IMG/VR virus record: IMGVR_UViG_3300010885_013883 | Location: 1 to 50,176 of that record | Source of the DNA: a virus | DNA length: 50,176 bases | Direction: 5' to 3' (one strand) | Shown here: in pieces, positions 1 through 50,176 of the stretch | Layout: every line of letters begins with the position of its first letter | Position numbering within the stretch: the stretch's first letter is position 1 | Translations under genes and position numbers: made by a program | Notes under the pieces: generated by a model | Told to the model about the DNA's origin: nothing | What the model saw: only the letters and a program-made list of their open reading frames with translations | Databases searched by the model: none

Positions 1-713
1 AATTCAATGATTCTGTTGACCGAGCAATGTCAGCAATAGGTGATTTCCCTGACAAGTATGATCTTAGCATACCCGAAATTGATGCATTATATAGTGCCTA
101 TGAAACAGTATATGACCAATGGGAACAATCAAAAGGTCAGCAAGGTATGGCGGAAGAGGAATTTGAAGTCGGTGGCAAAAAATATAAAGTAAACGAATGT
201 GGCGACATGGAAATGAGCCCTATGACAGTGGTAGGTGGTGAGCCACAAATGGGTATTAACCCTGCTATGCCAGCAGAAGTTCCAACTATTGGCGCACAGC
301 AAGCCGAGCCAGAAATGGCACAAATGGCAGAACCAGAAGAGCCAGCCGCAACTTACACATTAAGTATTCGAAACGGCGAAAACAATCTACAAATGACAAC
401 AGATGTTCCTGATGAAATTATTCACATCATGAAACTAGCTGGTGTTAATAAAGGCGCACAAGTTTCACAAAAACCAACCAGCGGTGAAGAAAGCGAAGAA
501 CAACAAACAGACGAAGCTTTCGGTAACACACCTCCACAGACTAACGAACCTAATCCTCGCTTACATGGCGATATCTATGATTGGGGACAAAAAGGCACTG
601 GTCGTGCACCAAACGGTAGCGCATTAAACAAACCAGCTGGCCAAGGAGACAATCCATTGCGTGAAGCACTGGACATGATCCTAGAATATCGTAAATTCAA
701 GTCTGATAAATGA
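1..713 (+). CDS. Hypothetical protein upstream of terminase (5' end cut by window)
   Basis: The reading frame is open to the left edge of the window, so the ATG at 27 is probably internal and the gene starts upstream. The visible product is about 236 residues and rich in Glu, Gln, Pro and Met in its middle third, which suggests a flexible acidic linker. A short ordered patch around the NGENNLQMTTDVPDEIIHIMK stretch may be a small folded domain. It overlaps the terminase start by 4 nt (ATGA), so the two are translationally coupled. Its place next to the large terminase suggests a packaging or head role, which is inference only. Function unknown. Confidence 0.75.
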   Translation, partial: FNDSVDRAMSAIGDFPDKYDLSIPEIDALYSAYETVYDQWEQSKGQQGMAEEEFEVGGKKYKVNECGDMEMSPMTVVGGEPQMGINPAMPAEVPTIGAQQAEPEMAQMAEPEEPAATYTLSIRNGENNLQMTTDVPDEIIHIMKLAGVNKGAQVSQKPTSGEESEEQQTDEAFGNTPPQTNEPNPRLHGDIYDWGQKGTGRAPNGSALNKPAGQGDNPLREALDMILEYRKFKSDK

Positions 714-2242
714 GTGAAACTGTACTTGTAAAATCACCTTACAAGAAAGAAAATTATACAGAAAATCAGATAGCGGAGATTGTAAAATCCGCTACTGATC
801 CTATATACTTTATTAGAGAGTATATGTGGATTCAGCACCCTATAAAAGGTCGTGTTAAATTTGAACTCTATGAGTATCAAATTGATCTGATTAACTGTTA
901 TCAAAATAATCGCTTTAGCATTAACATGCTGGGTAGACAAATGGGTAAATCAACCTGTGCCGCAGGATACTTGTTATGGTACGCAATGTTTGTACCAGAT
1001 TCAACTATTCTTATTGCCGCACACAAATACACAGGCGCACAGGAAATTATGCAACGTGTGCGTTTCATGTATGAAAGTTTACCCGAATGGATCAAAGCTG
1101 GCGCAGTAAGTTATAACAAGGGCAGTATCGACTTTGACAACGGCAGTCGCATTGTCAGTGCTACAACAACAGAAAATACTGGTCGTGGTATGAGTATTAC
1201 ACTGGTATACTTAGACGAGTTTGCGTTCGTTCCGCCACGCATCGCCAAAGAATTCTGGACAGCACTAAGCCCAACATTGAGTACAGGTGGTAAATGTATT
1301 ATCACAAGTACACCTAACCAAGACAACGATCAGTTCGCACAGATTTGGAATGAAGCAGTTAAAAATATAGACGAGTTTGGTAACCCAACACAAACAGGAC
1401 GCAATGGCTTTGCTAGTATTTCGTATATTTGGAGTGATCATCCTGACAGAGATGAAACCTGGGCATATCAAGAACGTAACAAGATAGGCGAGGATCGCTT
1501 CCTTCGAGAACACGAATGTAAGTTTATTACTGCTGACGAAACCTTGGTCAACAGTCTAAAGCTACAGCACATAATGGGCATTGATCCTATAACTCGCATA
1601 GGACAGGTGCGTGTATACAAAGACATTGATAAAACAAAAACTTATGTTATGGCATGGGATCCTAGCCTAGGCACAGGCGGAGATTTTGCGGCCATTCAAA
1701 TTTTTAGTTTACCCGAGTTTGAACAACTAGCAGAGTGGCAACATAATAAAACAGACATTCGCGGCCAACTAAGAAATTTAATAGCCATGGCAGAATGGAT
1801 GAAGGATGCAGGCGTTGAAAACGATAAGCTGTATTGGAGCGTGGAAAACAATACCATTGGCGAAGCCGCATTGGTTGCTATCAGCGAATATGGCGAAGAT
1901 AGAATACCCGGATTCTTTTTAAGCGAACCTGGTAAAAGTCGCAAGGGATTTAACACCGGACACAAGAGTAAATTATCAGCTTGTACCAAGTTGAAATATT
2001 ACATAGAATCAGATAAAATGAAGCTTTATAGTAAAAATTTGATCTCCGAAATAAAAACTTTTGTTGCCAAAGGCCCTAGCTTTGCTGCCAAGGAAGGCGA
2101 AACAGACGATCTAGTTATGGCAACAATATTATGCGTTAGAATTGTAGAGCATTTAATGCGCTATGATGAAGCAACATGGAATTATTTGGTAGAAAGAAGC
2201 AGTGATGACTTCATTACCCCCATGCCTATCGGGGTATTATAA
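710..2242 (+). CDS. 17: Terminase large subunit (gp17-like)
   Basis: DNA-packaging motor ATPase and headful nuclease that docks on the portal and pumps DNA into the prohead. The N-terminal ATPase has Walker A GRQMGKST (residues about 75-82), Walker B LVYLDEF (165-171; catalytic Glu 170) and a coupling motif TSTPN (about 199-203). The C-terminal RNase H-like nuclease shows its acidic residues in AWDPS (Asp 317), SVEN (Glu 379) and the DD pair near 466. The 510-aa length is somewhat shorter than T4 gp17 (610 aa) and typical of marine T4-like phages. The start at 710 overlaps the previous stop. No separate small terminase is recognisable in the window. Confidence 0.95.
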   Translation: MSETVLVKSPYKKENYTENQIAEIVKSATDPIYFIREYMWIQHPIKGRVKFELYEYQIDLINCYQNNRFSINMLGRQMGKSTCAAGYLLWYAMFVPDSTILIAAHKYTGAQEIMQRVRFMYESLPEWIKAGAVSYNKGSIDFDNGSRIVSATTTENTGRGMSITLVYLDEFAFVPPRIAKEFWTALSPTLSTGGKCIITSTPNQDNDQFAQIWNEAVKNIDEFGNPTQTGRNGFASISYIWSDHPDRDETWAYQERNKIGEDRFLREHECKFITADETLVNSLKLQHIMGIDPITRIGQVRVYKDIDKTKTYVMAWDPSLGTGGDFAAIQIFSLPEFEQLAEWQHNKTDIRGQLRNLIAMAEWMKDAGVENDKLYWSVENNTIGEAALVAISEYGEDRIPGFFLSEPGKSRKGFNTGHKSKLSACTKLKYYIESDKMKLYSKNLISEIKTFVAKGPSFAAKEGETDDLVMATILCVRIVEHLMRYDEATWNYLVERSSDDFITPMPIGVL

Positions 2243-2252
2243 GACTAAAATT

Positions 2253-2260
2253 GGTAAATA
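2253..2260 (+). promoter_or_regulatory. Late-type promoter element GGTAAATA
   Basis: An NNTAAATA element lies 4 nt before the ATG at 2265, with no Shine-Dalgarno between. It deviates from the NATAAATA late consensus at position 2, so it is a weaker member of the class. Confidence 0.4.
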
Positions 2261-2264
2261 CAGT

Positions 2265-3527
2265 ATGGCTATAAATTACAATACAGTTGCGGGCGAGCTT
2301 TTCAATCAGTTAGTAGGAACTGGTAATAATCTACAGGTTTTTGACGACACCGGAAAGCGCACTTTGAACGCAGAAGATGGTAGAAAATTTTATAGTAAAA
2401 ATAATAAAATGTTGGTTTCTATAGATGAAGAAGCTAATACTATTCAGGTTAAATTTGGTCCCAGTTCTAATAAGGGTTTAGTTGATAAATTTGTTAATAC
2501 TTTAAAGGACAGAGATAACGGAATAGCAAAAAAATATATTTTAGGAGTGGATGTTATGCCTTACAGTAATAAGGACATTGAGCCAAAAAATTTAATGGCA
2601 GAATCTTTGAGTGCCGCAATGGGTAGTGTAAAAACTAGCTATCAGCAAACAGAAGGTGCAAAATTAATTATACGACACAATACCCCAGTTAACGAAGAAA
2701 TTCGTGGTAGTCGTAGTCGCCATATCAAGGCCTTGTTTATTGAAAACAGTCAAGGTGAACGTTTTAAATATCCTTTTAAACATCTACTAGCCGCTCGCAC
2801 AATGACACAGCACGTGGCAGAAGGCGGAACTCCCTACGATGAACTAGGCAGTAAAATTGTTAGTTTGAGCGAAGAACGCGAACGCTTGTTAAAAGTTGCT
2901 AGTTATATCAAAAGCAACGGCCTACAAGAACAAGCAGGCGATATTGGATCTGTGGTTAAGAATCGTTTAGATGAAATCAAATCTGTGTTAAACAGATACA
3001 ATCCAGATACGCTACGTAAAGATGTTTATGAAGATGACGCTTCGGAAGTTGAATCACTAAAAGAACGTTTGACAAAGAATGTATTTGATGAAAGCATACA
3101 AGATATATTGCCTAAATTAGGTGGTTACATCAAGGCATACAATCAGCGTCAAGCCGCTCAAGAAAGTTTTAACACATTGCAACAACGAGTCGAAATGGCA
3201 GAAAGTATTGCAGTTAGTTCGTTACCAGACACAGAATTGTTAGACGTTATGGTCTATGAAAGTCCAACAGTAAGTACCACCGAATTAATCAACATGGTAT
3301 TGCCAGTGTTGGAAGATGAAGAGTTGAAAAACAACATCACCGCAGTTAACCAATATGTTCAGGAAGGTCTATTAGATGCTAGTCAAGTAGAAAACCTAAC
3401 TAGAAGCATTATTGGTAAGGCCGCAGTTGCCGAAGCTAGTTTGAAGAGTGTAATGGCAAGTTTATCTTCAACCAAAATTTTGGAATCGGCGTTCAATAAA
3501 TATTCGGTAAAACAAGTCTTACAATAA
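2265..3527 (+). CDS. Hypothetical structural-region protein
   Basis: A 420-aa protein of unknown function following the terminase. The frame extends upstream to 2202, but that part lies inside the terminase gene. The ATG at 2265 directly follows a late-type element and is the better start. The middle of the protein (roughly residues 180-330) is predicted mostly helical and charged, with heptad-like stretches around the SLSEERERLLKVASY segment. No signal peptide or membrane segment is seen. The location implies late expression and a virion or assembly role, which is inference. Confidence 0.8.
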   Translation: MAINYNTVAGELFNQLVGTGNNLQVFDDTGKRTLNAEDGRKFYSKNNKMLVSIDEEANTIQVKFGPSSNKGLVDKFVNTLKDRDNGIAKKYILGVDVMPYSNKDIEPKNLMAESLSAAMGSVKTSYQQTEGAKLIIRHNTPVNEEIRGSRSRHIKALFIENSQGERFKYPFKHLLAARTMTQHVAEGGTPYDELGSKIVSLSEERERLLKVASYIKSNGLQEQAGDIGSVVKNRLDEIKSVLNRYNPDTLRKDVYEDDASEVESLKERLTKNVFDESIQDILPKLGGYIKAYNQRQAAQESFNTLQQRVEMAESIAVSSLPDTELLDVMVYESPTVSTTELINMVLPVLEDEELKNNITAVNQYVQEGLLDASQVENLTRSIIGKAAVAEASLKSVMASLSSTKILESAFNKYSVKQVLQ

Positions 3528-3541
3528 AAACTGATTGGCAA

Positions 3542-3549
3542 AATAAATA
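3542..3549 (+). promoter_or_regulatory. Late-type promoter element AATAAATA upstream of gp32
   Basis: This match to NATAAATA sits just upstream of the sigma70-like promoter at 3551-3579, so gp32 could be transcribed both early and late, as T4 gene 32 is. Confidence 0.45.
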
Positions 3550-3550
3550 C

Positions 3551-3579
3551 TTGTGTAGCAGGCAATAGTCTGTTATACT
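3551..3579 (+). promoter_or_regulatory. Sigma70-like promoter of the gp32 gene
   Basis: TTGTGT (3551-3556), a 17-nt spacer and TATACT (3574-3579) with an extended -10 (TG-T-TATACT). The predicted start near 3586 falls on the first base pairs of the leader hairpin. Confidence 0.7.
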
Positions 3580-3584
3580 ACGTT

Positions 3585-3644
3585 CACTAGATGAGAGTAT
3601 CTAGTGTTCCAGGCAACTAAATTGGTTAAACCCTGGCATTTTTT
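3585..3644 (+). promoter_or_regulatory. Structured gp32 mRNA leader: two hairpins plus oligo-T
   Basis: Hairpin 1 pairs CACTAGA (3585-3591) with TCTAGTG (3600-3606) around an 8-nt loop. Hairpin 2 pairs CCAGG (3609-3613) with CCTGG (3632-3636). An oligo-T run (3639-3644) follows and touches the AAAGGA ribosome site of gp32. In T4, gp32 represses its own translation by nucleating on a leader pseudoknot and coating the unstructured ribosome site. This leader has the layout expected for such a control, but no pseudoknot pairing was proved. Hairpin 2 with the T run could instead act as an attenuator. Confidence 0.6.
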
Positions 3645-3657
3645 AAAGGAAAAAACT

Positions 3658-4641
3658 ATGGCTACAACATTAGCAGAAATTCGCGCAAGACTACTTGAGC
3701 AAGATAACCGTACCAGCGGTAACAAACAAGGTGGCGGCGACAACGCTATCTTCCCATTCTGGAATATCCCAGAAAATTCAACAACAACTCTTCGTTTCCT
3801 TCCAGACGCAGACGACACAAACACTTTCCCATGGCGTGAACGCCAAATGATTCGCTTGGAATTTGCCGGCGTTAAAGGCGGCGATGAAAGCAAACGTGTA
3901 ACTGTTACAGTCCCTTGCATGGAAATGTGGAAAGAAACTTGTCCTATCCACGCAGAAATTCGTCCTTGGTTCAAAGACAAATCTTTGGAAGACCTAGGTC
4001 GCAAATACTGGAAAAAGAAATCTTATATTTTCCAAGGCTTTGTAATTGATACCAAGCTCCAAGAAGAAAACACTCCGGAAAATCCAATTCGTCGATTCAT
4101 CTTGAATCCCAGCATCTTTAACATTGTTAAAGCGGCATTGATGGATCCAGAAATGGAAAGCCTATTCACTGACATTGAAAACGGCACAGACTTCCGACTA
4201 ACAAAGACTACAAAAGGTCAGTACGCAGACTACACAACTTCTAACTTTGCACGTCGCGAACGTGGTTTGAATGAAGTTGAACGTGCATCAATTGAACAAT
4301 TTGGTTTGTTTAATTTGAATGACTTTATGCCTAAGAAACCAACTAAAGAAGAAGTTGATGTCATTTATGATATGTTTAAGGCCAGTGTAGACGGAGAACT
4401 ATATGACCCACAACGCTGGGGTCAATACTTCAAACCAGCAGGTGTAAGTTTTGGTAACAATACTGCACCTACTGCTGACAGCGACGATACTCCTGCTCCA
4501 GTGGTAAGTCGTTCTGCTCCAGCGGCCAAACCTACTGTGGTTGCAGAAGATGATGAGTCACCATTTGATGGCGGTAGCACTCCTGCTCCGAAAAAGAATG
4601 TTGAAGACATTCTTTCAATGATTCGCAATCGCAAGCAATAA
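3658..4641 (+). CDS. 32: Single-stranded DNA-binding protein (gp32-like)
   Basis: Cooperative ssDNA-binding protein of the replisome and recombination machinery. The 327-aa product has a gp32-like layout: a basic N-terminal arm, an OB-fold core with a zinc site (Cys 87, Cys 95, His 98 visible in CMEMWKETCPIH), and an acidic, Pro/Ala-rich flexible tail from about residue 265. T4 gp32 is 301 aa. The frame is open upstream to 3604, but the ATG at 3658 has AAAGGA at ideal distance and gives the expected N terminus. The leader is highly structured and a terminator follows at 4648-4700, so the gene can be transcribed alone, in keeping with the high expression such proteins need. Confidence 0.92.
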   Translation: MATTLAEIRARLLEQDNRTSGNKQGGGDNAIFPFWNIPENSTTTLRFLPDADDTNTFPWRERQMIRLEFAGVKGGDESKRVTVTVPCMEMWKETCPIHAEIRPWFKDKSLEDLGRKYWKKKSYIFQGFVIDTKLQEENTPENPIRRFILNPSIFNIVKAALMDPEMESLFTDIENGTDFRLTKTTKGQYADYTTSNFARRERGLNEVERASIEQFGLFNLNDFMPKKPTKEEVDVIYDMFKASVDGELYDPQRWGQYFKPAGVSFGNNTAPTADSDDTPAPVVSRSAPAAKPTVVAEDDESPFDGGSTPAPKKNVEDILSMIRNRKQ

Positions 4642-4647
4642 ACAAGG

Positions 4648-4700
4648 CTTGGGCCTCTGCAATAATTAACCGGTCAATGGTTATTGTACGCCCAAGTTTT
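4648..4700 (+). terminator. Probable intrinsic terminator after gp32
   Basis: Arms CTTGGGC (4648-4654) and GCCCAAG (4690-4696) enclose a loop that itself contains an imperfect inner hairpin (4660-4671 with 4679-4686). TTTT follows. The T run is short, so termination may be partial. Confidence 0.6.
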
Positions 4701-4744
4701 CTATGCTTAAAAAAAGATTATTATCAAAAAGTAGGGAATATCCA

Positions 4745-5014
4745 ATGACACTACCAGACGAAAGATATCGTGCTGTAATATGGGCAGGAAAGTTTTTACA
4801 AGAACTTGCTCATGATACTAAAAAGTATCCTAGAATCTCCAAGGCAGTTAGGCGTGAAGCCTATAGCATTGGTAGGCACTTTCCATCTGATTGGGATATG
4901 AAACGTGCCGCAGATGGTTCGCCTGAAGTTTTTCAAGAACGAATGGAACCATTGACAAGGATGCTGGAAGTATATAAAATAGAACAAAAGGAAGAACAAC
5001 ATGGCAACAGCTAA
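4745..5014 (+). CDS. BPSL0761-like small protein
   Basis: An 89-aa soluble protein. The N-terminal pattern TLPDERYRAV, followed by a helix with FLQEL and then PRISKAVRREA and a HFPSDWDM segment, resembles the small BPSL0761-type proteins common in betaproteobacteria and their phages. Their function is unknown. The frame opens at 4703, but ATG 4745 is preceded by AGGGA at good distance and begins the family-like sequence. The last 14 nt overlap the next gene. The family call is from memory of the pattern and is moderate. Confidence 0.6.
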   Translation: MTLPDERYRAVIWAGKFLQELAHDTKKYPRISKAVRREAYSIGRHFPSDWDMKRAADGSPEVFQERMEPLTRMLEVYKIEQKEEQHGNS

Positions 5015-5213
5015 ACAAGTAAACAAACTTGGTGACAAGTTAACAAAAGTAAATGAATCATTCACTATCAATCGCTATGACAACGGCTTTATGGTAGAAG
5101 CAGGTGGTCGCAATAAAAAAGGCGACTATGTCAACGCTAAAATCTTGTGCAATACACTAGATGAAGTCCTTGCATTAGTCAAGGAAGCCGGCGAGATGGA
5201 CTTAGACGTTTAA
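5001..5213 (+). CDS. Small conserved-looking hypothetical protein
   Basis: A 70-aa basic-to-acidic protein with a central beta-type segment (FMVEAGGRNKKGDYVNAKI) and a C-terminal helix (LDEVLALVKEAGEM). It starts inside the end of the previous gene with GGAAG upstream and ends 10 nt before uvsX, so it is part of the recombination operon. No domain recognised. Confidence 0.8.
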   Translation: MATAKQVNKLGDKLTKVNESFTINRYDNGFMVEAGGRNKKGDYVNAKILCNTLDEVLALVKEAGEMDLDV

Positions 5214-5223
5214 AGGATATACA

Positions 5224-6291
5224 ATGACAAAACCATTTGACGTAAGTAAATTTAGAAAAGAAATCACTAAGAGCATTGAAGGCCTTAGTATTGGTTTTAA
5301 CGATCCCACAGACTGGATCTCAACAGGCAACTATACACTAAACTATTTGATCAGCGGCGACTTTTTCAAAGGCGTACCCATGGGCAAGGTCACTGTGTTT
5401 GCTGGAGAATCTGGCGCAGGCAAAAGTTATATCTGCTCGGGCAACCTAGTTCGTCATGCACAGGAACAGGGCATTTATGTTGTGCTCATTGACACAGAAA
5501 ACGCACTGGACGAAGCGTGGCTACACGCCTTGGGTGTTGATACTAGCCAAGACAAATTGCTTAAACTAAACATGGCCATGATTGATGATGTGGCCAAGAC
5601 TATTACAAAGTTTGTCTCGGACTACCGAGCAATGAACGAAGACGATCGTCCTAAGGTCTTGTTTATCGTAGATAGTTTGGGTATGTTGTTAACTCCCACA
5701 GACGTTAATCAGTTTGAAGCAGGAGACTTAAAAGGTGACATGGGCCGTAAGCCTAAAGCACTTACAGCACTAGTTCGTAATTGTGTTAACATGTTTGGTA
5801 ACTTAAACATTGGTATGGTTTGTACAAATCACACTTATGCAAGTCAAGACATGTTTGATCCAGACGACAAGATCAGCGGTGGCCAGGGCTTTATCTATGC
5901 AAGTAGTATTGTTGTTGCTATGCGTAAGTTAAAACTTAAACTTGACGAAGAAGGTAACAAGACTACAACAGTTAACGGTATTCGTGCTAGTTGTAAAATT
6001 ATGAAAACTCGGTATGCTAAACCTTTTGAATCAGTTCATGTACAGATTCCTTATGCAACAGGTATGAGTCCTTATAGCGGCTTATTTGACTTGTTAGAAG
6101 AACGTGGATCGTTGAAACGTGAAGGTAACAGTTACATTTATACAACCAAAGACGGCGAAATTATGAAGGCCATGCGTAAAGGATGGACCAACGAACTGTT
6201 GGACAAAGTTATGGCAGACATCATGCTGAGAGATTTGACAGCAGATGTAAATACAGCAACCGAAGTTGAGGAGAGTGTAGATGTTGCATGA
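5224..6291 (+). CDS. uvsX: UvsX-like RecA-family recombinase
   Basis: Strand-exchange ATPase for recombination-dependent replication and repair. The 355-aa product has the RecA core: Walker A GESGAGKS (residues 61-68), the DTENALD stretch near 90-96, Walker B VLFIVDS (Asp 150) and the loop region around FGNLNIGMVCTNH. The acidic C-terminal tail fits UvsX (T4: 391 aa). AAAGGA precedes the ATG. The gene follows the small ORF at 5001 and overlaps the next by 11 nt, and the UvsY-like gene lies two genes downstream, so filament and mediator are probably co-expressed. Confidence 0.93.
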   Translation: MTKPFDVSKFRKEITKSIEGLSIGFNDPTDWISTGNYTLNYLISGDFFKGVPMGKVTVFAGESGAGKSYICSGNLVRHAQEQGIYVVLIDTENALDEAWLHALGVDTSQDKLLKLNMAMIDDVAKTITKFVSDYRAMNEDDRPKVLFIVDSLGMLLTPTDVNQFEAGDLKGDMGRKPKALTALVRNCVNMFGNLNIGMVCTNHTYASQDMFDPDDKISGGQGFIYASSIVVAMRKLKLKLDEEGNKTTTVNGIRASCKIMKTRYAKPFESVHVQIPYATGMSPYSGLFDLLEERGSLKREGNSYIYTTKDGEIMKAMRKGWTNELLDKVMADIMLRDLTADVNTATEVEESVDVA

Positions 6292-6547
6292 TGATGAAGT
6301 AAATCTTATTGTTGATGTATGGTCTAGTATTAAGACCTATGTTGACAAAAAAGAACGCTATGAAGCCGCTAGTACTTTGCTACGCACACTGGAAAATCAT
6401 TATGAGATGGATAGTGTCAGCGAAGAACTATTAGGCAATGATAGTGTATTAGATGCTGTGATCAAAGATTTGTATGTTGTCGACGATATTGTCGACGATG
6501 AAGATGATTACAGTGAAGATAACTACGACAGCGACTACGACGAATGA
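6281..6547 (+). CDS. Small acidic protein between uvsX and uvsY-like
   Basis: An 88-aa protein whose last 25 residues are almost all Asp, Glu, Tyr and Ser. The N-terminal 60 residues look helical. It overlaps uvsX by 11 nt and the next gene by 4 nt (ATGA), so it is translationally coupled. The acidic tail could mimic DNA or interact with basic recombination proteins. That is speculation, and no family is recognised. Confidence 0.8.
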   Translation: MLHDDEVNLIVDVWSSIKTYVDKKERYEAASTLLRTLENHYEMDSVSEELLGNDSVLDAVIKDLYVVDDIVDDEDDYSEDNYDSDYDE

Positions 6548-7005
6548 GCGATTGGTACAGGATTGTCACAGCAGACTTGTCCAGGTTACCTGATTCAATC
6601 GTTTGGTATGAACAGCAATTACTAGAAGCCCGAAAGGAAGTAAGCCTTAAGGGCAATCTAGAAATGAATAGCCGCCTTATGCCAGGCGTAGTTGAACATA
6701 GGTTTAATCAGCTACAAGAAATTGAAGCCACCTTAGAGTGGCTCAATATTCAATTGCGTAAAAAACGTAGTGAAGTATTTCGAAAGTACACTGAAAATTA
6801 TAATAGAGCGTTGACTAGTAGAGACGCTGAAAAATATGTAGACGGTGATGCCGAAGTTGTACAGTGGCAATTATTAATCAATGAGTTTGCCATGATAAGA
6901 AACAAATTCCTGGGTCTCATGAAAGCAGTAGATAGTAAACAATTTCAAATCAACAACATTACCAAATTGCGTGTTGCAGGTATGGAGGATACAACTCTTG
7001 GATAA
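6544..7005 (+). CDS. uvsY: UvsY-like recombination mediator (probable)
   Basis: A 153-aa mostly helical protein. The C-terminal segment, with VVQWQLLINEF, a helix, then AVDSKQFQINNITKLR, resembles the end of T4 UvsY (137 aa), where a similar helix is followed by a Gly/Phe-Ile-x-x-Ile segment and an Arg. UvsY loads UvsX on gp32-covered ssDNA, and this gene lies two positions after uvsX in the same operon. The N-terminal half is divergent. Similarity is judged by eye, so an HMM comparison could overturn it. Confidence 0.5.
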   Translation: MSDWYRIVTADLSRLPDSIVWYEQQLLEARKEVSLKGNLEMNSRLMPGVVEHRFNQLQEIEATLEWLNIQLRKKRSEVFRKYTENYNRALTSRDAEKYVDGDAEVVQWQLLINEFAMIRNKFLGLMKAVDSKQFQINNITKLRVAGMEDTTLG

Positions 7006-7303
7006 AGTAATACGAGATGGAAAAGTAGCAGTACTTTATAGTCCTGGATATGGCGCCGGCTGGTTTAGTTGGCACAACAACATTGACTTGGTCTATGATC
7101 CTAGAATAGTTCACTATGTTGAAACCGGCGAGAAAGAATTGATTATTAGTTACGTTGAAGAAATGTACCCCGACACATACTGCGGTGGAGTTGAAGACTT
7201 AGAAATCGAATGGATGCCAGAAGGAACTCGTTTCAGAATCAACGAATACGACGGCAATGAAAGCATCGAATACGAGCAAGATGTTGGCTGGAATGTTGCT
7301 TAA
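6998..7303 (+). CDS. Conserved phage hypothetical protein (YSPGYGAGW motif)
   Basis: A 101-aa protein with the N-terminal signature VAVLYSPGYGAGWFSW, seen in hypothetical proteins of many large phages. The function is not known to me. An ATG at 6971 lies deep in the previous gene. The TTG at 6998 has GGAGG (6984-6988) at 9 nt and gives an 8-nt overlap, so I chose TTG. The product is acidic with no membrane segment. It is the last gene of the uvsX operon before the promoter-rich small-gene region. Confidence 0.75.
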   Translation: MDKVIRDGKVAVLYSPGYGAGWFSWHNNIDLVYDPRIVHYVETGEKELIISYVEEMYPDTYCGGVEDLEIEWMPEGTRFRINEYDGNESIEYEQDVGWNVA

Positions 7304-7338
7304 AACCAAAGTATTACTTTTCCAATAATCACCAAAAT

Positions 7339-7367
7339 TTGACAGAAATTCACTCCTGCGCTATAAT
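7339..7367 (+). promoter_or_regulatory. Consensus sigma70 promoter A
   Basis: TTGACA (7339-7344), 17-nt spacer, TATAAT (7362-7367). Both hexamers are perfect. It drives the small gene at 7399 and opens the early-type region. Confidence 0.9.
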
Positions 7368-7398
7368 AATGGCATAGTGTAACAAAACAGGAGTTGAT

Positions 7399-7665
7399 AT
7401 GTCCAAAGAAATCAAAATTAAAGTATTCGGCGACTCTGGTCATGCTTGGGCCCGTTTCCCTAAAGCTCGCTTGGTTAAACTTGGTATTGCTGACAAGATC
7501 ACTCCTTACAGTTATCAAAATGGTGCTAATGCCTTTTTGGAAGAAGACTGTGATTTGTCCACACTGATTAACACTTTACAGGCTCAAGGTTTTAAGATTA
7601 AATTTCAAGAAAGTTATACCAACAAACGAAGCAAGATTCGTAGTTATAACTCTTATAGGGTTTGA
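7399..7665 (+). CDS. Small hypothetical early protein
   Basis: An 88-aa basic protein (many Lys/Arg at the C terminus, ending KRSKIRSYNSYRV). It has a consensus promoter 32 nt upstream and CAGGAG before the ATG, so strong early expression by the host RNA polymerase is expected. No domain recognised. It is 1 nt from the next gene. Confidence 0.85.
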   Translation: MSKEIKIKVFGDSGHAWARFPKARLVKLGIADKITPYSYQNGANAFLEEDCDLSTLINTLQAQGFKIKFQESYTNKRSKIRSYNSYRV

Positions 7666-7666
7666 T

Positions 7667-7903
7667 ATGGGTTGGATAGTTTATAACAAAGAAACCGGCC
7701 GAGGAGAACGGTATTACAAAACTGAATCCGTAGCCAAGTCACAGGTTACTCGCCATAACAAAGAAGTAGATTGGCGTGGTGTGCGAGTATCTGAATGGGC
7801 ACATTGTTCATACCTTGACTATGAAGGTATTCTAATGGGAATGGATAATTCTACTTGGTGCATGTGGAAATTCTTCCAGCATGGAAAATTTGCCAATAAT
7901 TGA
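7667..7903 (+). CDS. Small hypothetical early protein
   Basis: A 78-aa Trp/Tyr-rich protein (GWIVYNKETGRGERYYK at the N terminus; WCMWKFFQHGKF near the end). The N-terminal half resembles short phage proteins beginning YxVYNxxT, but I cannot name a family. It is cotranscribed from promoter A. Its stop codon TGA (7901-7903) lies inside the -35 box of promoter B. Confidence 0.8.
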   Translation: MGWIVYNKETGRGERYYKTESVAKSQVTRHNKEVDWRGVRVSEWAHCSYLDYEGILMGMDNSTWCMWKFFQHGKFANN

Positions 7904-7919
7904 CTGAAATTGGTTTTGG
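7893..7919 (+). repeat. Promoter-cassette repeat, copy 1
   Basis: A 27-bp unit, CCAATAATTGACTGAAATTG followed by GTTTTGG, occurs here and again without mismatch at 8322-8348. Degenerate relatives of its core (TTGACAGAAATTGG) occur at 9280 and 9372. The unit carries the last codons of the preceding gene, its TGA stop and the -35 box of the next promoter. Confidence 0.85.
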
Positions 7920-7928
7920 TGTTATAAT
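7900..7928 (+). promoter_or_regulatory. Sigma70-like promoter B (stop codon inside the -35)
   Basis: TTGACT (7900-7905), 17-nt spacer, TATAAT (7923-7928) with extended TG. CCAAT/ATTGG half-sites flank the -35 as an inverted repeat. Confidence 0.88.
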
Positions 7929-7954
7929 TAATACTTAGAAACAAGGAGTTGGCA

Positions 7955-8152
7955 ATGGGTTATCGTGTTATGAATTCTGTGGACAATATGCGTGAAAAAT
8001 ATACTGCCCGCAAAGGCTTGGAAGGTCCTTTCAACTACGATGGTCGAGTTCTTTACTACGATCCAAAAGAAGGTGCCTACTACGATCCGACCACAGACTT
8101 CTATGTGGAGAATGATGAGTTGGCTATCATAATGAAAATGTCAAACGTCTAA
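7955..8152 (+). CDS. Small hypothetical early protein
   Basis: A 65-aa protein rich in Tyr and Asp (repeated YYDP motifs: LYYDPKEGAYYDPTTDFY). The frame can also open at a TTG at 7949, but that codon directly abuts AAGGAG (7943-7948). ATG 7955 is 6 nt from the RBS and is the start used. It is driven by promoter B. No family recognised. Confidence 0.8.
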   Translation: MGYRVMNSVDNMREKYTARKGLEGPFNYDGRVLYYDPKEGAYYDPTTDFYVENDELAIIMKMSNV

Positions 8153-8161
8153 GGAGCTGTC

Positions 8162-8332
8162 ATGGACTTTGCTATTAAGATTATCAAAGATGTCGGTGAA
8201 GTTGGCATTGACACAGAAGCCAGTCCTGGCAACGGCCGTTTCTATGTTAAACTTTATGATGGCTCATATGATGCCGCGGGGTTTGAATCTCTTGAAGAAG
8301 CCCTGGCAGAGTTGGAATTCACCAATAATTGA
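8162..8332 (+). CDS. Small hypothetical early protein (56 aa)
   Basis: A 56-aa acidic ORF beginning MDFAIKIIKDVGE and ending LEFTNN. AAGGAG stands just before the ATG, 9 nt after the previous stop. The C-terminal pattern (YDAAGFESLEEALAEL) looks like a small alpha/beta unit. The stop codon (8330-8332) lies inside the -35 box of promoter C. The end sequence, with Asn-Asn and then TGA, is shared at DNA level with the end of the gene at 7667 because both carry the promoter-cassette repeat. Confidence 0.75.
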   Translation: MDFAIKIIKDVGEVGIDTEASPGNGRFYVKLYDGSYDAAGFESLEEALAELEFTNN

Positions 8333-8348
8333 CTGAAATTGGTTTTGG
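8322..8348 (+). repeat. Promoter-cassette repeat, copy 2
   Basis: Identical 27 bp to the unit at 7893-7919, in the same position relative to gene end, stop codon and promoter. Confidence 0.85.
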
Positions 8349-8357
8349 CAGTATAAT
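8329..8357 (+). promoter_or_regulatory. Sigma70-like promoter C (stop codon inside the -35)
   Basis: TTGACT (8329-8334), 17-nt spacer, TATAAT (8352-8357). It drives the gene at 8383. Confidence 0.88.
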
Positions 8358-8382
8358 ACATATATCAAAACAAGGAACAGAT

Positions 8383-8616
8383 ATGTTGGTAGAACAATTA
8401 CAATCAGTTTACTACAATGAACGTCATGGTGGTCCATACGATCGCGGCCAAGCAGACAGCTACTATGGTCGTGAATATAATCCACACTATTTTACCGGCG
8501 ACAGTTATAACAGCACTCGCATCGAGTTGGTGGATATGAGTGTCCAAGAAATTCTAGCATACACCGCAGGCTATCGAGACAACGAAGCCAACGGCAATAA
8601 GAAAGATTTTGATTGA
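8383..8616 (+). CDS. Small hypothetical early protein
   Basis: A 77-aa Tyr- and Gly-rich acidic protein. The frame extends to 8329, but that is inside promoter C and the ATG at 8383 is preceded by AAGGAA. The TGA stop (8614-8616) lies in the -35 of promoter D, the third such overlap in this region. No domain recognised. Confidence 0.8.
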   Translation: MLVEQLQSVYYNERHGGPYDRGQADSYYGREYNPHYFTGDSYNSTRIELVDMSVQEILAYTAGYRDNEANGNKKDFD

Positions 8617-8642
8617 CAATAAATACCAAATAATGCTATAAT
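8613..8642 (+). promoter_or_regulatory. Sigma70 promoter D
   Basis: TTGACA (8613-8618), 18-nt spacer, TATAAT (8637-8642) with extended TG. The -10 sits at the centre of a dyad (8626-8654). Confidence 0.85.
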
Positions 8643-8654
8643 AGCATTTATTGG
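8626..8654. promoter_or_regulatory. Dyad centred on the -10 of promoter D
   Basis: Arms CCAAATAATGCTA (8626-8638) and TAGCATTTATTGG (8642-8654) are complementary apart from two positions, with a 3-nt centre. The placement fits an operator, or a hairpin at the 5' end of the RNA. Confidence 0.5.
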
Positions 8655-8663
8655 AAAAAGAAT

Positions 8664-8831
8664 ATGAAACAAGTAAACAAGCTCATCGTTAAAGTGCCAC
8701 GCACCAAGCGCCGTGCTGATTTCTTGTTCCATAGTGGCGAATTCCGTAGTCAGTCAGTGCCTAGTGCCAAATTGTACAATCGTAAAAAATTGGAAAAATT
8801 TGGTAAAAAAGATATTGACACAAATGATTGA
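8664..8831 (+). CDS. Small basic hypothetical early protein (55 aa)
   Basis: A 55-aa, strongly basic protein (MKQVNKLIVKVPRTKRRADF and, near the end, NRKKLEKFGKKDID). It has its own consensus promoter (D), and only a weak purine-rich site (GGAAAAAG) precedes the ATG. The -35 of promoter E lies within its last codons. The charge suggests nucleic-acid binding, which is inference. Confidence 0.7.
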   Translation: MKQVNKLIVKVPRTKRRADFLFHSGEFRSQSVPSAKLYNRKKLEKFGKKDIDTND

Positions 8832-8843
8832 ATTTGCTACAAT
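8815..8843 (+). promoter_or_regulatory. Sigma70 promoter E
   Basis: TTGACA (8815-8820), 17-nt spacer, TACAAT (8838-8843) with extended TG. It drives the gene at 8897. Confidence 0.85.
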
Positions 8844-8848
8844 AACGG

Positions 8849-8873
8849 TGTACAGACGTTCTGTACAATTTTT
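8849..8873 (+). terminator. Hairpin plus T-run at the start of the promoter E transcript
   Basis: TGTACAGA / TCTGTACA form a perfect 8-bp stem around CGT (8849-8867), followed closely by TTTTT (8869-8873). It begins about where transcription should start. It may be an attenuator or a 5'-stabilising stem-loop, similar in layout to the promoter/stem-loop cassettes described in T4-type phages. Confidence 0.55.
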
Positions 8874-8896
8874 ACACACACAGAGGAAAATGTAAA

Positions 8897-9148
8897 ATGG
8901 CTACTTCTAAACTTTTTAAAGTTATCGGTAAATCTAACCTTAATGGCAAGGTTAAAGTTCGTTTCGCAAACGATATGACCCGCGTTAAAGTGTTGATCAA
9001 AAATGGTCACACTGATGTGGACTTGTATGAGCTTCCTGAAGCTATGACCAAGGACGCGGCTCTTGCCCATGTTCGTGCAACTAATTTGTTTGTACTCCCC
9101 GAGTCAGTTGAAACGTCTGCAGAAGACGTTGTTGCCGCATCTAAGTAA
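8897..9148 (+). CDS. Small hypothetical early protein
   Basis: An 83-aa protein with beta-strand-rich N terminus (KVIGKSNLNGKVKVRFAND) and an acidic Ser/Val/Ala C terminus. GAGGAAAA precedes the ATG. It has its own promoter (E), a leader hairpin and its own terminator (9164-9190), so it is an independent transcription unit. No family recognised. Confidence 0.85.
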   Translation: MATSKLFKVIGKSNLNGKVKVRFANDMTRVKVLIKNGHTDVDLYELPEAMTKDAALAHVRATNLFVLPESVETSAEDVVAASK

Positions 9149-9163
9149 TTAGACAGGGTAAAC

Positions 9164-9190
9164 GACAACAGGGGCCTAGCCCCTTTTGTC
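9164..9190 (+). terminator. Intrinsic terminator after the 8897 gene
   Basis: GGGGC-CTA-GCCCC (9171-9183) followed by TTTT, with an outer GACAA/TTGTC pairing. This is the most GC-rich terminator in the window. Confidence 0.85.
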
Positions 9191-9434
9191 ACTGTCAAAA
9201 TTCATCAAAAATTGACAAAAATCCCAGAAATTCAGGCTATTTTAAGTTAGTGTATACTAACTTATTAAATACCCAAAAATAGACAGAAATTGGCGGCCCT
9301 GCTATAATACATGTATGGCGGCAGGAAAGCAATTTCTAGCAAATAACAATAAAAACCAAAAATAACAATAATTGACAGAAATTGGTAGCCCTGCTATAAT
9401 ACTTACATAGTTAAACGAAACAGGAGTTTTGCAA
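9191..9434 (+). promoter_or_regulatory. Promoter-dense intergenic region before the AAA+ gene
   Basis: There is no convincing gene in these 244 nt. It holds a 9-bp inverted repeat with 4-nt centre (9243-9264), which overlaps a weak TATACT -10 at 9253-9258. Two related promoters follow. Promoter G is TAGACA (9280-9285), N17, TATAAT (9303-9308). Promoter H is listed separately. A 16-codon ORF (9315-9365) lies 6 nt after promoter G; it may be a remnant or chance. Confidence 0.7.
9372..9400 (+). promoter_or_regulatory. Consensus sigma70 promoter H for the AAA+ gene
   Basis: TTGACA (9372-9377), 17-nt spacer, TATAAT (9395-9400) with extended TG. It shares GAAATTGG and CCCTGC spacer blocks with promoter G, so the two are recent duplicates in tandem. 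Confidence 0.9.
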
Positions 9435-10514
9435 ATGGCACAAGTTACAGTTTTGCGTGGCGAGTATCGCGGTGTTACAGTTAAGAATCAAACATTCCGT
9501 TTGGTAGCAGACCTTAAGCAAGGTACCAAAGGTAATTTTGTTACAGTTGAAGATGATGGCTCATTGGGTTATCCCGGCAAAGCTATCCGTATTAAAGTTA
9601 AAACAATGGAGGATATTACTATGTCAGGTACCAGTGTAGCAGACATGTCAGACAGCCAACGTCGTCAGGCTAACAAAGATGACGGCAATGTATTTTCGTT
9701 GATGACTCCCAAAGAGCCAGAAGTGTACGCAGAAAGCGAAGAAGCCGCTATCCAACGTATTCGCGAACGTTTCGACATCTTGGATCAAATGGCAGAAGGT
9801 ACTACGTCAGGTGCAGTTCGTGCAATGATTGTCAGTGGCCCTCCAGGAGTTGGTAAGAGCTTTGGTGTTGAACGAGTGTTGGAACAGGCCGCGCTCTTTG
9901 ACAAGATGGCCAACCGCAAAGCTCGTTTTGAAGTTGTTAAAGGCGCTATGAGTGCTATTGGTTTGTACTGCAAATTGTATCAGTTCAGTGATGCCAACAA
10001 TGTACTGGTGTTCGACGACTGTGACAGCATCTTGCTTGATGACCTGAGCTTGAACATTTTGAAAGCGGCCTTGGACAGTTCTAAGAAACGTACTATTTCT
10101 TGGAACACAGATTCTAGCATGTTGCGTCGTGAAGGTGTGCCAGATCGTTTTGACTTCAAAGGTAGTGTGATTTTTATCACCAACATCAAGTTCGAACATG
10201 TGCGTTCTAAGAAGTTGAAAGACCACTTGGATGCGTTGGAAAGCCGTTGCCACTATTTGGACTTGACCATGGACACCCAGCGTGACAAGTTCTTGCGTAT
10301 CAAACAAATCGTTCAAGATGGTATGCTTGACAGCTACGATTTTGAAGATGGTGCATCCAATGAAATTGTTGAGTATGTATGGGAACAACGTGCTCGTCTG
10401 CGTGAGTTGTCATTGCGTACAGTTTTGAAGATTGCAGACCTGCGTAAAATGAGCGCAGGCAATTGGAAACGTCTTGCAGAGACAACAATTCTAAAACGTG
10501 CAGAAGTGTGCTAA
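9435..10514 (+). CDS. AAA+ ATPase of unknown role
   Basis: A 359-aa cytoplasmic ATPase. The N-terminal ~60 residues form a small, beta-rich unit. The AAA+ module follows with Walker A GPPGVGKS (135-142), Walker B VLVFDDCD (about 190-197), a sensor-1 Asn in FITN (247-250), and an Arg in ALESRCHYLDL that may be an arginine finger. The Walker B ends DDCD, not the usual DE. It is not clearly clamp-loader gp44. The nearest relatives I can suggest are phage AAA ATPases of the MoxR/CbbX type. AGGAG precedes ATG 9435. Two or three promoters upstream suggest high early expression. Confidence 0.85.
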   Translation: MAQVTVLRGEYRGVTVKNQTFRLVADLKQGTKGNFVTVEDDGSLGYPGKAIRIKVKTMEDITMSGTSVADMSDSQRRQANKDDGNVFSLMTPKEPEVYAESEEAAIQRIRERFDILDQMAEGTTSGAVRAMIVSGPPGVGKSFGVERVLEQAALFDKMANRKARFEVVKGAMSAIGLYCKLYQFSDANNVLVFDDCDSILLDDLSLNILKAALDSSKKRTISWNTDSSMLRREGVPDRFDFKGSVIFITNIKFEHVRSKKLKDHLDALESRCHYLDLTMDTQRDKFLRIKQIVQDGMLDSYDFEDGASNEIVEYVWEQRARLRELSLRTVLKIADLRKMSAGNWKRLAETTILKRAEVC

Positions 10515-10520
10515 TTAATA

Positions 10521-10556
10521 ATAAATCCCAATTAATTGATGTTAATTAGGATTTAT
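10521..10556. promoter_or_regulatory. Large dyad around the -35 of the protease promoter
   Basis: ATAAATCC and GGATTTAT (outer) plus AATTAA and TTAATT (inner) form a 14-bp dyad with one mismatch. Its 6-nt centre TTGATG is the -35 box. It may be an operator or a weak terminator hairpin for the AAA+ gene. No T-run follows. Confidence 0.55.
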
Positions 10557-10564
10557 GTTATAAT
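10536..10564 (+). promoter_or_regulatory. Sigma70 promoter I of the exported-protease unit
   Basis: TTGATG (10536-10541), 17-nt spacer, TATAAT (10559-10564) with extended TG. Confidence 0.82.
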
Positions 10565-10592
10565 ACATACATGTTAAGCAATAAGGAATTGT

Positions 10593-12671
10593 ATGAACTT
10601 GAAACTTACACTCACAGCACTGGCAGTAGCATCATTCGTAGGAAGTGTGCAGGCTCAGGTAGCCAATGCAGAAGCTAATGCTAAATCATCTTATCTTACT
10701 ACAATTGGTGCCACTGCCGCTTGGAGTCGTGGCATCACAGGTAAAGGTTCTATTATTGCAGTCGTTGACCAAGGCTTTGCACTTGATCACACAGACATTA
10801 AAGGCAATCTTTTAGAAGCTAAAAACTTTTATCCAGGTACAGTTACTAATTGGGGCTTGCATGGCACAGAGATGGCCAGTATTGCCGGCGGTGTTGCTAA
10901 CAATTCGGGTACAGTTGGTGTTGCACCCGATGCCAAACTTTTATTGGCACAGGTTGGTAGTGGTGGCACCACTACAGGTGTTAGCATGGCATCAGTGTTG
11001 CAGGCAATGACTTGGGCAGACAGTAAAGGTGCCACAGTAATTAATTTGAGTCTAGGTGCTACTTATGATGCCAATTTTAAAGCTGGCACTACTATGATGG
11101 CTCCTGGAATTTATCGAGCTGACCCGCGCTATACAAACACCAGTACCGGAGCAATGGCCAGTGTTTTTGGTAACAAAATTTCTGACATTAACGCATTTGC
11201 AACAGCAACAAGATCATCAGTGATCGTTGCCAGCGCAGGCAACAGCGGTACAGGCTATGCACAATTTCCAGGTGCATTTGCTACACAGACAGATGCCAAT
11301 GGTAATTTATTGTTAGGTGGTCGTGTACTAATTGTTGGTAATGTTAAGGGTGATGGTAAGGGTGGTTGGGTAATGGATGCTAGTAGCAACCAAGCTGGTA
11401 GTATCTGTTCTAACATTGTTGCCAATGTATGTCAAGACAAATACTATGTCAAAGACTTTTATGTTGTAGCACCGGGTAGTAGTATCTGGGGTGCAGTACC
11501 AGACCAAGCTCGTAGCACAGCAGGTATTTCTTCTAATATTACAAATGGTGCTGGCGGTGTTAGTGGTACAAGCCCAGCGGCCGCAGAAGTCAGTGGCGGT
11601 ATTGCATTGATGCATCAGGCATGGCCACAGCTCAAAGCAAGTCAGTTGGTACAAGTTGTTTTGAATACTGCTACGTCTTTGGGTGACAGTAATGTCTATG
11701 GAAAAGGTATGGTGAACTTTGACAAGGCCACACAGCCTTATGCAGACATCAAATACTCTAAGGCAGCACTGACTTCGGGTACACCAGTTGGCGGTACAGC
11801 ATTAACTGCCACAGGTGCTTCGTTGAGCATTAACTCTCTGCGATCCAGCACCGTGTTAGCCAATGTCCAAGTAGTTGATGGTATTAACAGAAACTTTACC
11901 TCCGACTTTACTAAGGCCATGGGCGTTAGTAATCCCGCTAACAGTTTGTATACCAGTCCTTACTTGGCAATAAATGCTATTAACTATCGAGAATTTGCAG
12001 TTCCTTATGGTAAAGATACTGTATTAACTTTCATGCAAAGTCAAAATGGTTTTGCCAGTCAAGTCGACACAGCATATGGCAATGGTAGATTGCAACTACA
12101 AGTAGGTGCAATGACTGAACAAAATGGTTTTTTAAACAACTATGGCTCGGGCTTGTTAGGCATGGGTAATAGTAACACTACATACGCAATGGTGGGCGGT
12201 TCAACACCAATTACTGGAAGTGTGGATTTGATTGGTAGTTATGGTCTTGGCATTACACGAACAAGTAATGCACAAGACAGTATGCTGGCATTGAGTTCAA
12301 CTATTATCAGCGACACTTGGAAAGTTGGTCTAGCTAAGAAAGATATCTTCTTCAGCGGTAAGACCAAGGATCAAGTAACTTTTGCAGTACAAGGTCCAGT
12401 ATCTGTGCGTCGAGGTTATGCAGACGTGACAGCAGTTACAGGCTACACTTATAGTGGCGCCGATGATAATGTAACAGCTAGTCCAACATCAACCACAGAA
12501 CGTGTTAATCTTGCCAACAATACTAGACAAACTGATTTGGTGTTAGGCTATAATGTCAGTGTTGGCAATACAACTTATGCAGGCATCAACTTTGCTCGAC
12601 AGTTTAACGTCGGTGGTATGTCAGGTCAAACAGGTAATGCTGTTGGTGTTATGGTTCGTAGTGTATTCTAA
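10593..12671 (+). CDS. Exported subtilisin-like serine protease (S8) with outer-membrane-like C terminus
   Basis: A 692-aa peptidase S8. A Sec signal peptide (residues 1-21, cleavage after VQA) is followed by the catalytic domain: Asp 59 in VVDQG, His 90 in LHGTEMASI, oxyanion Asn 217 in ASAGNSG, and Ser 327 in SGTSPAAAEVSG. The usual GTSMAAP is altered to GTSPAAA. After about residue 380 comes a beta-rich, Ser/Gly/Asn-rich region of some 310 residues. It ends VMVRSVF with terminal Phe, as in outer-membrane beta-barrels, so an autotransporter-like or surface-anchored protease is plausible. AAGGA precedes the ATG. A phage-encoded secreted protease is unusual. Possible roles are envelope remodelling, receptor removal or lysis. 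Confidence 0.9.
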   Translation: MNLKLTLTALAVASFVGSVQAQVANAEANAKSSYLTTIGATAAWSRGITGKGSIIAVVDQGFALDHTDIKGNLLEAKNFYPGTVTNWGLHGTEMASIAGGVANNSGTVGVAPDAKLLLAQVGSGGTTTGVSMASVLQAMTWADSKGATVINLSLGATYDANFKAGTTMMAPGIYRADPRYTNTSTGAMASVFGNKISDINAFATATRSSVIVASAGNSGTGYAQFPGAFATQTDANGNLLLGGRVLIVGNVKGDGKGGWVMDASSNQAGSICSNIVANVCQDKYYVKDFYVVAPGSSIWGAVPDQARSTAGISSNITNGAGGVSGTSPAAAEVSGGIALMHQAWPQLKASQLVQVVLNTATSLGDSNVYGKGMVNFDKATQPYADIKYSKAALTSGTPVGGTALTATGASLSINSLRSSTVLANVQVVDGINRNFTSDFTKAMGVSNPANSLYTSPYLAINAINYREFAVPYGKDTVLTFMQSQNGFASQVDTAYGNGRLQLQVGAMTEQNGFLNNYGSGLLGMGNSNTTYAMVGGSTPITGSVDLIGSYGLGITRTSNAQDSMLALSSTIISDTWKVGLAKKDIFFSGKTKDQVTFAVQGPVSVRRGYADVTAVTGYTYSGADDNVTASPTSTTERVNLANNTRQTDLVLGYNVSVGNTTYAGINFARQFNVGGMSGQTGNAVGVMVRSVF

Positions 12672-12685
12672 TTCAAAAGGTGTAT

Positions 12686-13468
12686 ATGAAATTTAAATCT
12701 ATATTTGTTGTTCTAGCCGTTGCAGGCATTATTGGAAATTTAGGCGGATGCGCTTTTGCACAACTTAAAACTAATCCTGATGAATATAAAGTTATTAGGC
12801 CTTACGGAGTTAAAGAACCTACTGCCACAGTAATTCTTGCTCATGGCTGTGATGGTTTTTCTTACAGCAAAGGCTACGGATATCGTCGACGGGCCAATGC
12901 TATAGCGCAAACAGATAACTATAATGTTGTGCTATATGATGCATTTACTCCACGTGGTTGGAAATATGATGAAGTGTGTACAGGCGACCGCGGAGCAGGT
13001 GCCAATGCAGTTCCTCCTTATCTTCGCATTGAAGATGCTAAACAAATTGCTCAATGGATTCAGCAACAACCTTGGCACAAAGGAAAGATTTCTTTCATTG
13101 GTTACAGCCATGGTGGAAGTGTGGCAATGGCACTGGCCAATGACGAAGAAGCCAGTAAGTTAATTAGTTCTGCGGTTGCTTACTATCCTAATTGTGATGA
13201 AGGTTATATTAGACACAGTACAGGCCGTCCACTGATTCCTACTATGGTTCATATGGGCGAAGCTGATGTGTGGACACCGCCAGCCGCTTGTTTGCGTTAC
13301 AAAGATCGACCAAACTACGAAATGTTCTTGTATAAAGATGCCACCCATGCATGGGATGCACAGTCGAATTTTACAGCTATTGGTCGGTGGCAAATTCGAT
13401 ACAACATGGATGCAGAAGCTTTGGCAGAAAAACGCACCAACGAATTTTTCAAAAGAACATTAAACTAA
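12686..13468 (+). CDS. Lipoprotein alpha/beta-hydrolase (dienelactone-hydrolase-like)
   Basis: A 260-aa hydrolase with a lipoprotein signal: hydrophobic h-region, then lipobox LGGC with Cys 22 as the lipidation site. The alpha/beta-hydrolase triad is visible as Ser 141 in GYSHGG, Asp 194 in GEADVW and His 221 in DATHAWD. HGCDGF near 53-58 may form the oxyanion hole. The family is dienelactone hydrolase-like and the substrate is unknown. The frame also opens at a GTG at 12680, but that overlaps the AAAAGG site, so ATG 12686 is used. It sits 14 nt after the protease gene and shares its transcript, forming an export pair. Confidence 0.87.
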   Translation: MKFKSIFVVLAVAGIIGNLGGCAFAQLKTNPDEYKVIRPYGVKEPTATVILAHGCDGFSYSKGYGYRRRANAIAQTDNYNVVLYDAFTPRGWKYDEVCTGDRGAGANAVPPYLRIEDAKQIAQWIQQQPWHKGKISFIGYSHGGSVAMALANDEEASKLISSAVAYYPNCDEGYIRHSTGRPLIPTMVHMGEADVWTPPAACLRYKDRPNYEMFLYKDATHAWDAQSNFTAIGRWQIRYNMDAEALAEKRTNEFFKRTLN

Positions 13469-13503
13469 TTATTTAGAACTGTTAATAACAGAAGGAAAAC
13501 AAC

Positions 13504-14610
13504 ATGGCTTCACTATCTAAGACCAAACTTAAAGAACAGCGTATTGCCAAATATTTGGCACAGTTTGCTACTAGGTTTGAAATGGAAGATTCGTATATCG
13601 ATCTTCGTACAATGGCGGAAAACTTTCCTAACGGCATTATTCCAAATAAAGCCATTGGCGAAGCTGTAGCGGCCGTACTTGGACCTTCACTTATTCCTAG
13701 ATTGTCTATTGACCCGCAGTTACTTAATGTTCCTAAGTTTGCATGGGTGTCTATGGACGATATTGCCATTAACCCACGTTTCCAGCGTGACGTTATGCCA
13801 AATCATATTGCCAAGATTGAGTCATTGTTTAAAGCAGAGACTATTATTGTGCCCTGTGCTATTAAAGATCCGGTGTCAGGCAAATATTTGTTCTGGGACG
13901 GCCATCACACCACACGAGTTTGTGAACGTCAAGGATGGACTCATATGCCTTGCTGGTATACAGAAGCACAAATTGACGACACACATTCTGTGGAAGAAGC
14001 AACAAAGATTTTGATTAGTCATGCTGGCAATAGTATGATTACTATTAACAAGAGTGGCAAACGTGAATTAAGTTTGTATGACGCACATATGATCGGCGTT
14101 GACTGCGGCCACGCTGAGCCAGTTGTTATCCAAAACATCTGTGATGCCAACAACGTTCGTGTACGTAAAGCAAGTTCAAAAGCCGGAGACATTAGTCACA
14201 TCAACCATTTATATGGTGCATACGGTCTTGTACAATCTAGTTCAGGTATTAAAGGTATCTATCTTGCTCGAGCATTGCGTTTCTGCCGTGCTACTTGGCC
14301 TAAAGAAATTATTCAACCCATTGTTATGTTCAGCATGGCACGACTGTATCAACATACGGAAATGCAAACAGGTGTATTGTTACCAACAGCATTTGACGAC
14401 GAGCTTGGTACTATCCTTAAGAAGAAGTACGGACCTGCTGAAGTCGTGCATGACGAACAAACTGGTTTTAAAGCTCAATTCATTCAACAATTTGGTTCGC
14501 TAGCTGGTCACCCGGAAGTTGTTACCAGTGGTTTAATCCTCACCTACAATAAACATGGCAAAGGCGGATTCAAACTTGCTCAGCCCGAAGCTACCTATCC
14601 TGTAAAATGA
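13504..14610 (+). CDS. ParB/Srx-fold protein
   Basis: A 368-aa cytoplasmic protein. Residues about 75-150 resemble the ParB/sulfiredoxin N-terminal fold. NPRFQRDVMPNHIAKIESLF is followed by the DGHH motif (132-135) in LFWDGHHTTRVCERQG, where many members have DGHHR. The remaining 220 residues have no domain I recognise. Phage ParB-like proteins of this type can be nucleases, CTPases or regulators. AGAAGGAAAA stands before the ATG, and the stop overlaps the next gene by 4 nt. A small CTGTT-AAT-AACAG dyad lies just upstream. Confidence 0.75.
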   Translation: MASLSKTKLKEQRIAKYLAQFATRFEMEDSYIDLRTMAENFPNGIIPNKAIGEAVAAVLGPSLIPRLSIDPQLLNVPKFAWVSMDDIAINPRFQRDVMPNHIAKIESLFKAETIIVPCAIKDPVSGKYLFWDGHHTTRVCERQGWTHMPCWYTEAQIDDTHSVEEATKILISHAGNSMITINKSGKRELSLYDAHMIGVDCGHAEPVVIQNICDANNVRVRKASSKAGDISHINHLYGAYGLVQSSSGIKGIYLARALRFCRATWPKEIIQPIVMFSMARLYQHTEMQTGVLLPTAFDDELGTILKKKYGPAEVVHDEQTGFKAQFIQQFGSLAGHPEVVTSGLILTYNKHGKGGFKLAQPEATYPVK

Positions 14611-15032
14611 TCAAAGACTATATTCTTTACTTTAAGAAGTGTCCGGGAGTCACCGATCCTAAACATTTCAAAGTAGGCATTGCACAATTAGCCACTGCTC
14701 GTTCGCGACTTGCTACATATCAAAATGCTGTAGGACCCGTATGGGAAGAAAGTTTTATGCTAGTATGGGTTGGAGACGAAAATCAAATTCGACTAGCTGA
14801 AAAAGCATTTAAACGTTTCTTCAAAGATAAAATCTCAAGTGCAGAAGCAGGACTCAGCGAATGGATATGTAATGTAACCTTAGAAGAATTACTAGAGTAT
14901 ATTACTGAACTTAGGGAAGAACATTTTATTAAATTCATTGATGTACCGAAAAAATTTCTTCCGTTGACCATGCCACTGTGCGAAGATCTTGCGTTATGGT
15001 ATGAAGACAATAGACCTGCAGAAGAAATTTAA
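14607..15032 (+). CDS. T5orf172/GIY-YIG-like protein (probable)
   Basis: A 141-aa protein coupled by ATGA overlap to the ParB-like gene. YILYFKKCPG, then FKVGIAQLATARSRLATYQN, then an AEKAFKRFF segment follow the T5orf172/MUG113 pattern (KxGxxxxxxxRLxxYxN...AExxxxxxF), a relative of GIY-YIG endonucleases. Nuclease activity is not certain, because the Tyr-Ile-Leu-Tyr start is degenerate. It is the last gene of the accessory unit, and an intrinsic terminator follows. Confidence 0.55.
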   Translation: MIKDYILYFKKCPGVTDPKHFKVGIAQLATARSRLATYQNAVGPVWEESFMLVWVGDENQIRLAEKAFKRFFKDKISSAEAGLSEWICNVTLEELLEYITELREEHFIKFIDVPKKFLPLTMPLCEDLALWYEDNRPAEEI

Positions 15033-15048
15033 TTAAAATGAACAAATT

Positions 15049-15073
15049 AAGCAACCTTTAAGGTTGCTTTTTT
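15049..15073 (+). terminator. Intrinsic terminator overlapping the uvsW promoter
   Basis: AAGCAACC / GGTTGCTT stem with loop TTTAA, then six T. The 3' arm and first Ts are also the -35 region of the uvsW promoter (15064-15069). Confidence 0.88.
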
Positions 15074-15093
15074 GTGGCTGTATATGCTATAAT
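15064..15093 (+). promoter_or_regulatory. Extended -10 promoter of uvsW (leaderless)
   Basis: TTGCTT (15064-15069), 18-nt spacer, TATAAT (15088-15093) with TG-C before it. The predicted start is at about 15100, the A of the uvsW ATG. Confidence 0.7.
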
Positions 15094-15099
15094 TGTTCT

Positions 15100-16554
15100 A
15101 TGACATCATGTACAATACATATTAAAGACGAAGTCAATATTAAAGTAAGTGGCTTGGAAGTTAGCACAAGACGCAAGATAGAAAAAGAACTAAAATATTT
15201 TATGCCTTATGCCTATCATGTTCCGGCATATAAATTAGGTCGATGGGATGGTTGTGTAAGTTATTTTAGTTTGGCTGGCGCTTCTTATTTTAATCTGCTA
15301 GATAGAATTTTACCTCATTTGGTAGATGATGGTTATCAAATTGACATTGATGATCAACGACCCATGCATAACTTTGCTTTTCCGGAAGTGTGCGAAACTA
15401 CACATAGTCAGCATGTTTGGCCCAAAGGGCATCCAAAAGAAGGCGAACCCATTGAGCTAAGAGATTATCAAGTAAATGCTATCAATCAGTTCTTGACTAA
15501 CTTACAATGTGTGCAAGAGATTGCCACAGGCGCAGGTAAAACGTTGATGACTGCTACAATGAGTAAATGCGTAGAACCATATGGCCGTAGTATTGTTATT
15601 GTGCCTAATAAAGATTTGGTTAGACAAACAGAATCGGACTATAAGAATTTGGATTTAGATGTAGGCGTATACTTTGGCGATAGGAAAGATCTTAATAAGA
15701 CTCATACAATTTGTACATGGCAAAGTCTTAACAGTTTACAAAAGAGATTCAAAGACGGAGAAAGTCCCATGAGTCTAGAAGAATTTGCAGATGGTGTGAT
15801 AGCAGTTATTGTAGACGAAGTTCACCAAGCCAAAGCAGATGTATTAAAAGCATTGCTCAGTGGTGCATTTGCCAATGTGCCTATCCGTTGGGGACTAACA
15901 GGAACTATACCTAAAGAAGATTTTGAGCAAATTGGGTTAGTGGCTTGCATAGGAAATGTGGTAAATAAAATAGCCGCCAGTGATCTTCAAGACATCGGTG
16001 TGCTGGCAGATTGTCACGTTAATGTTATACAACTACAAGATACTGTAGAATATAATACATACCAGGAAGAACTTACATACTTAACAACCAATACTCGTCG
16101 TGTTGATTTCATCAGTAACTTTATCGAACGATTAAGTGAAAGTGGAAACACATTGGTATTAGTTGATAGAGTTAAATGCGGGGAAATGATCTGCGAACGT
16201 TTAGGCGACAAAAGTGTATTTGTCAGCGGATCAATGAAATCAACAGACAGGAAAGATCATTACGATGAGATTAGCGTATCGGATAAAAAGATTATTGTGG
16301 CGACTTATGGTGTGGCCGCTGTGGGTATTAATATTCCTCGTATTTTTAATTTGGTTCTTCTGGAGCCCGGAAAAAGCTTTACTAGAGTTATCCAAAGCAT
16401 TGGACGGGGTATTAGACGAGCTCAAGATAAGGACCATGTAAACATCTGGGACTTAACATCCAGTGCAAAGTTTAGTAAAAAGCATCTGACGGTGCGTAAA
16501 AAATATTATCAGGATGCCAAGTATCCTTTTAGTATCGAGAAAGTAAAATATTAA
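15100..16554 (+). CDS. uvsW: UvsW-like DNA helicase
   Basis: A superfamily-2 helicase of 484 aa (T4 UvsW 503 aa) that unwinds R-loops and reverses forks in the switch to recombination-dependent replication. It has a UvsW-type N-terminal domain (1-110), then a Q-like RDYQ motif near 121, Walker A ATGAGKT (142-148), DEVH box (239-242), GLTGT motif III, and a C-terminal lobe with QSIGRGIRR. The frame opens further upstream at 15064, but that overlaps the terminator/promoter. ATG 15100 lies 6 nt after the -10 with no Shine-Dalgarno, so the mRNA should be leaderless. Confidence 0.93.
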   Translation: MTSCTIHIKDEVNIKVSGLEVSTRRKIEKELKYFMPYAYHVPAYKLGRWDGCVSYFSLAGASYFNLLDRILPHLVDDGYQIDIDDQRPMHNFAFPEVCETTHSQHVWPKGHPKEGEPIELRDYQVNAINQFLTNLQCVQEIATGAGKTLMTATMSKCVEPYGRSIVIVPNKDLVRQTESDYKNLDLDVGVYFGDRKDLNKTHTICTWQSLNSLQKRFKDGESPMSLEEFADGVIAVIVDEVHQAKADVLKALLSGAFANVPIRWGLTGTIPKEDFEQIGLVACIGNVVNKIAASDLQDIGVLADCHVNVIQLQDTVEYNTYQEELTYLTTNTRRVDFISNFIERLSESGNTLVLVDRVKCGEMICERLGDKSVFVSGSMKSTDRKDHYDEISVSDKKIIVATYGVAAVGINIPRIFNLVLLEPGKSFTRVIQSIGRGIRRAQDKDHVNIWDLTSSAKFSKKHLTVRKKYYQDAKYPFSIEKVKY

Positions 16555-16556
16555 TA

Positions 16557-17057
16557 ATGAATATATTAACAGTAGATAACACAGCATTTGAATTGAATCA
16601 ACTGCCGGATGAAATCGAGGACTTGCGGTACGGGGTATTAGATTGGAGCGATCCTAAAAACGTTGACTATCATTTTGTGCCTTTGATTTTTATGGAAACT
16701 TTTCATGCACCTGCCGCAGTATTGAAAATCGGAGAAAATGTTATTCAAGTTCCTTTAGATTGGCACGTGGTAATAGGAGAGTCGGACCATGGCGATCCTG
16801 AAGTGTTGCCCATTATGCATATCAATGATAGAGGATTTAGTGCCTTTGTGTTTAATCCTATTAGCAGTTTTAGAATTGAATTTAGGCCTATTGAAATTAT
16901 TAATGTGTTCCAAGATGTTAGATGGTTTACACCAAAACTTAAATATGGACATATCTTAGCAGTACCACTGACTGCTGGAGAAAAGCCAGTGTGTGCTTAT
17001 TTTGTCAAAGAAACAAACAAACTTCCAGAAGTCCTAGACATTTCTAAAATATATTAA
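16557..17057 (+). CDS. Hypothetical protein downstream of uvsW
   Basis: A 166-aa soluble protein, mainly beta (many alternating hydrophobic segments such as MHINDRGFSAFVFNPISSFRI) and rich in Pro. It starts 2 nt after the uvsW stop, so it is translated by coupling. No catalytic motif, signal peptide or membrane segment. Not recognised. Confidence 0.82.
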   Translation: MNILTVDNTAFELNQLPDEIEDLRYGVLDWSDPKNVDYHFVPLIFMETFHAPAAVLKIGENVIQVPLDWHVVIGESDHGDPEVLPIMHINDRGFSAFVFNPISSFRIEFRPIEIINVFQDVRWFTPKLKYGHILAVPLTAGEKPVCAYFVKETNKLPEVLDISKIY

Positions 17058-17063
17058 TATAAT
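17035..17063 (+). promoter_or_regulatory. Sigma70-like promoter inside the end of the 16557 gene (leaderless)
   Basis: TAGACA (17035-17040), 17-nt spacer, TATAAT (17058-17063). The ATG of the next gene is 5 nt downstream, without a Shine-Dalgarno. Confidence 0.7.
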
Positions 17064-17068
17064 ATTAC

Positions 17069-17554
17069 ATGGCAACCAAACAACCAATGCTTGATATGTT
17101 TAAGCGTGTATTACCCGCTATAGACACACGACAAAAAGATTTTTACGAAAATCTATCTGCTGATGAACGTAAAGGATTTAGTCCATGGTTAGTTCAGCGA
17201 TATCTAAGTAGTGCAGAAAGCCCCAGTCAAGAAATAATCGAACATTACTTAATAATGACCAATGAATTAGTCAATGTTAATTACAGCGATATAAAAGATC
17301 CTGAAATGATTTGGAAGTTAATGACCATTGTAGGTGTTGGACGTAGTATGAAGCATCCCTATGTTGCACCCGGCAAAGGTAAGAAGAAAAAACAAAATGC
17401 TTTTAAAACTTGGTTAAAAGATTTATATCCTCATCTGGATGATCAAGAACTAGATATCTGGATATCAAACATGAACAAAGAATCTGCTCGCAATATGCTA
17501 GAACAGTTTCATATTAAAGACAAAGACATTATCACCGCTGCCAATGAGCTATAA
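17069..17554 (+). CDS. Possible clamp-loader small subunit (gp62-like)
   Basis: A 161-aa helical, basic protein. The stretch FSPWLVQRYLSSAE, followed by EHYLIMTNELVN, resembles the F-x-P-W/F-x-x-x-R-x-L-S ... ANE pattern of gp62-type clamp-loader subunits of marine T4-like phages. T4 gp62 is 187 aa. A basic patch GKGKKKKQN follows near residue 109. In T4-like phages gp62 lies near gp44/gp45, which are not seen here. The match is by eye only, so treat it as tentative. Confidence 0.42.
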   Translation: MATKQPMLDMFKRVLPAIDTRQKDFYENLSADERKGFSPWLVQRYLSSAESPSQEIIEHYLIMTNELVNVNYSDIKDPEMIWKLMTIVGVGRSMKHPYVAPGKGKKKKQNAFKTWLKDLYPHLDDQELDIWISNMNKESARNMLEQFHIKDKDIITAANEL

Positions 17555-18224
17555 TTGCAAATATTGTAACAAAGCCTTTGCCAAAGAATCCACACTGATG
17601 TCTCACATGTGTGAACAGAAGCGTAGACATTCGGCCAAAGACGATAAACAAAATCGTATAGCATACCAACTATGGTTAGAGTATAGACGCTTGAGCATGG
17701 CCAATGTTAAAAAAGACAAACCATATGATGATTTCGCGGCCACTAGATATTTTGGTGGTTTCATGAAACTGGCAAAACGTATTATAGATCTAAACATTAA
17801 GCCACCAGAAGATTTCTTAAAGTTTATTGTCATGAATAGTGTTAAGATGTCGGACTGGTGCAAGGATTTTGTCTACGAAGAATATATTAAAAATATGTTG
17901 AAACACGAATCAGTTGATAGAGCAACCGAACGTAGTATTTTACATATGAAAGATTGGGCCGAAAGTTGTAACTGTAATTGGCAAAATTATTTTCAAGAGG
18001 TACCGACCTTAGTGGCTGTACGAGACATTAAGATGGGTCGTATAAGTCCATGGTGTACCTTTGCCACAGATCAAGGAAGTAGATTGATTGACAGGTTAGA
18101 TGAGACATTAGTCAAAGAACTTGTTGATTATATAGAACCTACTTCTTGGAGAGTGCGTGTCAAACGTCATGCACAAGACGCATCTTGGATACAAGATGTT
18201 TTTAATCAAGCGGAAATAAAATGA
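17544..18224 (+). CDS. C2H2 zinc-finger hypothetical protein
   Basis: A 226-aa protein. The first 30 residues form a C2H2-like zinc finger (CKYCNKAF, then HMCEQKRRH; Cys 5, Cys 8, His 20 and a further Cys or His). The rest is helical, with Trp- and Cys-containing segments, and carries no domain I recognise. It overlaps both neighbours (11 nt with the gp62-like gene, 4 nt with the next), which points to co-expression with replication genes. A DNA-binding regulator is plausible but not shown. Confidence 0.8.
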   Translation: MSYNCKYCNKAFAKESTLMSHMCEQKRRHSAKDDKQNRIAYQLWLEYRRLSMANVKKDKPYDDFAATRYFGGFMKLAKRIIDLNIKPPEDFLKFIVMNSVKMSDWCKDFVYEEYIKNMLKHESVDRATERSILHMKDWAESCNCNWQNYFQEVPTLVAVRDIKMGRISPWCTFATDQGSRLIDRLDETLVKELVDYIEPTSWRVRVKRHAQDASWIQDVFNQAEIK

Positions 18225-18454
18225 AACAATACTCTGAACGTCAAGTACCTGCATTACTCAACAAAAATATTCAAGAAAACTCATTGAAAACGCTGAGTGT
18301 CGATCTAATGGAAGTAGTAGTAAACGGCCAACGAGCAGTAGTACCCACAGCCGAAGCGTATAGTAGATTAGTATCAAAAATTGCAAAGCTAGAACAAAAA
18401 GTAGTAAATATAGAAAATAAAGCCGGACAGGCTTTAAGAAAAGCCTATGAATAA
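18221..18454 (+). CDS. Small hypothetical protein with C-terminal coiled coil
   Basis: A 77-aa protein coupled by ATGA overlap. A short beta-type middle (LMEVVVNGQRAVVPTAEAY) is followed by a heptad-like helix (VSKIAKLEQKVVNIENKAG). No family recognised. It overlaps the next ORF by 8 nt. Confidence 0.78.
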   Translation: MKQYSERQVPALLNKNIQENSLKTLSVDLMEVVVNGQRAVVPTAEAYSRLVSKIAKLEQKVVNIENKAGQALRKAYE

Positions 18455-18632
18455 AAAAGTACCTTCTATAAATTCAATCTGGACCAGTTCAAATTCTGAC
18501 AGATTTAAAGTCACTGATTTACAAGAAACCGAAGCTGGTCAGTTTATCTATTATACTCGACTATCAGATAATACCGTGTACTCTTGTCTAGTAGAAGCAT
18601 TTTTAAATAGATTTGTAGAACACGTTAACTAA
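18447..18632 (+). CDS. Small hypothetical protein
   Basis: A 61-aa protein beginning MNKKVPSINSIWTSSNSDRF. It has a predicted small beta-barrel pattern (IWTSSNSDRFKVTDLQ...GQFIYYTRL), similar to short phage proteins with an SH3-like look, but no family can be named. It is part of the same tightly overlapping operon. Confidence 0.72.
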   Translation: MNKKVPSINSIWTSSNSDRFKVTDLQETEAGQFIYYTRLSDNTVYSCLVEAFLNRFVEHVN

Positions 18633-18643
18633 AAGTAAACTAA

Positions 18644-19450
18644 ATGAAAAACATAATTTTACTAGTATCTTTTTTGTTTCTTAACACGGTGTTTGCCAAG
18701 TCAGCTCCACAGGGACATCCATCAATTTTTTTATATAATCAAACAGCTAATCTAGTAATGATAGGCGACAACTCCAAAGAAGTTAGATCTATTGCCAGTA
18801 TCAGCAAGTTAATGACTGCCATGGTTGCCTTAGACTATAGTTTGGACATGGATAAGAAATTATCCATGTACGACAAACTGCGTAGTCAATTACCTTCAAA
18901 AGAGAACACGAGATTGGATGTATTGTCTGCTATGCTTATTCGCAGTGACAATGCATCTGCTGAAACAATAGCATCTGATTATCCCGGAGGTCGAGAAGGT
19001 TTTCTACGAGCAATGAATCAAAAAGCCAAAGATCTTGGCATGGTTAATACGAGATTCATGGATCCTTCAGGTCTTAGTGTTTTTAATACAAGCACAGCTG
19101 AAGAAGTTGCAATAATGATGAAAGAAGCAACAAAATATAATATGATTGCCAAATTAACAACCACACAGGAACAATCATTTGATGTCAAATATAAAAACAA
19201 GATTAAAACAGTTACATTGGTTAATACCAATAAATCAATACTCAGTGAGTTTCGTAGTGTTGTTGCAAGTAAGACAGGACTGACCAATGCCGCTGGCTGG
19301 TGTGTGGCCATGACAGTGGAAAATAAAGATCAGGTATACACATTGGTTATACTAGGTTCAAAAAATAAGAAAATTCGTTTGGCAAAAGTAGAAGAACTAA
19401 TGTATAATAACATATTAGAAAAGGAAGATCGTGGTAACCACAGACGTTGA
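18644..19450 (+). CDS. Exported PBP7-like D,D-peptidase (peptidase S11)
   Basis: A 268-aa periplasmic serine peptidase of the low-molecular-weight PBP (PbpG/DacA) family, which cleaves D-Ala-containing cross-links or stems in peptidoglycan. A Sec signal peptide (1-18, FAKS) is followed by the three active-site motifs: SISK (Ser 52, Lys 55), SDN (101-103) and KTG (210-212). The C-terminal domain of DacA-type enzymes is absent, as in PBP7. No Shine-Dalgarno is evident (AAACTAA before ATG), so translation may depend on upstream genes. A role in lysis or wall remodelling is likely. This is an unusual lysis-type enzyme for a T4-like phage. Confidence 0.9.
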   Translation: MKNIILLVSFLFLNTVFAKSAPQGHPSIFLYNQTANLVMIGDNSKEVRSIASISKLMTAMVALDYSLDMDKKLSMYDKLRSQLPSKENTRLDVLSAMLIRSDNASAETIASDYPGGREGFLRAMNQKAKDLGMVNTRFMDPSGLSVFNTSTAEEVAIMMKEATKYNMIAKLTTTQEQSFDVKYKNKIKTVTLVNTNKSILSEFRSVVASKTGLTNAAGWCVAMTVENKDQVYTLVILGSKNKKIRLAKVEELMYNNILEKEDRGNHRR

Positions 19451-20012
19451 CATTGATTTCGCAGACAGAGAACAAGTTTTAAAATTGTTTTCTTGTGTTC
19501 CGGCCATGCAAAAAGATGGAGCAACACAGCGTAAACATAACACAGGAGTTTATTTTCATAATGTTCCTGTAAATCCTTTTACTGGCTTAGCCACGTTAGA
19601 CTATAAGACTGCCGAAGAACAAGGCTGGTTTAAAATAGACTTGTTGAACGTGGGCATCTATAGTCAGTTCACCGACAATGCTCAAATAGATCTGTTACTG
19701 GAAAAAGAACCAGTTTGGGAATTACTTGAACACGAAGATGTTATCAAAGAGTTATTCCACATACACAATCATGCAGACATTGTTAAAAAGTTAAAGCCAC
19801 GTAGTGTAGAACAACTGGCCGCTGTCTTGGCAGTTATACGTCCAGGTAAGAGACACTTAATTTATAAAACTTGGCCGGAGATAGAAAAAGAAGTATGGGT
19901 TAAGACAGATGATTCTTATAGTTTTAAGCGTAGCCATGCCATCGGCTATGCCACGGCTATTATGTTACAGATGAATCTTTTAGTTTACGGTATTGATAGT
20001 GGCAAGTCTTAA
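19431..20012 (+). CDS. Miniature DnaE-like protein (DNA polymerase III alpha fragment)
   Basis: A 193-aa protein with two signatures of the DnaE/PolC palm and fingers. The TDVDIDFADR segment near the start corresponds to the catalytic PDxDxDF motif. FKRSHAIGYATAIMLQM near the end corresponds to the FNKSHSxxYA motif. Between them EQLAAVLAVIRPG resembles the DnaE AALxRPGP segment. True DnaE is about 1,100 aa, so most domains are missing. GTG 19431 follows AAGGAAGA and overlaps the peptidase gene by 20 nt. It may be a polymerase relic, a small polymerase or a protein-binding decoy. Its 3' end overlaps the - strand desaturase by 33 nt. Confidence 0.75.
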   Translation: MVTTDVDIDFADREQVLKLFSCVPAMQKDGATQRKHNTGVYFHNVPVNPFTGLATLDYKTAEEQGWFKIDLLNVGIYSQFTDNAQIDLLLEKEPVWELLEHEDVIKELFHIHNHADIVKKLKPRSVEQLAAVLAVIRPGKRHLIYKTWPEIEKEVWVKTDDSYSFKRSHAIGYATAIMLQMNLLVYGIDSGKS

Positions 20013-20690
20013 AAAATTAAATAATTTTATATAGATCCAACCTATATCAAGCTCAAACCAACGACGACTAAATTTAGCACTAGCTGGTGCTAGATGATGA
20101 TTGTTGTGCAGTTCTTCGCCGCCTATCCACAGAGCAATAGGAACAATATTTTTACTAGAGTCTCTGGTTTCACCATTGCGATAACCAAACCAATGTCCCA
20201 GTCCATTAATAACGCTGGCCGCCCAGAATGGAATCCACAGCATCTGTGTTATCCATATGAGCAGTCCCCACCAACCAAATAACAGTACATTGATAGCCAG
20301 CATGATTAAAATTCCATAATGGTTATATGGAGTGTATAATTTTTTTTCAATCCAGTCGCTGGGTGTACCTTTACCGTATTGCAAAACTGTAGACGGATTT
20401 TTAGCTTCTAGATAGTAATAATATACTCCTCGAAAGAATATATTTCTAATGCCATGAACAATGGGACTATGTGGATCACCATCAACATCACTGAACCTAT
20501 GATGTTTGCGATGTATTGAAACCCATTGTTTAGTGATCATACCTGTGGTCAACCATAGCCAGGCTCTGAAAAAATGTGATAAAATGGGATGGAATGTTAC
20601 TGCTTTGTGTGCTTGACTACGATGCAAAAATAGTGTAACTGAAACAATAGTGATATGTGTTACAACAAGGGTATAAATTAGTTCTGTCAT
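19980..20690 (-). CDS. Fatty-acid (acyl-CoA delta-9 type) desaturase
   Basis: An integral-membrane di-iron desaturase of 236 aa. All three His boxes are present: HRSQAH (23-28), HRKHH (60-64) and HNNHH in GGEELHNNHH near the C terminus. Several hydrophobic helices are seen (residues 5-22, 40-52, about 110-140). It introduces a double bond into acyl chains in the host membrane, so it is an auxiliary metabolic gene that could raise membrane fluidity during infection. A GTG precedes the ATG (20691-20693), and ATG 20690 is preferred. It is on the opposite strand, convergent with and overlapping the DnaE-like gene, and follows the 21071 gene by 12 nt. Confidence 0.93.
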   Translation of the reverse strand: MTELIYTLVVTHITIVSVTLFLHRSQAHKAVTFHPILSHFFRAWLWLTTGMITKQWVSIHRKHHRFSDVDGDPHSPIVHGIRNIFFRGVYYYYLEAKNPSTVLQYGKGTPSDWIEKKLYTPYNHYGILIMLAINVLLFGWWGLLIWITQMLWIPFWAASVINGLGHWFGYRNGETRDSSKNIVPIALWIGGEELHNNHHLAPASAKFSRRWFELDIGWIYIKLFNFLRLATINTVN

Positions 20691-20702
20691 CACGTACTTA
20701 GC

Positions 20703-21071
20703 TTAAAATTTTTGAACTAGTTGTATTTGCCTACGTTTGATGCGTTTTGTGATAATATTTTGGAGACTAACGGGCGTACCTTGGATAATTTCGAAATCTT
20801 TGACATTATACGTTCTTAGATATGAACTGTACTTTTTAAATTTTGGACCGACAACTAGATTGATGGGTAATATACGATTACTACCCCACCACCATTCTTC
20901 TCCTAGCTCTAGGAATTCTTGTTTTTCCTCAACGGTTCGTATGTAGTTATAGACATAGATACTTACCACAGAATTAGTATAGTTTTGGATGATCCCGATT
21001 AATTCATCATCGCCCTGTTTGCATAAACTTAAAAACGGGAATTTTTCTATTATTTCGTCAAATGTAGCCAT
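20703..21071 (-). CDS. Hypothetical protein, - strand
   Basis: A 122-aa soluble protein with a Trp cluster (GEEWWWGSNRILPI) and a basic C terminus (ITKRIKRRQIQLVQ). It is the first gene of a two-gene - strand unit with the desaturase. The late-type element GCTAAATA ends 6 nt before its ATG with no Shine-Dalgarno, so it should be leaderless and late. Not recognised. Confidence 0.8.
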   Translation of the reverse strand: MATFDEIIEKFPFLSLCKQGDDELIGIIQNYTNSVVSIYVYNYIRTVEEKQEFLELGEEWWWGSNRILPINLVVGPKFKKYSSYLRTYNVKDFEIIQGTPVSLQNIITKRIKRRQIQLVQKF

Positions 21072-21077
21072 CTGACT

Positions 21078-21085
21078 TATTTAGC
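21078..21085 (-). promoter_or_regulatory. Late-type promoter element (- strand)
   Basis: GCTAAATA read on the - strand, 6 nt before the ATG at 21071. It is divergent from the + strand element at 21111. Confidence 0.5.
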
Positions 21086-21110
21086 CCATAAATCAAATCA
21101 AATCAAAAAA

Positions 21111-21118
21111 TATAAATA
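21111..21118 (+). promoter_or_regulatory. T4-type late promoter TATAAATA
   Basis: Perfect T4 late consensus, ending 5 nt before the ATG at 21124. There is no Shine-Dalgarno, so the mRNA is predicted to be leaderless. Confidence 0.8.
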
Positions 21119-21123
21119 TAGAT

Positions 21124-21912
21124 ATGAGCGACACAATACAATTACTATCATACCCACAGCGCACTATTCTAATAGAAGCCAGCGGTTACAGCGGAACAAC
21201 TAATATGCCATTAAACACGTTAAGAAAAACCATTTACAAAGGCACAGATAATGTACTTGGTTTCGAAGTTAAAAATCAAGACAGAAAACCTGTGAGCCTT
21301 TTGGGCAAGGCTGTTATGATTAATATCATGCAGATCAGAACTGGTAAATTGCTAGTTCAACGTAGAGCCGAATTAGTCAAGGCAGAAAACGGAATCTTTG
21401 AAATTGTTATATTTGCCAATGATTTGATTGATTTAGATCCTGGCATTTATCAAATGAGTGCAGTATTGTTTAGCAAAGACGGCTTGGCTCAAGCATTATA
21501 TACTAGTAGCAATCGTTCTGCCGCTTTAGAAATTGAATTAGTCGACGGCGCATATCCTATGTTTACTCCTAGTACTCTGGTTAGATTCACTCCTGTTTCA
21601 AATTATTTTGTAAGCCAACCAATACCCAGCAATATTTTAAGAAATGATTCCAGCGTAAATCACACGATCCAAGTAGTGACTACAAATTTTAAAGGCGAAT
21701 TTTCTGTTAGAGGCACATTGGATTATACTGCATCTAGTATTAATTATTCTCCCATTGCATTTGATCAAAATGGCAGTTCGGTGATCACATTTGATGGCGT
21801 AAATCACGTACAGGGATTTAATTTTAATGGAAGTTTCCGTTGGATAATTGCTCAGTATACTCCGGCGGCTAATAACACCGGAACAGTTGACAAAGTACTA
21901 TACAGAAGCTAA
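21124..21912 (+). CDS. Virion structural protein (baseplate/fibre type, probable)
   Basis: A 262-aa beta-rich protein. The N-terminal 130 residues (KTIYKGTDNVLGFEVKNQD, then LDPGIYQMSAVLF) look like the beta-sandwich modules at the N terminus of phage baseplate-associated receptor proteins. The C-terminal half is another beta domain ending in NTGTVDKVLYRS. A perfect late promoter precedes it. The exact virion location is unknown. It is oddly placed directly before the primase gene. Confidence 0.65.
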   Translation: MSDTIQLLSYPQRTILIEASGYSGTTNMPLNTLRKTIYKGTDNVLGFEVKNQDRKPVSLLGKAVMINIMQIRTGKLLVQRRAELVKAENGIFEIVIFANDLIDLDPGIYQMSAVLFSKDGLAQALYTSSNRSAALEIELVDGAYPMFTPSTLVRFTPVSNYFVSQPIPSNILRNDSSVNHTIQVVTTNFKGEFSVRGTLDYTASSINYSPIAFDQNGSSVITFDGVNHVQGFNFNGSFRWIIAQYTPAANNTGTVDKVLYRS

Positions 21913-21924
21913 AATTGTAGGGTC

Positions 21925-22902
21925 ATGATGGCCTTACAAACATTATTAAGAAGTAGAGTAAACGGAAGAACGGCACCTAATGGGTGGGTATCGTTCAATT
22001 GTCCAATGTGCGTTGTCAACGGACAGAGTAGACCAGACACAAAACATCGTGGCGGTCTGATATACAGTCCTGATGGTAGTGTAGGCTATCAATGTTTTAA
22101 TTGTCATTATAAAACTGGATGGAGTCCAGGCTGGACATTAAGTTTTAAGATGAGAAAGCTTCTTAAAACTTTTGGCTTTGATGAAGCAGAAGTTCAGCGT
22201 CTAAATTTAGAAATACTTAGTCAAGCCGATGTTGAAACAATTAAACGACGGGAACCAGAACCTGCGTATGTTCCGAACTGGCCAAACTACGACTTTGAGT
22301 TTGATATTAAAGTACTTGAAGATCCAATTAAAATTTCTTATCTAGAAAGCAGACAACTGCTAGAACTTGCAACATGGTTTGAAACAGACAGTGAGATCAT
22401 GTCCATGCATCGTCGGATTATTTTGCCTTTTACCTATGAAAATAAACTTGTAGGTTACACAGGCAGATTCATTGGCACCGCAGAAGAAGAGAAAAAATAC
22501 GGCAAGTATAAAAAGAAAAGTCCTGTAAACTATGTCTATGGGTTGGATGCACAACGAGAACAACGTCAGTATGTTATTGTCTGTGAAGGAGAGTTTGATG
22601 CATTGTTGACCAGCGGACTTGCAATTGGTAGTAATAATATCAACGACAAACAAATTCAGTTGATAGAGGACTTAAATATAGAACCTATAGTGATCCCAGA
22701 TAGAGATCGAGCAGGCCGCTTACTAGCAGAACAGGCCGCAGACTATGGTTGGAATGTAAGTTTCCCAGACTGGGAAGATTGCAAAGATGTGGGAGATGCT
22801 GTTAAAAAATATGGCAGAACATTTACTGTACATAGTATACTACAAGCGGCCGAACACAGCCCAACAAAAATTAGACTATTAGCAAGGAAACTAGGTGTAT
22901 AA
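21925..22902 (+). CDS. 61: DNA primase (gp61-like)
   Basis: A 325-aa primase that makes RNA primers with the gp41 helicase. An N-terminal zinc ribbon (Cys 26, Cys 29, Cys 57, Cys 60) recognises template. The TOPRIM domain shows VIVCEGEFDAL (Glu 221) and PDRDRAG (Asp 259, Asp 261). T4 gp61 is 342 aa. Two adjacent ATGs (21925, 21928) are possible, and GTAGGG lies upstream. The helicase gene follows after one small ORF, the usual T4-type primosome order. Confidence 0.92.
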   Translation: MMALQTLLRSRVNGRTAPNGWVSFNCPMCVVNGQSRPDTKHRGGLIYSPDGSVGYQCFNCHYKTGWSPGWTLSFKMRKLLKTFGFDEAEVQRLNLEILSQADVETIKRREPEPAYVPNWPNYDFEFDIKVLEDPIKISYLESRQLLELATWFETDSEIMSMHRRIILPFTYENKLVGYTGRFIGTAEEEKKYGKYKKKSPVNYVYGLDAQREQRQYVIVCEGEFDALLTSGLAIGSNNINDKQIQLIEDLNIEPIVIPDRDRAGRLLAEQAADYGWNVSFPDWEDCKDVGDAVKKYGRTFTVHSILQAAEHSPTKIRLLARKLGV

Positions 22903-23104
22903 TTATTGCGTGAGAAAAAATTGGGATTTAGGACAAGACACATCTGCTTGGTGGAACAATGTCTGTATATGGATGTTGGAAAATTATGGCGCACCCGGTG
23001 ACAACTATATAACCGAGCTAAGTCATGAATACATGATTTTTAAATTTAAAGAAAAGGAACACGCAATGATTGCGGCATTGCGTTGGGGTAACGATAATGA
23101 GTGA
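22895..23104 (+). CDS. Small hypothetical protein between primase and helicase
   Basis: A 69-aa protein with Trp-rich helix (TSAWWNNVCIWMLENYG) and a C-terminal FKFKEKEHAMIAALRWG. A GTG start at 22895 is well placed behind AAGGA and overlaps the primase by 8 nt. A GTG at 22910 is the alternative and gives VRKNWDLG at the N terminus. Similar mini-proteins occur beside helicase genes in T4-like phages. The function is unknown. Confidence 0.72.
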   Translation: MYNYCVRKNWDLGQDTSAWWNNVCIWMLENYGAPGDNYITELSHEYMIFKFKEKEHAMIAALRWGNDNE

Positions 23105-24545
23105 AGAAGTAAAAGAATATAGTGCAGATCTACAAAAGCTATTTTTAGAATTTTTAATCAGCGACAAAGAACTGCTGAGCCGTTGTCAAAACGTTTTAGA
23201 CGACACACATTTTTCTCGTAGTCTACAAGACACAGCAAAATTTATCAAAGAATATGCTGGCAAGTACAGCGATTGTCCTAGCGTGGACCAAGTTAAGGCA
23301 ATCACGGACACAGATCTTAAATTAATTCCAAGTGAGGCACAAGCACACAAGGATTGGTTTTTAACAGAGTTTGAACAATTTGCCAGACACAAAGCATTAG
23401 AAAAAGCTATTCTTAAAAGTGCAGACTTATTAGACAAACAGCGTTACGGTGAAGTTGAAAAACTAATTAAAGATGCCAGTAACATTGGCTTGCCAAAGAG
23501 CTTTGGCACAGACTATTACGCAGACCCCATGGGTCGACTAATGTTACTCAAGAATCAAAATGGTGGTACTAGCACAGGCTGGAAGACCATTGACGAAAAG
23601 TTGTATGGTGGATTTAACAGAGGTGAACTGAACATCTTTGCTGGCGGTTCTGGTGCAGGTAAGAGTTTGTTCTTGCAGAACTTGGCACTGAATTGGAGTC
23701 TGCAAGGACTTAACGGAGTTTACTTTAGTCTTGAACTCAGTGAAGGTCTGTGTAGTATGCGTATGGATGCCATGCTTATGGGCATTGCTACCAAAGACAT
23801 TTATAAGAACATCGATGATGTGGACCTTAATATTAAAATGAAAGGTAAGAAAGCAGGTAAGTTACAGATTGTGCAACTTACAGCAGGCATTACTGTCAAC
23901 GATTTAAAATCTTGGATTAAAGAATTTCAGATTCAGCTCAATAGAAAAATTGACTTTGTTGTTGTAGACTACTTAGATTTAATGTCACCGGTATCTGTAA
24001 AGATATCTGCAGAGAATACTTTTATTAAAGACAAGTATGTTTCGGAAGAATTGCGAGCAATGGCAGTACAGGATAGATACTTGTTCTGTACTGCGTCACA
24101 GTTGAATCGCGGAGCCGTTGAAAGTGTAGAGTTTGATCATAGCCATATTAGTGGCGGCCTGTCTAAGATTCAAACAGCTGACAACGTCATCGGTATTTTT
24201 AATAGTATTACAATGCGCGAACGTCAACGAGTACAGTTGCAGTTTATGAAAACACGTAGCTCAAGTGCAGTTGGTACTAAGATTGAATTGGAGTTTAATA
24301 CAACAAGTCTGCGTATCACAGACTTAGATGAAAATAGCGCAGAAGCACCTACTACTGCTAATGTTCTATATAATAATTTACAGCGTAAGGCAACACAACA
24401 AGATAGTAGTCCGCCAAAATCAGGAACATGGGAAAAAGCACAGCCCAAAGAAGGTTGGAGTTTAGATAAAAAACAAGAGCCCAGTGTTGGTATACGAACA
24501 ATGGACTCTAATAATAGAATTAAAGATTTGTTAAAAAAGAGTTGA
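23097..24545 (+). CDS. 41: Replicative DNA helicase (gp41/DnaB-like)
   Basis: A hexameric 5'-3' helicase of 482 aa (T4 gp41 475 aa). After an N-terminal helical domain the RecA-like motor has Walker A GGSGAGKS (183-190), a catalytic Glu in SLELSE, Walker B VVVDYLDL, and the SQLNR motif. The C-terminal 70 residues are low complexity (Pro, Ser, Lys). The frame extends to 23070, but ATG 23097 overlaps the previous stop in the usual way and gives the family-like N terminus. Confidence 0.93.
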   Translation: MSEEVKEYSADLQKLFLEFLISDKELLSRCQNVLDDTHFSRSLQDTAKFIKEYAGKYSDCPSVDQVKAITDTDLKLIPSEAQAHKDWFLTEFEQFARHKALEKAILKSADLLDKQRYGEVEKLIKDASNIGLPKSFGTDYYADPMGRLMLLKNQNGGTSTGWKTIDEKLYGGFNRGELNIFAGGSGAGKSLFLQNLALNWSLQGLNGVYFSLELSEGLCSMRMDAMLMGIATKDIYKNIDDVDLNIKMKGKKAGKLQIVQLTAGITVNDLKSWIKEFQIQLNRKIDFVVVDYLDLMSPVSVKISAENTFIKDKYVSEELRAMAVQDRYLFCTASQLNRGAVESVEFDHSHISGGLSKIQTADNVIGIFNSITMRERQRVQLQFMKTRSSSAVGTKIELEFNTTSLRITDLDENSAEAPTTANVLYNNLQRKATQQDSSPPKSGTWEKAQPKEGWSLDKKQEPSVGIRTMDSNNRIKDLLKKS

Positions 24546-24989
24546 TTATTTTAAACCGCGCATAGCAGGCGCAGTTTGATTATTCTCTGGTTCACCGGAT
24601 TCTGGTTCAGCGGCGGGCTCTTTTGGTTGAGCAGTTGGACCAGCATTTGGCTCAGGCTTTGAACCTGCATTTAAATCGCTTTTTAGACGCTGGAATAGTG
24701 AATTGTCTTCTGCTACATAACGCAATACAATTTCTAGTAAATTTGTCAATGCCATTAACTGAGCGGGATTAGGTCGTTGATTCATATATAAACTACGAAC
24801 ACCGGCTCTCATAGCAGAAAATTTATCATCCGGTAACGCACCTTTAATACTGGCCAATCTAGACATAACTGTGGTAAAATTATCATCATTGATTTGACTA
24901 GTTGGTTCAGCGGCTTCGTCTTCGGCTATAGATCTAAGTCTATTCATGACATGACCCATGTCAAATCTTACGTGTGTGTTATTATCCAT
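24546..24989 (-). CDS. Hypothetical protein, - strand (late)
   Basis: A 147-aa acidic protein. A helical N-terminal half (HVMNRLRSIAEDEAAEP, then MSRLASIKGALPDDKFSAM) is followed by a Pro/Glu/Ala-rich tail ending APAMRGLK. It is a lone - strand gene abutting the 3' end of the helicase gene. GAGGAG stands before its ATG, and its late promoter is half of the palindrome at 25009-25028. No family recognised. The composition resembles head or scaffold proteins. Confidence 0.75.
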   Translation of the reverse strand: MDNNTHVRFDMGHVMNRLRSIAEDEAAEPTSQINDDNFTTVMSRLASIKGALPDDKFSAMRAGVRSLYMNQRPNPAQLMALTNLLEIVLRYVAEDNSLFQRLKSDLNAGSKPEPNAGPTAQPKEPAAEPESGEPENNQTAPAMRGLK

Positions 24990-25008
24990 TAATTGGCTCC
25001 TCGTTAAT

Positions 25009-25028
25009 TTATTTATCCGGATAAATAA
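25009..25028. promoter_or_regulatory. Perfect palindrome carrying two back-to-back late promoters
   Basis: A 20-bp perfect palindrome (TTATTTATCCGGATAAATAA). Each half is a GATAAATA late element, one for the + gene at 25044 (25020-25027) and one for the - gene at 24989 (25010-25017). Binding to both at once seems sterically excluded. Confidence 0.8.
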
Positions 25029-25043
25029 TTTTAAGGAAAATAC

Positions 25044-25295
25044 ATGGCTTATAAATCTCTATTAGAAGAAATCAATAGCATTGTCCCGTCCAAGGACAAA
25101 GAGCATTTTATTGAAAACAAGGCAATCAACATTATTGCTGGTACCAAATATTTGGTGGAATATATTAGAGAAAACTTCACTGTAGAAGAAAGTGACGATC
25201 TCTTGAAACGTTTGTTTAACAGTTTAAAAACAGGCGATGATTCTAAATTTAGACGCGGTATTAAACAAATTAAGGAAGCCAAAAATGCTAGATGA
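25044..25295 (+). CDS. Small hypothetical late protein
   Basis: An 83-aa helical, charged protein (AYKSLLEEINSIVPSKDKEH at the N terminus; ESDDLLKRLFNSLK in the middle). AAGGA precedes the ATG, 16 nt after the late element. It overlaps the next gene by 11 nt. Not recognised; probably a virion or assembly factor by context. Confidence 0.8.
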   Translation: MAYKSLLEEINSIVPSKDKEHFIENKAINIIAGTKYLVEYIRENFTVEESDDLLKRLFNSLKTGDDSKFRRGIKQIKEAKNAR

Positions 25296-26043
25296 TTTTG
25301 AACAAAGCGATCTACTAATAGAAAGCAGACAGTATAGAAGTACAGCCGGACGTAGATCTTTGGATCTACGCAAGGTTGCAGATTTTGCATTTGTGGACAT
25401 GCTGAGTTTGTATATATTAAGTCATGAATATGAAACAGCACCTGTTAGTGCTAATTATGCAGAAAAAACAATAAGTTATAGAAACTTTACAAGACCTAGA
25501 CTCAGCGGCACTGATCTATATGTTAGCCTTAACATACTAGCAGACCCCAAAGGATACTTTGGGCAAAGCATTGGGCAAAACCCAGATGCCGACGAAATAT
25601 TAGCCAGCAAACTACGATTCAATTTACCTACAATTAAACGCTATTTAGAATTGTTGGGAGATCATCAGCTTAGAAGAGACGACGCCGCAACCTTGCTACT
25701 ACGATTAGAGCGTCAACTAGTAATCAAAGACAGTAAACTTAAAAGTATGCGTAGACTAGCACAGGATTGGGAAGGCCTAAATTCCATGCAAAAACAAATA
25801 TTAGTAACTAGAATGCTACAGTTTTATAAGCGTACAGCTAAACGTAGTGAATTGTCTGTGTTTTTAGAAGACATGGGTAAAACCAAGGGCTATATAATGA
25901 GCGGCGGCATTGATGCAGAATTAACTAATTTAGGTTATAAGAGCGCATTTGCCAGTGCCGTTGCAGGCGCTTTACCTGCCGCAGGCCTTATTGCTGGATA
26001 CCATGCAGGATATCATTTAACAGGTCCGCGTAACCATCGATAA
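25285..26043 (+). CDS. Hypothetical late protein
   Basis: A 252-aa protein, Arg- and Leu-rich and mostly helical (LLLRLERQLVIKDSKLKSM). Its C-terminal stretch is Ala/Gly-rich and hydrophobic (FASAVAGALPAAGLIAGYH) and could insert in a membrane or pack inside a capsid. The frame opens earlier at 25237, inside the preceding gene. ATG 25285 has AGGAAG upstream and is preferred. Not recognised. Confidence 0.78.
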   Translation: MLDDFEQSDLLIESRQYRSTAGRRSLDLRKVADFAFVDMLSLYILSHEYETAPVSANYAEKTISYRNFTRPRLSGTDLYVSLNILADPKGYFGQSIGQNPDADEILASKLRFNLPTIKRYLELLGDHQLRRDDAATLLLRLERQLVIKDSKLKSMRRLAQDWEGLNSMQKQILVTRMLQFYKRTAKRSELSVFLEDMGKTKGYIMSGGIDAELTNLGYKSAFASAVAGALPAAGLIAGYHAGYHLTGPRNHR

Positions 26044-26065
26044 TTGCGTAGATATTGTTACAGAT

Positions 26066-26073
26066 GATAAATA
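26066..26073 (+). promoter_or_regulatory. Late promoter GATAAATA with leader hairpin
   Basis: GATAAATA is followed by an AAACTTA/TAAGTTT hairpin (about 26074-26094) in the leader of the 26120 gene, which may stabilise the mRNA. Confidence 0.6.
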
Positions 26074-26119
26074 AACTTAAGAAAACTAAGTTTTCGAAAT
26101 AATATTTAGGAGAAATAAC

Positions 26120-26371
26120 ATGGCTTTAACACCATCAGGATACGCAAAACCATTCTCAGCAATTGGTCGCGACATTTTCGTTAAGACATTTGCTAAGACA
26201 AATGCAACTCAAGCAGAATTAAATACTTTAGTTCAAGCAATTCAAATGACTTCTACAGTTACAGCTATCGGCACTTTCACAGCCGGTGTCAGCGATACTG
26301 TTAACATGATCATTGAAGGTAAAGACGTAGGCGATTTAGCTGGTTTTACTACTAGCGACTTAGCGTTTTAA
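26120..26371 (+). CDS. Small, probably abundant virion protein
   Basis: An 83-aa Thr/Ala-rich protein without Cys, Trp or His (MALTPSGYAKPFSAIGRDIF; QMTSTVTAIGTFTAGVSD). It has its own late promoter, a leader hairpin, a strong AGGAG site and its own terminator. That arrangement is typical of an abundantly made structural protein. Homology is not recognised. It could be a small head or decoration protein, which is inference from expression signals only. Confidence 0.78.
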   Translation: MALTPSGYAKPFSAIGRDIFVKTFAKTNATQAELNTLVQAIQMTSTVTAIGTFTAGVSDTVNMIIEGKDVGDLAGFTTSDLAF

Positions 26372-26394
26372 TTAAACCTTTTCGGGATGGGAAG

Positions 26395-26422
26395 CCGCAC
26401 TATCGTAAGATGTGCGGTTTTT
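26395..26422 (+). terminator. Intrinsic terminator after the 26120 gene
   Basis: CCGCAC (26395-26400) pairs with GTGCGG (26412-26417), followed by TTTTTCTTTTT. Confidence 0.9.
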
Positions 26423-26440
26423 CTTTTTATACTCTCGTAT

Positions 26441-26448
26441 TATAAATA
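26441..26448 (+). promoter_or_regulatory. T4-type late promoter TATAAATA
   Basis: Perfect consensus 17 nt before the ATG at 26466, with AGGAGA between. This is a conventional leader. Confidence 0.82.
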
Positions 26449-26465
26449 TAGTATAGGAGAATTTT

Positions 26466-26918
26466 ATGCAAAAGATGAATGCAACACAGCGCACCGCTGA
26501 GAATGTCAGCGGTGACATTGAATACTTTACCTGCTATACATTAATCGATATCACCGACACTGGTGTATACGATCCTACAACGACTAAACTTTATGAGCAA
26601 GCACAAAACTTAAATGCATTAATGCAGGCTATTAGTCTAGGTAGCCAACCGGTATTAACCAGTGTGGAAAAATTAACAGCAGTAAATGTCAGCGAATTTG
26701 ATTTCGGAACAGATTTTACCGGTAACCATAATTTATGGATTTTACGATTTGCCAGTGAACGTATAGGAACAATCACGGTAGCAAACTTAATTCGAGATAT
26801 TGACGGCTTACCTGCATACACTGATTTAGATGAAACAGCAGTTTTTGACACTGATGTTTTTGAAACTAGCACCCCTAATCAAAAAAATACTTATTTCTTA
26901 CGCAACGATACTTTGTGA
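26466..26918 (+). CDS. Hypothetical late structural protein
   Basis: A 150-aa acidic, Thr/Asp-rich protein (TLIDITDTGVYDPTTTKLYE; FDTDVFETSTPNQ). Low Lys content and beta-type alternation suggest a virion component. Strong late promoter and AGGAGA ribosome site. No domain recognised. Confidence 0.8.
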   Translation: MQKMNATQRTAENVSGDIEYFTCYTLIDITDTGVYDPTTTKLYEQAQNLNALMQAISLGSQPVLTSVEKLTAVNVSEFDFGTDFTGNHNLWILRFASERIGTITVANLIRDIDGLPAYTDLDETAVFDTDVFETSTPNQKNTYFLRNDTL

Positions 26919-26923
26919 TATTT

Positions 26924-26931
26924 GATAAATA
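26924..26931 (+). promoter_or_regulatory. Late promoter GATAAATA upstream of the holin-like gene
   Basis: A late element 85 nt before the GTG at 27017. A 9-codon ORF (26955-26984) lies in the leader and may be chance. Confidence 0.55.
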
Positions 26932-27016
26932 TAATTAATATTCTGGTTTACACTATGGCTCTAACTTTGGCAACTATAAACTAATAAGTGCTTTATACAT
27001 TGAAAGGAAAGCCACC

Positions 27017-27313
27017 GTGTCAGATAATGCAATTTACGATATCGAGAAAGATAATTTAGAAACTCATGTCACTTTATGTGCTGAAAGGTATAGGAGATTG
27101 GAAGATAAATTTGATGTCTTAGAAGCTAGATTAGATCGTGTCGTCGATGAAATTTCTAGCCTCAAAATAAAACAAGCAGAAGACATGAATGAAATTAAAA
27201 GTCTCATTCAGAATAGCGGAGATATCAGATTCAAAGCTTTGATTGCTGCCAGTGGTACGATCATTGCCGCATTAATAAGTGCATTGGCCTTTATTTTAAC
27301 TAAGCACGGATAA
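27017..27313 (+). CDS. XhlA/holin-like coiled-coil membrane protein
   Basis: A 98-aa protein. The first 65 residues are charged with heptads (YRRLEDKFDVLEARLDRVVDEISSLK), and a single C-terminal membrane helix follows (AALISALAFILTKHG). This layout matches the haemolysin XhlA family and some holin-associated proteins. The GTG start has GAAAGGA upstream. Late promoter present. It is a candidate lysis protein, though membrane-anchored virion assembly factors look alike. Confidence 0.65.
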   Translation: MSDNAIYDIEKDNLETHVTLCAERYRRLEDKFDVLEARLDRVVDEISSLKIKQAEDMNEIKSLIQNSGDIRFKALIAASGTIIAALISALAFILTKHG

Positions 27314-27591
27314 TGGAAGAAGAAATTGTTGTTGAAGCCAAACGTGTATGGGCCAAGAGAGGTAAAAAACTCAAGCGCATGATACGTTGCACCAGCGGCA
27401 GAAAAAAAGGACGTACAGTAGCAAATGTAGGTGCATGTAGTAAAGCTATTAACGTAAAGAAAAGATTTTTAATGAAACGAATTAGAAAACGTTTCAATGC
27501 AAAGATAGTAAGAAAAAGTCGCAGGACAAAGAAAACTAATCCTTTAAGTAAACGATTACAAAGATTAAACAAAGCAGTAAATGCAAGGTAG
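27313..27591 (+). CDS. Very basic small protein, probably packaged in the head
   Basis: A 92-aa protein with about 35 Lys/Arg (RVWAKRGKKLKRMIRCTSGR, then VKKRFLMKRIRKRF). It resembles a basic protein conserved in cyanophages and other marine T4-like phages, beginning xxxxEAKRVWxRKG. The N-terminal EIVVEA contains a V-V-E|A site of the kind cut by the prohead protease gp21 in T4 internal proteins. Packaging with the DNA and histone-like binding are therefore inferred. The 1-nt overlap with the previous gene (TAATG) indicates coupling. Confidence 0.75.
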   Translation: MEEEIVVEAKRVWAKRGKKLKRMIRCTSGRKKGRTVANVGACSKAINVKKRFLMKRIRKRFNAKIVRKSRRTKKTNPLSKRLQRLNKAVNAR

Positions 27592-27594
27592 TAT

Positions 27595-28065
27595 ATGGAC
27601 AAAAACTTATCAAGTGTAATTAAATTTTTAGATGACACAGGATCACTTAGTGATGCAGAAATATCTAATATTGCCAAAGAATTAAAATTCAGTGAGGTAT
27701 TAGATCTTGTCAGTTTTGTGGGCAAAGGCGACAATGCCGCCGCAAAACAAATATTATCCAAGTACGATGATCGATTTACTTCAACGGCAAACGATACACA
27801 GGGTACAGAAGAACCTCAAGAAGAATCAATAACCAATGAATTTTCTACCGTACCAACAGCACCAAAAACAACCAGCATGTTTAAACCTGCACCGCCCATT
27901 GGCACACAAAAACCAAGTCCAACAACCACAGGTCAACAAAGCAACACAGGTGATTTAGACAATGATGAAGAACTACAAACTGACTTAGACACAGCTCAAA
28001 AATCCGGGCATGGTGCTGAAGTCAATCAAATAAAAAGTCTATTACAGAGAATTTCTAACAGATGA
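27595..28065 (+). CDS. Hypothetical late protein
   Basis: A 156-aa protein. A helical N-terminal third (SVIKFLDDTGSLSDAEISNI) is followed by a long disordered Thr/Pro/Gln-rich region (about residues 60-130) and a short C-terminal helix (NQIKSLLQRISNR). The composition is typical of scaffold or head-associated proteins. It overlaps the next gene by 4 nt. Not recognised. Confidence 0.8.
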   Translation: MDKNLSSVIKFLDDTGSLSDAEISNIAKELKFSEVLDLVSFVGKGDNAAAKQILSKYDDRFTSTANDTQGTEEPQEESITNEFSTVPTAPKTTSMFKPAPPIGTQKPSPTTTGQQSNTGDLDNDEELQTDLDTAQKSGHGAEVNQIKSLLQRISNR

Positions 28066-28466
28066 AAATAAAAGACATCATCAATGAGGCATACACAGGA
28101 TTTGCTGGCCATCTTAAAGATTTCGGCCAAGTTAGATATGGTACGCCTGATGAATCTATACCTGGTGCAGTCATTGAACCAGAGTTAAGAAATACCGACA
28201 CTTATATGCAAATGAGATATGGCATAGCTTTAGCCGCCGCGGCCGCACAACGAGATGGCAGTGATGATGGCTTTGAGCAAGAAAGTGTATGGGCAGAAAA
28301 TATCGGAATGGTCAGTTATTCCGATGCAGAGTTTGATCAAATCAAAGCGGCCGACAAATTGATGGGCGTAAAAAGCATTCAAGTCACTAAAAAAGGCAGT
28401 CAAGAACGCACAGACATAGGCAAGGTAAGTCCAGTGGCAAATAATTCATGGAGAAAAATAAAATGA
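28062..28466 (+). CDS. Hypothetical protein with MKIxDIINEA leader
   Basis: A 134-aa protein beginning MKIKDIINEAYTG. Short leaders of this style, ending in (I/L)-x-E|A, are used in T4-like phages to target proteins to the prohead core and are cut by gp21. The I-N-E|A site here fits that pattern. The remainder includes an Ala run (IALAAAAAQRDGS) and a C-terminal basic end. Coupled to the previous gene by ATGA. Function unknown. Confidence 0.75.
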   Translation: MKIKDIINEAYTGFAGHLKDFGQVRYGTPDESIPGAVIEPELRNTDTYMQMRYGIALAAAAAQRDGSDDGFEQESVWAENIGMVSYSDAEFDQIKAADKLMGVKSIQVTKKGSQERTDIGKVSPVANNSWRKIK

Positions 28467-28675
28467 AATTTGCCGAAATGGCCAACGGCCTACAAACAGT
28501 ACTTACCAATGAACAATTAGATCTAATTAGACTAATCAAAGAACACAATATATTGCAACACGATGATTTAACAGAGCGTGGAGCATATATAGCTGAGGAA
28601 TTAACCAGCAGAGGTTTAATTGAAAGAGCGCAAGATGCCCAAGAAAAAGTCTATTACCAACTTCAACGTAGGTAA
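28463..28675 (+). CDS. Small hypothetical, winged-helix-like
   Basis: A 70-aa protein (MKFAEMANGLQTVLTNEQLD; AYIAEELTSRGLIERAQD). The helix-turn-helix plus short hairpin pattern resembles a small winged helix, but this is weak. An ATG at 28448 is also in frame. ATG 28463 has GGAGA at 8 nt and the usual 4-nt overlap. Confidence 0.65.
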   Translation: MKFAEMANGLQTVLTNEQLDLIRLIKEHNILQHDDLTERGAYIAEELTSRGLIERAQDAQEKVYYQLQRR

Positions 28676-29123
28676 GTTGCCTAATTTAGTCAACAGTTTA
28701 TCTAATTTAGTAGCTGATTCGACACCAAAAAGTTTATACGGAATTCTAAGTTCCGCTGAAGAAACTCCCATGGGACTACTAGTAAATAAACGCTGGTTGT
28801 TAGTACCCAATGATAAAGCTGACTACGATATTGTAGACACTTATTCTGATGAAATTGTTTACAAAAGCCTGGCCAGATTACAAACAGCAATCAGTATTAT
28901 TAGTTTATTAATAAAAAATCGAGACTCGAATCTAACCAAGCTTAAAATGTTGCAGAGTACAGATCAAGCATATTTTAGATGTTTGTCCGATATTCATTTC
29001 TATAAACTTAAGATAAAACAAGACATTGATATAGATAAAAAAACAACAATCCAATATAGACTTGACGATAAACTATATCGACTAGCTGAAATTAAACAGC
29101 AATTATTCAAACTTTATTGCTAA
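28635..29123 (+). CDS. Hypothetical late protein
   Basis: A 162-aa basic helical protein (MPKKKSITNFNVGKLPNLVN; LARLQTAISIISLLIKN). It overlaps the end of the 28463 gene by 41 nt, unusually long for this genome. The TTG at 28620 is an alternative upstream start. Many Leu/Ile/Lys residues, a C-terminal Cys, no membrane segment. Not recognised. Confidence 0.72.
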   Translation: MPKKKSITNFNVGKLPNLVNSLSNLVADSTPKSLYGILSSAEETPMGLLVNKRWLLVPNDKADYDIVDTYSDEIVYKSLARLQTAISIISLLIKNRDSNLTKLKMLQSTDQAYFRCLSDIHFYKLKIKQDIDIDKKTTIQYRLDDKLYRLAEIKQQLFKLYC

Positions 29124-29145
29124 ATATACTTAAAGGAATTTTAAT

Positions 29146-29826
29146 ATGAACACCTCAGAAATTTTTGACCCAACCCGTAGAAAGAAAAAGGTAGTGGAAA
29201 GCTTCCTAAACAGCCAATATGGCATTAAATTAGCTTCTACCGGAGATAGAGTTAAAATACATGGCTTGATTACCAAGCTTCAAGAAGAAAACTCTAGTCT
29301 TAGCTCTAAAGTTGCTAACTTCGAACATAACCCTAGCTATGTAAAGAATTCGATGATCATCGAAGCATTACGTACAATGTTAAGTGAAATAGCACCTAGC
29401 AGAACAAGACGTAGAGTTAATGAGTCCGAAAATGACAGCGATCTTGCACAAGCAGAATTAATTTTAGTTGCTAAAGATATGGTTAACCAATTGCAAAAAA
29501 TGGCAGAAGATGTTGCCGAAATGCAAACCGACGATTTAATGTCTTTAGAAGAAAAAATCAAAGTAACATTTAGCCAAGAGCAAGGCGAACAATTCTCGCA
29601 GGGCGTTGACAGCGCACTTGGCACTTTATTAGATCAAGTTAAAGCTGCCAAAGATGCATTGAGTAATGCTATCAGTGTACTAAGCGGTGAATCAACTGGT
29701 ATGGGAGACATGGGCGGAGAACAACCAGGCATGGAACCATCATTAGAGCCAGAAGTCAATGACTTTGCTAATGCTGATGCAGGCATGGGCCCAGAAGAAG
29801 AACCAACTGGTAGAGAACTAAAATAA
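29146..29826 (+). CDS. Conserved T4-like late protein (head/scaffold type)
   Basis: A 226-aa protein. Residues about 95-175 (AQAELILVAKDMVNQLQKMAEDVAEMQ, in two pieces) match from memory a conserved late protein of cyanophages, with the same Gly/Met/Asp-rich linker and an end like GPEEEPxGRE. Those proteins are uncharacterised, and head-core association is suspected from neighbourhood. AAAGGA precedes the ATG. The 1-nt overlap with the next gene (TAATG) indicates coupling. Confidence 0.78.
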   Translation: MNTSEIFDPTRRKKKVVESFLNSQYGIKLASTGDRVKIHGLITKLQEENSSLSSKVANFEHNPSYVKNSMIIEALRTMLSEIAPSRTRRRVNESENDSDLAQAELILVAKDMVNQLQKMAEDVAEMQTDDLMSLEEKIKVTFSQEQGEQFSQGVDSALGTLLDQVKAAKDALSNAISVLSGESTGMGDMGGEQPGMEPSLEPEVNDFANADAGMGPEEEPTGRELK

Positions 29827-30143
29827 TGAGACTGTTTGAATTTGTTTCTTCTAACGGACAAATGTTAGATATTATCAGGGATCTGCTTGTCCGCGCCAAG
29901 GCCGAAGGAGCAGATTCTGTTAGTCTAGAACAACTAGCCAATGAATTTAATGGCGAAGTTGATGTGGATATGATACGAACAGTATTAAGTAATAATCGAC
30001 AGTCCTTTAAAGGTCTAGTAGGTAATATCACAGACACAGATATTGAATTTGAAAAACCGCAGTTAGTTAAAAATAAAGAAAAATCAGATCAAGCTATGAC
30101 AAAGACAGCAGTGGCCACAGCACTTAAAGGATTAAAACAATGA
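29826..30143 (+). CDS. Small conserved late protein
   Basis: A 105-aa protein (MRLFEFVSSNGQMLDIIRDL; AKAEGADSVSLEQLANEFN). The helical middle looks like a small winged-helix or EF-like unit. In related phages an equivalent follows the gene at 29146, so the pair is probably conserved. Function unknown. It overlaps the next gene by 4 nt. Confidence 0.78.
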   Translation: MRLFEFVSSNGQMLDIIRDLLVRAKAEGADSVSLEQLANEFNGEVDVDMIRTVLSNNRQSFKGLVGNITDTDIEFEKPQLVKNKEKSDQAMTKTAVATALKGLKQ

Positions 30144-30487
30144 CCATATCAGTGATGTTGACTGCTACACAGGCACGTGCCAAAGCACAAAATGATATAA
30201 TTATATTCAACGAAGTTAGAAACATAGAGTTTGCTGTGTTAACAGCAATTGCCAACGGCCAGTATCAAATCGAAGTTATTGGAACTACTATGACTGACAC
30301 AACAAATAATACTACATTGGCTATCTCAAGAGAATATTTTAAAGTTTGGCAAGGAATAACATCCAGTAGATCTAAAGATGCACAAATGGGTGCAGTCATT
30401 CAATATTTTACAGACCTGGGCTATACAATAGATCGAAAAACAAATTCGCTGACCGGCGATACATTTATGTGGCAAGTTCTTTGGTAA
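30140..30487 (+). CDS. Conserved virion structural protein of marine T4-like phages
   Basis: A 115-aa protein. ARAKAQNDIIIFNEVRNIE, a QIEVIGTTMTD beta turn and the end TGDTFMWQVLW closely follow a structural protein family common in cyanophages (pattern RxKAQxDxxIFNEIRxIE ... TxDTFxWxxxW). The number of copies per virion and its location are not known to me. This supports the marine/freshwater T4-like affiliation. Confidence 0.75.
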   Translation: MTISVMLTATQARAKAQNDIIIFNEVRNIEFAVLTAIANGQYQIEVIGTTMTDTTNNTTLAISREYFKVWQGITSSRSKDAQMGAVIQYFTDLGYTIDRKTNSLTGDTFMWQVLW

Positions 30488-30496
30488 TCAAATACA

Positions 30497-30525
30497 TTGA
30501 TTAATCTTATAAAGCCTGTTATAAT
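30497..30525 (+). promoter_or_regulatory. Extended -10 promoter (leaderless) of the nuclease gene
   Basis: TTGATT (30497-30502), 17-nt spacer, TATAAT (30520-30525) with TG before it. ATG 30532 is 6 nt downstream and has no Shine-Dalgarno. Confidence 0.75.
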
Positions 30526-30531
30526 TGTAAC

Positions 30532-31200
30532 ATGCTATTAAACTCAAAATTCGAATACAAACCATTAACTAGAGAAGAACGCGGCGGCAGTAGATTATAT
30601 TCTACCCCTTCTGGCGCAGTACCTAGTGTAACAACAATCCTAGACAAAACTAAAGATAAAACATTTTTAATTGAATGGCGCAAGCGAGTAGGCGATGCCG
30701 AAGCTACTCGCATCAGTACTGAAAGCGCAGGACTTGGCACACTGATGCACAAGCATTTAGAAAACTATGTTCTAGGCATTGACAGACCAAAAGGAAATAA
30801 TCAAGTTCAAATCATGGCCACAGCTATGGCCGATACTATGATTAGAGATGCGTTCTGTGACATTGACGAAGTATGGGGCATTGAAGCAGGCCTGTACTAC
30901 CCTGAACTGTATGCCGGTACAACAGACATGGTGGGCGTACACAAAGGAACCCCTGCAATCATTGACCATAAAACAACTAAAAAAACTAAAAAGAAAGAAT
31001 GGATCGAAGATTACTTTATACAATGTTGTGCTTATGCTCTGGCACACAATCAAATGTTTGATACAAATATCAAAAAAGCAGTAGTTAATATTGTAGACCG
31101 CGATGCTAAACTTCAAAGCTTTGTTATTGAAGGTAATGAGTTTGATAGTTATGCAGAAAAGTGGGCTGTGCGTGTTGATCAATATTACAAAAACGGATAA
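30532..31200 (+). CDS. PD-(D/E)XK exonuclease-like protein
   Basis: A 222-aa RecB-family nuclease. The core motif is visible: Glu/Asp in YAGTTDMVG, then PAIIDHKTTKK with the Asp...Lys pair, and QCCAYALAHNQ as the following QxxxY helix. Such enzymes in T4-like marine phages are annotated as exonucleases of recombination or host DNA degradation. It is transcribed from its own sigma70-like promoter in the middle of late genes, so it is probably expressed early. The mRNA should be leaderless. Confidence 0.85.
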   Translation: MLLNSKFEYKPLTREERGGSRLYSTPSGAVPSVTTILDKTKDKTFLIEWRKRVGDAEATRISTESAGLGTLMHKHLENYVLGIDRPKGNNQVQIMATAMADTMIRDAFCDIDEVWGIEAGLYYPELYAGTTDMVGVHKGTPAIIDHKTTKKTKKKEWIEDYFIQCCAYALAHNQMFDTNIKKAVVNIVDRDAKLQSFVIEGNEFDSYAEKWAVRVDQYYKNG

Positions 31201-31203
31201 ATA
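31196..31203 (+). promoter_or_regulatory. Late promoter GATAAATA (leaderless)
   Basis: The element overlaps the stop codon of the nuclease gene and ends 5 nt before ATG 31209. Confidence 0.7.
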
Positions 31204-31208
31204 TTTGT

Positions 31209-31886
31209 ATGACTACAGATACAGTAATTGCCAAGATACAAGTAAGACGCGGCCAGCTTGATGACCTACCTATATTAGACAACGGTGAACTTGGCTATGC
31301 CACAGATGTTAATCGTTTGTTTATTGGCAATGCCAATGCAACATTTAACGCCGATGGAGTAACTAGATCTTTTCTATTAAGAGACGCAGTTATTATTCCA
31401 GGGCAAGTTAGAATTTTAGTAGATGGTGTTGAATCAATTTATGGAGTATCTTCTGGCCCAGGACCTGGTAATTTTTATTTCCAGATTGACGGCACTAGTA
31501 TAGTATTCGATCGTGCTCCAGCAGACCAAGCTGTTATCACAGTTTCTTATAATTCCGAAATTCAAATACAAAGAAATTTTAGAGAAAAAGAAGTAGAACT
31601 TTTAAATACAACCGGTGCTAACTTTGCTAAAACTAGTATAAGCTGGGACTTGTTAACTTACAACTCTGCCAAGCTAACATACAGCTATAAAGTCGATAAT
31701 AATTTTGCCATTGGCGAATTATATATTATCACAAACGGCACAGAAATTTTTGTAAAAGATGTTTCGACACACAATTACATTTATTTTAATGGACAAATAG
31801 AAAACGGCAGATTTTTTATCACTTACAAAAACGAAGTCGGATCAGCAAATTTATTTTATAACATAGAACTTTGGAACACAGTCTAA
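31209..31886 (+). CDS. Tail-fibre-like structural protein
   Basis: A 225-aa beta-rich protein. The N terminus KIQVRRGQLDDLPILDNGEL, then GYATDVNRLFIGN, is the module found at the start of many phage tail fibres and major tropism determinants. The remaining two beta domains contain Gly/Phe/Tyr alternations. It is short for a complete fibre and may be an adaptor or fibre-associated subunit. Late leaderless promoter. Confidence 0.72.
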   Translation: MTTDTVIAKIQVRRGQLDDLPILDNGELGYATDVNRLFIGNANATFNADGVTRSFLLRDAVIIPGQVRILVDGVESIYGVSSGPGPGNFYFQIDGTSIVFDRAPADQAVITVSYNSEIQIQRNFREKEVELLNTTGANFAKTSISWDLLTYNSAKLTYSYKVDNNFAIGELYIITNGTEIFVKDVSTHNYIYFNGQIENGRFFITYKNEVGSANLFYNIELWNTV

Positions 31887-32326
31887 CTCATTGGTATGGT
31901 AGTACTACCGAAAAGATTTTAGCTTGGAGAGAATTAAGGAAATCCTTTCAATCTCCTGAAGATATAAACTCTTCATTAAACACCATTGCAAATTGGTGGA
32001 CCTACGCTCCGTGGGTCAGGAAAACTATAGATCCCTATAAACCCGAATCGTGGCCTACTCCATGGGACATGATTAACAAAGGTCATTTTTGTCGTAGTGC
32101 CATTGCACTAGGCCAAGCGTATACTATTTGGAGCATATTTCCCGATTTGAAATGCGAGATATGGCTAATAAATAATCGCTCAGAACAAGATGTACACTTG
32201 ATTACAGTTGTCAATGATAGTATAATGTTAAATTATACAATGACAATTTTAGTAAACACCGAAAACGCCGATTATGAGTTGTTAAACACGGTCAAGCGTG
32301 AAGAATTGAAGCATATTAAACTATAA
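31871..32326 (+). CDS. Conserved T4-like hypothetical protein (Trp-rich)
   Basis: A 151-aa protein. LTHWYGSTTEKILAWRELRK, WWTYAPWV and ESWPTPWDMI follow a family conserved in T4-like marine phages whose role is unknown to me. The only upstream start in frame is the TTG at 31871, which overlaps the previous gene by 16 nt. The first family-like residue (Leu of LTHWYG) is only four codons later. The ribosome site is weak, so the start is uncertain. Confidence 0.7.
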   Translation: MEHSLTHWYGSTTEKILAWRELRKSFQSPEDINSSLNTIANWWTYAPWVRKTIDPYKPESWPTPWDMINKGHFCRSAIALGQAYTIWSIFPDLKCEIWLINNRSEQDVHLITVVNDSIMLNYTMTILVNTENADYELLNTVKREELKHIKL

Positions 32327-32385
32327 GAAAACTGCCTGACTAGATAGTTAAATAGAACACATAGAAAAAGTAAGGCAAATAAACA

Positions 32386-34716
32386 ATGACACAAATTACA
32401 GTATTAAAAAGAAGCGGTTCAATTGAACCATTGATGATCGAAAAATGGCAAGCCCAAGTAGCAAAAGTATGTCAGGGCATTGCAGATGTTAGTCAAAGTA
32501 TGATTGAGATTAAAGCTCAACTACATTTTTATGACGGCATTAGCACAGAAGAAATTGACGGTATTACCCTACGTGCTATCGTTGACCTTATCGACGTTGA
32601 ACAAAATCCAGATGTAGGCCACGTTAACTATCAATATGTTGCAGGTAAGCAACGATTGAGTATGTTGCGTAAAGATGTATATGGACAATATGAACCTCCT
32701 CGCCTTTATGATATTGTAAAGAAAAATGTGGAGACTGGTCTCTATACAAAAGAATTATTAGAATGGTACAGTGAAGCCGATTGGGATAAGATGGAAGACT
32801 TCATTGATCATGAAAAAGATGAACAATATGGTTATGCGGCCATTGAACAGCTAATTGAAAAATATCTGGTCCGTAATCGCAGTACAAAAGAAATTTACGA
32901 AACTCCACAGGTTAGATATATGGTGTCGGCCGCCACTGTATTTCACCGAGAGGAGCCAAACACAGCTCGTATAAAATATATCAAGGAATACTACAATGCA
33001 GCCAGCGATGGTTTGTTTACTCTTGCTACTCCGGTATTAGCTGGCTTGGGTACTCCTACTAAACAGTTTAGTAGTTGCGTTCTTATTCGTAGTGATGACG
33101 ATCTTGACAGTATTTTTGCCAGCGGTGAAATGATGGCCAAGTATGCCAGTAAACGTGCTGGTATAGGTTTAGAAATTGGGCGACTACGTCCATTAGGAAG
33201 TCCCATTAGGGGCGGCGAAATCATGCACACAGGTATGATACCATTTTTAAAGAAATGGTTTGGTGACCTGCGCTCATGTTCTCAAGGAGGTATTCGCAAT
33301 GCGTCAGCTACTGTTTTTTATCCAATCTGGCATCATCAATTTGACGACCTTATTGTACTCAAGAACAATCAAGGAACAGAAGAAACCCGTGTCAGGCACA
33401 TGGACTATGGGGTTGTTCTTTCCGCATTTTTCTGGAGACGATTCAAAAACAAAGAAAACATAACATTCTTCGACCCTAACCAAGTGCCTGACTTGTACGA
33501 AGCATTTTATAAAGACACAGCCCTATTCGAAGAGCTGTATGTAAAATACGAAAAACAATCAGGCCTTCGTAAAAAGACCATGAGTGCCGAAGAAGTATTC
33601 AAGTCAGGCATCTTAAAAGAGCGCACTGATACAGGACGTATCTATCTAGTGTTCATTGACAACGTAATGAACCAAGGCCCGTTTGACCCAGAGTACCATA
33701 CAATTTATCAAAGTAACTTATGCTGTGAAATACTATTACCTACTAAATCTTTTAAGCGTCTTGACGATGCTGATGGCCGCATTGCTCTTTGCACACTCGG
33801 CTCGATTAACTGGGGAGCATTCCGTAATCCAGAAGACATGCGCCGTGCTTGCCGTATTCTACAGCGTAGTCTATGCAACATACTTGACTACCAAGATTTT
33901 TTAAGTATACAAAGCAAACTAAGCAATGACGAGATACAGCCATTAGGTATTGGTGTTACTAATCTAGCCTACTGGCATGCCAAGCGTGGCCTACGTTACG
34001 GAGAGAAAGATGCACTACAAGATGTTAAATCCTGGATGGAACATCAGGCATACTACCTAACAGAAGCCACAGTAGAACTAGCTAAAGAACGTGGTGCTTG
34101 TTTACACAGTGAAAAAACACGGTATGGTCAAGGCACGTTCCCGTGGGAACTACGTGCTAATGGTGTAAATGAACTTGCAGATTTTACTCCGGAACTTGAC
34201 TGGGAAACACTACGAGTTAATATGAAACAGTACGGTGTACGCAATGCGACATTAATGGCCATTGCCCCGGTAGAAAGTTCAAGTGTTGTTATAAACAGCA
34301 CTAATGGAATTGAGTTACCTATGAGTTTGATCAGCACTAAAGAAAGCAAGGCAGGTAGCTTCACACAAGTTGTTCCTGAATATCATAAGTTGAAGAACAA
34401 GTATCAGCTAATGTGGGAACAACGAGATTGTGACGGATATTTAAAAACTGCCAGTGTTCTTGCCGCCTACGTTGATCAATCAATTAGTACAAATACATTC
34501 TATAATCCAGCACATTTTCCAGATCGTAAAGTTCCAACCACACTGATTGCTAAGAACTTGATGCAGGCACACATGTGGGGGCTAAAAACATTCTACTACA
34601 GTTTGATTAACAAAGCAGGTAGTAAAGCTGTCGAAGAACAGGTTGACGGCGGCAACGTGGTTATGCTAAACTTTAATCAAGTTGAAGATGACGACTGCGA
34701 AGCATGTAAGCTTTAA
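32386..34716 (+). CDS. nrdA: Ribonucleotide reductase class I alpha subunit
   Basis: Reduces NDPs to dNDPs for phage DNA synthesis. The 776-aa product has an N-terminal ATP cone (KRSGSIEPLMIEKW), the first redox Cys in FSSCVLI, the active-site NLCCEIL (Asn-x-Cys-x-Glu), the second redox Cys in LCTLGS, the PVESSS loop, and the C-terminal shuttle pair CEACKL. The length is close to E. coli NrdA (761 aa). TAAGG precedes the ATG. It heads an operon with a membrane microprotein, nrdB and a glutaredoxin. Confidence 0.96.
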   Translation: MTQITVLKRSGSIEPLMIEKWQAQVAKVCQGIADVSQSMIEIKAQLHFYDGISTEEIDGITLRAIVDLIDVEQNPDVGHVNYQYVAGKQRLSMLRKDVYGQYEPPRLYDIVKKNVETGLYTKELLEWYSEADWDKMEDFIDHEKDEQYGYAAIEQLIEKYLVRNRSTKEIYETPQVRYMVSAATVFHREEPNTARIKYIKEYYNAASDGLFTLATPVLAGLGTPTKQFSSCVLIRSDDDLDSIFASGEMMAKYASKRAGIGLEIGRLRPLGSPIRGGEIMHTGMIPFLKKWFGDLRSCSQGGIRNASATVFYPIWHHQFDDLIVLKNNQGTEETRVRHMDYGVVLSAFFWRRFKNKENITFFDPNQVPDLYEAFYKDTALFEELYVKYEKQSGLRKKTMSAEEVFKSGILKERTDTGRIYLVFIDNVMNQGPFDPEYHTIYQSNLCCEILLPTKSFKRLDDADGRIALCTLGSINWGAFRNPEDMRRACRILQRSLCNILDYQDFLSIQSKLSNDEIQPLGIGVTNLAYWHAKRGLRYGEKDALQDVKSWMEHQAYYLTEATVELAKERGACLHSEKTRYGQGTFPWELRANGVNELADFTPELDWETLRVNMKQYGVRNATLMAIAPVESSSVVINSTNGIELPMSLISTKESKAGSFTQVVPEYHKLKNKYQLMWEQRDCDGYLKTASVLAAYVDQSISTNTFYNPAHFPDRKVPTTLIAKNLMQAHMWGLKTFYYSLINKAGSKAVEEQVDGGNVVMLNFNQVEDDDCEACKL

Positions 34717-34727
34717 AGGCAACAACG

Positions 34728-34919
34728 ATGAACAGTATAGAACGTATATGGGCTCGTGCCACCGGACATTTAATGGGAGAATCAGATCATGATAGACCCG
34801 ATGTACCCATACTAACCTTGCGCGAAGCAAGAGTAGCACTATTTTTAAAAACCTTTTGGGTTATAGTACATATTATAACCTGCTTTTTTATTATAGCAAA
34901 TACTATAAGACATTGGTAA
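34728..34919 (+). CDS. Membrane microprotein between nrdA and nrdB
   Basis: A 63-aa protein. A conserved-looking cytoplasmic head (MNSIERIWARATGHLMGESD; Asp/His/Pro in HDRPDVP) is followed by one membrane helix (ALFLKTFWVIVHIITCFFII). It sits 11 nt after nrdA and 3 nt before nrdB. The head suggests a specific contact and not a random membrane peptide. Function unknown. Confidence 0.8.
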   Translation: MNSIERIWARATGHLMGESDHDRPDVPILTLREARVALFLKTFWVIVHIITCFFIIANTIRHW

Positions 34920-34922
34920 CAT

Positions 34923-36023
34923 ATGAGTAAAGAACAATATAATTTAAACACTAAAACAAACTATCTCGGTCGTAAGATGTTCCTAGATCCAGCAGGCCCA
35001 GTTACCATTCAACGTTTTGAAGAAGTTAAGTATAAAAAGATTGCAGACTTTGAAGCAACAGCACGTGGTTTCTTTTGGCAACCAGAAGAAATCAGTTTAA
35101 CCAAAGATGCCAATGACTTTAAGGATGCCAGCGATGCTGTCAAGCATATCTTCACTAGCAACTTATTACGTCAAACAGCATTGGATAGTTTGCAAGGACG
35201 TGGCCCAACACAGGTATTCACACCTGTTTGTAGCTTACCAGAAGTTGAAGCTTTAATGTATAACTGGGGATTCTTCGAAACTAACATCCACAGTAAGAGT
35301 TATAGTCATATTATTCGTAACATCTATAACGTGCCCAAAGATGTGTTTAACACTATCCACGATACTAGTGAAATTGTTGACATGGCCAGCTCGGTAGGCA
35401 ACTACTATGACAAGCTACATGTTATCAACTGCCGCAAAGAACTTGGCGAAGCAGTGACTGAAAAAGAACACATTAAGGCAGTATGGATGGCCTTACACGC
35501 AAGTTATGCACTTGAAGCTTTCCGCTTTATGGTCAGCTTTGCTACAAGTTTGGCCATGGTGGAGAATAAAATCTTTATCGGCAATGGCAATATCATTTCA
35601 TTGATCCTACAAGACGAATTATTACACAAAGGTTGGACGGCTTATTTGATTAATCAAGTAGTCAAAGAAGATTCGAGATTTGCTCAAGCTAAACAAGAAT
35701 GCGAACAAGAAGTATATCAATTGTACATGGATGTTATCCGTGAAGAAAAAGAATGGGCAGACTATTTGTTCAAGAAAGGTCCAGTGATTGGATTAAACGC
35801 TAACATTCTTCGAGAATTTGTTGATTTCACTGCTGTGGCCGCGCTAAAGGATATAGGTATTAAATATCTTAATACTGCCCCCAAGTCAACTCCGATCCCG
35901 TGGTTTAACAAACACGTTGATACTAGTAAGAAACAAACAGCATTACAAGAAAGTGAATCAACTAATTATGTTATCGGTGTTATGGGCGAAGGCATTGACT
36001 ACGACGCATTACCTTCACTATAA
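34923..36023 (+). CDS. nrdB: Ribonucleotide reductase class I beta subunit
   Basis: Supplies the radical to NrdA through a metal centre. The 366-aa product keeps helix motifs FFWQPEEI, Asp in DANDFKDA, FFETNIHSKSYSHI (Glu, His and the probable radical Tyr), and LILQDELLHKGW (Glu and His ligands). In the second motif the Glu and His are four residues apart, where the E. coli enzyme has ETIH with three. Similar spacing is known to me from phage and cyanobacterial relatives. C-terminal residues DYDALPSL should dock on NrdA. Confidence 0.94.
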   Translation: MSKEQYNLNTKTNYLGRKMFLDPAGPVTIQRFEEVKYKKIADFEATARGFFWQPEEISLTKDANDFKDASDAVKHIFTSNLLRQTALDSLQGRGPTQVFTPVCSLPEVEALMYNWGFFETNIHSKSYSHIIRNIYNVPKDVFNTIHDTSEIVDMASSVGNYYDKLHVINCRKELGEAVTEKEHIKAVWMALHASYALEAFRFMVSFATSLAMVENKIFIGNGNIISLILQDELLHKGWTAYLINQVVKEDSRFAQAKQECEQEVYQLYMDVIREEKEWADYLFKKGPVIGLNANILREFVDFTAVAALKDIGIKYLNTAPKSTPIPWFNKHVDTSKKQTALQESESTNYVIGVMGEGIDYDALPSL

Positions 36024-36031
36024 GGATAAAA

Positions 36032-36463
36032 ATGAAAATCAACGAAGTAACATCTACACCGGCTATCAACGATTCTTGGTTTGACCAAGCAAGCGTTCGG
36101 GTCGCTAAAAAAGCAACGCCGGTTCGTTATCTAAAAGCCATCGAACCCGGAAGCATTGAAACATTAGAAGGCCCTGTAAACTATCAAGCAGGCTACTACA
36201 TTATTACTGGGCCAAAAGGAGAACAATATCCAATTCCTCCGGCAAAGTTTAATGAACTATATGATGACAACAGAGACAATACAGCGACTCCTAAAAAAAT
36301 TATGAAGGTTGCTAAATTAGCAGATCATAATGGTGTTGTAAATACAAGTTGGGGAGAGCCATTAAATTATACCACAGGTAATGATTATATTGTGCGTCAT
36401 GGACCCAATGATTATGGTGTTGTAAAGAAAGATATCTTTGCTCAAACATACGAACAAATTTAA
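36032..36463 (+). CDS. Hypothetical protein with two repeated domains
   Basis: A 143-aa protein beginning MKINEVTSTP. Two similar ~45-residue units can be aligned by eye. One is near residues 40-85 (LEGPVNYQAGYYIITGPKGE, then F..LYD) and the other near 93-140 (WGEPLNYTTGNDYIVRHGPN, then F..TYE). The shared pattern is P-x-N-Y-x-x-G-x-x-Y-I-x-x-x-G-P, so this is an internal duplication. It lies between nrdB and glutaredoxin. Role unknown. Confidence 0.78.
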   Translation: MKINEVTSTPAINDSWFDQASVRVAKKATPVRYLKAIEPGSIETLEGPVNYQAGYYIITGPKGEQYPIPPAKFNELYDDNRDNTATPKKIMKVAKLADHNGVVNTSWGEPLNYTTGNDYIVRHGPNDYGVVKKDIFAQTYEQI

Positions 36464-36471
36464 GGAAGAAA

Positions 36472-36708
36472 ATGAAAGTAGAAATTTATACAAAAGATAA
36501 CTGTCCATATTGCGTACAAGCAAAAGCATTGTTCAATCGCGAAGGATGGGAATACACAGAACACTTTATCGATGATAATACAAGAACTCAGTTGTTAGAA
36601 GAACTGACAACTCGTATCGGTGTTACGCCACGTACAGTACCGCAAATTTTTATCGACGATCAATCCATTGGTGGATATACTGATCTTGTTGCGTGGCTTA
36701 AAAAGTAA
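36472..36708 (+). CDS. Glutaredoxin
   Basis: A 78-aa thiol oxidoreductase, the likely electron donor for NrdAB. It has the active site CPYC (residues 11-14 region), the cis-Pro segment TVPQIFI and the GG motif in SIGGYTDL. The size and all signatures match class I glutaredoxins (T4 NrdC role). AAGGAAGA precedes the ATG. Confidence 0.95.
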   Translation: MKVEIYTKDNCPYCVQAKALFNREGWEYTEHFIDDNTRTQLLEELTTRIGVTPRTVPQIFIDDQSIGGYTDLVAWLKK

Positions 36709-36713
36709 ATTAT

Positions 36714-37019
36714 ATGTTAAAAGAAAATAAAATTGGACAAGTGGTTAGTTTTAAAACAACCAGCGGCGACGAAGTTGTTGGCAAAGTTACAGGTCAAACA
36801 GCTGAAGAGTTAACTATCGGATATCCGGTTATCTTAGCCGCAAGTCAACAAGGCCTGGGCATGGTACCATTTTTAATGACTGCTAATCCAGAATTAGAAG
36901 TTGCATTTAAAAATGCTCATATCGTTTGTATTGCATCAACGACACAACAAGTTGCTGATGCTTACCTACAGCAAACTACAGGAATTATACCAGTAAGAAA
37001 TTCAGGTATTATACTCTAA
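36714..37019 (+). CDS. Small Sm-like/SH3-like hypothetical protein
   Basis: A 101-aa protein whose first 40 residues (IGQVVSFKTTSGDEVVGKVTG) have the strand pattern of small Sm- or SH3-type barrels. The rest contains a hydrophobic segment (MVPFLMTANPELEVAF) and a Gln-rich helix. It starts 5 nt after glutaredoxin and ends 3 nt before the next gene. Not assigned. Confidence 0.75.
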   Translation: MLKENKIGQVVSFKTTSGDEVVGKVTGQTAEELTIGYPVILAASQQGLGMVPFLMTANPELEVAFKNAHIVCIASTTQQVADAYLQQTTGIIPVRNSGIIL

Positions 37020-37022
37020 GAT

Positions 37023-38033
37023 ATGCCACAAGTACACAGATTGACCGATCCCAACTCCGATGAAGCTCCGATCATCGAAGTTGTTCAGCAAACTGTGTAT
37101 GCTAATAATTTATTAGTCAGTGTCGATGGCAGTCCTGTAGAAGGACATGGACTACCGCCGCATAGTAGTCCATTAACAGCCAACGGTAGCACTACGGTAT
37201 ATATTAATTTTATACCTGTTAATAAAACAGGCGATGAAGATACCTGCGGTCATCCTAGAGCAATAGGCAGTCCTAATGTTTACATTAATGAGCCCGGGGC
37301 TATAGCATCTACAATACAATCTACTATAGTTGTTGTGCCTAGCAATTTATTCTCTAGACCCGATACACCATTAGCAAGAGATGATCAGCCTTATATAAGA
37401 ACTAGTCCAGCGCCTACTCGACAACAAAACGAACAAGCAGGTACAGCTCCTTCCAATCCAGGAGTATCTGAAGCTCCACCAATAGAAGATCAACCAGAAA
37501 CTAAATGTGATGCAGGTAAACCAAATGTATTAGGATTCCTAGGCCAGTGTTTACAAGAAGCAAAAACAGGTGCATGGCGTGAAACCGGACAAGGTGGCAA
37601 AACTAGTAATCCTAATATTGTTAATATGTGGAAAAATATTGGTTTAGGTTTTACAAATGATCAAGTTCCTTGGTGTGCAGGCTTTGCTTGTTTTGCAATG
37701 AAACAAAGCGGAATGAAATGGGTACGAGATGCTGGCGCTAGTAATCTAGCAAATAAATTAGGCAGCGGTTCGGTTGACTCTAATTATAAAACTGTGGCTG
37801 TCAGCGAAATGAAACCCGGCGACTTAGTATTATGGGGATCGGGACACGTTAATTTCTGTTATACTGCCACTGGTGGAAAATATACATTTGTAGGCGGAAA
37901 TCAAAGCCCTGGAAAAAATGCAGATCCCCCGGTTAGAGACCCAGATCACGACGGTGATGTTACTGTGTCATGGCCCACAGGATGGACTCCTAGTAGAGGC
38001 GGTATCTCTAAGGTTGTTAGATTAGACTGTTAA
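37023..38033 (+). CDS. PAAR-like tip fused to a peptidoglycan hydrolase (TIGR02594/CHAP type)
   Basis: A 336-aa modular protein. Residues about 1-125 look like a PAAR-type spike tip with Gly/His/Cys turns (VDGSPVEGHGLPPHSSPLT; CGHPRAIGSPNVYINEPG). A Pro/Gln linker (125-160) follows. The C-terminal cysteine peptidase-like domain has a catalytic Cys 218 in VPWCAGFAC and His 275 in GSGHVNF, with the order and size of TIGR02594/NlpC-CHAP wall hydrolases. It is best read as a tail-tip lysin that pierces the wall on entry. It lies 20 nt before a giant structural gene. Confidence 0.82.
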   Translation: MPQVHRLTDPNSDEAPIIEVVQQTVYANNLLVSVDGSPVEGHGLPPHSSPLTANGSTTVYINFIPVNKTGDEDTCGHPRAIGSPNVYINEPGAIASTIQSTIVVVPSNLFSRPDTPLARDDQPYIRTSPAPTRQQNEQAGTAPSNPGVSEAPPIEDQPETKCDAGKPNVLGFLGQCLQEAKTGAWRETGQGGKTSNPNIVNMWKNIGLGFTNDQVPWCAGFACFAMKQSGMKWVRDAGASNLANKLGSGSVDSNYKTVAVSEMKPGDLVLWGSGHVNFCYTATGGKYTFVGGNQSPGKNADPPVRDPDHDGDVTVSWPTGWTPSRGGISKVVRLDC

Positions 38034-38040
38034 CATACTA

Positions 38041-38048
38041 GATAAATA
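38041..38048 (+). promoter_or_regulatory. Late promoter GATAAATA (leaderless)
   Basis: Ends 5 nt before ATG 38054, with no Shine-Dalgarno. Confidence 0.7.
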
Positions 38049-38053
38049 CTGGT

Positions 38054-40867
38054 ATGGCCTTAGAAGATTTCAGCAAATATACAAAAATAGCAGTAAACCC
38101 TGCTTTACCTAAAAACGAAAAAGATTTAATATGTGCGTTATTAGCAGGACGATTGCGTAACCTGTTTAATGGACGACTATTTTGTCTTGACCTTGCAATC
38201 AGCGACTTAGTCAAAGATGCATCGGGTTTTGGTCTGGATAATCTTAAACAAGGTTTATTAGACTTAAAAGGCGGCCTCAACGATTTTAAAGGCGCAGTAG
38301 GCTACGACGATATATTAAAATCTGTTAACTCTGCACTAGGAGGTATAGGCACAGTTTTCAGCCTTGGCGGACTATGTCCTAGTCCAATTCGCCCTCCACA
38401 GATACCCGACATAATGCCCATGGTCAATGCTCAGCTATTTGGTCAAGGTATGAACATCTTAAATGCATTAGGTAAAGTAACAAATCCTAAAATGTGTTTC
38501 GGTGGCGGCCCTGGAGGATTTGGAGTTAATTATGATTCTATGCCAGGAGCACTAAGACAATTAAAAAACGCATTAAATCGTGCGGCCAATGATCCTGCAG
38601 GTTTAAAAACAATTTCCAATCAATTTGAAAATAATCTTAAAATGCAGGAGAGACGATTAAAAGGAGAACTAAATCGTCTTAAAACAAACTTGTCAGATCC
38701 TTTTGGAATAAAATTGGCAAAACAACGTGCTGATATATTAAAAGCTGTACATAGCAAAGGTGCAGATTATAAAGTAGTAGACAACAAAGGTATTCAGCAT
38801 CCTAATGCAATTAAATCATTGGTACCCAGTGATACATTAGCATTACTCAATGTCAACGATAACACCCCTATTCTCTATAAAAGACAGGCAGTATTAAATT
38901 ACTGTGGCGATGAAGTAGGAATAAAATTTGCACCAGTATCGGGAAATATAGATTACGCAGGTTGGGATACTAATCCAGCAACAGATAACAGTGACAGACC
39001 TTTTGGTTTACATCAATTGCCAGTGCCGGATAATTCTTTCTATGATTTTGTTATCACAGATTCCAGTGGCACAGTAGTAGCTTCTAAATATAATACAGAT
39101 ACTAAACAGTTAGATCTAGTAAATTCCATTGACATAGAAAGAGGCCTTGCTTATAGATTTAAAATTAATCTATCTAATACAAGAATGTCAGTGATGAACA
39201 ATACTAATGCATGGTCCGATGGAATTGAATTTGGATTTCAAGGCCCTGCAGGTTATGAAGTTATAGAAATATCAACAGGCCTAAAACAAGGCGAGCTTGA
39301 TTGGTCTGTGTTAATAGAAAATCCAACAACACCGAATAATTTAACATTGTCCTTTGACAATGGAACAACTATTCCAGTTAATGTGTCTGGTAAAACATCT
39401 ATCCCAGCCAGTGAAAGAAGTTACAACTTATCGGACATTGTAAATAAAGCAGTACTGTTTATGCATGAACAAGCAACAACAGATACTAGTACCCTTAAAA
39501 AGAAGTGGAATAGAATTTATACTTTAAATTTACATACCATTGGAGGTACCGGGCAACATGCTGATAAAAATTTAGATATTAGATACAATCCAAAAAAAGA
39601 TAACAGTTACGCTTATATCAAAGATGCAGATAGTTCGGACCCAACAGATAAAATATTAAAAACAAAAACAACATTAGGAAATTCAACTTACTCACATAAC
39701 TTATATGTCAATGAATTAACAGGCGTTAGTTTAACTAAGATTGTATTGCAGTTCGGAACAAAGTATTCTTCTTTAGTATTCGATGCTCCTGTAGTTATAA
39801 CCACAGATACTAAATTACCTTACAAAGTACAATATTCTTATAGACAGTTTCTTACGACACCAAATGTATATAACGATGAAATGGAATTTATATTGTTAGA
39901 TAATACTACAATAAGATTCTATCTAACTTCACAGCGTCCCGACAGTTACACCAATGGCAGGTACATGGAATACTATGACATTGATATAACAGATTTGGCC
40001 AATCCTGTGCTAAAAAGTTCTTATAGTAAATTTATACAAGGATCTGCTTCCTACGAAAGTACTATGACGTTTAAAGAAGAATTCACTGAAGTTCCTTTGT
40101 CTGCTAGAGTTAGTATACCAAATTTATCAGTGCAAGAAGGTAGTTCAGTAAATTCAATGCCAGTAACACCAGCAGGCGGACTTGATCCGTATTCTTTTAC
40201 AGTTAGTCCTGATCTACCGTCTGGATTAACTCTTAACAGTGAAACTGGATACATTACAGGTACAGCGCCGGCGGCAAAAGCATCAACACCTTATGTTATA
40301 TCAGTAATGGATGCACTAGAAGAAGACACAGTAGTTCTAACTTTCAATCTAACTGTCACTGCTAAACCAAAAGTAGCACCGCCAATGGCAGGCAGTGGAT
40401 TTGTTGCAGGGCCAGGTGGCGGAGGATCTAACATACTCGGCGACCCAGATCCAAACTTGTTTGTGCAACAGTCTAATGGCTCATGGATGCCAAGAGTTGG
40501 CGCTGTTTCTGGCAAGGATTATACCTATACAGAATTTACTCCAGGCATATATACATTGGTTAACTTAAACAGTTATCAACCTACTGCTGTTGAAAATCAA
40601 CCAATTGCCGAAGGAAATGGTGTTGCCAGAACATGGAATATCAATGGAACAACATTCCAAACATCACAGCAATATACCATTGAACAAACTAATCCAACGT
40701 TAAATGCATACAATCAACTACCCACAGATCAAAAACTTCAATTAATAAATGAATACTCTGCAGGCAAAAATTTCACAGGAATGACAAATGCCGGCCCTGA
40801 TTATATCAATAGCTACGATAGTCCGGTGTTTAAAGATTTCTTAAAATCCAAAGGTCTCGGCAGTTAA
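38054..40867 (+). CDS. Large virion structural protein with Ig-like domain
   Basis: A 937-aa protein. The N-terminal ~230 residues are helical with conserved-looking Gly/Pro/Cys elements (FSLGGLCPSPIRPPQIPDIM) and an amphipathic coiled stretch. The middle is beta-rich. At about residues 690-770 a putative Ig/cadherin (He_PIG) domain is seen (FTVSPDLPSGLTLNSETGYI). A Gly-rich hinge and a C-terminal region ending FKDFLKSKGLGS follow. It is probably a baseplate wedge or tail-associated protein that acts with the upstream PAAR-hydrolase; location by context only. Late leaderless promoter. Confidence 0.82.
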   Translation: MALEDFSKYTKIAVNPALPKNEKDLICALLAGRLRNLFNGRLFCLDLAISDLVKDASGFGLDNLKQGLLDLKGGLNDFKGAVGYDDILKSVNSALGGIGTVFSLGGLCPSPIRPPQIPDIMPMVNAQLFGQGMNILNALGKVTNPKMCFGGGPGGFGVNYDSMPGALRQLKNALNRAANDPAGLKTISNQFENNLKMQERRLKGELNRLKTNLSDPFGIKLAKQRADILKAVHSKGADYKVVDNKGIQHPNAIKSLVPSDTLALLNVNDNTPILYKRQAVLNYCGDEVGIKFAPVSGNIDYAGWDTNPATDNSDRPFGLHQLPVPDNSFYDFVITDSSGTVVASKYNTDTKQLDLVNSIDIERGLAYRFKINLSNTRMSVMNNTNAWSDGIEFGFQGPAGYEVIEISTGLKQGELDWSVLIENPTTPNNLTLSFDNGTTIPVNVSGKTSIPASERSYNLSDIVNKAVLFMHEQATTDTSTLKKKWNRIYTLNLHTIGGTGQHADKNLDIRYNPKKDNSYAYIKDADSSDPTDKILKTKTTLGNSTYSHNLYVNELTGVSLTKIVLQFGTKYSSLVFDAPVVITTDTKLPYKVQYSYRQFLTTPNVYNDEMEFILLDNTTIRFYLTSQRPDSYTNGRYMEYYDIDITDLANPVLKSSYSKFIQGSASYESTMTFKEEFTEVPLSARVSIPNLSVQEGSSVNSMPVTPAGGLDPYSFTVSPDLPSGLTLNSETGYITGTAPAAKASTPYVISVMDALEEDTVVLTFNLTVTAKPKVAPPMAGSGFVAGPGGGGSNILGDPDPNLFVQQSNGSWMPRVGAVSGKDYTYTEFTPGIYTLVNLNSYQPTAVENQPIAEGNGVARTWNINGTTFQTSQQYTIEQTNPTLNAYNQLPTDQKLQLINEYSAGKNFTGMTNAGPDYINSYDSPVFKDFLKSKGLGS

Positions 40868-40883
40868 TTCGGTAAAATCTAAT

Positions 40884-40912
40884 TTGACATAAAATTATAG
40901 ATCCTGTATAAT
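40884..40912 (+). promoter_or_regulatory. Consensus sigma70 promoter J
   Basis: TTGACA (40884-40889), 17-nt spacer, TATAAT (40907-40912). It drives the cupin-like gene and the following run of metabolic genes. Confidence 0.9.
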
Positions 40913-40932
40913 ATTTGATATAGGAGATTATT

Positions 40933-41415
40933 TTGCTTAAATTAATTACCAAATTTTTGGAAAAGGTTGATCGCAAACGTATTATTTTGGATCGTGAATC
41001 AAACGAACCATATCTAGAACGTTATTATGTATTTTTAAAAGATCGTAAATGGTTTCCATTTAATGTCTTTATTCATAAGTTCTTAAAAAGTGATCCAGAT
41101 GAGGTTCATGATCATCCATGGCCTTATGCTACACTAATTTTGAAAGGCGGATACTATGAATACGTTCCGAGTTTTAATGCACAAGGTTGGAAGATTGGTG
41201 AGACTCGATATTGGCGTGGACCTGGCCATTTTCGGTTCTGCTCTCCTAAGTCTTTTCATCGTATTGAATTACATCCTGATGTAACTGCATGGACTATGTT
41301 TGTACCCGGTCCACAAGTGCGTGAATGGGGATTTTTAGTAGGGCATCAAGAAAATCAAAGATGGGTACACAACGAGCAGTATTTAAAGGAAAAATATGAA
41401 CAAGCTGGCCATTAA
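40933..41415 (+). CDS. Cupin-like protein
   Basis: A 160-aa protein. DEVHDHPWPYATLILKGGYY and SFHRIEL, followed by WTMFVPGPQVREWGF, follow a cupin pattern with metal-binding His residues (His-x-His in VHDHP and a later His). It is known as a conserved hypothetical in phages and bacteria, and the substrate is unknown. The TTG start at 40933 follows AGGAGA. First gene after promoter J; overlaps the next by 20 nt. Confidence 0.75.
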   Translation: MLKLITKFLEKVDRKRIILDRESNEPYLERYYVFLKDRKWFPFNVFIHKFLKSDPDEVHDHPWPYATLILKGGYYEYVPSFNAQGWKIGETRYWRGPGHFRFCSPKSFHRIELHPDVTAWTMFVPGPQVREWGFLVGHQENQRWVHNEQYLKEKYEQAGH

Positions 41416-41923
41416 TTATAATGACTACAAATTACTAGTATCCGGTATTTGCCGAAATATTATGCTTAGTAACTGGCGGCCGGACTATATTGTGGGCATC
41501 ACTCGCGGCGGATTGTTGCCAGCAGTAATGATCAGTCAATGGCTTAATGTGCCTATGAAATCTCTGGATGTTAGCCTTCGTGACAGCGGAGAACTAGTCA
41601 GTAATCTTGGCATGGCTGAAGATGCATTTGGCTATGATCCTATGTCATCTGGTAACGGCCGCAAAAAAATTCTTATTGTCGATGATATCAATGATACTGG
41701 TGCTACATTTAATTGGATCATGGAAGATTGGCGCAGTGGTTGTTTCCCCAATGACAAGCAATGGAATGATGAAATTTGGAATCACAATGTAAAATTTGCA
41801 TCTATAGTAGATAATCTTGCAAGTAAATGTAATGTTAAAATGGACTTTGTTGGTATGGAAATCAACAAAGCAGAAAATGATGTATGGGTTGAATTCCCTT
41901 ATGAAGATTGGTGGGTAAAATGA
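41396..41923 (+). CDS. Phosphoribosyltransferase family protein
   Basis: A 175-aa protein with the PRPP-binding signature KILIVDDINDTGATF and an upstream GITRGGLLPAV loop typical of xanthine/hypoxanthine-type phosphoribosyltransferases. It is probably involved in base salvage or nucleotide metabolism. AAGGAAAA precedes the ATG within the previous gene. It overlaps the next ORF by 4 nt. Confidence 0.88.
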   Translation: MNKLAINYNDYKLLVSGICRNIMLSNWRPDYIVGITRGGLLPAVMISQWLNVPMKSLDVSLRDSGELVSNLGMAEDAFGYDPMSSGNGRKKILIVDDINDTGATFNWIMEDWRSGCFPNDKQWNDEIWNHNVKFASIVDNLASKCNVKMDFVGMEINKAENDVWVEFPYEDWWVK

Positions 41924-42231
41924 CAGAACATATTATAGAAACAACAGCACCTGCGGCAACTTGGTCTGACAAAGAGTGGGAAACATTTCGCACATGGTTG
42001 GTGGGCCATCTTAAAATTGGTCCAATGACTGTGACATTTAATAAAAAAGATGGTGAACAGCGTGTGATGAAATGTACACTACAACCAGAGCTACTACCTC
42101 CTGTGCCAATTAAAGAAAGTACAAAAACTAAAAAAGAAAATGATTCCGTTATTTCTGTATACGATTTAAACGCAGAAGGTTGGCGCAGTTTTATCGTTAA
42201 AAACGTTACTAACATATCAATCGAACTATAA
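41920..42231 (+). CDS. SH3-like conserved T4-like protein
   Basis: A 103-aa protein. MTVTFNKKDGEQRVMKCTLQ, then PELLPPV and a YDLNAEGWRSFIVKNV strand, follow a small SH3-fold family widespread in T4-like phages of marine cyanobacteria. The role is unknown. The frame is open from 41908, but ATG 41920 gives the standard ATGA overlap. It overlaps the next gene by 1 nt. Confidence 0.75.
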   Translation: MTEHIIETTAPAATWSDKEWETFRTWLVGHLKIGPMTVTFNKKDGEQRVMKCTLQPELLPPVPIKESTKTKKENDSVISVYDLNAEGWRSFIVKNVTNISIEL

Positions 42232-42968
42232 TGGAATTCGTAGTTGAAGATAAACCGTACACAACTCGCCCAAATTTTAGAAAACTAACAGGGCCGTTGT
42301 ACAGCAAAATACCCGATCATCGATACATCGATGCCAAGTACGACGAGTTTAAATCTATTAAACAGCCCCATGGACTTTGGGCCAGCAGTGATGAAGCTTA
42401 TGCAGATAACATAGTAAGCAAAACAGCAAATCGACTGGGATTTCAAACAAACAATATTTTAGAACTAGGATTCCATTTAGAAGAAGATGTTGTTATCATG
42501 CACAAAGGCAGACTACAAAGTTTATTTGTAGCATTTCCCAGTGGATGGGATCCTGCCAGCAAGTTAATGATGACTCTGGAAGAAATACATCGTCCTGTGG
42601 CCCGGGGCGATGAGTTACGTGCCGCAAGCAATCGTATTGCAGATATTATGGCCAGCGGCGCCGGCCCTTGGTGCCGCACAGTTTGGACGATTACAGCCAA
42701 TCCAAAATTAAGCAACCATCCCAGTTATCTAACTCCTACTCCAAACAGCATCGATGATTTATATTTTAGATATGAGTACCAAACTTTTGATACCATCGAA
42801 CTTGGATTGACCAGTGTATTTTTGATTAAAACAATAGTAATTCCTTATAAAGAATATATTGACACTAAAGAAAAAGAGCGTATAATAAAAGATAGTGTAA
42901 TGTCCATGCCTGAAGAGATTGTGACTTACAAAAATTTACATGGAATAAAAAAACTGTTATGGCAATAA
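42231..42968 (+). CDS. HODM/DUF3445-like protein (haem-dependent N-demethylase family, probable)
   Basis: A 245-aa protein. LGFHLEEDVVIMHKGRLQSL, FPSGWDPASKLMMTLEEIHR with PVARGDEL, and GPWCRTVWTITANP resemble DUF3445, whose characterised members are haem-dependent oxidative N-demethylases. Here it would be an auxiliary metabolic gene. Haem ligand and catalytic residues were not verified. Coupled to the previous gene by TAATG and overlapping the next by 10 nt. Confidence 0.65.
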   Translation: MEFVVEDKPYTTRPNFRKLTGPLYSKIPDHRYIDAKYDEFKSIKQPHGLWASSDEAYADNIVSKTANRLGFQTNNILELGFHLEEDVVIMHKGRLQSLFVAFPSGWDPASKLMMTLEEIHRPVARGDELRAASNRIADIMASGAGPWCRTVWTITANPKLSNHPSYLTPTPNSIDDLYFRYEYQTFDTIELGLTSVFLIKTIVIPYKEYIDTKEKERIIKDSVMSMPEEIVTYKNLHGIKKLLWQ

Positions 42969-43306
42969 CAAAAAACATGGTAACACAGTCAAATATCAAT
43001 ATGGATCAAGCTCGCAGAGTCGCGGATCGATATCAAATTAGTAATATTAAAACAAGAATAGAAGAAAGAGTGCGGCATTTACCCACACATTCACGGGACA
43101 TATGGGACGAGACTAGTTATATAGATTTTGATAGATACATGGAACGAAGTCATGTAACTATGCTTACCATGGATATTGCTGAACCGGAATTTGCCAAGAT
43201 GGTTAGTACATTAGATGACTGGGATGATATGATGCGCGATCCCGAAGCGGCAAGACTAATTTTAGAAGCTAAATTTATACACAGATTAAGAAAAGGAGCG
43301 ATATGA
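42959..43306 (+). CDS. Hypothetical protein
   Basis: A 115-aa charged helical protein (NMDQARRVADRYQISNIKTR; TLDDWDDMMRDPEAARLIL). No motif, membrane segment or signal peptide. Tight overlaps with both neighbours show that it is translated as part of the promoter J operon. Confidence 0.8.
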   Translation: MAITKNMVTQSNINMDQARRVADRYQISNIKTRIEERVRHLPTHSRDIWDETSYIDFDRYMERSHVTMLTMDIAEPEFAKMVSTLDDWDDMMRDPEAARLILEAKFIHRLRKGAI

Positions 43307-44139
43307 GAAATCACTATTGGACATGTAGTAAATTTGCAGATTGGATTCGCGGGACCACTAAACTCAAAGCAGGTACCAGCGAGGAATGGCATGAATGGGA
43401 AGATCGTGCTAAAGCCGCATACCCCATTCGTTGGTGGTTGGCCGAAGAAGGTTTAGACTACATTCAAAAAGTTGTTTATTACATACCGGATAAATTAAAT
43501 GATGTTAGATATTATATTAATAATCGTTGGGTCAGTCGCAGTCATAGTCTTACCGCTCATGTTCGCGATATTCGCCCTGGCTCTTGGAGCGATGTTGGGA
43601 ATAGATTCCTGCCATGCCTATTTAACGAGCTTCAAGACTTTGTTGAAATAGAGCAAGCCTGGCATCACTGTATGTGGAGTGACGAAGCTAAAACCAAGTT
43701 TGATGTGCCATGGTACCGTAGTGGATGGTTGCGCTGGAGAACTTGGCGGTGCCCAGAAGCAGGTATGGAGTATCTAAAGTGGGCCAGTAGTCTCACTATA
43801 GGTGAAGATATGGGGGCAGAACCAGGCAGTAAAGGTTTTGGAGAACCTACTTGGCAAGCTAAATCTGCCAAGGAAATTATTGAGCTGTACAACTGGTGGA
43901 CCGTGACCTATCGCAACCGTCCAGACCCATACGAAGCAAGTGGGTGGACTGCGGCCTGTGAAGCAAGTCGTGCGGCTAACGGTGGACGTCTAAGTTTTAG
44001 TGTAGATAAAGATCCAGTGCTTAAAAAGGCCAGCGACAACGCTCACAAGCTACTTCAAAAGATTGAAGCGGCTTACGAAAAGGAAGACGAAGAAATGATG
44101 ATTCGTCTTATCAAAATTAGACAAAGCCTATGGACTTAA
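43303..44139 (+). CDS. Conserved phage hypothetical protein (Trp-rich)
   Basis: A 278-aa protein with over 20 Trp residues (MRNHYWTCSKFADWIRGTTK; YPIRWWLAEEGLDYIQKV; AWHHCMWSDEAKTKF). This N-terminal pattern occurs in hypothetical proteins of several large phages. The function is not known. The His/Cys/Trp clusters suggest a compact, possibly metal-binding fold. It overlaps the next small ORF by 10 nt. Confidence 0.82.
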   Translation: MRNHYWTCSKFADWIRGTTKLKAGTSEEWHEWEDRAKAAYPIRWWLAEEGLDYIQKVVYYIPDKLNDVRYYINNRWVSRSHSLTAHVRDIRPGSWSDVGNRFLPCLFNELQDFVEIEQAWHHCMWSDEAKTKFDVPWYRSGWLRWRTWRCPEAGMEYLKWASSLTIGEDMGAEPGSKGFGEPTWQAKSAKEIIELYNWWTVTYRNRPDPYEASGWTAACEASRAANGGRLSFSVDKDPVLKKASDNAHKLLQKIEAAYEKEDEEMMIRLIKIRQSLWT

Positions 44140-44309
44140 ATCCAAATTACTGCGAATGTGAAAATAAAAAATCGTACTCGGAAGAGTACGATGCATACTA
44201 TTGTACCACTTGTAATAAGTGGTTAGAATCTAAATGCGATGATCCAACATGTGAGTTCTGCGTTAATCGTCCAGTAACACCTTTAGGAGACAAAAATGGC
44301 AACACGTAA
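44130..44309 (+). CDS. Small zinc-ribbon protein (59 aa)
   Basis: A 59-aa ORF with eight Cys: CEC, CTTC, then Cys-x5-Cys-x2-Cys near residues 36-44. This arrangement should bind one or two zinc ions. It overlaps the previous gene by 10 nt and the next by 14 nt, in keeping with genuine coupling. The role may be protein or nucleic-acid contact. Not recognised. Confidence 0.7.
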   Translation: MDLNPNYCECENKKSYSEEYDAYYCTTCNKWLESKCDDPTCEFCVNRPVTPLGDKNGNT

Positions 44310-44562
44310 AAAGAAATCCGAAAACACTACACTAGAAATGCCTGGCACTATTGGCAGCGCCAAGTTGGTATTTCCAAACGAACCAAAAGTAGTAAAAGGT
44401 AGTCACTTAACTGTGACCACATTTGCTGACGGTTCTACTAAATTAGAATGGGATGATGAAGCATTGACAAGAGACGTACGAGATGCTATACTAAAAGCGG
44501 AAAGTAAGATTCCTGCAAGCGCAGAAGTTAAACCAAAACGTAAGAAAAAAGAAAATAGTTAA
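44296..44562 (+). CDS. Small hypothetical protein with basic ends
   Basis: An 88-aa protein with Lys-rich N and C termini (MATRKKKSEN; KPKRKKKENS) flanking a beta-type core (LTVTTFADGSTKLEWDDEAL). TTAGGAGA precedes the ATG. Last gene before a hairpin terminator (44608-44630). Not recognised. Confidence 0.78.
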   Translation: MATRKKKSENTTLEMPGTIGSAKLVFPNEPKVVKGSHLTVTTFADGSTKLEWDDEALTRDVRDAILKAESKIPASAEVKPKRKKKENS

Positions 44563-44607
44563 ACTAAAATATTATAGCTGATGGCATATATTACACTAAC
44601 TAAATTA

Positions 44608-44630
44608 GAGGAACCTTATTCCTCATTTTT
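44608..44630 (+). terminator. Hairpin with T-run, probable terminator
   Basis: GAGGAA / TTCCTC stem (6 bp, loop CCTTA), then A and five T. Moderate stability. Confidence 0.6.
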
Positions 44631-44641
44631 AGGAGATAGTA

Positions 44642-44815
44642 ATGGAAATAATAATGATTTTGATATTGGTTTATCAAGTAACAATGCCCGCAGTTAACAA
44701 TGCCAAATACACATTTGGTGTAGTAGAAGATCGCATAGTTCGTATGAATACACAAGATGGTTCATTTGAAGAATGTGATAAAGATTATAAATGTAAGCCT
44801 ATTATAGATAACTGA
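44642..44815 (+). CDS. Small membrane/exported protein (57 aa)
   Basis: A 57-aa ORF. A hydrophobic N terminus (MEIIMILILVYQV) could be a signal anchor, and the rest is polar with two Cys (ECDKDYKC) that could form a disulphide. TAGGAGA precedes the ATG. It lies alone between the terminator and the acidic gene pair. Not recognised. Confidence 0.65.
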   Translation: MEIIMILILVYQVTMPAVNNAKYTFGVVEDRIVRMNTQDGSFEECDKDYKCKPIIDN

Positions 44816-44825
44816 AAGGAAATAT

Positions 44826-45329
44826 ATGGCACAGTGGACTGTTAGCACTTATCACAAAAAATCTTGCCAAGAAGTTGAACACTGGGTTCGACGAGAAGGC
44901 GATGGTCGAATCACAGTCACTAACGGTTATCGTTATGGCGAATGGACTGTAGAAACTACAGACGACAATCCGCCAGAATTTGAGTTTACAGAAGTACCCG
45001 GCGGTGATGGTCGTAAAGACAGTATCAATATGCTAGACTGCGAAGTTAACAATATTGAAAGTGTTGAACTTGTTGAAATGTTCGACGGTGGTTGCTGGTA
45101 TGATGTAGAATTTGAAGATCTTACAGAAGAAGAGGAAGAAGAGATTCAAGAGTTTATTGATGAAAATAGCATCTATGAATTAGAAGATCGTGAAGATGAT
45201 TCCTGGTACAACGATGAAACCGAATGGTGGATTTGGGGACCAATTGAAATCAAAAACGAAGCAGGCGAAACTGTACGTATTATATGTGCAGATGAAGATG
45301 GCAATGTAATTAACTTTGTAGAAGAATAA
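44826..45329 (+). CDS. Acidic hypothetical protein, paralog 1
   Basis: A 167-aa protein with very high Asp/Glu content, including a long Glu run (EDLTEEEEEEIQEF), and many Trp. It shares layout with the following gene: N-terminal HKKS, then a (Y)RWG/YGEW turn, a middle GCWYDVEF versus ACWFEF, and C-terminal EDGxVI. The two are tandem paralogs. The acidity would allow DNA mimicry (anti-restriction or anti-nucleoid), which is speculation. AAGGA precedes the ATG. 1-nt overlap with the next (TAATG). Confidence 0.8.
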   Translation: MAQWTVSTYHKKSCQEVEHWVRREGDGRITVTNGYRYGEWTVETTDDNPPEFEFTEVPGGDGRKDSINMLDCEVNNIESVELVEMFDGGCWYDVEFEDLTEEEEEEIQEFIDENSIYELEDREDDSWYNDETEWWIWGPIEIKNEAGETVRIICADEDGNVINFVEE

Positions 45330-45883
45330 TGTCTAAAGTATACCTAATCAAACCCTTACATAAAAAGAGCATTTGCTGGCACGTTGAAATGTATCGTGAC
45401 AATGCAGACGGTTCTATCAGCTGGTTCAACGTTGACGATCACTATCGCTGGGGGCAAGGGTTTGTTGAAGAAGACATGGCATGTAACTTGCCCATTGAAG
45501 GGGATATCCAAGCTCATGCTAAAATGGACTGCGGATGGGGTGCTGAACTAGACGACCAACACGCCTGCTGGTTTGAGTTTAGTGATGATATTTCAGAAGA
45601 AGAACAAGAACACATTAAAATATGCTATATAGAAGGCGATCCCAACGACGACGATGAGCGTGGCGGCGCGGCATGGTTGTTTGATGGCAGTCACGATTGG
45701 CAAGTTGAAGATGACTATCTTGTTATTGATGCACCGTACCAAGTTAGCTTATGCGAAGATGATGGTACCGTCATTGAAGAAAATGTAAAACTACGTACCA
45801 AAGAAGAAATTGCTGTAGAAATAAAAAAATGGCATGAAGAAAATAAAGCTAATAAATGGCCATTTGACACGGAGACACTATGA
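45329..45883 (+). CDS. Acidic hypothetical protein, paralog 2
   Basis: A 184-aa acidic protein, paralogous to the preceding one. It has LHKKSICWHVEMYRDNADGS at the N terminus, HACWFEFSDDISEEEQEHI in the middle and LCEDDGTVIEENVKLRTKEE near the end. It carries an extra basic/amphipathic tail (VEIKKWHEENKANKW) absent from paralog 1. Overlaps the next gene by 4 nt. No family recognised. Confidence 0.8.
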   Translation: MSKVYLIKPLHKKSICWHVEMYRDNADGSISWFNVDDHYRWGQGFVEEDMACNLPIEGDIQAHAKMDCGWGAELDDQHACWFEFSDDISEEEQEHIKICYIEGDPNDDDERGGAAWLFDGSHDWQVEDDYLVIDAPYQVSLCEDDGTVIEENVKLRTKEEIAVEIKKWHEENKANKWPFDTETL

Positions 45884-46074
45884 GTAAATTTGATTTAACA
45901 ATTGATAAAGAAACAGCAGACAAGATAACAGTTCTTAATTTAAATGATTATAAAGATTACTTAAAAAAAGAATTAAGAGGTTTTAAAAAAGGTGAATGGC
46001 TACATCCTGAAGATGTGGAACATAACACTAAAATGATAGAAGCCATTGATTTCGTACTACGAGATTATACATAA
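45880..46074 (+). CDS. Small hypothetical protein
   Basis: A 64-aa charged protein (MSKFDLTIDKETADKITVLN; DVEHNTKMIEAIDFVLRDY). The end looks like a helix typical of small phage proteins. Coupled to paralog 2 by ATGA. Not recognised. Confidence 0.78.
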   Translation: MSKFDLTIDKETADKITVLNLNDYKDYLKKELRGFKKGEWLHPEDVEHNTKMIEAIDFVLRDYT

Positions 46075-46082
46075 GGAACGAT

Positions 46083-46682
46083 ATGAAACAAGAACTAGAC
46101 GCATTGCTATGTGAAAAGTATCCTAAGATGATGGTTAATCGCAACAAGCCTATGACAGAAACTTGTATGTGCTGGGGCTTTGAATGTGGAGATGGTTGGT
46201 ACAACATCCTTAATCAACTTATGGGCAATATCCAACATCACATCGATTGGAAGGAACGTCAGCGTGATTGGGCCGTCAAGTATAACGAAATGGCACAAGC
46301 TGGCAAGAGTGGTAATGCAGAATTGTTTGCTGATTTGGTTGCTAAAGAGTACGCAGACCAGCCAACTATCGGTGCAGACTACATCCGTGAACGTTGCGAA
46401 GAAATGATTAAGAATCCTTTGCGTGATGTTCCAGAACTTGTTCCCCAAGTGACATTGGACCAAGTTAAAGAAAAGTTTGGCACACTACGTTTTTACTACA
46501 CAGGCGGTGATGACTATATTAGAGGAATGGTTACTATGGCAGAAGCTATGAGTGGCTGTACTTGCGAATCGTGCGGTAACCCCGGCGAACGCCGAGGTGG
46601 CGGATGGGTCCGCACAATTTGCGAACCCTGTGAGGAAAAGAAAAATGCAATGCAAAAATTGTCACAGACAATACTCACCTGA
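46083..46682 (+). CDS. Conserved phage hypothetical with C-terminal zinc ribbon
   Basis: A 199-aa protein. An N-terminal CMCWGFECGDGWYNILNQLM and a middle VKEKFGTLRFYYTGGDDYIR match hypothetical proteins common in large phages and prophages. A C-terminal zinc ribbon (CTCESCGNPGERR and CEPCEE) closes the protein. Function unknown. AAGGA precedes the ATG. Overlaps the next small ORF by 38 nt. Confidence 0.82.
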   Translation: MKQELDALLCEKYPKMMVNRNKPMTETCMCWGFECGDGWYNILNQLMGNIQHHIDWKERQRDWAVKYNEMAQAGKSGNAELFADLVAKEYADQPTIGADYIRERCEEMIKNPLRDVPELVPQVTLDQVKEKFGTLRFYYTGGDDYIRGMVTMAEAMSGCTCESCGNPGERRGGGWVRTICEPCEEKKNAMQKLSQTILT

Positions 46683-46800
46683 GTGCGACTATAAGCAGGG
46701 AAGATGTCCGCATCATCCTAGTTATATAGAACAAGTACTAGCAGATCCGTATAAGTCTAGATTCTATAATCTTTTAAAATTTTTAAAGATTATAAAATAA
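46645..46800 (+). CDS. Small Cys/His-rich protein (51 aa)
   Basis: A 51-aa ORF with CKNC, then Cys 14, Cys 21 and His-His 23-24 (probable zinc knuckle), and a basic hydrophobic C terminus (YNLLKFLKIIK). GAGGAAAAG lies before the ATG within the previous gene. The late element of the next gene lies in its last codons. Function unknown. Confidence 0.62.
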   Translation: MQCKNCHRQYSPECDYKQGRCPHHPSYIEQVLADPYKSRFYNLLKFLKIIK

Positions 46801-46803
46801 ATA
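46796..46803 (+). promoter_or_regulatory. Late-type element AATAAATA (leaderless)
   Basis: Ends 4 nt before ATG 46808, with no Shine-Dalgarno. Confidence 0.5.
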
Positions 46804-46807
46804 CAAG

Positions 46808-47461
46808 ATGAAAGACTGTTACGATTTATCCAGTATCATTGACATCAATACCTTCCCATGGGACGTATTTTATCGAGGTATTGCTAAGTCGAGGAGAAAA
46901 GCCAGTGTATTCTATGGCTACGATGGTGCAACTCCTAGAGATTTCACTACCGCCGAAGAATTTAAATGGTACAAGTCTTTGATCACAGGAGATGACATCG
47001 GTAACATGGATGTACTATTGACTAGACCTAAAGACTTATCAAAGTGGAATTCGGCATGGTATCAATTGGGAAATTCAGATTTTTGGATGGAAGATGATGC
47101 AATGAAAAATTTTAAAGAAGTATCCAATTGGATTGCCGATCTGAATATATTTCAAGGCACCGGCCGACAAATAGTTTTTATACAGCTGGGAAATAGTTAT
47201 ACTCCTCCACATGTGGATCAGGATTTAACAAGAGCTCCTATAGGATTTAGAAGCACACCAGAATTTATTTGGCTAACAAATCCAAATCCTTTGCTCAAAA
47301 AAGAATTATATGTCAACGGAACACCCGCTTCCTGCGTTAATTATTTTAACAGCTATAAAACACATGAAACCAAATCTGCACCAGGACTTAGATGCAGTTT
47401 TAGAGTAGATGGAAGATTCACTGATGAATTTCGTAGTAAGTTAAAAGAAATGGAGAACTAA
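46808..47461 (+). CDS. Possible 2-oxoglutarate/Fe(II)-type oxygenase fold protein
   Basis: A 217-aa protein. SYTPPHVDQD supplies a His-x-Asp pair. About 60 residues later, FNSYKTHETKSAPGLRCSFR supplies a His and then an Arg. This order (HxD...H...R) fits the double-stranded beta-helix oxygenases common in T4-like marine phages. The N-terminal half (FPWDVFYRGIAKSRRKASVF) is not informative. The call rests on motif spacing only. Late leaderless promoter; the next gene starts 1 nt after the stop. Confidence 0.5.
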   Translation: MKDCYDLSSIIDINTFPWDVFYRGIAKSRRKASVFYGYDGATPRDFTTAEEFKWYKSLITGDDIGNMDVLLTRPKDLSKWNSAWYQLGNSDFWMEDDAMKNFKEVSNWIADLNIFQGTGRQIVFIQLGNSYTPPHVDQDLTRAPIGFRSTPEFIWLTNPNPLLKKELYVNGTPASCVNYFNSYKTHETKSAPGLRCSFRVDGRFTDEFRSKLKEMEN

Positions 47462-47462
47462 A

Positions 47463-47777
47463 ATGAAAAAAGTATTAGCAACATTATTGTTAGTCTGTGC
47501 CGCAGTACCAGCATTTGCACAACATTATCATGGACATGGTCATTGGCAATATCGCAGTGGCCCCAACCCTTGGGTTTGGGTAGCACCAACTGTTATCGGT
47601 GGTGTAATCGGTTATGAAATTGCTCGCAATCAGCCTCCAGTAGTTGTACAGCAACAACCTGTTATTGTGCAGCCACAACCTGCACCATATTATGGACAAA
47701 GTCAAAACTGTAGTCCTTGGACAGAAGTACAAAATCCAGATGGTACAATTACAAGAACTCGTACCTGTGCTCAGTAA
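47463..47777 (+). CDS. Exported His/Gln/Pro-rich small protein
   Basis: A 104-aa protein. A clear Sec signal peptide (MKKVLATLLLVCAAVPAFAQ, cleavage after AFA) is followed by His-rich HYHGHGHW, a Gly-rich hydrophobic patch (APTVIGGVIGYEIA), a VVVQQQPVIVQPQP tract and a C-terminal Cys pair. It resembles small periplasmic or surface proteins of beta/gammaproteobacteria and is probably acquired from a host. Metal binding is possible through the His cluster. Confidence 0.8.
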   Translation: MKKVLATLLLVCAAVPAFAQHYHGHGHWQYRSGPNPWVWVAPTVIGGVIGYEIARNQPPVVVQQQPVIVQPQPAPYYGQSQNCSPWTEVQNPDGTITRTRTCAQ

Positions 47778-47910
47778 TATACTGTTACTAATTATAGTGG
47801 TGGGATTACATGGCTATTGGATATACAAGGTTGCCACTTATAATTGGGATAACTTTGACGAAGATAGTATGAATGATGATTTTTTAAAACCCTATGACAC
47901 TAAAAATTAG
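47767..47910 (+). CDS. Tiny membrane protein (47 aa), uncertain start
   Basis: A hydrophobic N-terminal helix (NILLLIIVVGLHGYWIY) is followed by an acidic tail (NFDEDSMNDDFLKPYDTKN). The only reasonable start is GTG 47767, overlapping the previous gene by 11 nt. The ribosome site is poor. It may be coupled to the exported protein. Unknown function. Confidence 0.45.
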   Translation: MLSNILLLIIVVGLHGYWIYKVATYNWDNFDEDSMNDDFLKPYDTKN

Positions 47911-47921
47911 TGTAATATAAT
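47894..47921 (+). promoter_or_regulatory. Sigma70-like promoter of the small RNA candidate
   Basis: ATGACA (47894-47899), 16-nt spacer, TATAAT (47916-47921), inside the last codons of the 47767 ORF. Confidence 0.65.
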
Positions 47922-47927
47922 TGTAAC

Positions 47928-48018
47928 ACCTTTAGGCTTAAATAAAAGCACGGGCACAAGATTGGGTGTCGCTGGAGACTCGTAACCAGCACTAAGGGCT
48001 TATAACAAGCCCTTTTTT
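47928..48018 (+). ncRNA. Candidate small non-coding RNA (~90 nt)
   Basis: A promoter and an intrinsic terminator enclose about 90 nt without an ORF. The RNA would contain a hairpin GCTGG / CCAGC (around 47971-47990) with a 10-nt loop. The terminator AAGGGCTT / AAGCCCTT plus six T follows at 47994-48018. No T loop or CCA is present, so it is not a tRNA. It may be a regulatory RNA or an attenuated leader of the 48051 gene. Confidence 0.55.
47994..48018 (+). terminator. Intrinsic terminator of the small RNA candidate
   Basis: AAGGGCTT-ATAAC-AAGCCCTT followed by T6. Strong for this genome. Confidence 0.9.
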
Positions 48019-48021
48019 ATT

Positions 48022-48029
48022 GATAAATA
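48022..48029 (+). promoter_or_regulatory. Late promoter GATAAATA for the 48051 gene
   Basis: Followed by a strong AAGGAGGGG ribosome site before ATG 48051, so this late gene has a conventional leader. Confidence 0.65.
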
Positions 48030-48050
48030 TTTTTCAAGGAGGGGCATACC

Positions 48051-48209
48051 ATGAAACAACAAAAGTTAATTCAGAAGTTGTACAAGGCTTGCTTCGACCA
48101 CGATACAGAAACCATCGCTAAACTACGTAAAAAAGAGTTTGCAAAGATACTGAAACATAAGGCCGAAGGTAAACCATTTACAACTAAATGGACTGTGGTA
48201 AGGATTTAA
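48051..48209 (+). CDS. Small basic hypothetical protein (52 aa)
   Basis: A 52-aa ORF, strongly basic and helical ([39 protein letters not shown]). It has a late promoter and the strongest Shine-Dalgarno of the window (AAGGAGGGG), so high late expression is expected. The charge suggests nucleic-acid binding or a packaged protein. Not recognised. Confidence 0.72.
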
Positions 48210-48246
48210 GTGTAATTAACTTGTAATCTTTTAAAAACGATACTGC

Positions 48247-48254
48247 GATAAATA
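48247..48254 (+). promoter_or_regulatory. Late promoter GATAAATA (leaderless)
   Basis: Ends 6 nt before ATG 48261; no Shine-Dalgarno. Confidence 0.65.
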
Positions 48255-48260
48255 CTAGCT

Positions 48261-49037
48261 ATGCTAAAGACTTATCGCAGTATTTTTATTTCCGATGTGC
48301 ATTTAGGTACCAGAGATTGTAAAGCAGAAGCTCTTAATAATTTCCTTAAACACAATACCTGCGACACGCTATACCTTGTGGGAGATATCATAGATGCTTG
48401 GAGAATCCAACAAAACAAATGGCGATGGAAACAAAGCCATACCAATGTCGTTCGTAGGGTTCTTGGTCATAGTAAACGTGGCACTAGGGTTGTATACGTG
48501 GCTGGAAATCATGACGAATTCCTGCGTCCGATGATACCCTATGGTTTCAGTTTTGGACTTGTTGAAATACACAATCAAATAGAACATATAGGTGCAGACG
48601 GTAAACATTATCTTGTCACACATGGTGATTTGTTTGATGGAATAACTAGACTGGCACCGTGGATAGCATTTTTAGGAGACCGAGCATATGATATCATTTT
48701 ATCGCTTAATAGTAAATTCAATTGGATACGTCATCGTTTTGGTTTTGGGTACTTTAGCCTTAGCCAATTCCTTAAGCACAGAGTAAAAAAGGCTGTAGAT
48801 TTTATGTTCAAGTTTGAACATAATCTAGCAGGTTATTGTAAGAAGCGAGGTTTTGATGGTGTAATATGTGGCCACATACATCATGCTGAAATCAAACAAA
48901 TAGACGGCGTCACATACATGAATGACGGTGACTGGGTAGAGTCATGTACAGCACTGGTAGAGCATCATGACGGACGCTGGGAAATAGTTACATGGACACA
49001 GGAAAATGACAAAAACAATACTGATAATAACAGATAA
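48261..49037 (+). CDS. LpxH-like metallophosphoesterase
   Basis: A 258-aa calcineurin-fold hydrolase with all metal motifs: DVHLG (Asp 12, His 14), GDIID (Asp 42), GNHDE (82-86), VTHGD (His 121) and GHIHH (204-208). It is nearest to UDP-2,3-diacylglucosamine pyrophosphohydrolase-like (LpxH/YbbF) proteins, but phosphatase specificity is not provable here. It overlaps the following GT4 glycosyltransferase gene by 32 nt. The same gene pair occurs in bacteria, so it was probably acquired as a unit. Likely target: lipid or LPS precursors of the host envelope. Confidence 0.87.
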   Translation: MLKTYRSIFISDVHLGTRDCKAEALNNFLKHNTCDTLYLVGDIIDAWRIQQNKWRWKQSHTNVVRRVLGHSKRGTRVVYVAGNHDEFLRPMIPYGFSFGLVEIHNQIEHIGADGKHYLVTHGDLFDGITRLAPWIAFLGDRAYDIILSLNSKFNWIRHRFGFGYFSLSQFLKHRVKKAVDFMFKFEHNLAGYCKKRGFDGVICGHIHHAEIKQIDGVTYMNDGDWVESCTALVEHHDGRWEIVTWTQENDKNNTDNNR

Positions 49038-50010
49038 CTTACCGGATCAAATTAATGGCGTGGTTACAACTTACAAGAATATTGAGACATGTGCGATTTT
49101 GGATGGTTATAACGTTGTGGTGCTTCATCCCGGGTGGTTCCGCTACATTAGTTGCCCTGGCTACAACGAAGTCAAGATTGCCTATCCCAGGAACTTGGGC
49201 AAGAAGATTGAGGAGATCAATCCGGATTATATCCACATCGCCACAGAAGGTCCTCTTGGTCTGTGGGCTAGAGCATATCTTTCATTGGGCGATATTCGCC
49301 ACAATACCGCTTATCACACTAAGTTTCCTGAAGGGCTCAGAAAGCTATTTGGTATACCTGAGTCACTTACTTGGAGATTTGTACGCTGGTTTCATAAACA
49401 TAGTGGCAAGGTTTTAACAACTACAGATTCGATGGTCGCAGAGTTAAAGTCGCATGGCTTTGATGGTGAAGTACTTCCGTGGACACGTGGTGTCGACAGA
49501 GAAATATTTTATCCAAGAGAACAACGTAGAAATACCGGTCTTACTCTGGTCTGTGTTAGTCGTGTTAGTAAAGAAAAAAACTTAGAAGATTTTTTTAAGA
49601 TGGACTACCCTGGAGCCAAGAAAATTATGGTCGGCGATGGGCCCATGTTAGACACATACAAGAAACGATATCCTAGGGTAGAATTTGTAGGATTTAAAAC
49701 AGGCGCTGAACTAGCATATTACTATAATCTAGCAGATGTATTTGTATTTCCTAGTCAGTGGGAAACATTTGGACTAGTTATGATCGAAGCAATGGCCTGC
49801 GGTACACCCGTGGCCGCGTATCCTTGTCAAGGTCCAGAAGATGTCATAGATCAAGGTATTACAGGATTTATGGACAACAATCTTGCAACAGCGGTTCATC
49901 GTTGTTTGGGTTTAAATAGAAAACAAGTTTGGCAAGGTAGCCAACGATGGACATGGGAACATGCTTGGGAAATATTTCGAGATAATCTTGTTGACAAAAC
50001 TACAAAATAA
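49006..50010 (+). CDS. GT4 family glycosyltransferase
   Basis: A 334-aa GT-B glycosyltransferase. An N-terminal Rossmann lobe (TDNLPDQINGVVTTY with the Asn-Gly-Val acceptor loop) is followed by a C-terminal lobe with VSRVSKEKNLEDF, MVGDGPM and the E-x7-E nucleotide-sugar motif in WETFGLVMIEAMACGTP. It resembles lipid glycosyltransferases of the MgtA/SQD2 type. Together with the LpxH-like enzyme it probably modifies host envelope lipids or sugars, perhaps to block superinfection. The last codons contain a consensus promoter. Confidence 0.9.
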   Translation: MTKTILIITDNLPDQINGVVTTYKNIETCAILDGYNVVVLHPGWFRYISCPGYNEVKIAYPRNLGKKIEEINPDYIHIATEGPLGLWARAYLSLGDIRHNTAYHTKFPEGLRKLFGIPESLTWRFVRWFHKHSGKVLTTTDSMVAELKSHGFDGEVLPWTRGVDREIFYPREQRRNTGLTLVCVSRVSKEKNLEDFFKMDYPGAKKIMVGDGPMLDTYKKRYPRVEFVGFKTGAELAYYYNLADVFVFPSQWETFGLVMIEAMACGTPVAAYPCQGPEDVIDQGITGFMDNNLATAVHRCLGLNRKQVWQGSQRWTWEHAWEIFRDNLVDKTTK

Positions 50011-50019
50011 ATATATAAT
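49991..50019 (+). promoter_or_regulatory. Consensus sigma70 promoter of the tmRNA-like RNA
   Basis: TTGACA (49991-49996), 17-nt spacer, TATAAT (50014-50019); both hexamers perfect. A late element AATAAATA (50006-50013) is embedded just before the -10. The predicted start is near 50026. Confidence 0.85.
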
Positions 50020-50025
50020 GTAAGT

Positions 50026-50090
50026 TAAGACTGTATGAAGTCGATTGAAAAGGATTCTGGACGCGGGTTCGACTCCCGCCAGGTCCACCA
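50026..50090 (+). ncRNA. tmRNA-acceptor-like RNA (T arm plus CCA, no 5' half)
   Basis: About 65 nt from the predicted start to an encoded CCA (50088-50090). The 3' part is GGAC, T stem GCGGG / CCCGC (50063-50067 with 50075-50079), loop TTCGACT, then CAGGTCC-A-CCA. This is nearly the 3' end of bacterial tmRNA. Upstream is a small hairpin GACT-GTATGA-AGTC. The 5' acceptor strand (GGACCTG) is not within 60 nt upstream, so it is neither an ordinary tRNA nor a one-piece tmRNA. The size and layout resemble the acceptor piece of a permuted two-piece tmRNA. An attachment-site-like relic is the alternative. Confidence 0.6.
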
Positions 50091-50103
50091 TAAGGAAGTT
50101 TGT

Positions 50104-50176
50104 TATGATAGTTAAATTTGCAAATGCAATTGGTCGTGCTCATGGAAAGTTTTTTACCTGGTTAGGTCAAAAAGCG
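50104..50176 (+). CDS. Start of an unknown gene, cut by the window
   Basis: An ATG at 50104 with TAAGGAAG upstream opens a frame to the window end (MIVKFANAIGRAHGKFFTWL...). The ribosome site makes it a likely gene. If the preceding RNA is a permuted tmRNA, this stretch would have to be its intervening segment, so this gene and that model compete. Confidence 0.55.

Follow-up and report, generated by a model that had tools for sequence, protein, structure and literature searches.

The window, that is, the whole stretch of DNA analysed (50,176 nt), covers 50 kb of the genome of a large T4-like phage. It contains an accessory slot bordered by two replication genes, an AAA-ATPase on the left and a UvsW helicase on the right, between which four head-to-tail open reading frames on the + strand encode a subtilase, an alpha/beta-hydrolase, a ParB-like protein and a T5orf172-like protein. 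The features are as follows, with the start of UvsW corrected to 15100 and that of the hydrolase to the probable ATG at 12686:

9435..10514, + strand: AAA-ATPase (phrog_1250), left border, outside the unit; conserved gene used for an unbiased survey
10523..10554, + strand: inverted repeat forming a hairpin with 13-bp arms and a six-base loop, the -35 element lying inside the loop
10536..10564, + strand: unit promoter, TTGATG-17 nt-TATAAT with TG before the -10 element, 10/12 consensus matches
10593..12671, + strand: exported S8 subtilase with a predicted C-terminal beta-barrel, 692 aa (from Pfam, homologue alignment and structure prediction); signal peptide ~1-21, S8 domain ~35-382, linker ~383-465, barrel ~466-690, terminal Phe692
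12686..13468, + strand: lipoprotein alpha/beta-hydrolase, dienelactone-hydrolase-like (Pfam DLH, E 1e-10)
13504..14610, + strand: ParB-like protein, 368 aa (PHROG ParB-like, E 0.027; invariant motif)
14607..15032, + strand: T5orf172/MUG113-like GIY-YIG protein, 141 aa; its gene shares ATGA with the end of the ParB-like gene
15049..15077, + strand: intrinsic terminator, 9-bp stem (15049-15069) and T-run, closing the unit
15100..16554, + strand: UvsW-type helicase, right border, outside the unit

An earlier sequence-only reading of this DNA had described the four frames as bracketed by a promoter and a terminator; both elements are present and conserved between relatives. The terminator keeps its position just 5' of UvsW, whose promoter follows directly on its 3' side (TATAAT at ~15089-15094). 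The unit promoter is kept in 13 aligned relatives and overlaps a hairpin with compensatory changes: 91.7% of cells are paired, 5 of the 13 pairs show changes on both sides, and cells with two-sided changes number 8 against a shuffled mean of 2.2, a count reached in 0/500 shuffles. The window's own copy of the hairpin carries one C-A mismatch. This hairpin could serve either as a terminator-like element for the upstream AAA gene or as an operator. Consensus matches of a single promoter prove little, as the region scanned holds 27 promoter-like sites against 20.5 expected; the early-type pattern occurs at 19 sites in the window against 3.0 expected, the unit promoter being one of these, and the T4 late promoter TATAAATA shows no excess in the window (2 versus 5.6 expected). 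The unit is predicted to be transcribed from its own early-type promoter, and its description as an independently transcribed accessory unit (promoter 10536-10564 plus terminator) is borne out.

The slot is carried by a set of T4-like phages that are large and uncultured, and whose nearest isolated relatives are the Arenbergviridae (Pseudomonas phages PA5oct and Paride; terminase 53%, AAA-ATPase 52%). In some loci the AAA and UvsW genes adjoin without cargo (59 nt apart in L040, 106 nt in L029 and L031), and in other phages the slot holds ParB-like and HNH genes or methyltransferase/restriction-like genes. The unit has the marks of a phage 'moron': its own promoter and terminator, and its absence from otherwise collinear relatives. 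That the slot is a swappable, independently transcribed accessory region with replication genes on either side is well supported. Between closer relatives, dN/dS is 0.03-0.13 across the four genes, and all four are therefore maintained.

Surveyed through the AAA gene, and so without bias towards the subtilase, 17 of 21 informative close relatives carry the subtilase at this position, as against 0 of 49 intervals of a lower-scoring, more distant group. It occurs once per record in all six long contigs of the clade (6/6), where at least two slots can house it: slot A among the replication genes in most relatives, and slot B, where its neighbours are small, non-structural-looking genes. The sequence-only reading had suggested that the four genes could act together, a proposal that did not survive the co-occurrence check, which shows no four-gene co-conservation. 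All four are found together in the window and L008 only. One cooperating surface-remodelling or defence unit would fit the single promoter and terminator, the recurrence of the four genes in L008 and the presence of the ParB-like/T5orf172-like pair at all three loci that carry the hydrolase; it is nevertheless very improbable, since most relatives carry the subtilase without the other three genes, six long contigs (79-358 kb) carry the pair without the subtilase, the gene order differs in L008, and L012 has the last three genes and a slot without the subtilase. We rejected a four-gene functional unit on this pattern. The slot is best read as two independent modules, the subtilase and the ParB-like/T5orf172-like pair, together with a hitch-hiker, the lipoprotein hydrolase.

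The subtilase matches Pfam Peptidase_S8 (PF00082) at E 6.8e-32 over residues 50-372, with the S8 triad and oxyanion Asn (Asp59, His90, Asn217, Ser327) intact in 39/39 homologues; by profile, the nearest solved relative of its protease domain is 8e7f, an extracellular serine protease. Its Sec signal peptide (basic N-terminus, hydrophobic core, AQA-type end) is kept in homologues and, like the lipobox of the hydrolase, was judged by eye and by conservation; the sequence-only reading had noted a signal peptide and a lipoprotein, and both signals are kept in relatives. The terminal Phe, likened there to that of outer-membrane barrels, is present in all 38 complete homologues. When the ~230 C-terminal residues were modelled separately (35 sequences), the prediction was a barrel of 12-13 strands with pLDDT 86 and pTM 0.78, in agreement with the proposed exported protease with an outer-membrane-type C-terminus. 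Among the PDB fold matches listed, 50/50 are outer-membrane barrels, with the autotransporters EspP, AaaA, BrkA and Hbp among them, although their scores are weak (E 1e-3 to 2e-2, TM-score 0.3-0.4). The barrel sequence itself has no Pfam match in 35 members, PF03797 included, and no PDB sequence match. The full-length model is of moderate quality (pLDDT 71), and a full-length structural match lies in an uncultured phage (A0A6J5TBB6). Structure prediction thus supports an outer-membrane barrel at the C-terminus, whereas the label 'autotransporter' specifically is unsupported.

Scans of bacterial and archaeal genomes and of plasmids returned no bacterial homologue of the whole signal-S8-barrel architecture. 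That the subtilase as a whole came from a host was rejected: the bacterial and archaeal scan gave five distant S8 matches only, all in Clostridia-type genomes, and plasmid matches cover only the protease domain (27-30%).

Maturation proteases are common among phages, and the best PHROG match of the subtilase, phrog_3677, is labelled 'protease'. A virion-associated or virion-maturation protease is nonetheless highly improbable here: the protein has a signal peptide and a predicted barrel, its promoter is of the early type, slot A neighbours replication genes and slot B small non-structural-looking ones, and no similar gene adjoins the AAA gene of the isolated phages Paride and PA5oct. A virion tail module, which would have counted against the sequence-only reading, was likewise rejected: in most relatives the gene is located between the AAA-ATPase and UvsW, and neither slot has structural neighbours.

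Of the four genes, that of the lipoprotein hydrolase is conserved least and was found at three loci only, with no match in the viral-contig scan or phage records. Its lipobox reads NLGGC, with STGC and SSGC in two relatives, and the nucleophile motif GYSHGG, the Asp in GEADVW and the His in DATHAW are kept in three homologues. The best reading of these sequences is a putative third exported enzyme, loosely linked to the others. Degradative enzymes for export are a recurrent cargo of the slot: besides the lipoprotein hydrolase of the window, L028 has, directly 3' of its subtilase, a lipoprotein that weakly matches alginate lyase (E 6e-5). This recurrence, together with the observation that bacterial subtilisin-like autotransporters may be surface-bound or released (PMC9289746), fits an auxiliary role of the subtilase, in which, displayed or released during infection, it would digest extracellular or envelope protein for nutrition of the infected cell, biofilm release or exit, or help lysis and progeny dispersal. 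A secreted protease could equally be compatible with nutrition, lysis or biofilm release. We consider such a role rather unlikely; the early-type promoter and the lack of a late-promoter motif speak against a lysis-stage function, and one copy per genome suggests a core host interaction over optional nutrition, neither point being decisive.

The second module is a pair of overlapping genes. The sequence-only reading of a ParB/Srx protein and a GIY-YIG protein stands for the latter; the former has a PHROG ParB-like match (E 0.027) and no Pfam match in 8 members. Across 31 homologues the ParB-like protein has an invariant DGHHT motif, F93, R95, D96, PNH99-101, D132, H135, T136 and R142. The T5orf172-like protein of the window matches Pfam T5orf172 below the cut-off (E 0.024), and relatives reach E 9.6e-5 (best relative) for T5orf172 and 1.7e-5 for MUG113. 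Its K22, G24, R34, E65 and E85-W86 are invariant in 30/30 homologues, with Y8 in 90%, and the residues of a GIY-YIG/T5orf172 nuclease (Tyr, (K/Y)xG, Arg, catalytic Glu) are all present. At 141 aa it leaves little room for a DNA-binding domain of its own, and seven members have no Pfam match to a Zn-finger DNA-binding domain (CapR/DUF723/DUF4397). Profile search gave neither protein a meaningful solved relative. PADLOC returned nothing for either, and for the subtilase a generic model only (E 4.4e-10); with nothing specific from it, a known anti-phage defence system was rejected. A ParB match in a 2026 paper on a membrane-bound nuclease proved to be a fluorescent ParB reporter only.

In 29/29 informative loci the T5orf172-like gene follows the ParB-like gene, usually with the overlap, in many contexts and often without the subtilase. 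A purely selfish homing-type element that lies behind the subtilase by chance is a plausible reading of the pair, if not one we would favour: free-standing T5orf172 homing endonucleases are common near essential phage genes and at exchange borders (PMC10448857), and the pair, flanked here by replication genes, turns up again in many other settings. Published T5orf172 homing enzymes, however, have their own Zn-finger domain (PMC10448857), of which none was found in the 141-aa protein; the tie to the ParB-like gene holds at every informative locus, with a single copy per record; and ParB-like and HNH pairs take its place in the same slot. By its gene order, the pair is a separate obligate unit, portable between contexts and phages, and it has the look of a two-component system rather than of a homing gene that proliferates.

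We interpret the locus, with a probability of roughly 0.5, as an early-type unit that combines a surface protease, proposed to shave receptors and exclude superinfection, with a nuclease pair that is portable and targets DNA; the gene arrangement suggests that the phage may remodel the surface of the infected cell. In an infected Gram-negative cell, Sec would export the subtilase and the BAM machinery would insert its barrel into the outer membrane, so that the protease domain would face the outside of the cell. Its targets would be surface proteins of the host, in all likelihood receptors or adhesins, the loss of which would stop further phages or released progeny from adsorbing to the cell or its debris. 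The GIY-YIG protein would cut DNA, with the ParB-like protein supplying DNA binding or control, and the pair would either spread the cassette by homing-like cutting or attack competing DNA. Sequence or prediction gives the domains, signal peptide, lipobox, intact catalytic residues, predicted barrel, purifying selection, gene order and promoter/terminator conservation; surface display, the substrate, an exclusion phenotype, nuclease activity and the target of the pair are inferred, and surface remodelling, exclusion and defence or counter-defence are putative roles of the region.

Small outer-membrane lipoproteins are a known phage means of blocking superinfection. A barrel-anchored, single-copy protease in lytic-type phages would, if true, be an enzymatic way to rewrite the host surface, and the obligate ParB-like/GIY-YIG pair is a candidate two-component interference or homing system that can be tested with two genes. 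The reviews and papers found make no mention of phage-encoded subtilisin-like autotransporters, nor did we find a paper that describes an outer-membrane barrel on a subtilase of a phage, an aquatic phage paper included. It is conceivable, if doubtful, that uncultured jumbo phages carry, as a core gene, a new minimal class of barrel-bearing protease that excludes competitors by shaving the infected cell's surface, and with the ParB-like/T5orf172-like pair an undescribed two-component nuclease directed against competing DNA.

Among known systems, the Arenbergviridae (PA5oct, Paride) have the AAA gene without an adjoining subtilase or ParB-like pair, and their gene order differs. Bacillus phage subtilases (Goe3, SP-15 and others) are S8 domains that are phage-encoded too, but the match is limited to ~125 protease-domain residues at 31-34% identity, with no barrel match. 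T5orf172 nucleases act in phage homing and anti-satellite attack; the homing endonucleases, and likewise ICP1 phage Odn, share with the protein described here the T5orf172/GIY-YIG-type residues, a phage genome and a place adjoining essential genes (PMC10448857, PMC8263062), whereas ours is short, lacks its own DNA-binding domain, has an obligate overlapping ParB-like partner and is single-copy. Llp, a lipoprotein of phage origin, acts from the outer membrane to block the T5 receptor, and phage-encoded exported action at the outer membrane, as in T5 Llp and T1 Cor, is the principle proposed here too (PMC9586334); those two lipoproteins are small and not enzymes, in contrast to a protease of 692 aa and a lipoprotein of ~260 aa with a hydrolase fold. 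The subtilisin-like classical autotransporters (type Va, 'Group 15': NalP, SphB1, SSP), which in bacteria process other surface proteins (PMC9289746), likewise have a signal peptide, an N-terminal S8 domain and a C-terminal outer-membrane barrel of ~12 strands with an aromatic end, the barrel being predicted in our case. They differ in their stalk, a ~200-aa beta-helix (PMC9289746) in place of which the phage subtilase has a ~80-residue linker, and the latter is phage-encoded, 692 aa long and has a barrel unrecognised by PF03797. On the predicted structure, the phage subtilase is a minimal, stalkless analogue of the subtilisin-like autotransporters.

The sequence-only reading took the four genes between the AAA gene (9435-10514) and UvsW (15100-16554), an interval that we call slot A, as one accessory unit. 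Its observations are confirmed, in that promoter, terminator and each of the four genes lie where it placed them, and its interpretation is partly supported. What is surprising here is a conserved, single-copy protease with a predicted barrel in a clade of uncultured phages, together with an obligate ParB-like/T5orf172-like gene pair.

10523-10564, hairpin overlapping the promoter, also in relatives' loci L002, L006, L009, L013, L016-L020, L022 and L024
10536-10564, promoter
10593-12671, plus strand, subtilase
12686-13468, plus strand, lipoprotein hydrolase
13504-14610, plus strand, ParB-like protein
14607-15032, plus strand, T5orf172-like protein
15049-15077, terminator
7339, 7900, 8329, 9280 and 9372, clustered early-type promoters (TTGACNGAAATTGG...TGCTATAAT)

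The window, 50,176 bases of viral DNA, encodes a T4-type terminase, single-strand binding protein, UvsX, UvsW, a DnaB-like helicase, ribonucleotide reductase and a baseplate hub, and probably represents about one fifth of a large phage genome, since contigs of close relatives reach 233 kb. Among isolated phages, PA5oct and Paride of Pseudomonas (Arenbergviridae) come closest, their AAA-ATPase and terminase proteins being 52-53% identical to those of the window. The AAA-ATPase homologue of PA5oct (L098 4659-5813) and of some relatives is annotated 'thioredoxin', which looks like a misannotation.

The S8 domain of the subtilase is unambiguous: Asp59, His90, Asn217 and Ser327 are kept in 39/39 distinct homologues, each of which starts with ~21 residues resembling a Sec signal peptide, and all 38 complete homologues end in Phe. 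dN/dS is ~0.11-0.13 for the closer pairs. In the full-length model (pLDDT 71, moderate), a linker joins the S8 domain to a C-terminal series of long strands; modelled alone from 35 sequences, the C-terminal part reached pLDDT 86 and pTM 0.78, and all 50 solved structures listed as its fold matches are outer-membrane barrels, including porins, BamA and the autotransporters EspP, AaaA, BrkA and Hbp. An outer-membrane barrel is thus well supported by modelling, but membership of the autotransporter family is not established, because the fold similarity is weak, at E 1e-3 to 2e-2 and TM-score 0.3-0.4, and the C-terminal part has no sequence match in Pfam or PDB.

An unbiased survey, queried with the neighbouring AAA gene rather than the subtilase, found the subtilase just downstream of a closely related AAA gene in 17 of 21 informative contigs, counting L008, where it sits behind the hydrolase. 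One contig (L031) carries it nearby but elsewhere, and three (L012, L029, L040) have an AAA-UvsW interval without it. In the lower-scoring AAA group it occurs in 0/49 intervals, a tally that pools all scans and includes L040, a truncated close relative. The subtilase alignment, used as a scan query, retrieved 54 loci, mostly in slot A; a second group occupies slot B, flanked by a small HTH-like gene and a homologue of window gene 46083-46682. The window's own slot B (43303-46682) holds genes of 167, 184 and 64 aa in place of a subtilase, and a short ORF from ~44642 whose start resembles a signal peptide. Slot labels require five changes on the subtilase tree; because the slot-B protein of L007 groups, with strong support, with the slot-A proteins of the window and L002, the gene has, by its phylogeny, changed slot at least once. 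Exactly one copy is present in 6/6 long contigs (111-285 kb). The subtilase behaves like a core clade function that may change place, not random cargo.

A scan with the ParB-like alignment yielded 30 loci, and in all 29 uncut by a contig end, some of them on near-identical contigs, the next gene is T5orf172-like, usually with a four-base overlap. The pairing holds down to 26% ParB-like protein identity and across many different gene contexts. Each partner has about twenty invariant residues, among them ParB-type D132, H135 and T136 and GIY-YIG-type K22-x-G24, R34 and E65; the ParB fold itself is putative, based on the motif and a weak PHROG match, with no confirmation from Pfam. Pair and subtilase each occur once per carrier contig. 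This adjacency, together with six contigs (79-358 kb) that carry the pair without the subtilase and three (115-285 kb) with the converse, argues that the two genes form a portable module of their own. Among isolated phages, a relative of the ParB-like protein was found only in Sinorhizobium phage Phosso (L097 4836-5807; 26% identity, DGQHT motif), where the gene downstream is not recognisably T5orf172-like. Only the window, L008 and L012 carry the lipoprotein hydrolase, each time together with the pair; the lipobox Cys and the Ser-Asp-His residues are retained.

Judged by gene content, DNA-targeting and DNA-modifying cassettes are the commonest cargo behind the subtilase, since relatives carry several kinds: a second ParB-like protein with an HNH nuclease (L009, L015, L019, L135, L138), DNA methyltransferases (L002, L030), and, in L018 (8926-12732), a putative nuclease by motif, an N6/N4 methyltransferase and a 670-aa protein, a possible phage-borne restriction-modification-like set. 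This second ParB-like protein (DGQHT motif) is followed by an HNH nuclease also in slot A of L139, L141 and L146, and L009 and L019 add a 201-aa protein that is PD-(D/E)xK nuclease-like by eye; the arrangement forms a parallel pairing of a ParB-like protein with a nuclease. Elsewhere, a lipoprotein that weakly matches alginate lyase adjoins the subtilase (L028 12245-13399, slot A), or UvsW follows it directly (L118). A 346-aa lipobox protein lies two genes 3' of the subtilase in slot B of L130 and L142.

A lone consensus promoter carries little weight, since 20.5 promoter-like sites would be expected and 27 were counted. The AAA-subtilase intergenic region is, however, conserved across 13 aligned relatives, and 5 of the 13 pairs of its hairpin show changes on both sides, against a shuffled mean of 1.9. 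The loop of this covarying inverted repeat contains the -35 element, the 3' arm forms the spacer and the extended -10 follows; the overlap may represent either an operator or a fusion of terminator and promoter. The early-type pattern TTGAC-N15-TGNTATAAT, allowing <=2 mismatches, occurs at 19 sites in the window against 3.0 expected, and the T4 late promoter TATAAATA is not enriched there. Near-identical early-type promoters cluster at 7339-9400, far beyond chance. The terminator 5' of UvsW is also conserved, with the UvsW promoter directly after it. Taken together, the conserved promoter region, hairpin, early-type pattern and terminator argue that the four-gene unit is independently transcribed and, from its promoter type, probably early.

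We infer a scheme in which the protease would be exported early in infection, would anchor in the outer membrane and would there cut host surface proteins, which would stop further adsorption. In bacteria, other surface proteins are processed by subtilisin-like autotransporters, whose ~200-residue beta-helix stalk (PMC9289746) is absent from the phage subtilase. At the level of principle, a precedent for the proposed role is Llp of phage T5, which blocks the T5 receptor from the outer membrane (PMC9586334). The likeliest targets of the nuclease pair are competing DNA or relatives that lack the cassette; both are known roles of phage T5orf172 nucleases (PMC10448857, PMC8263062).
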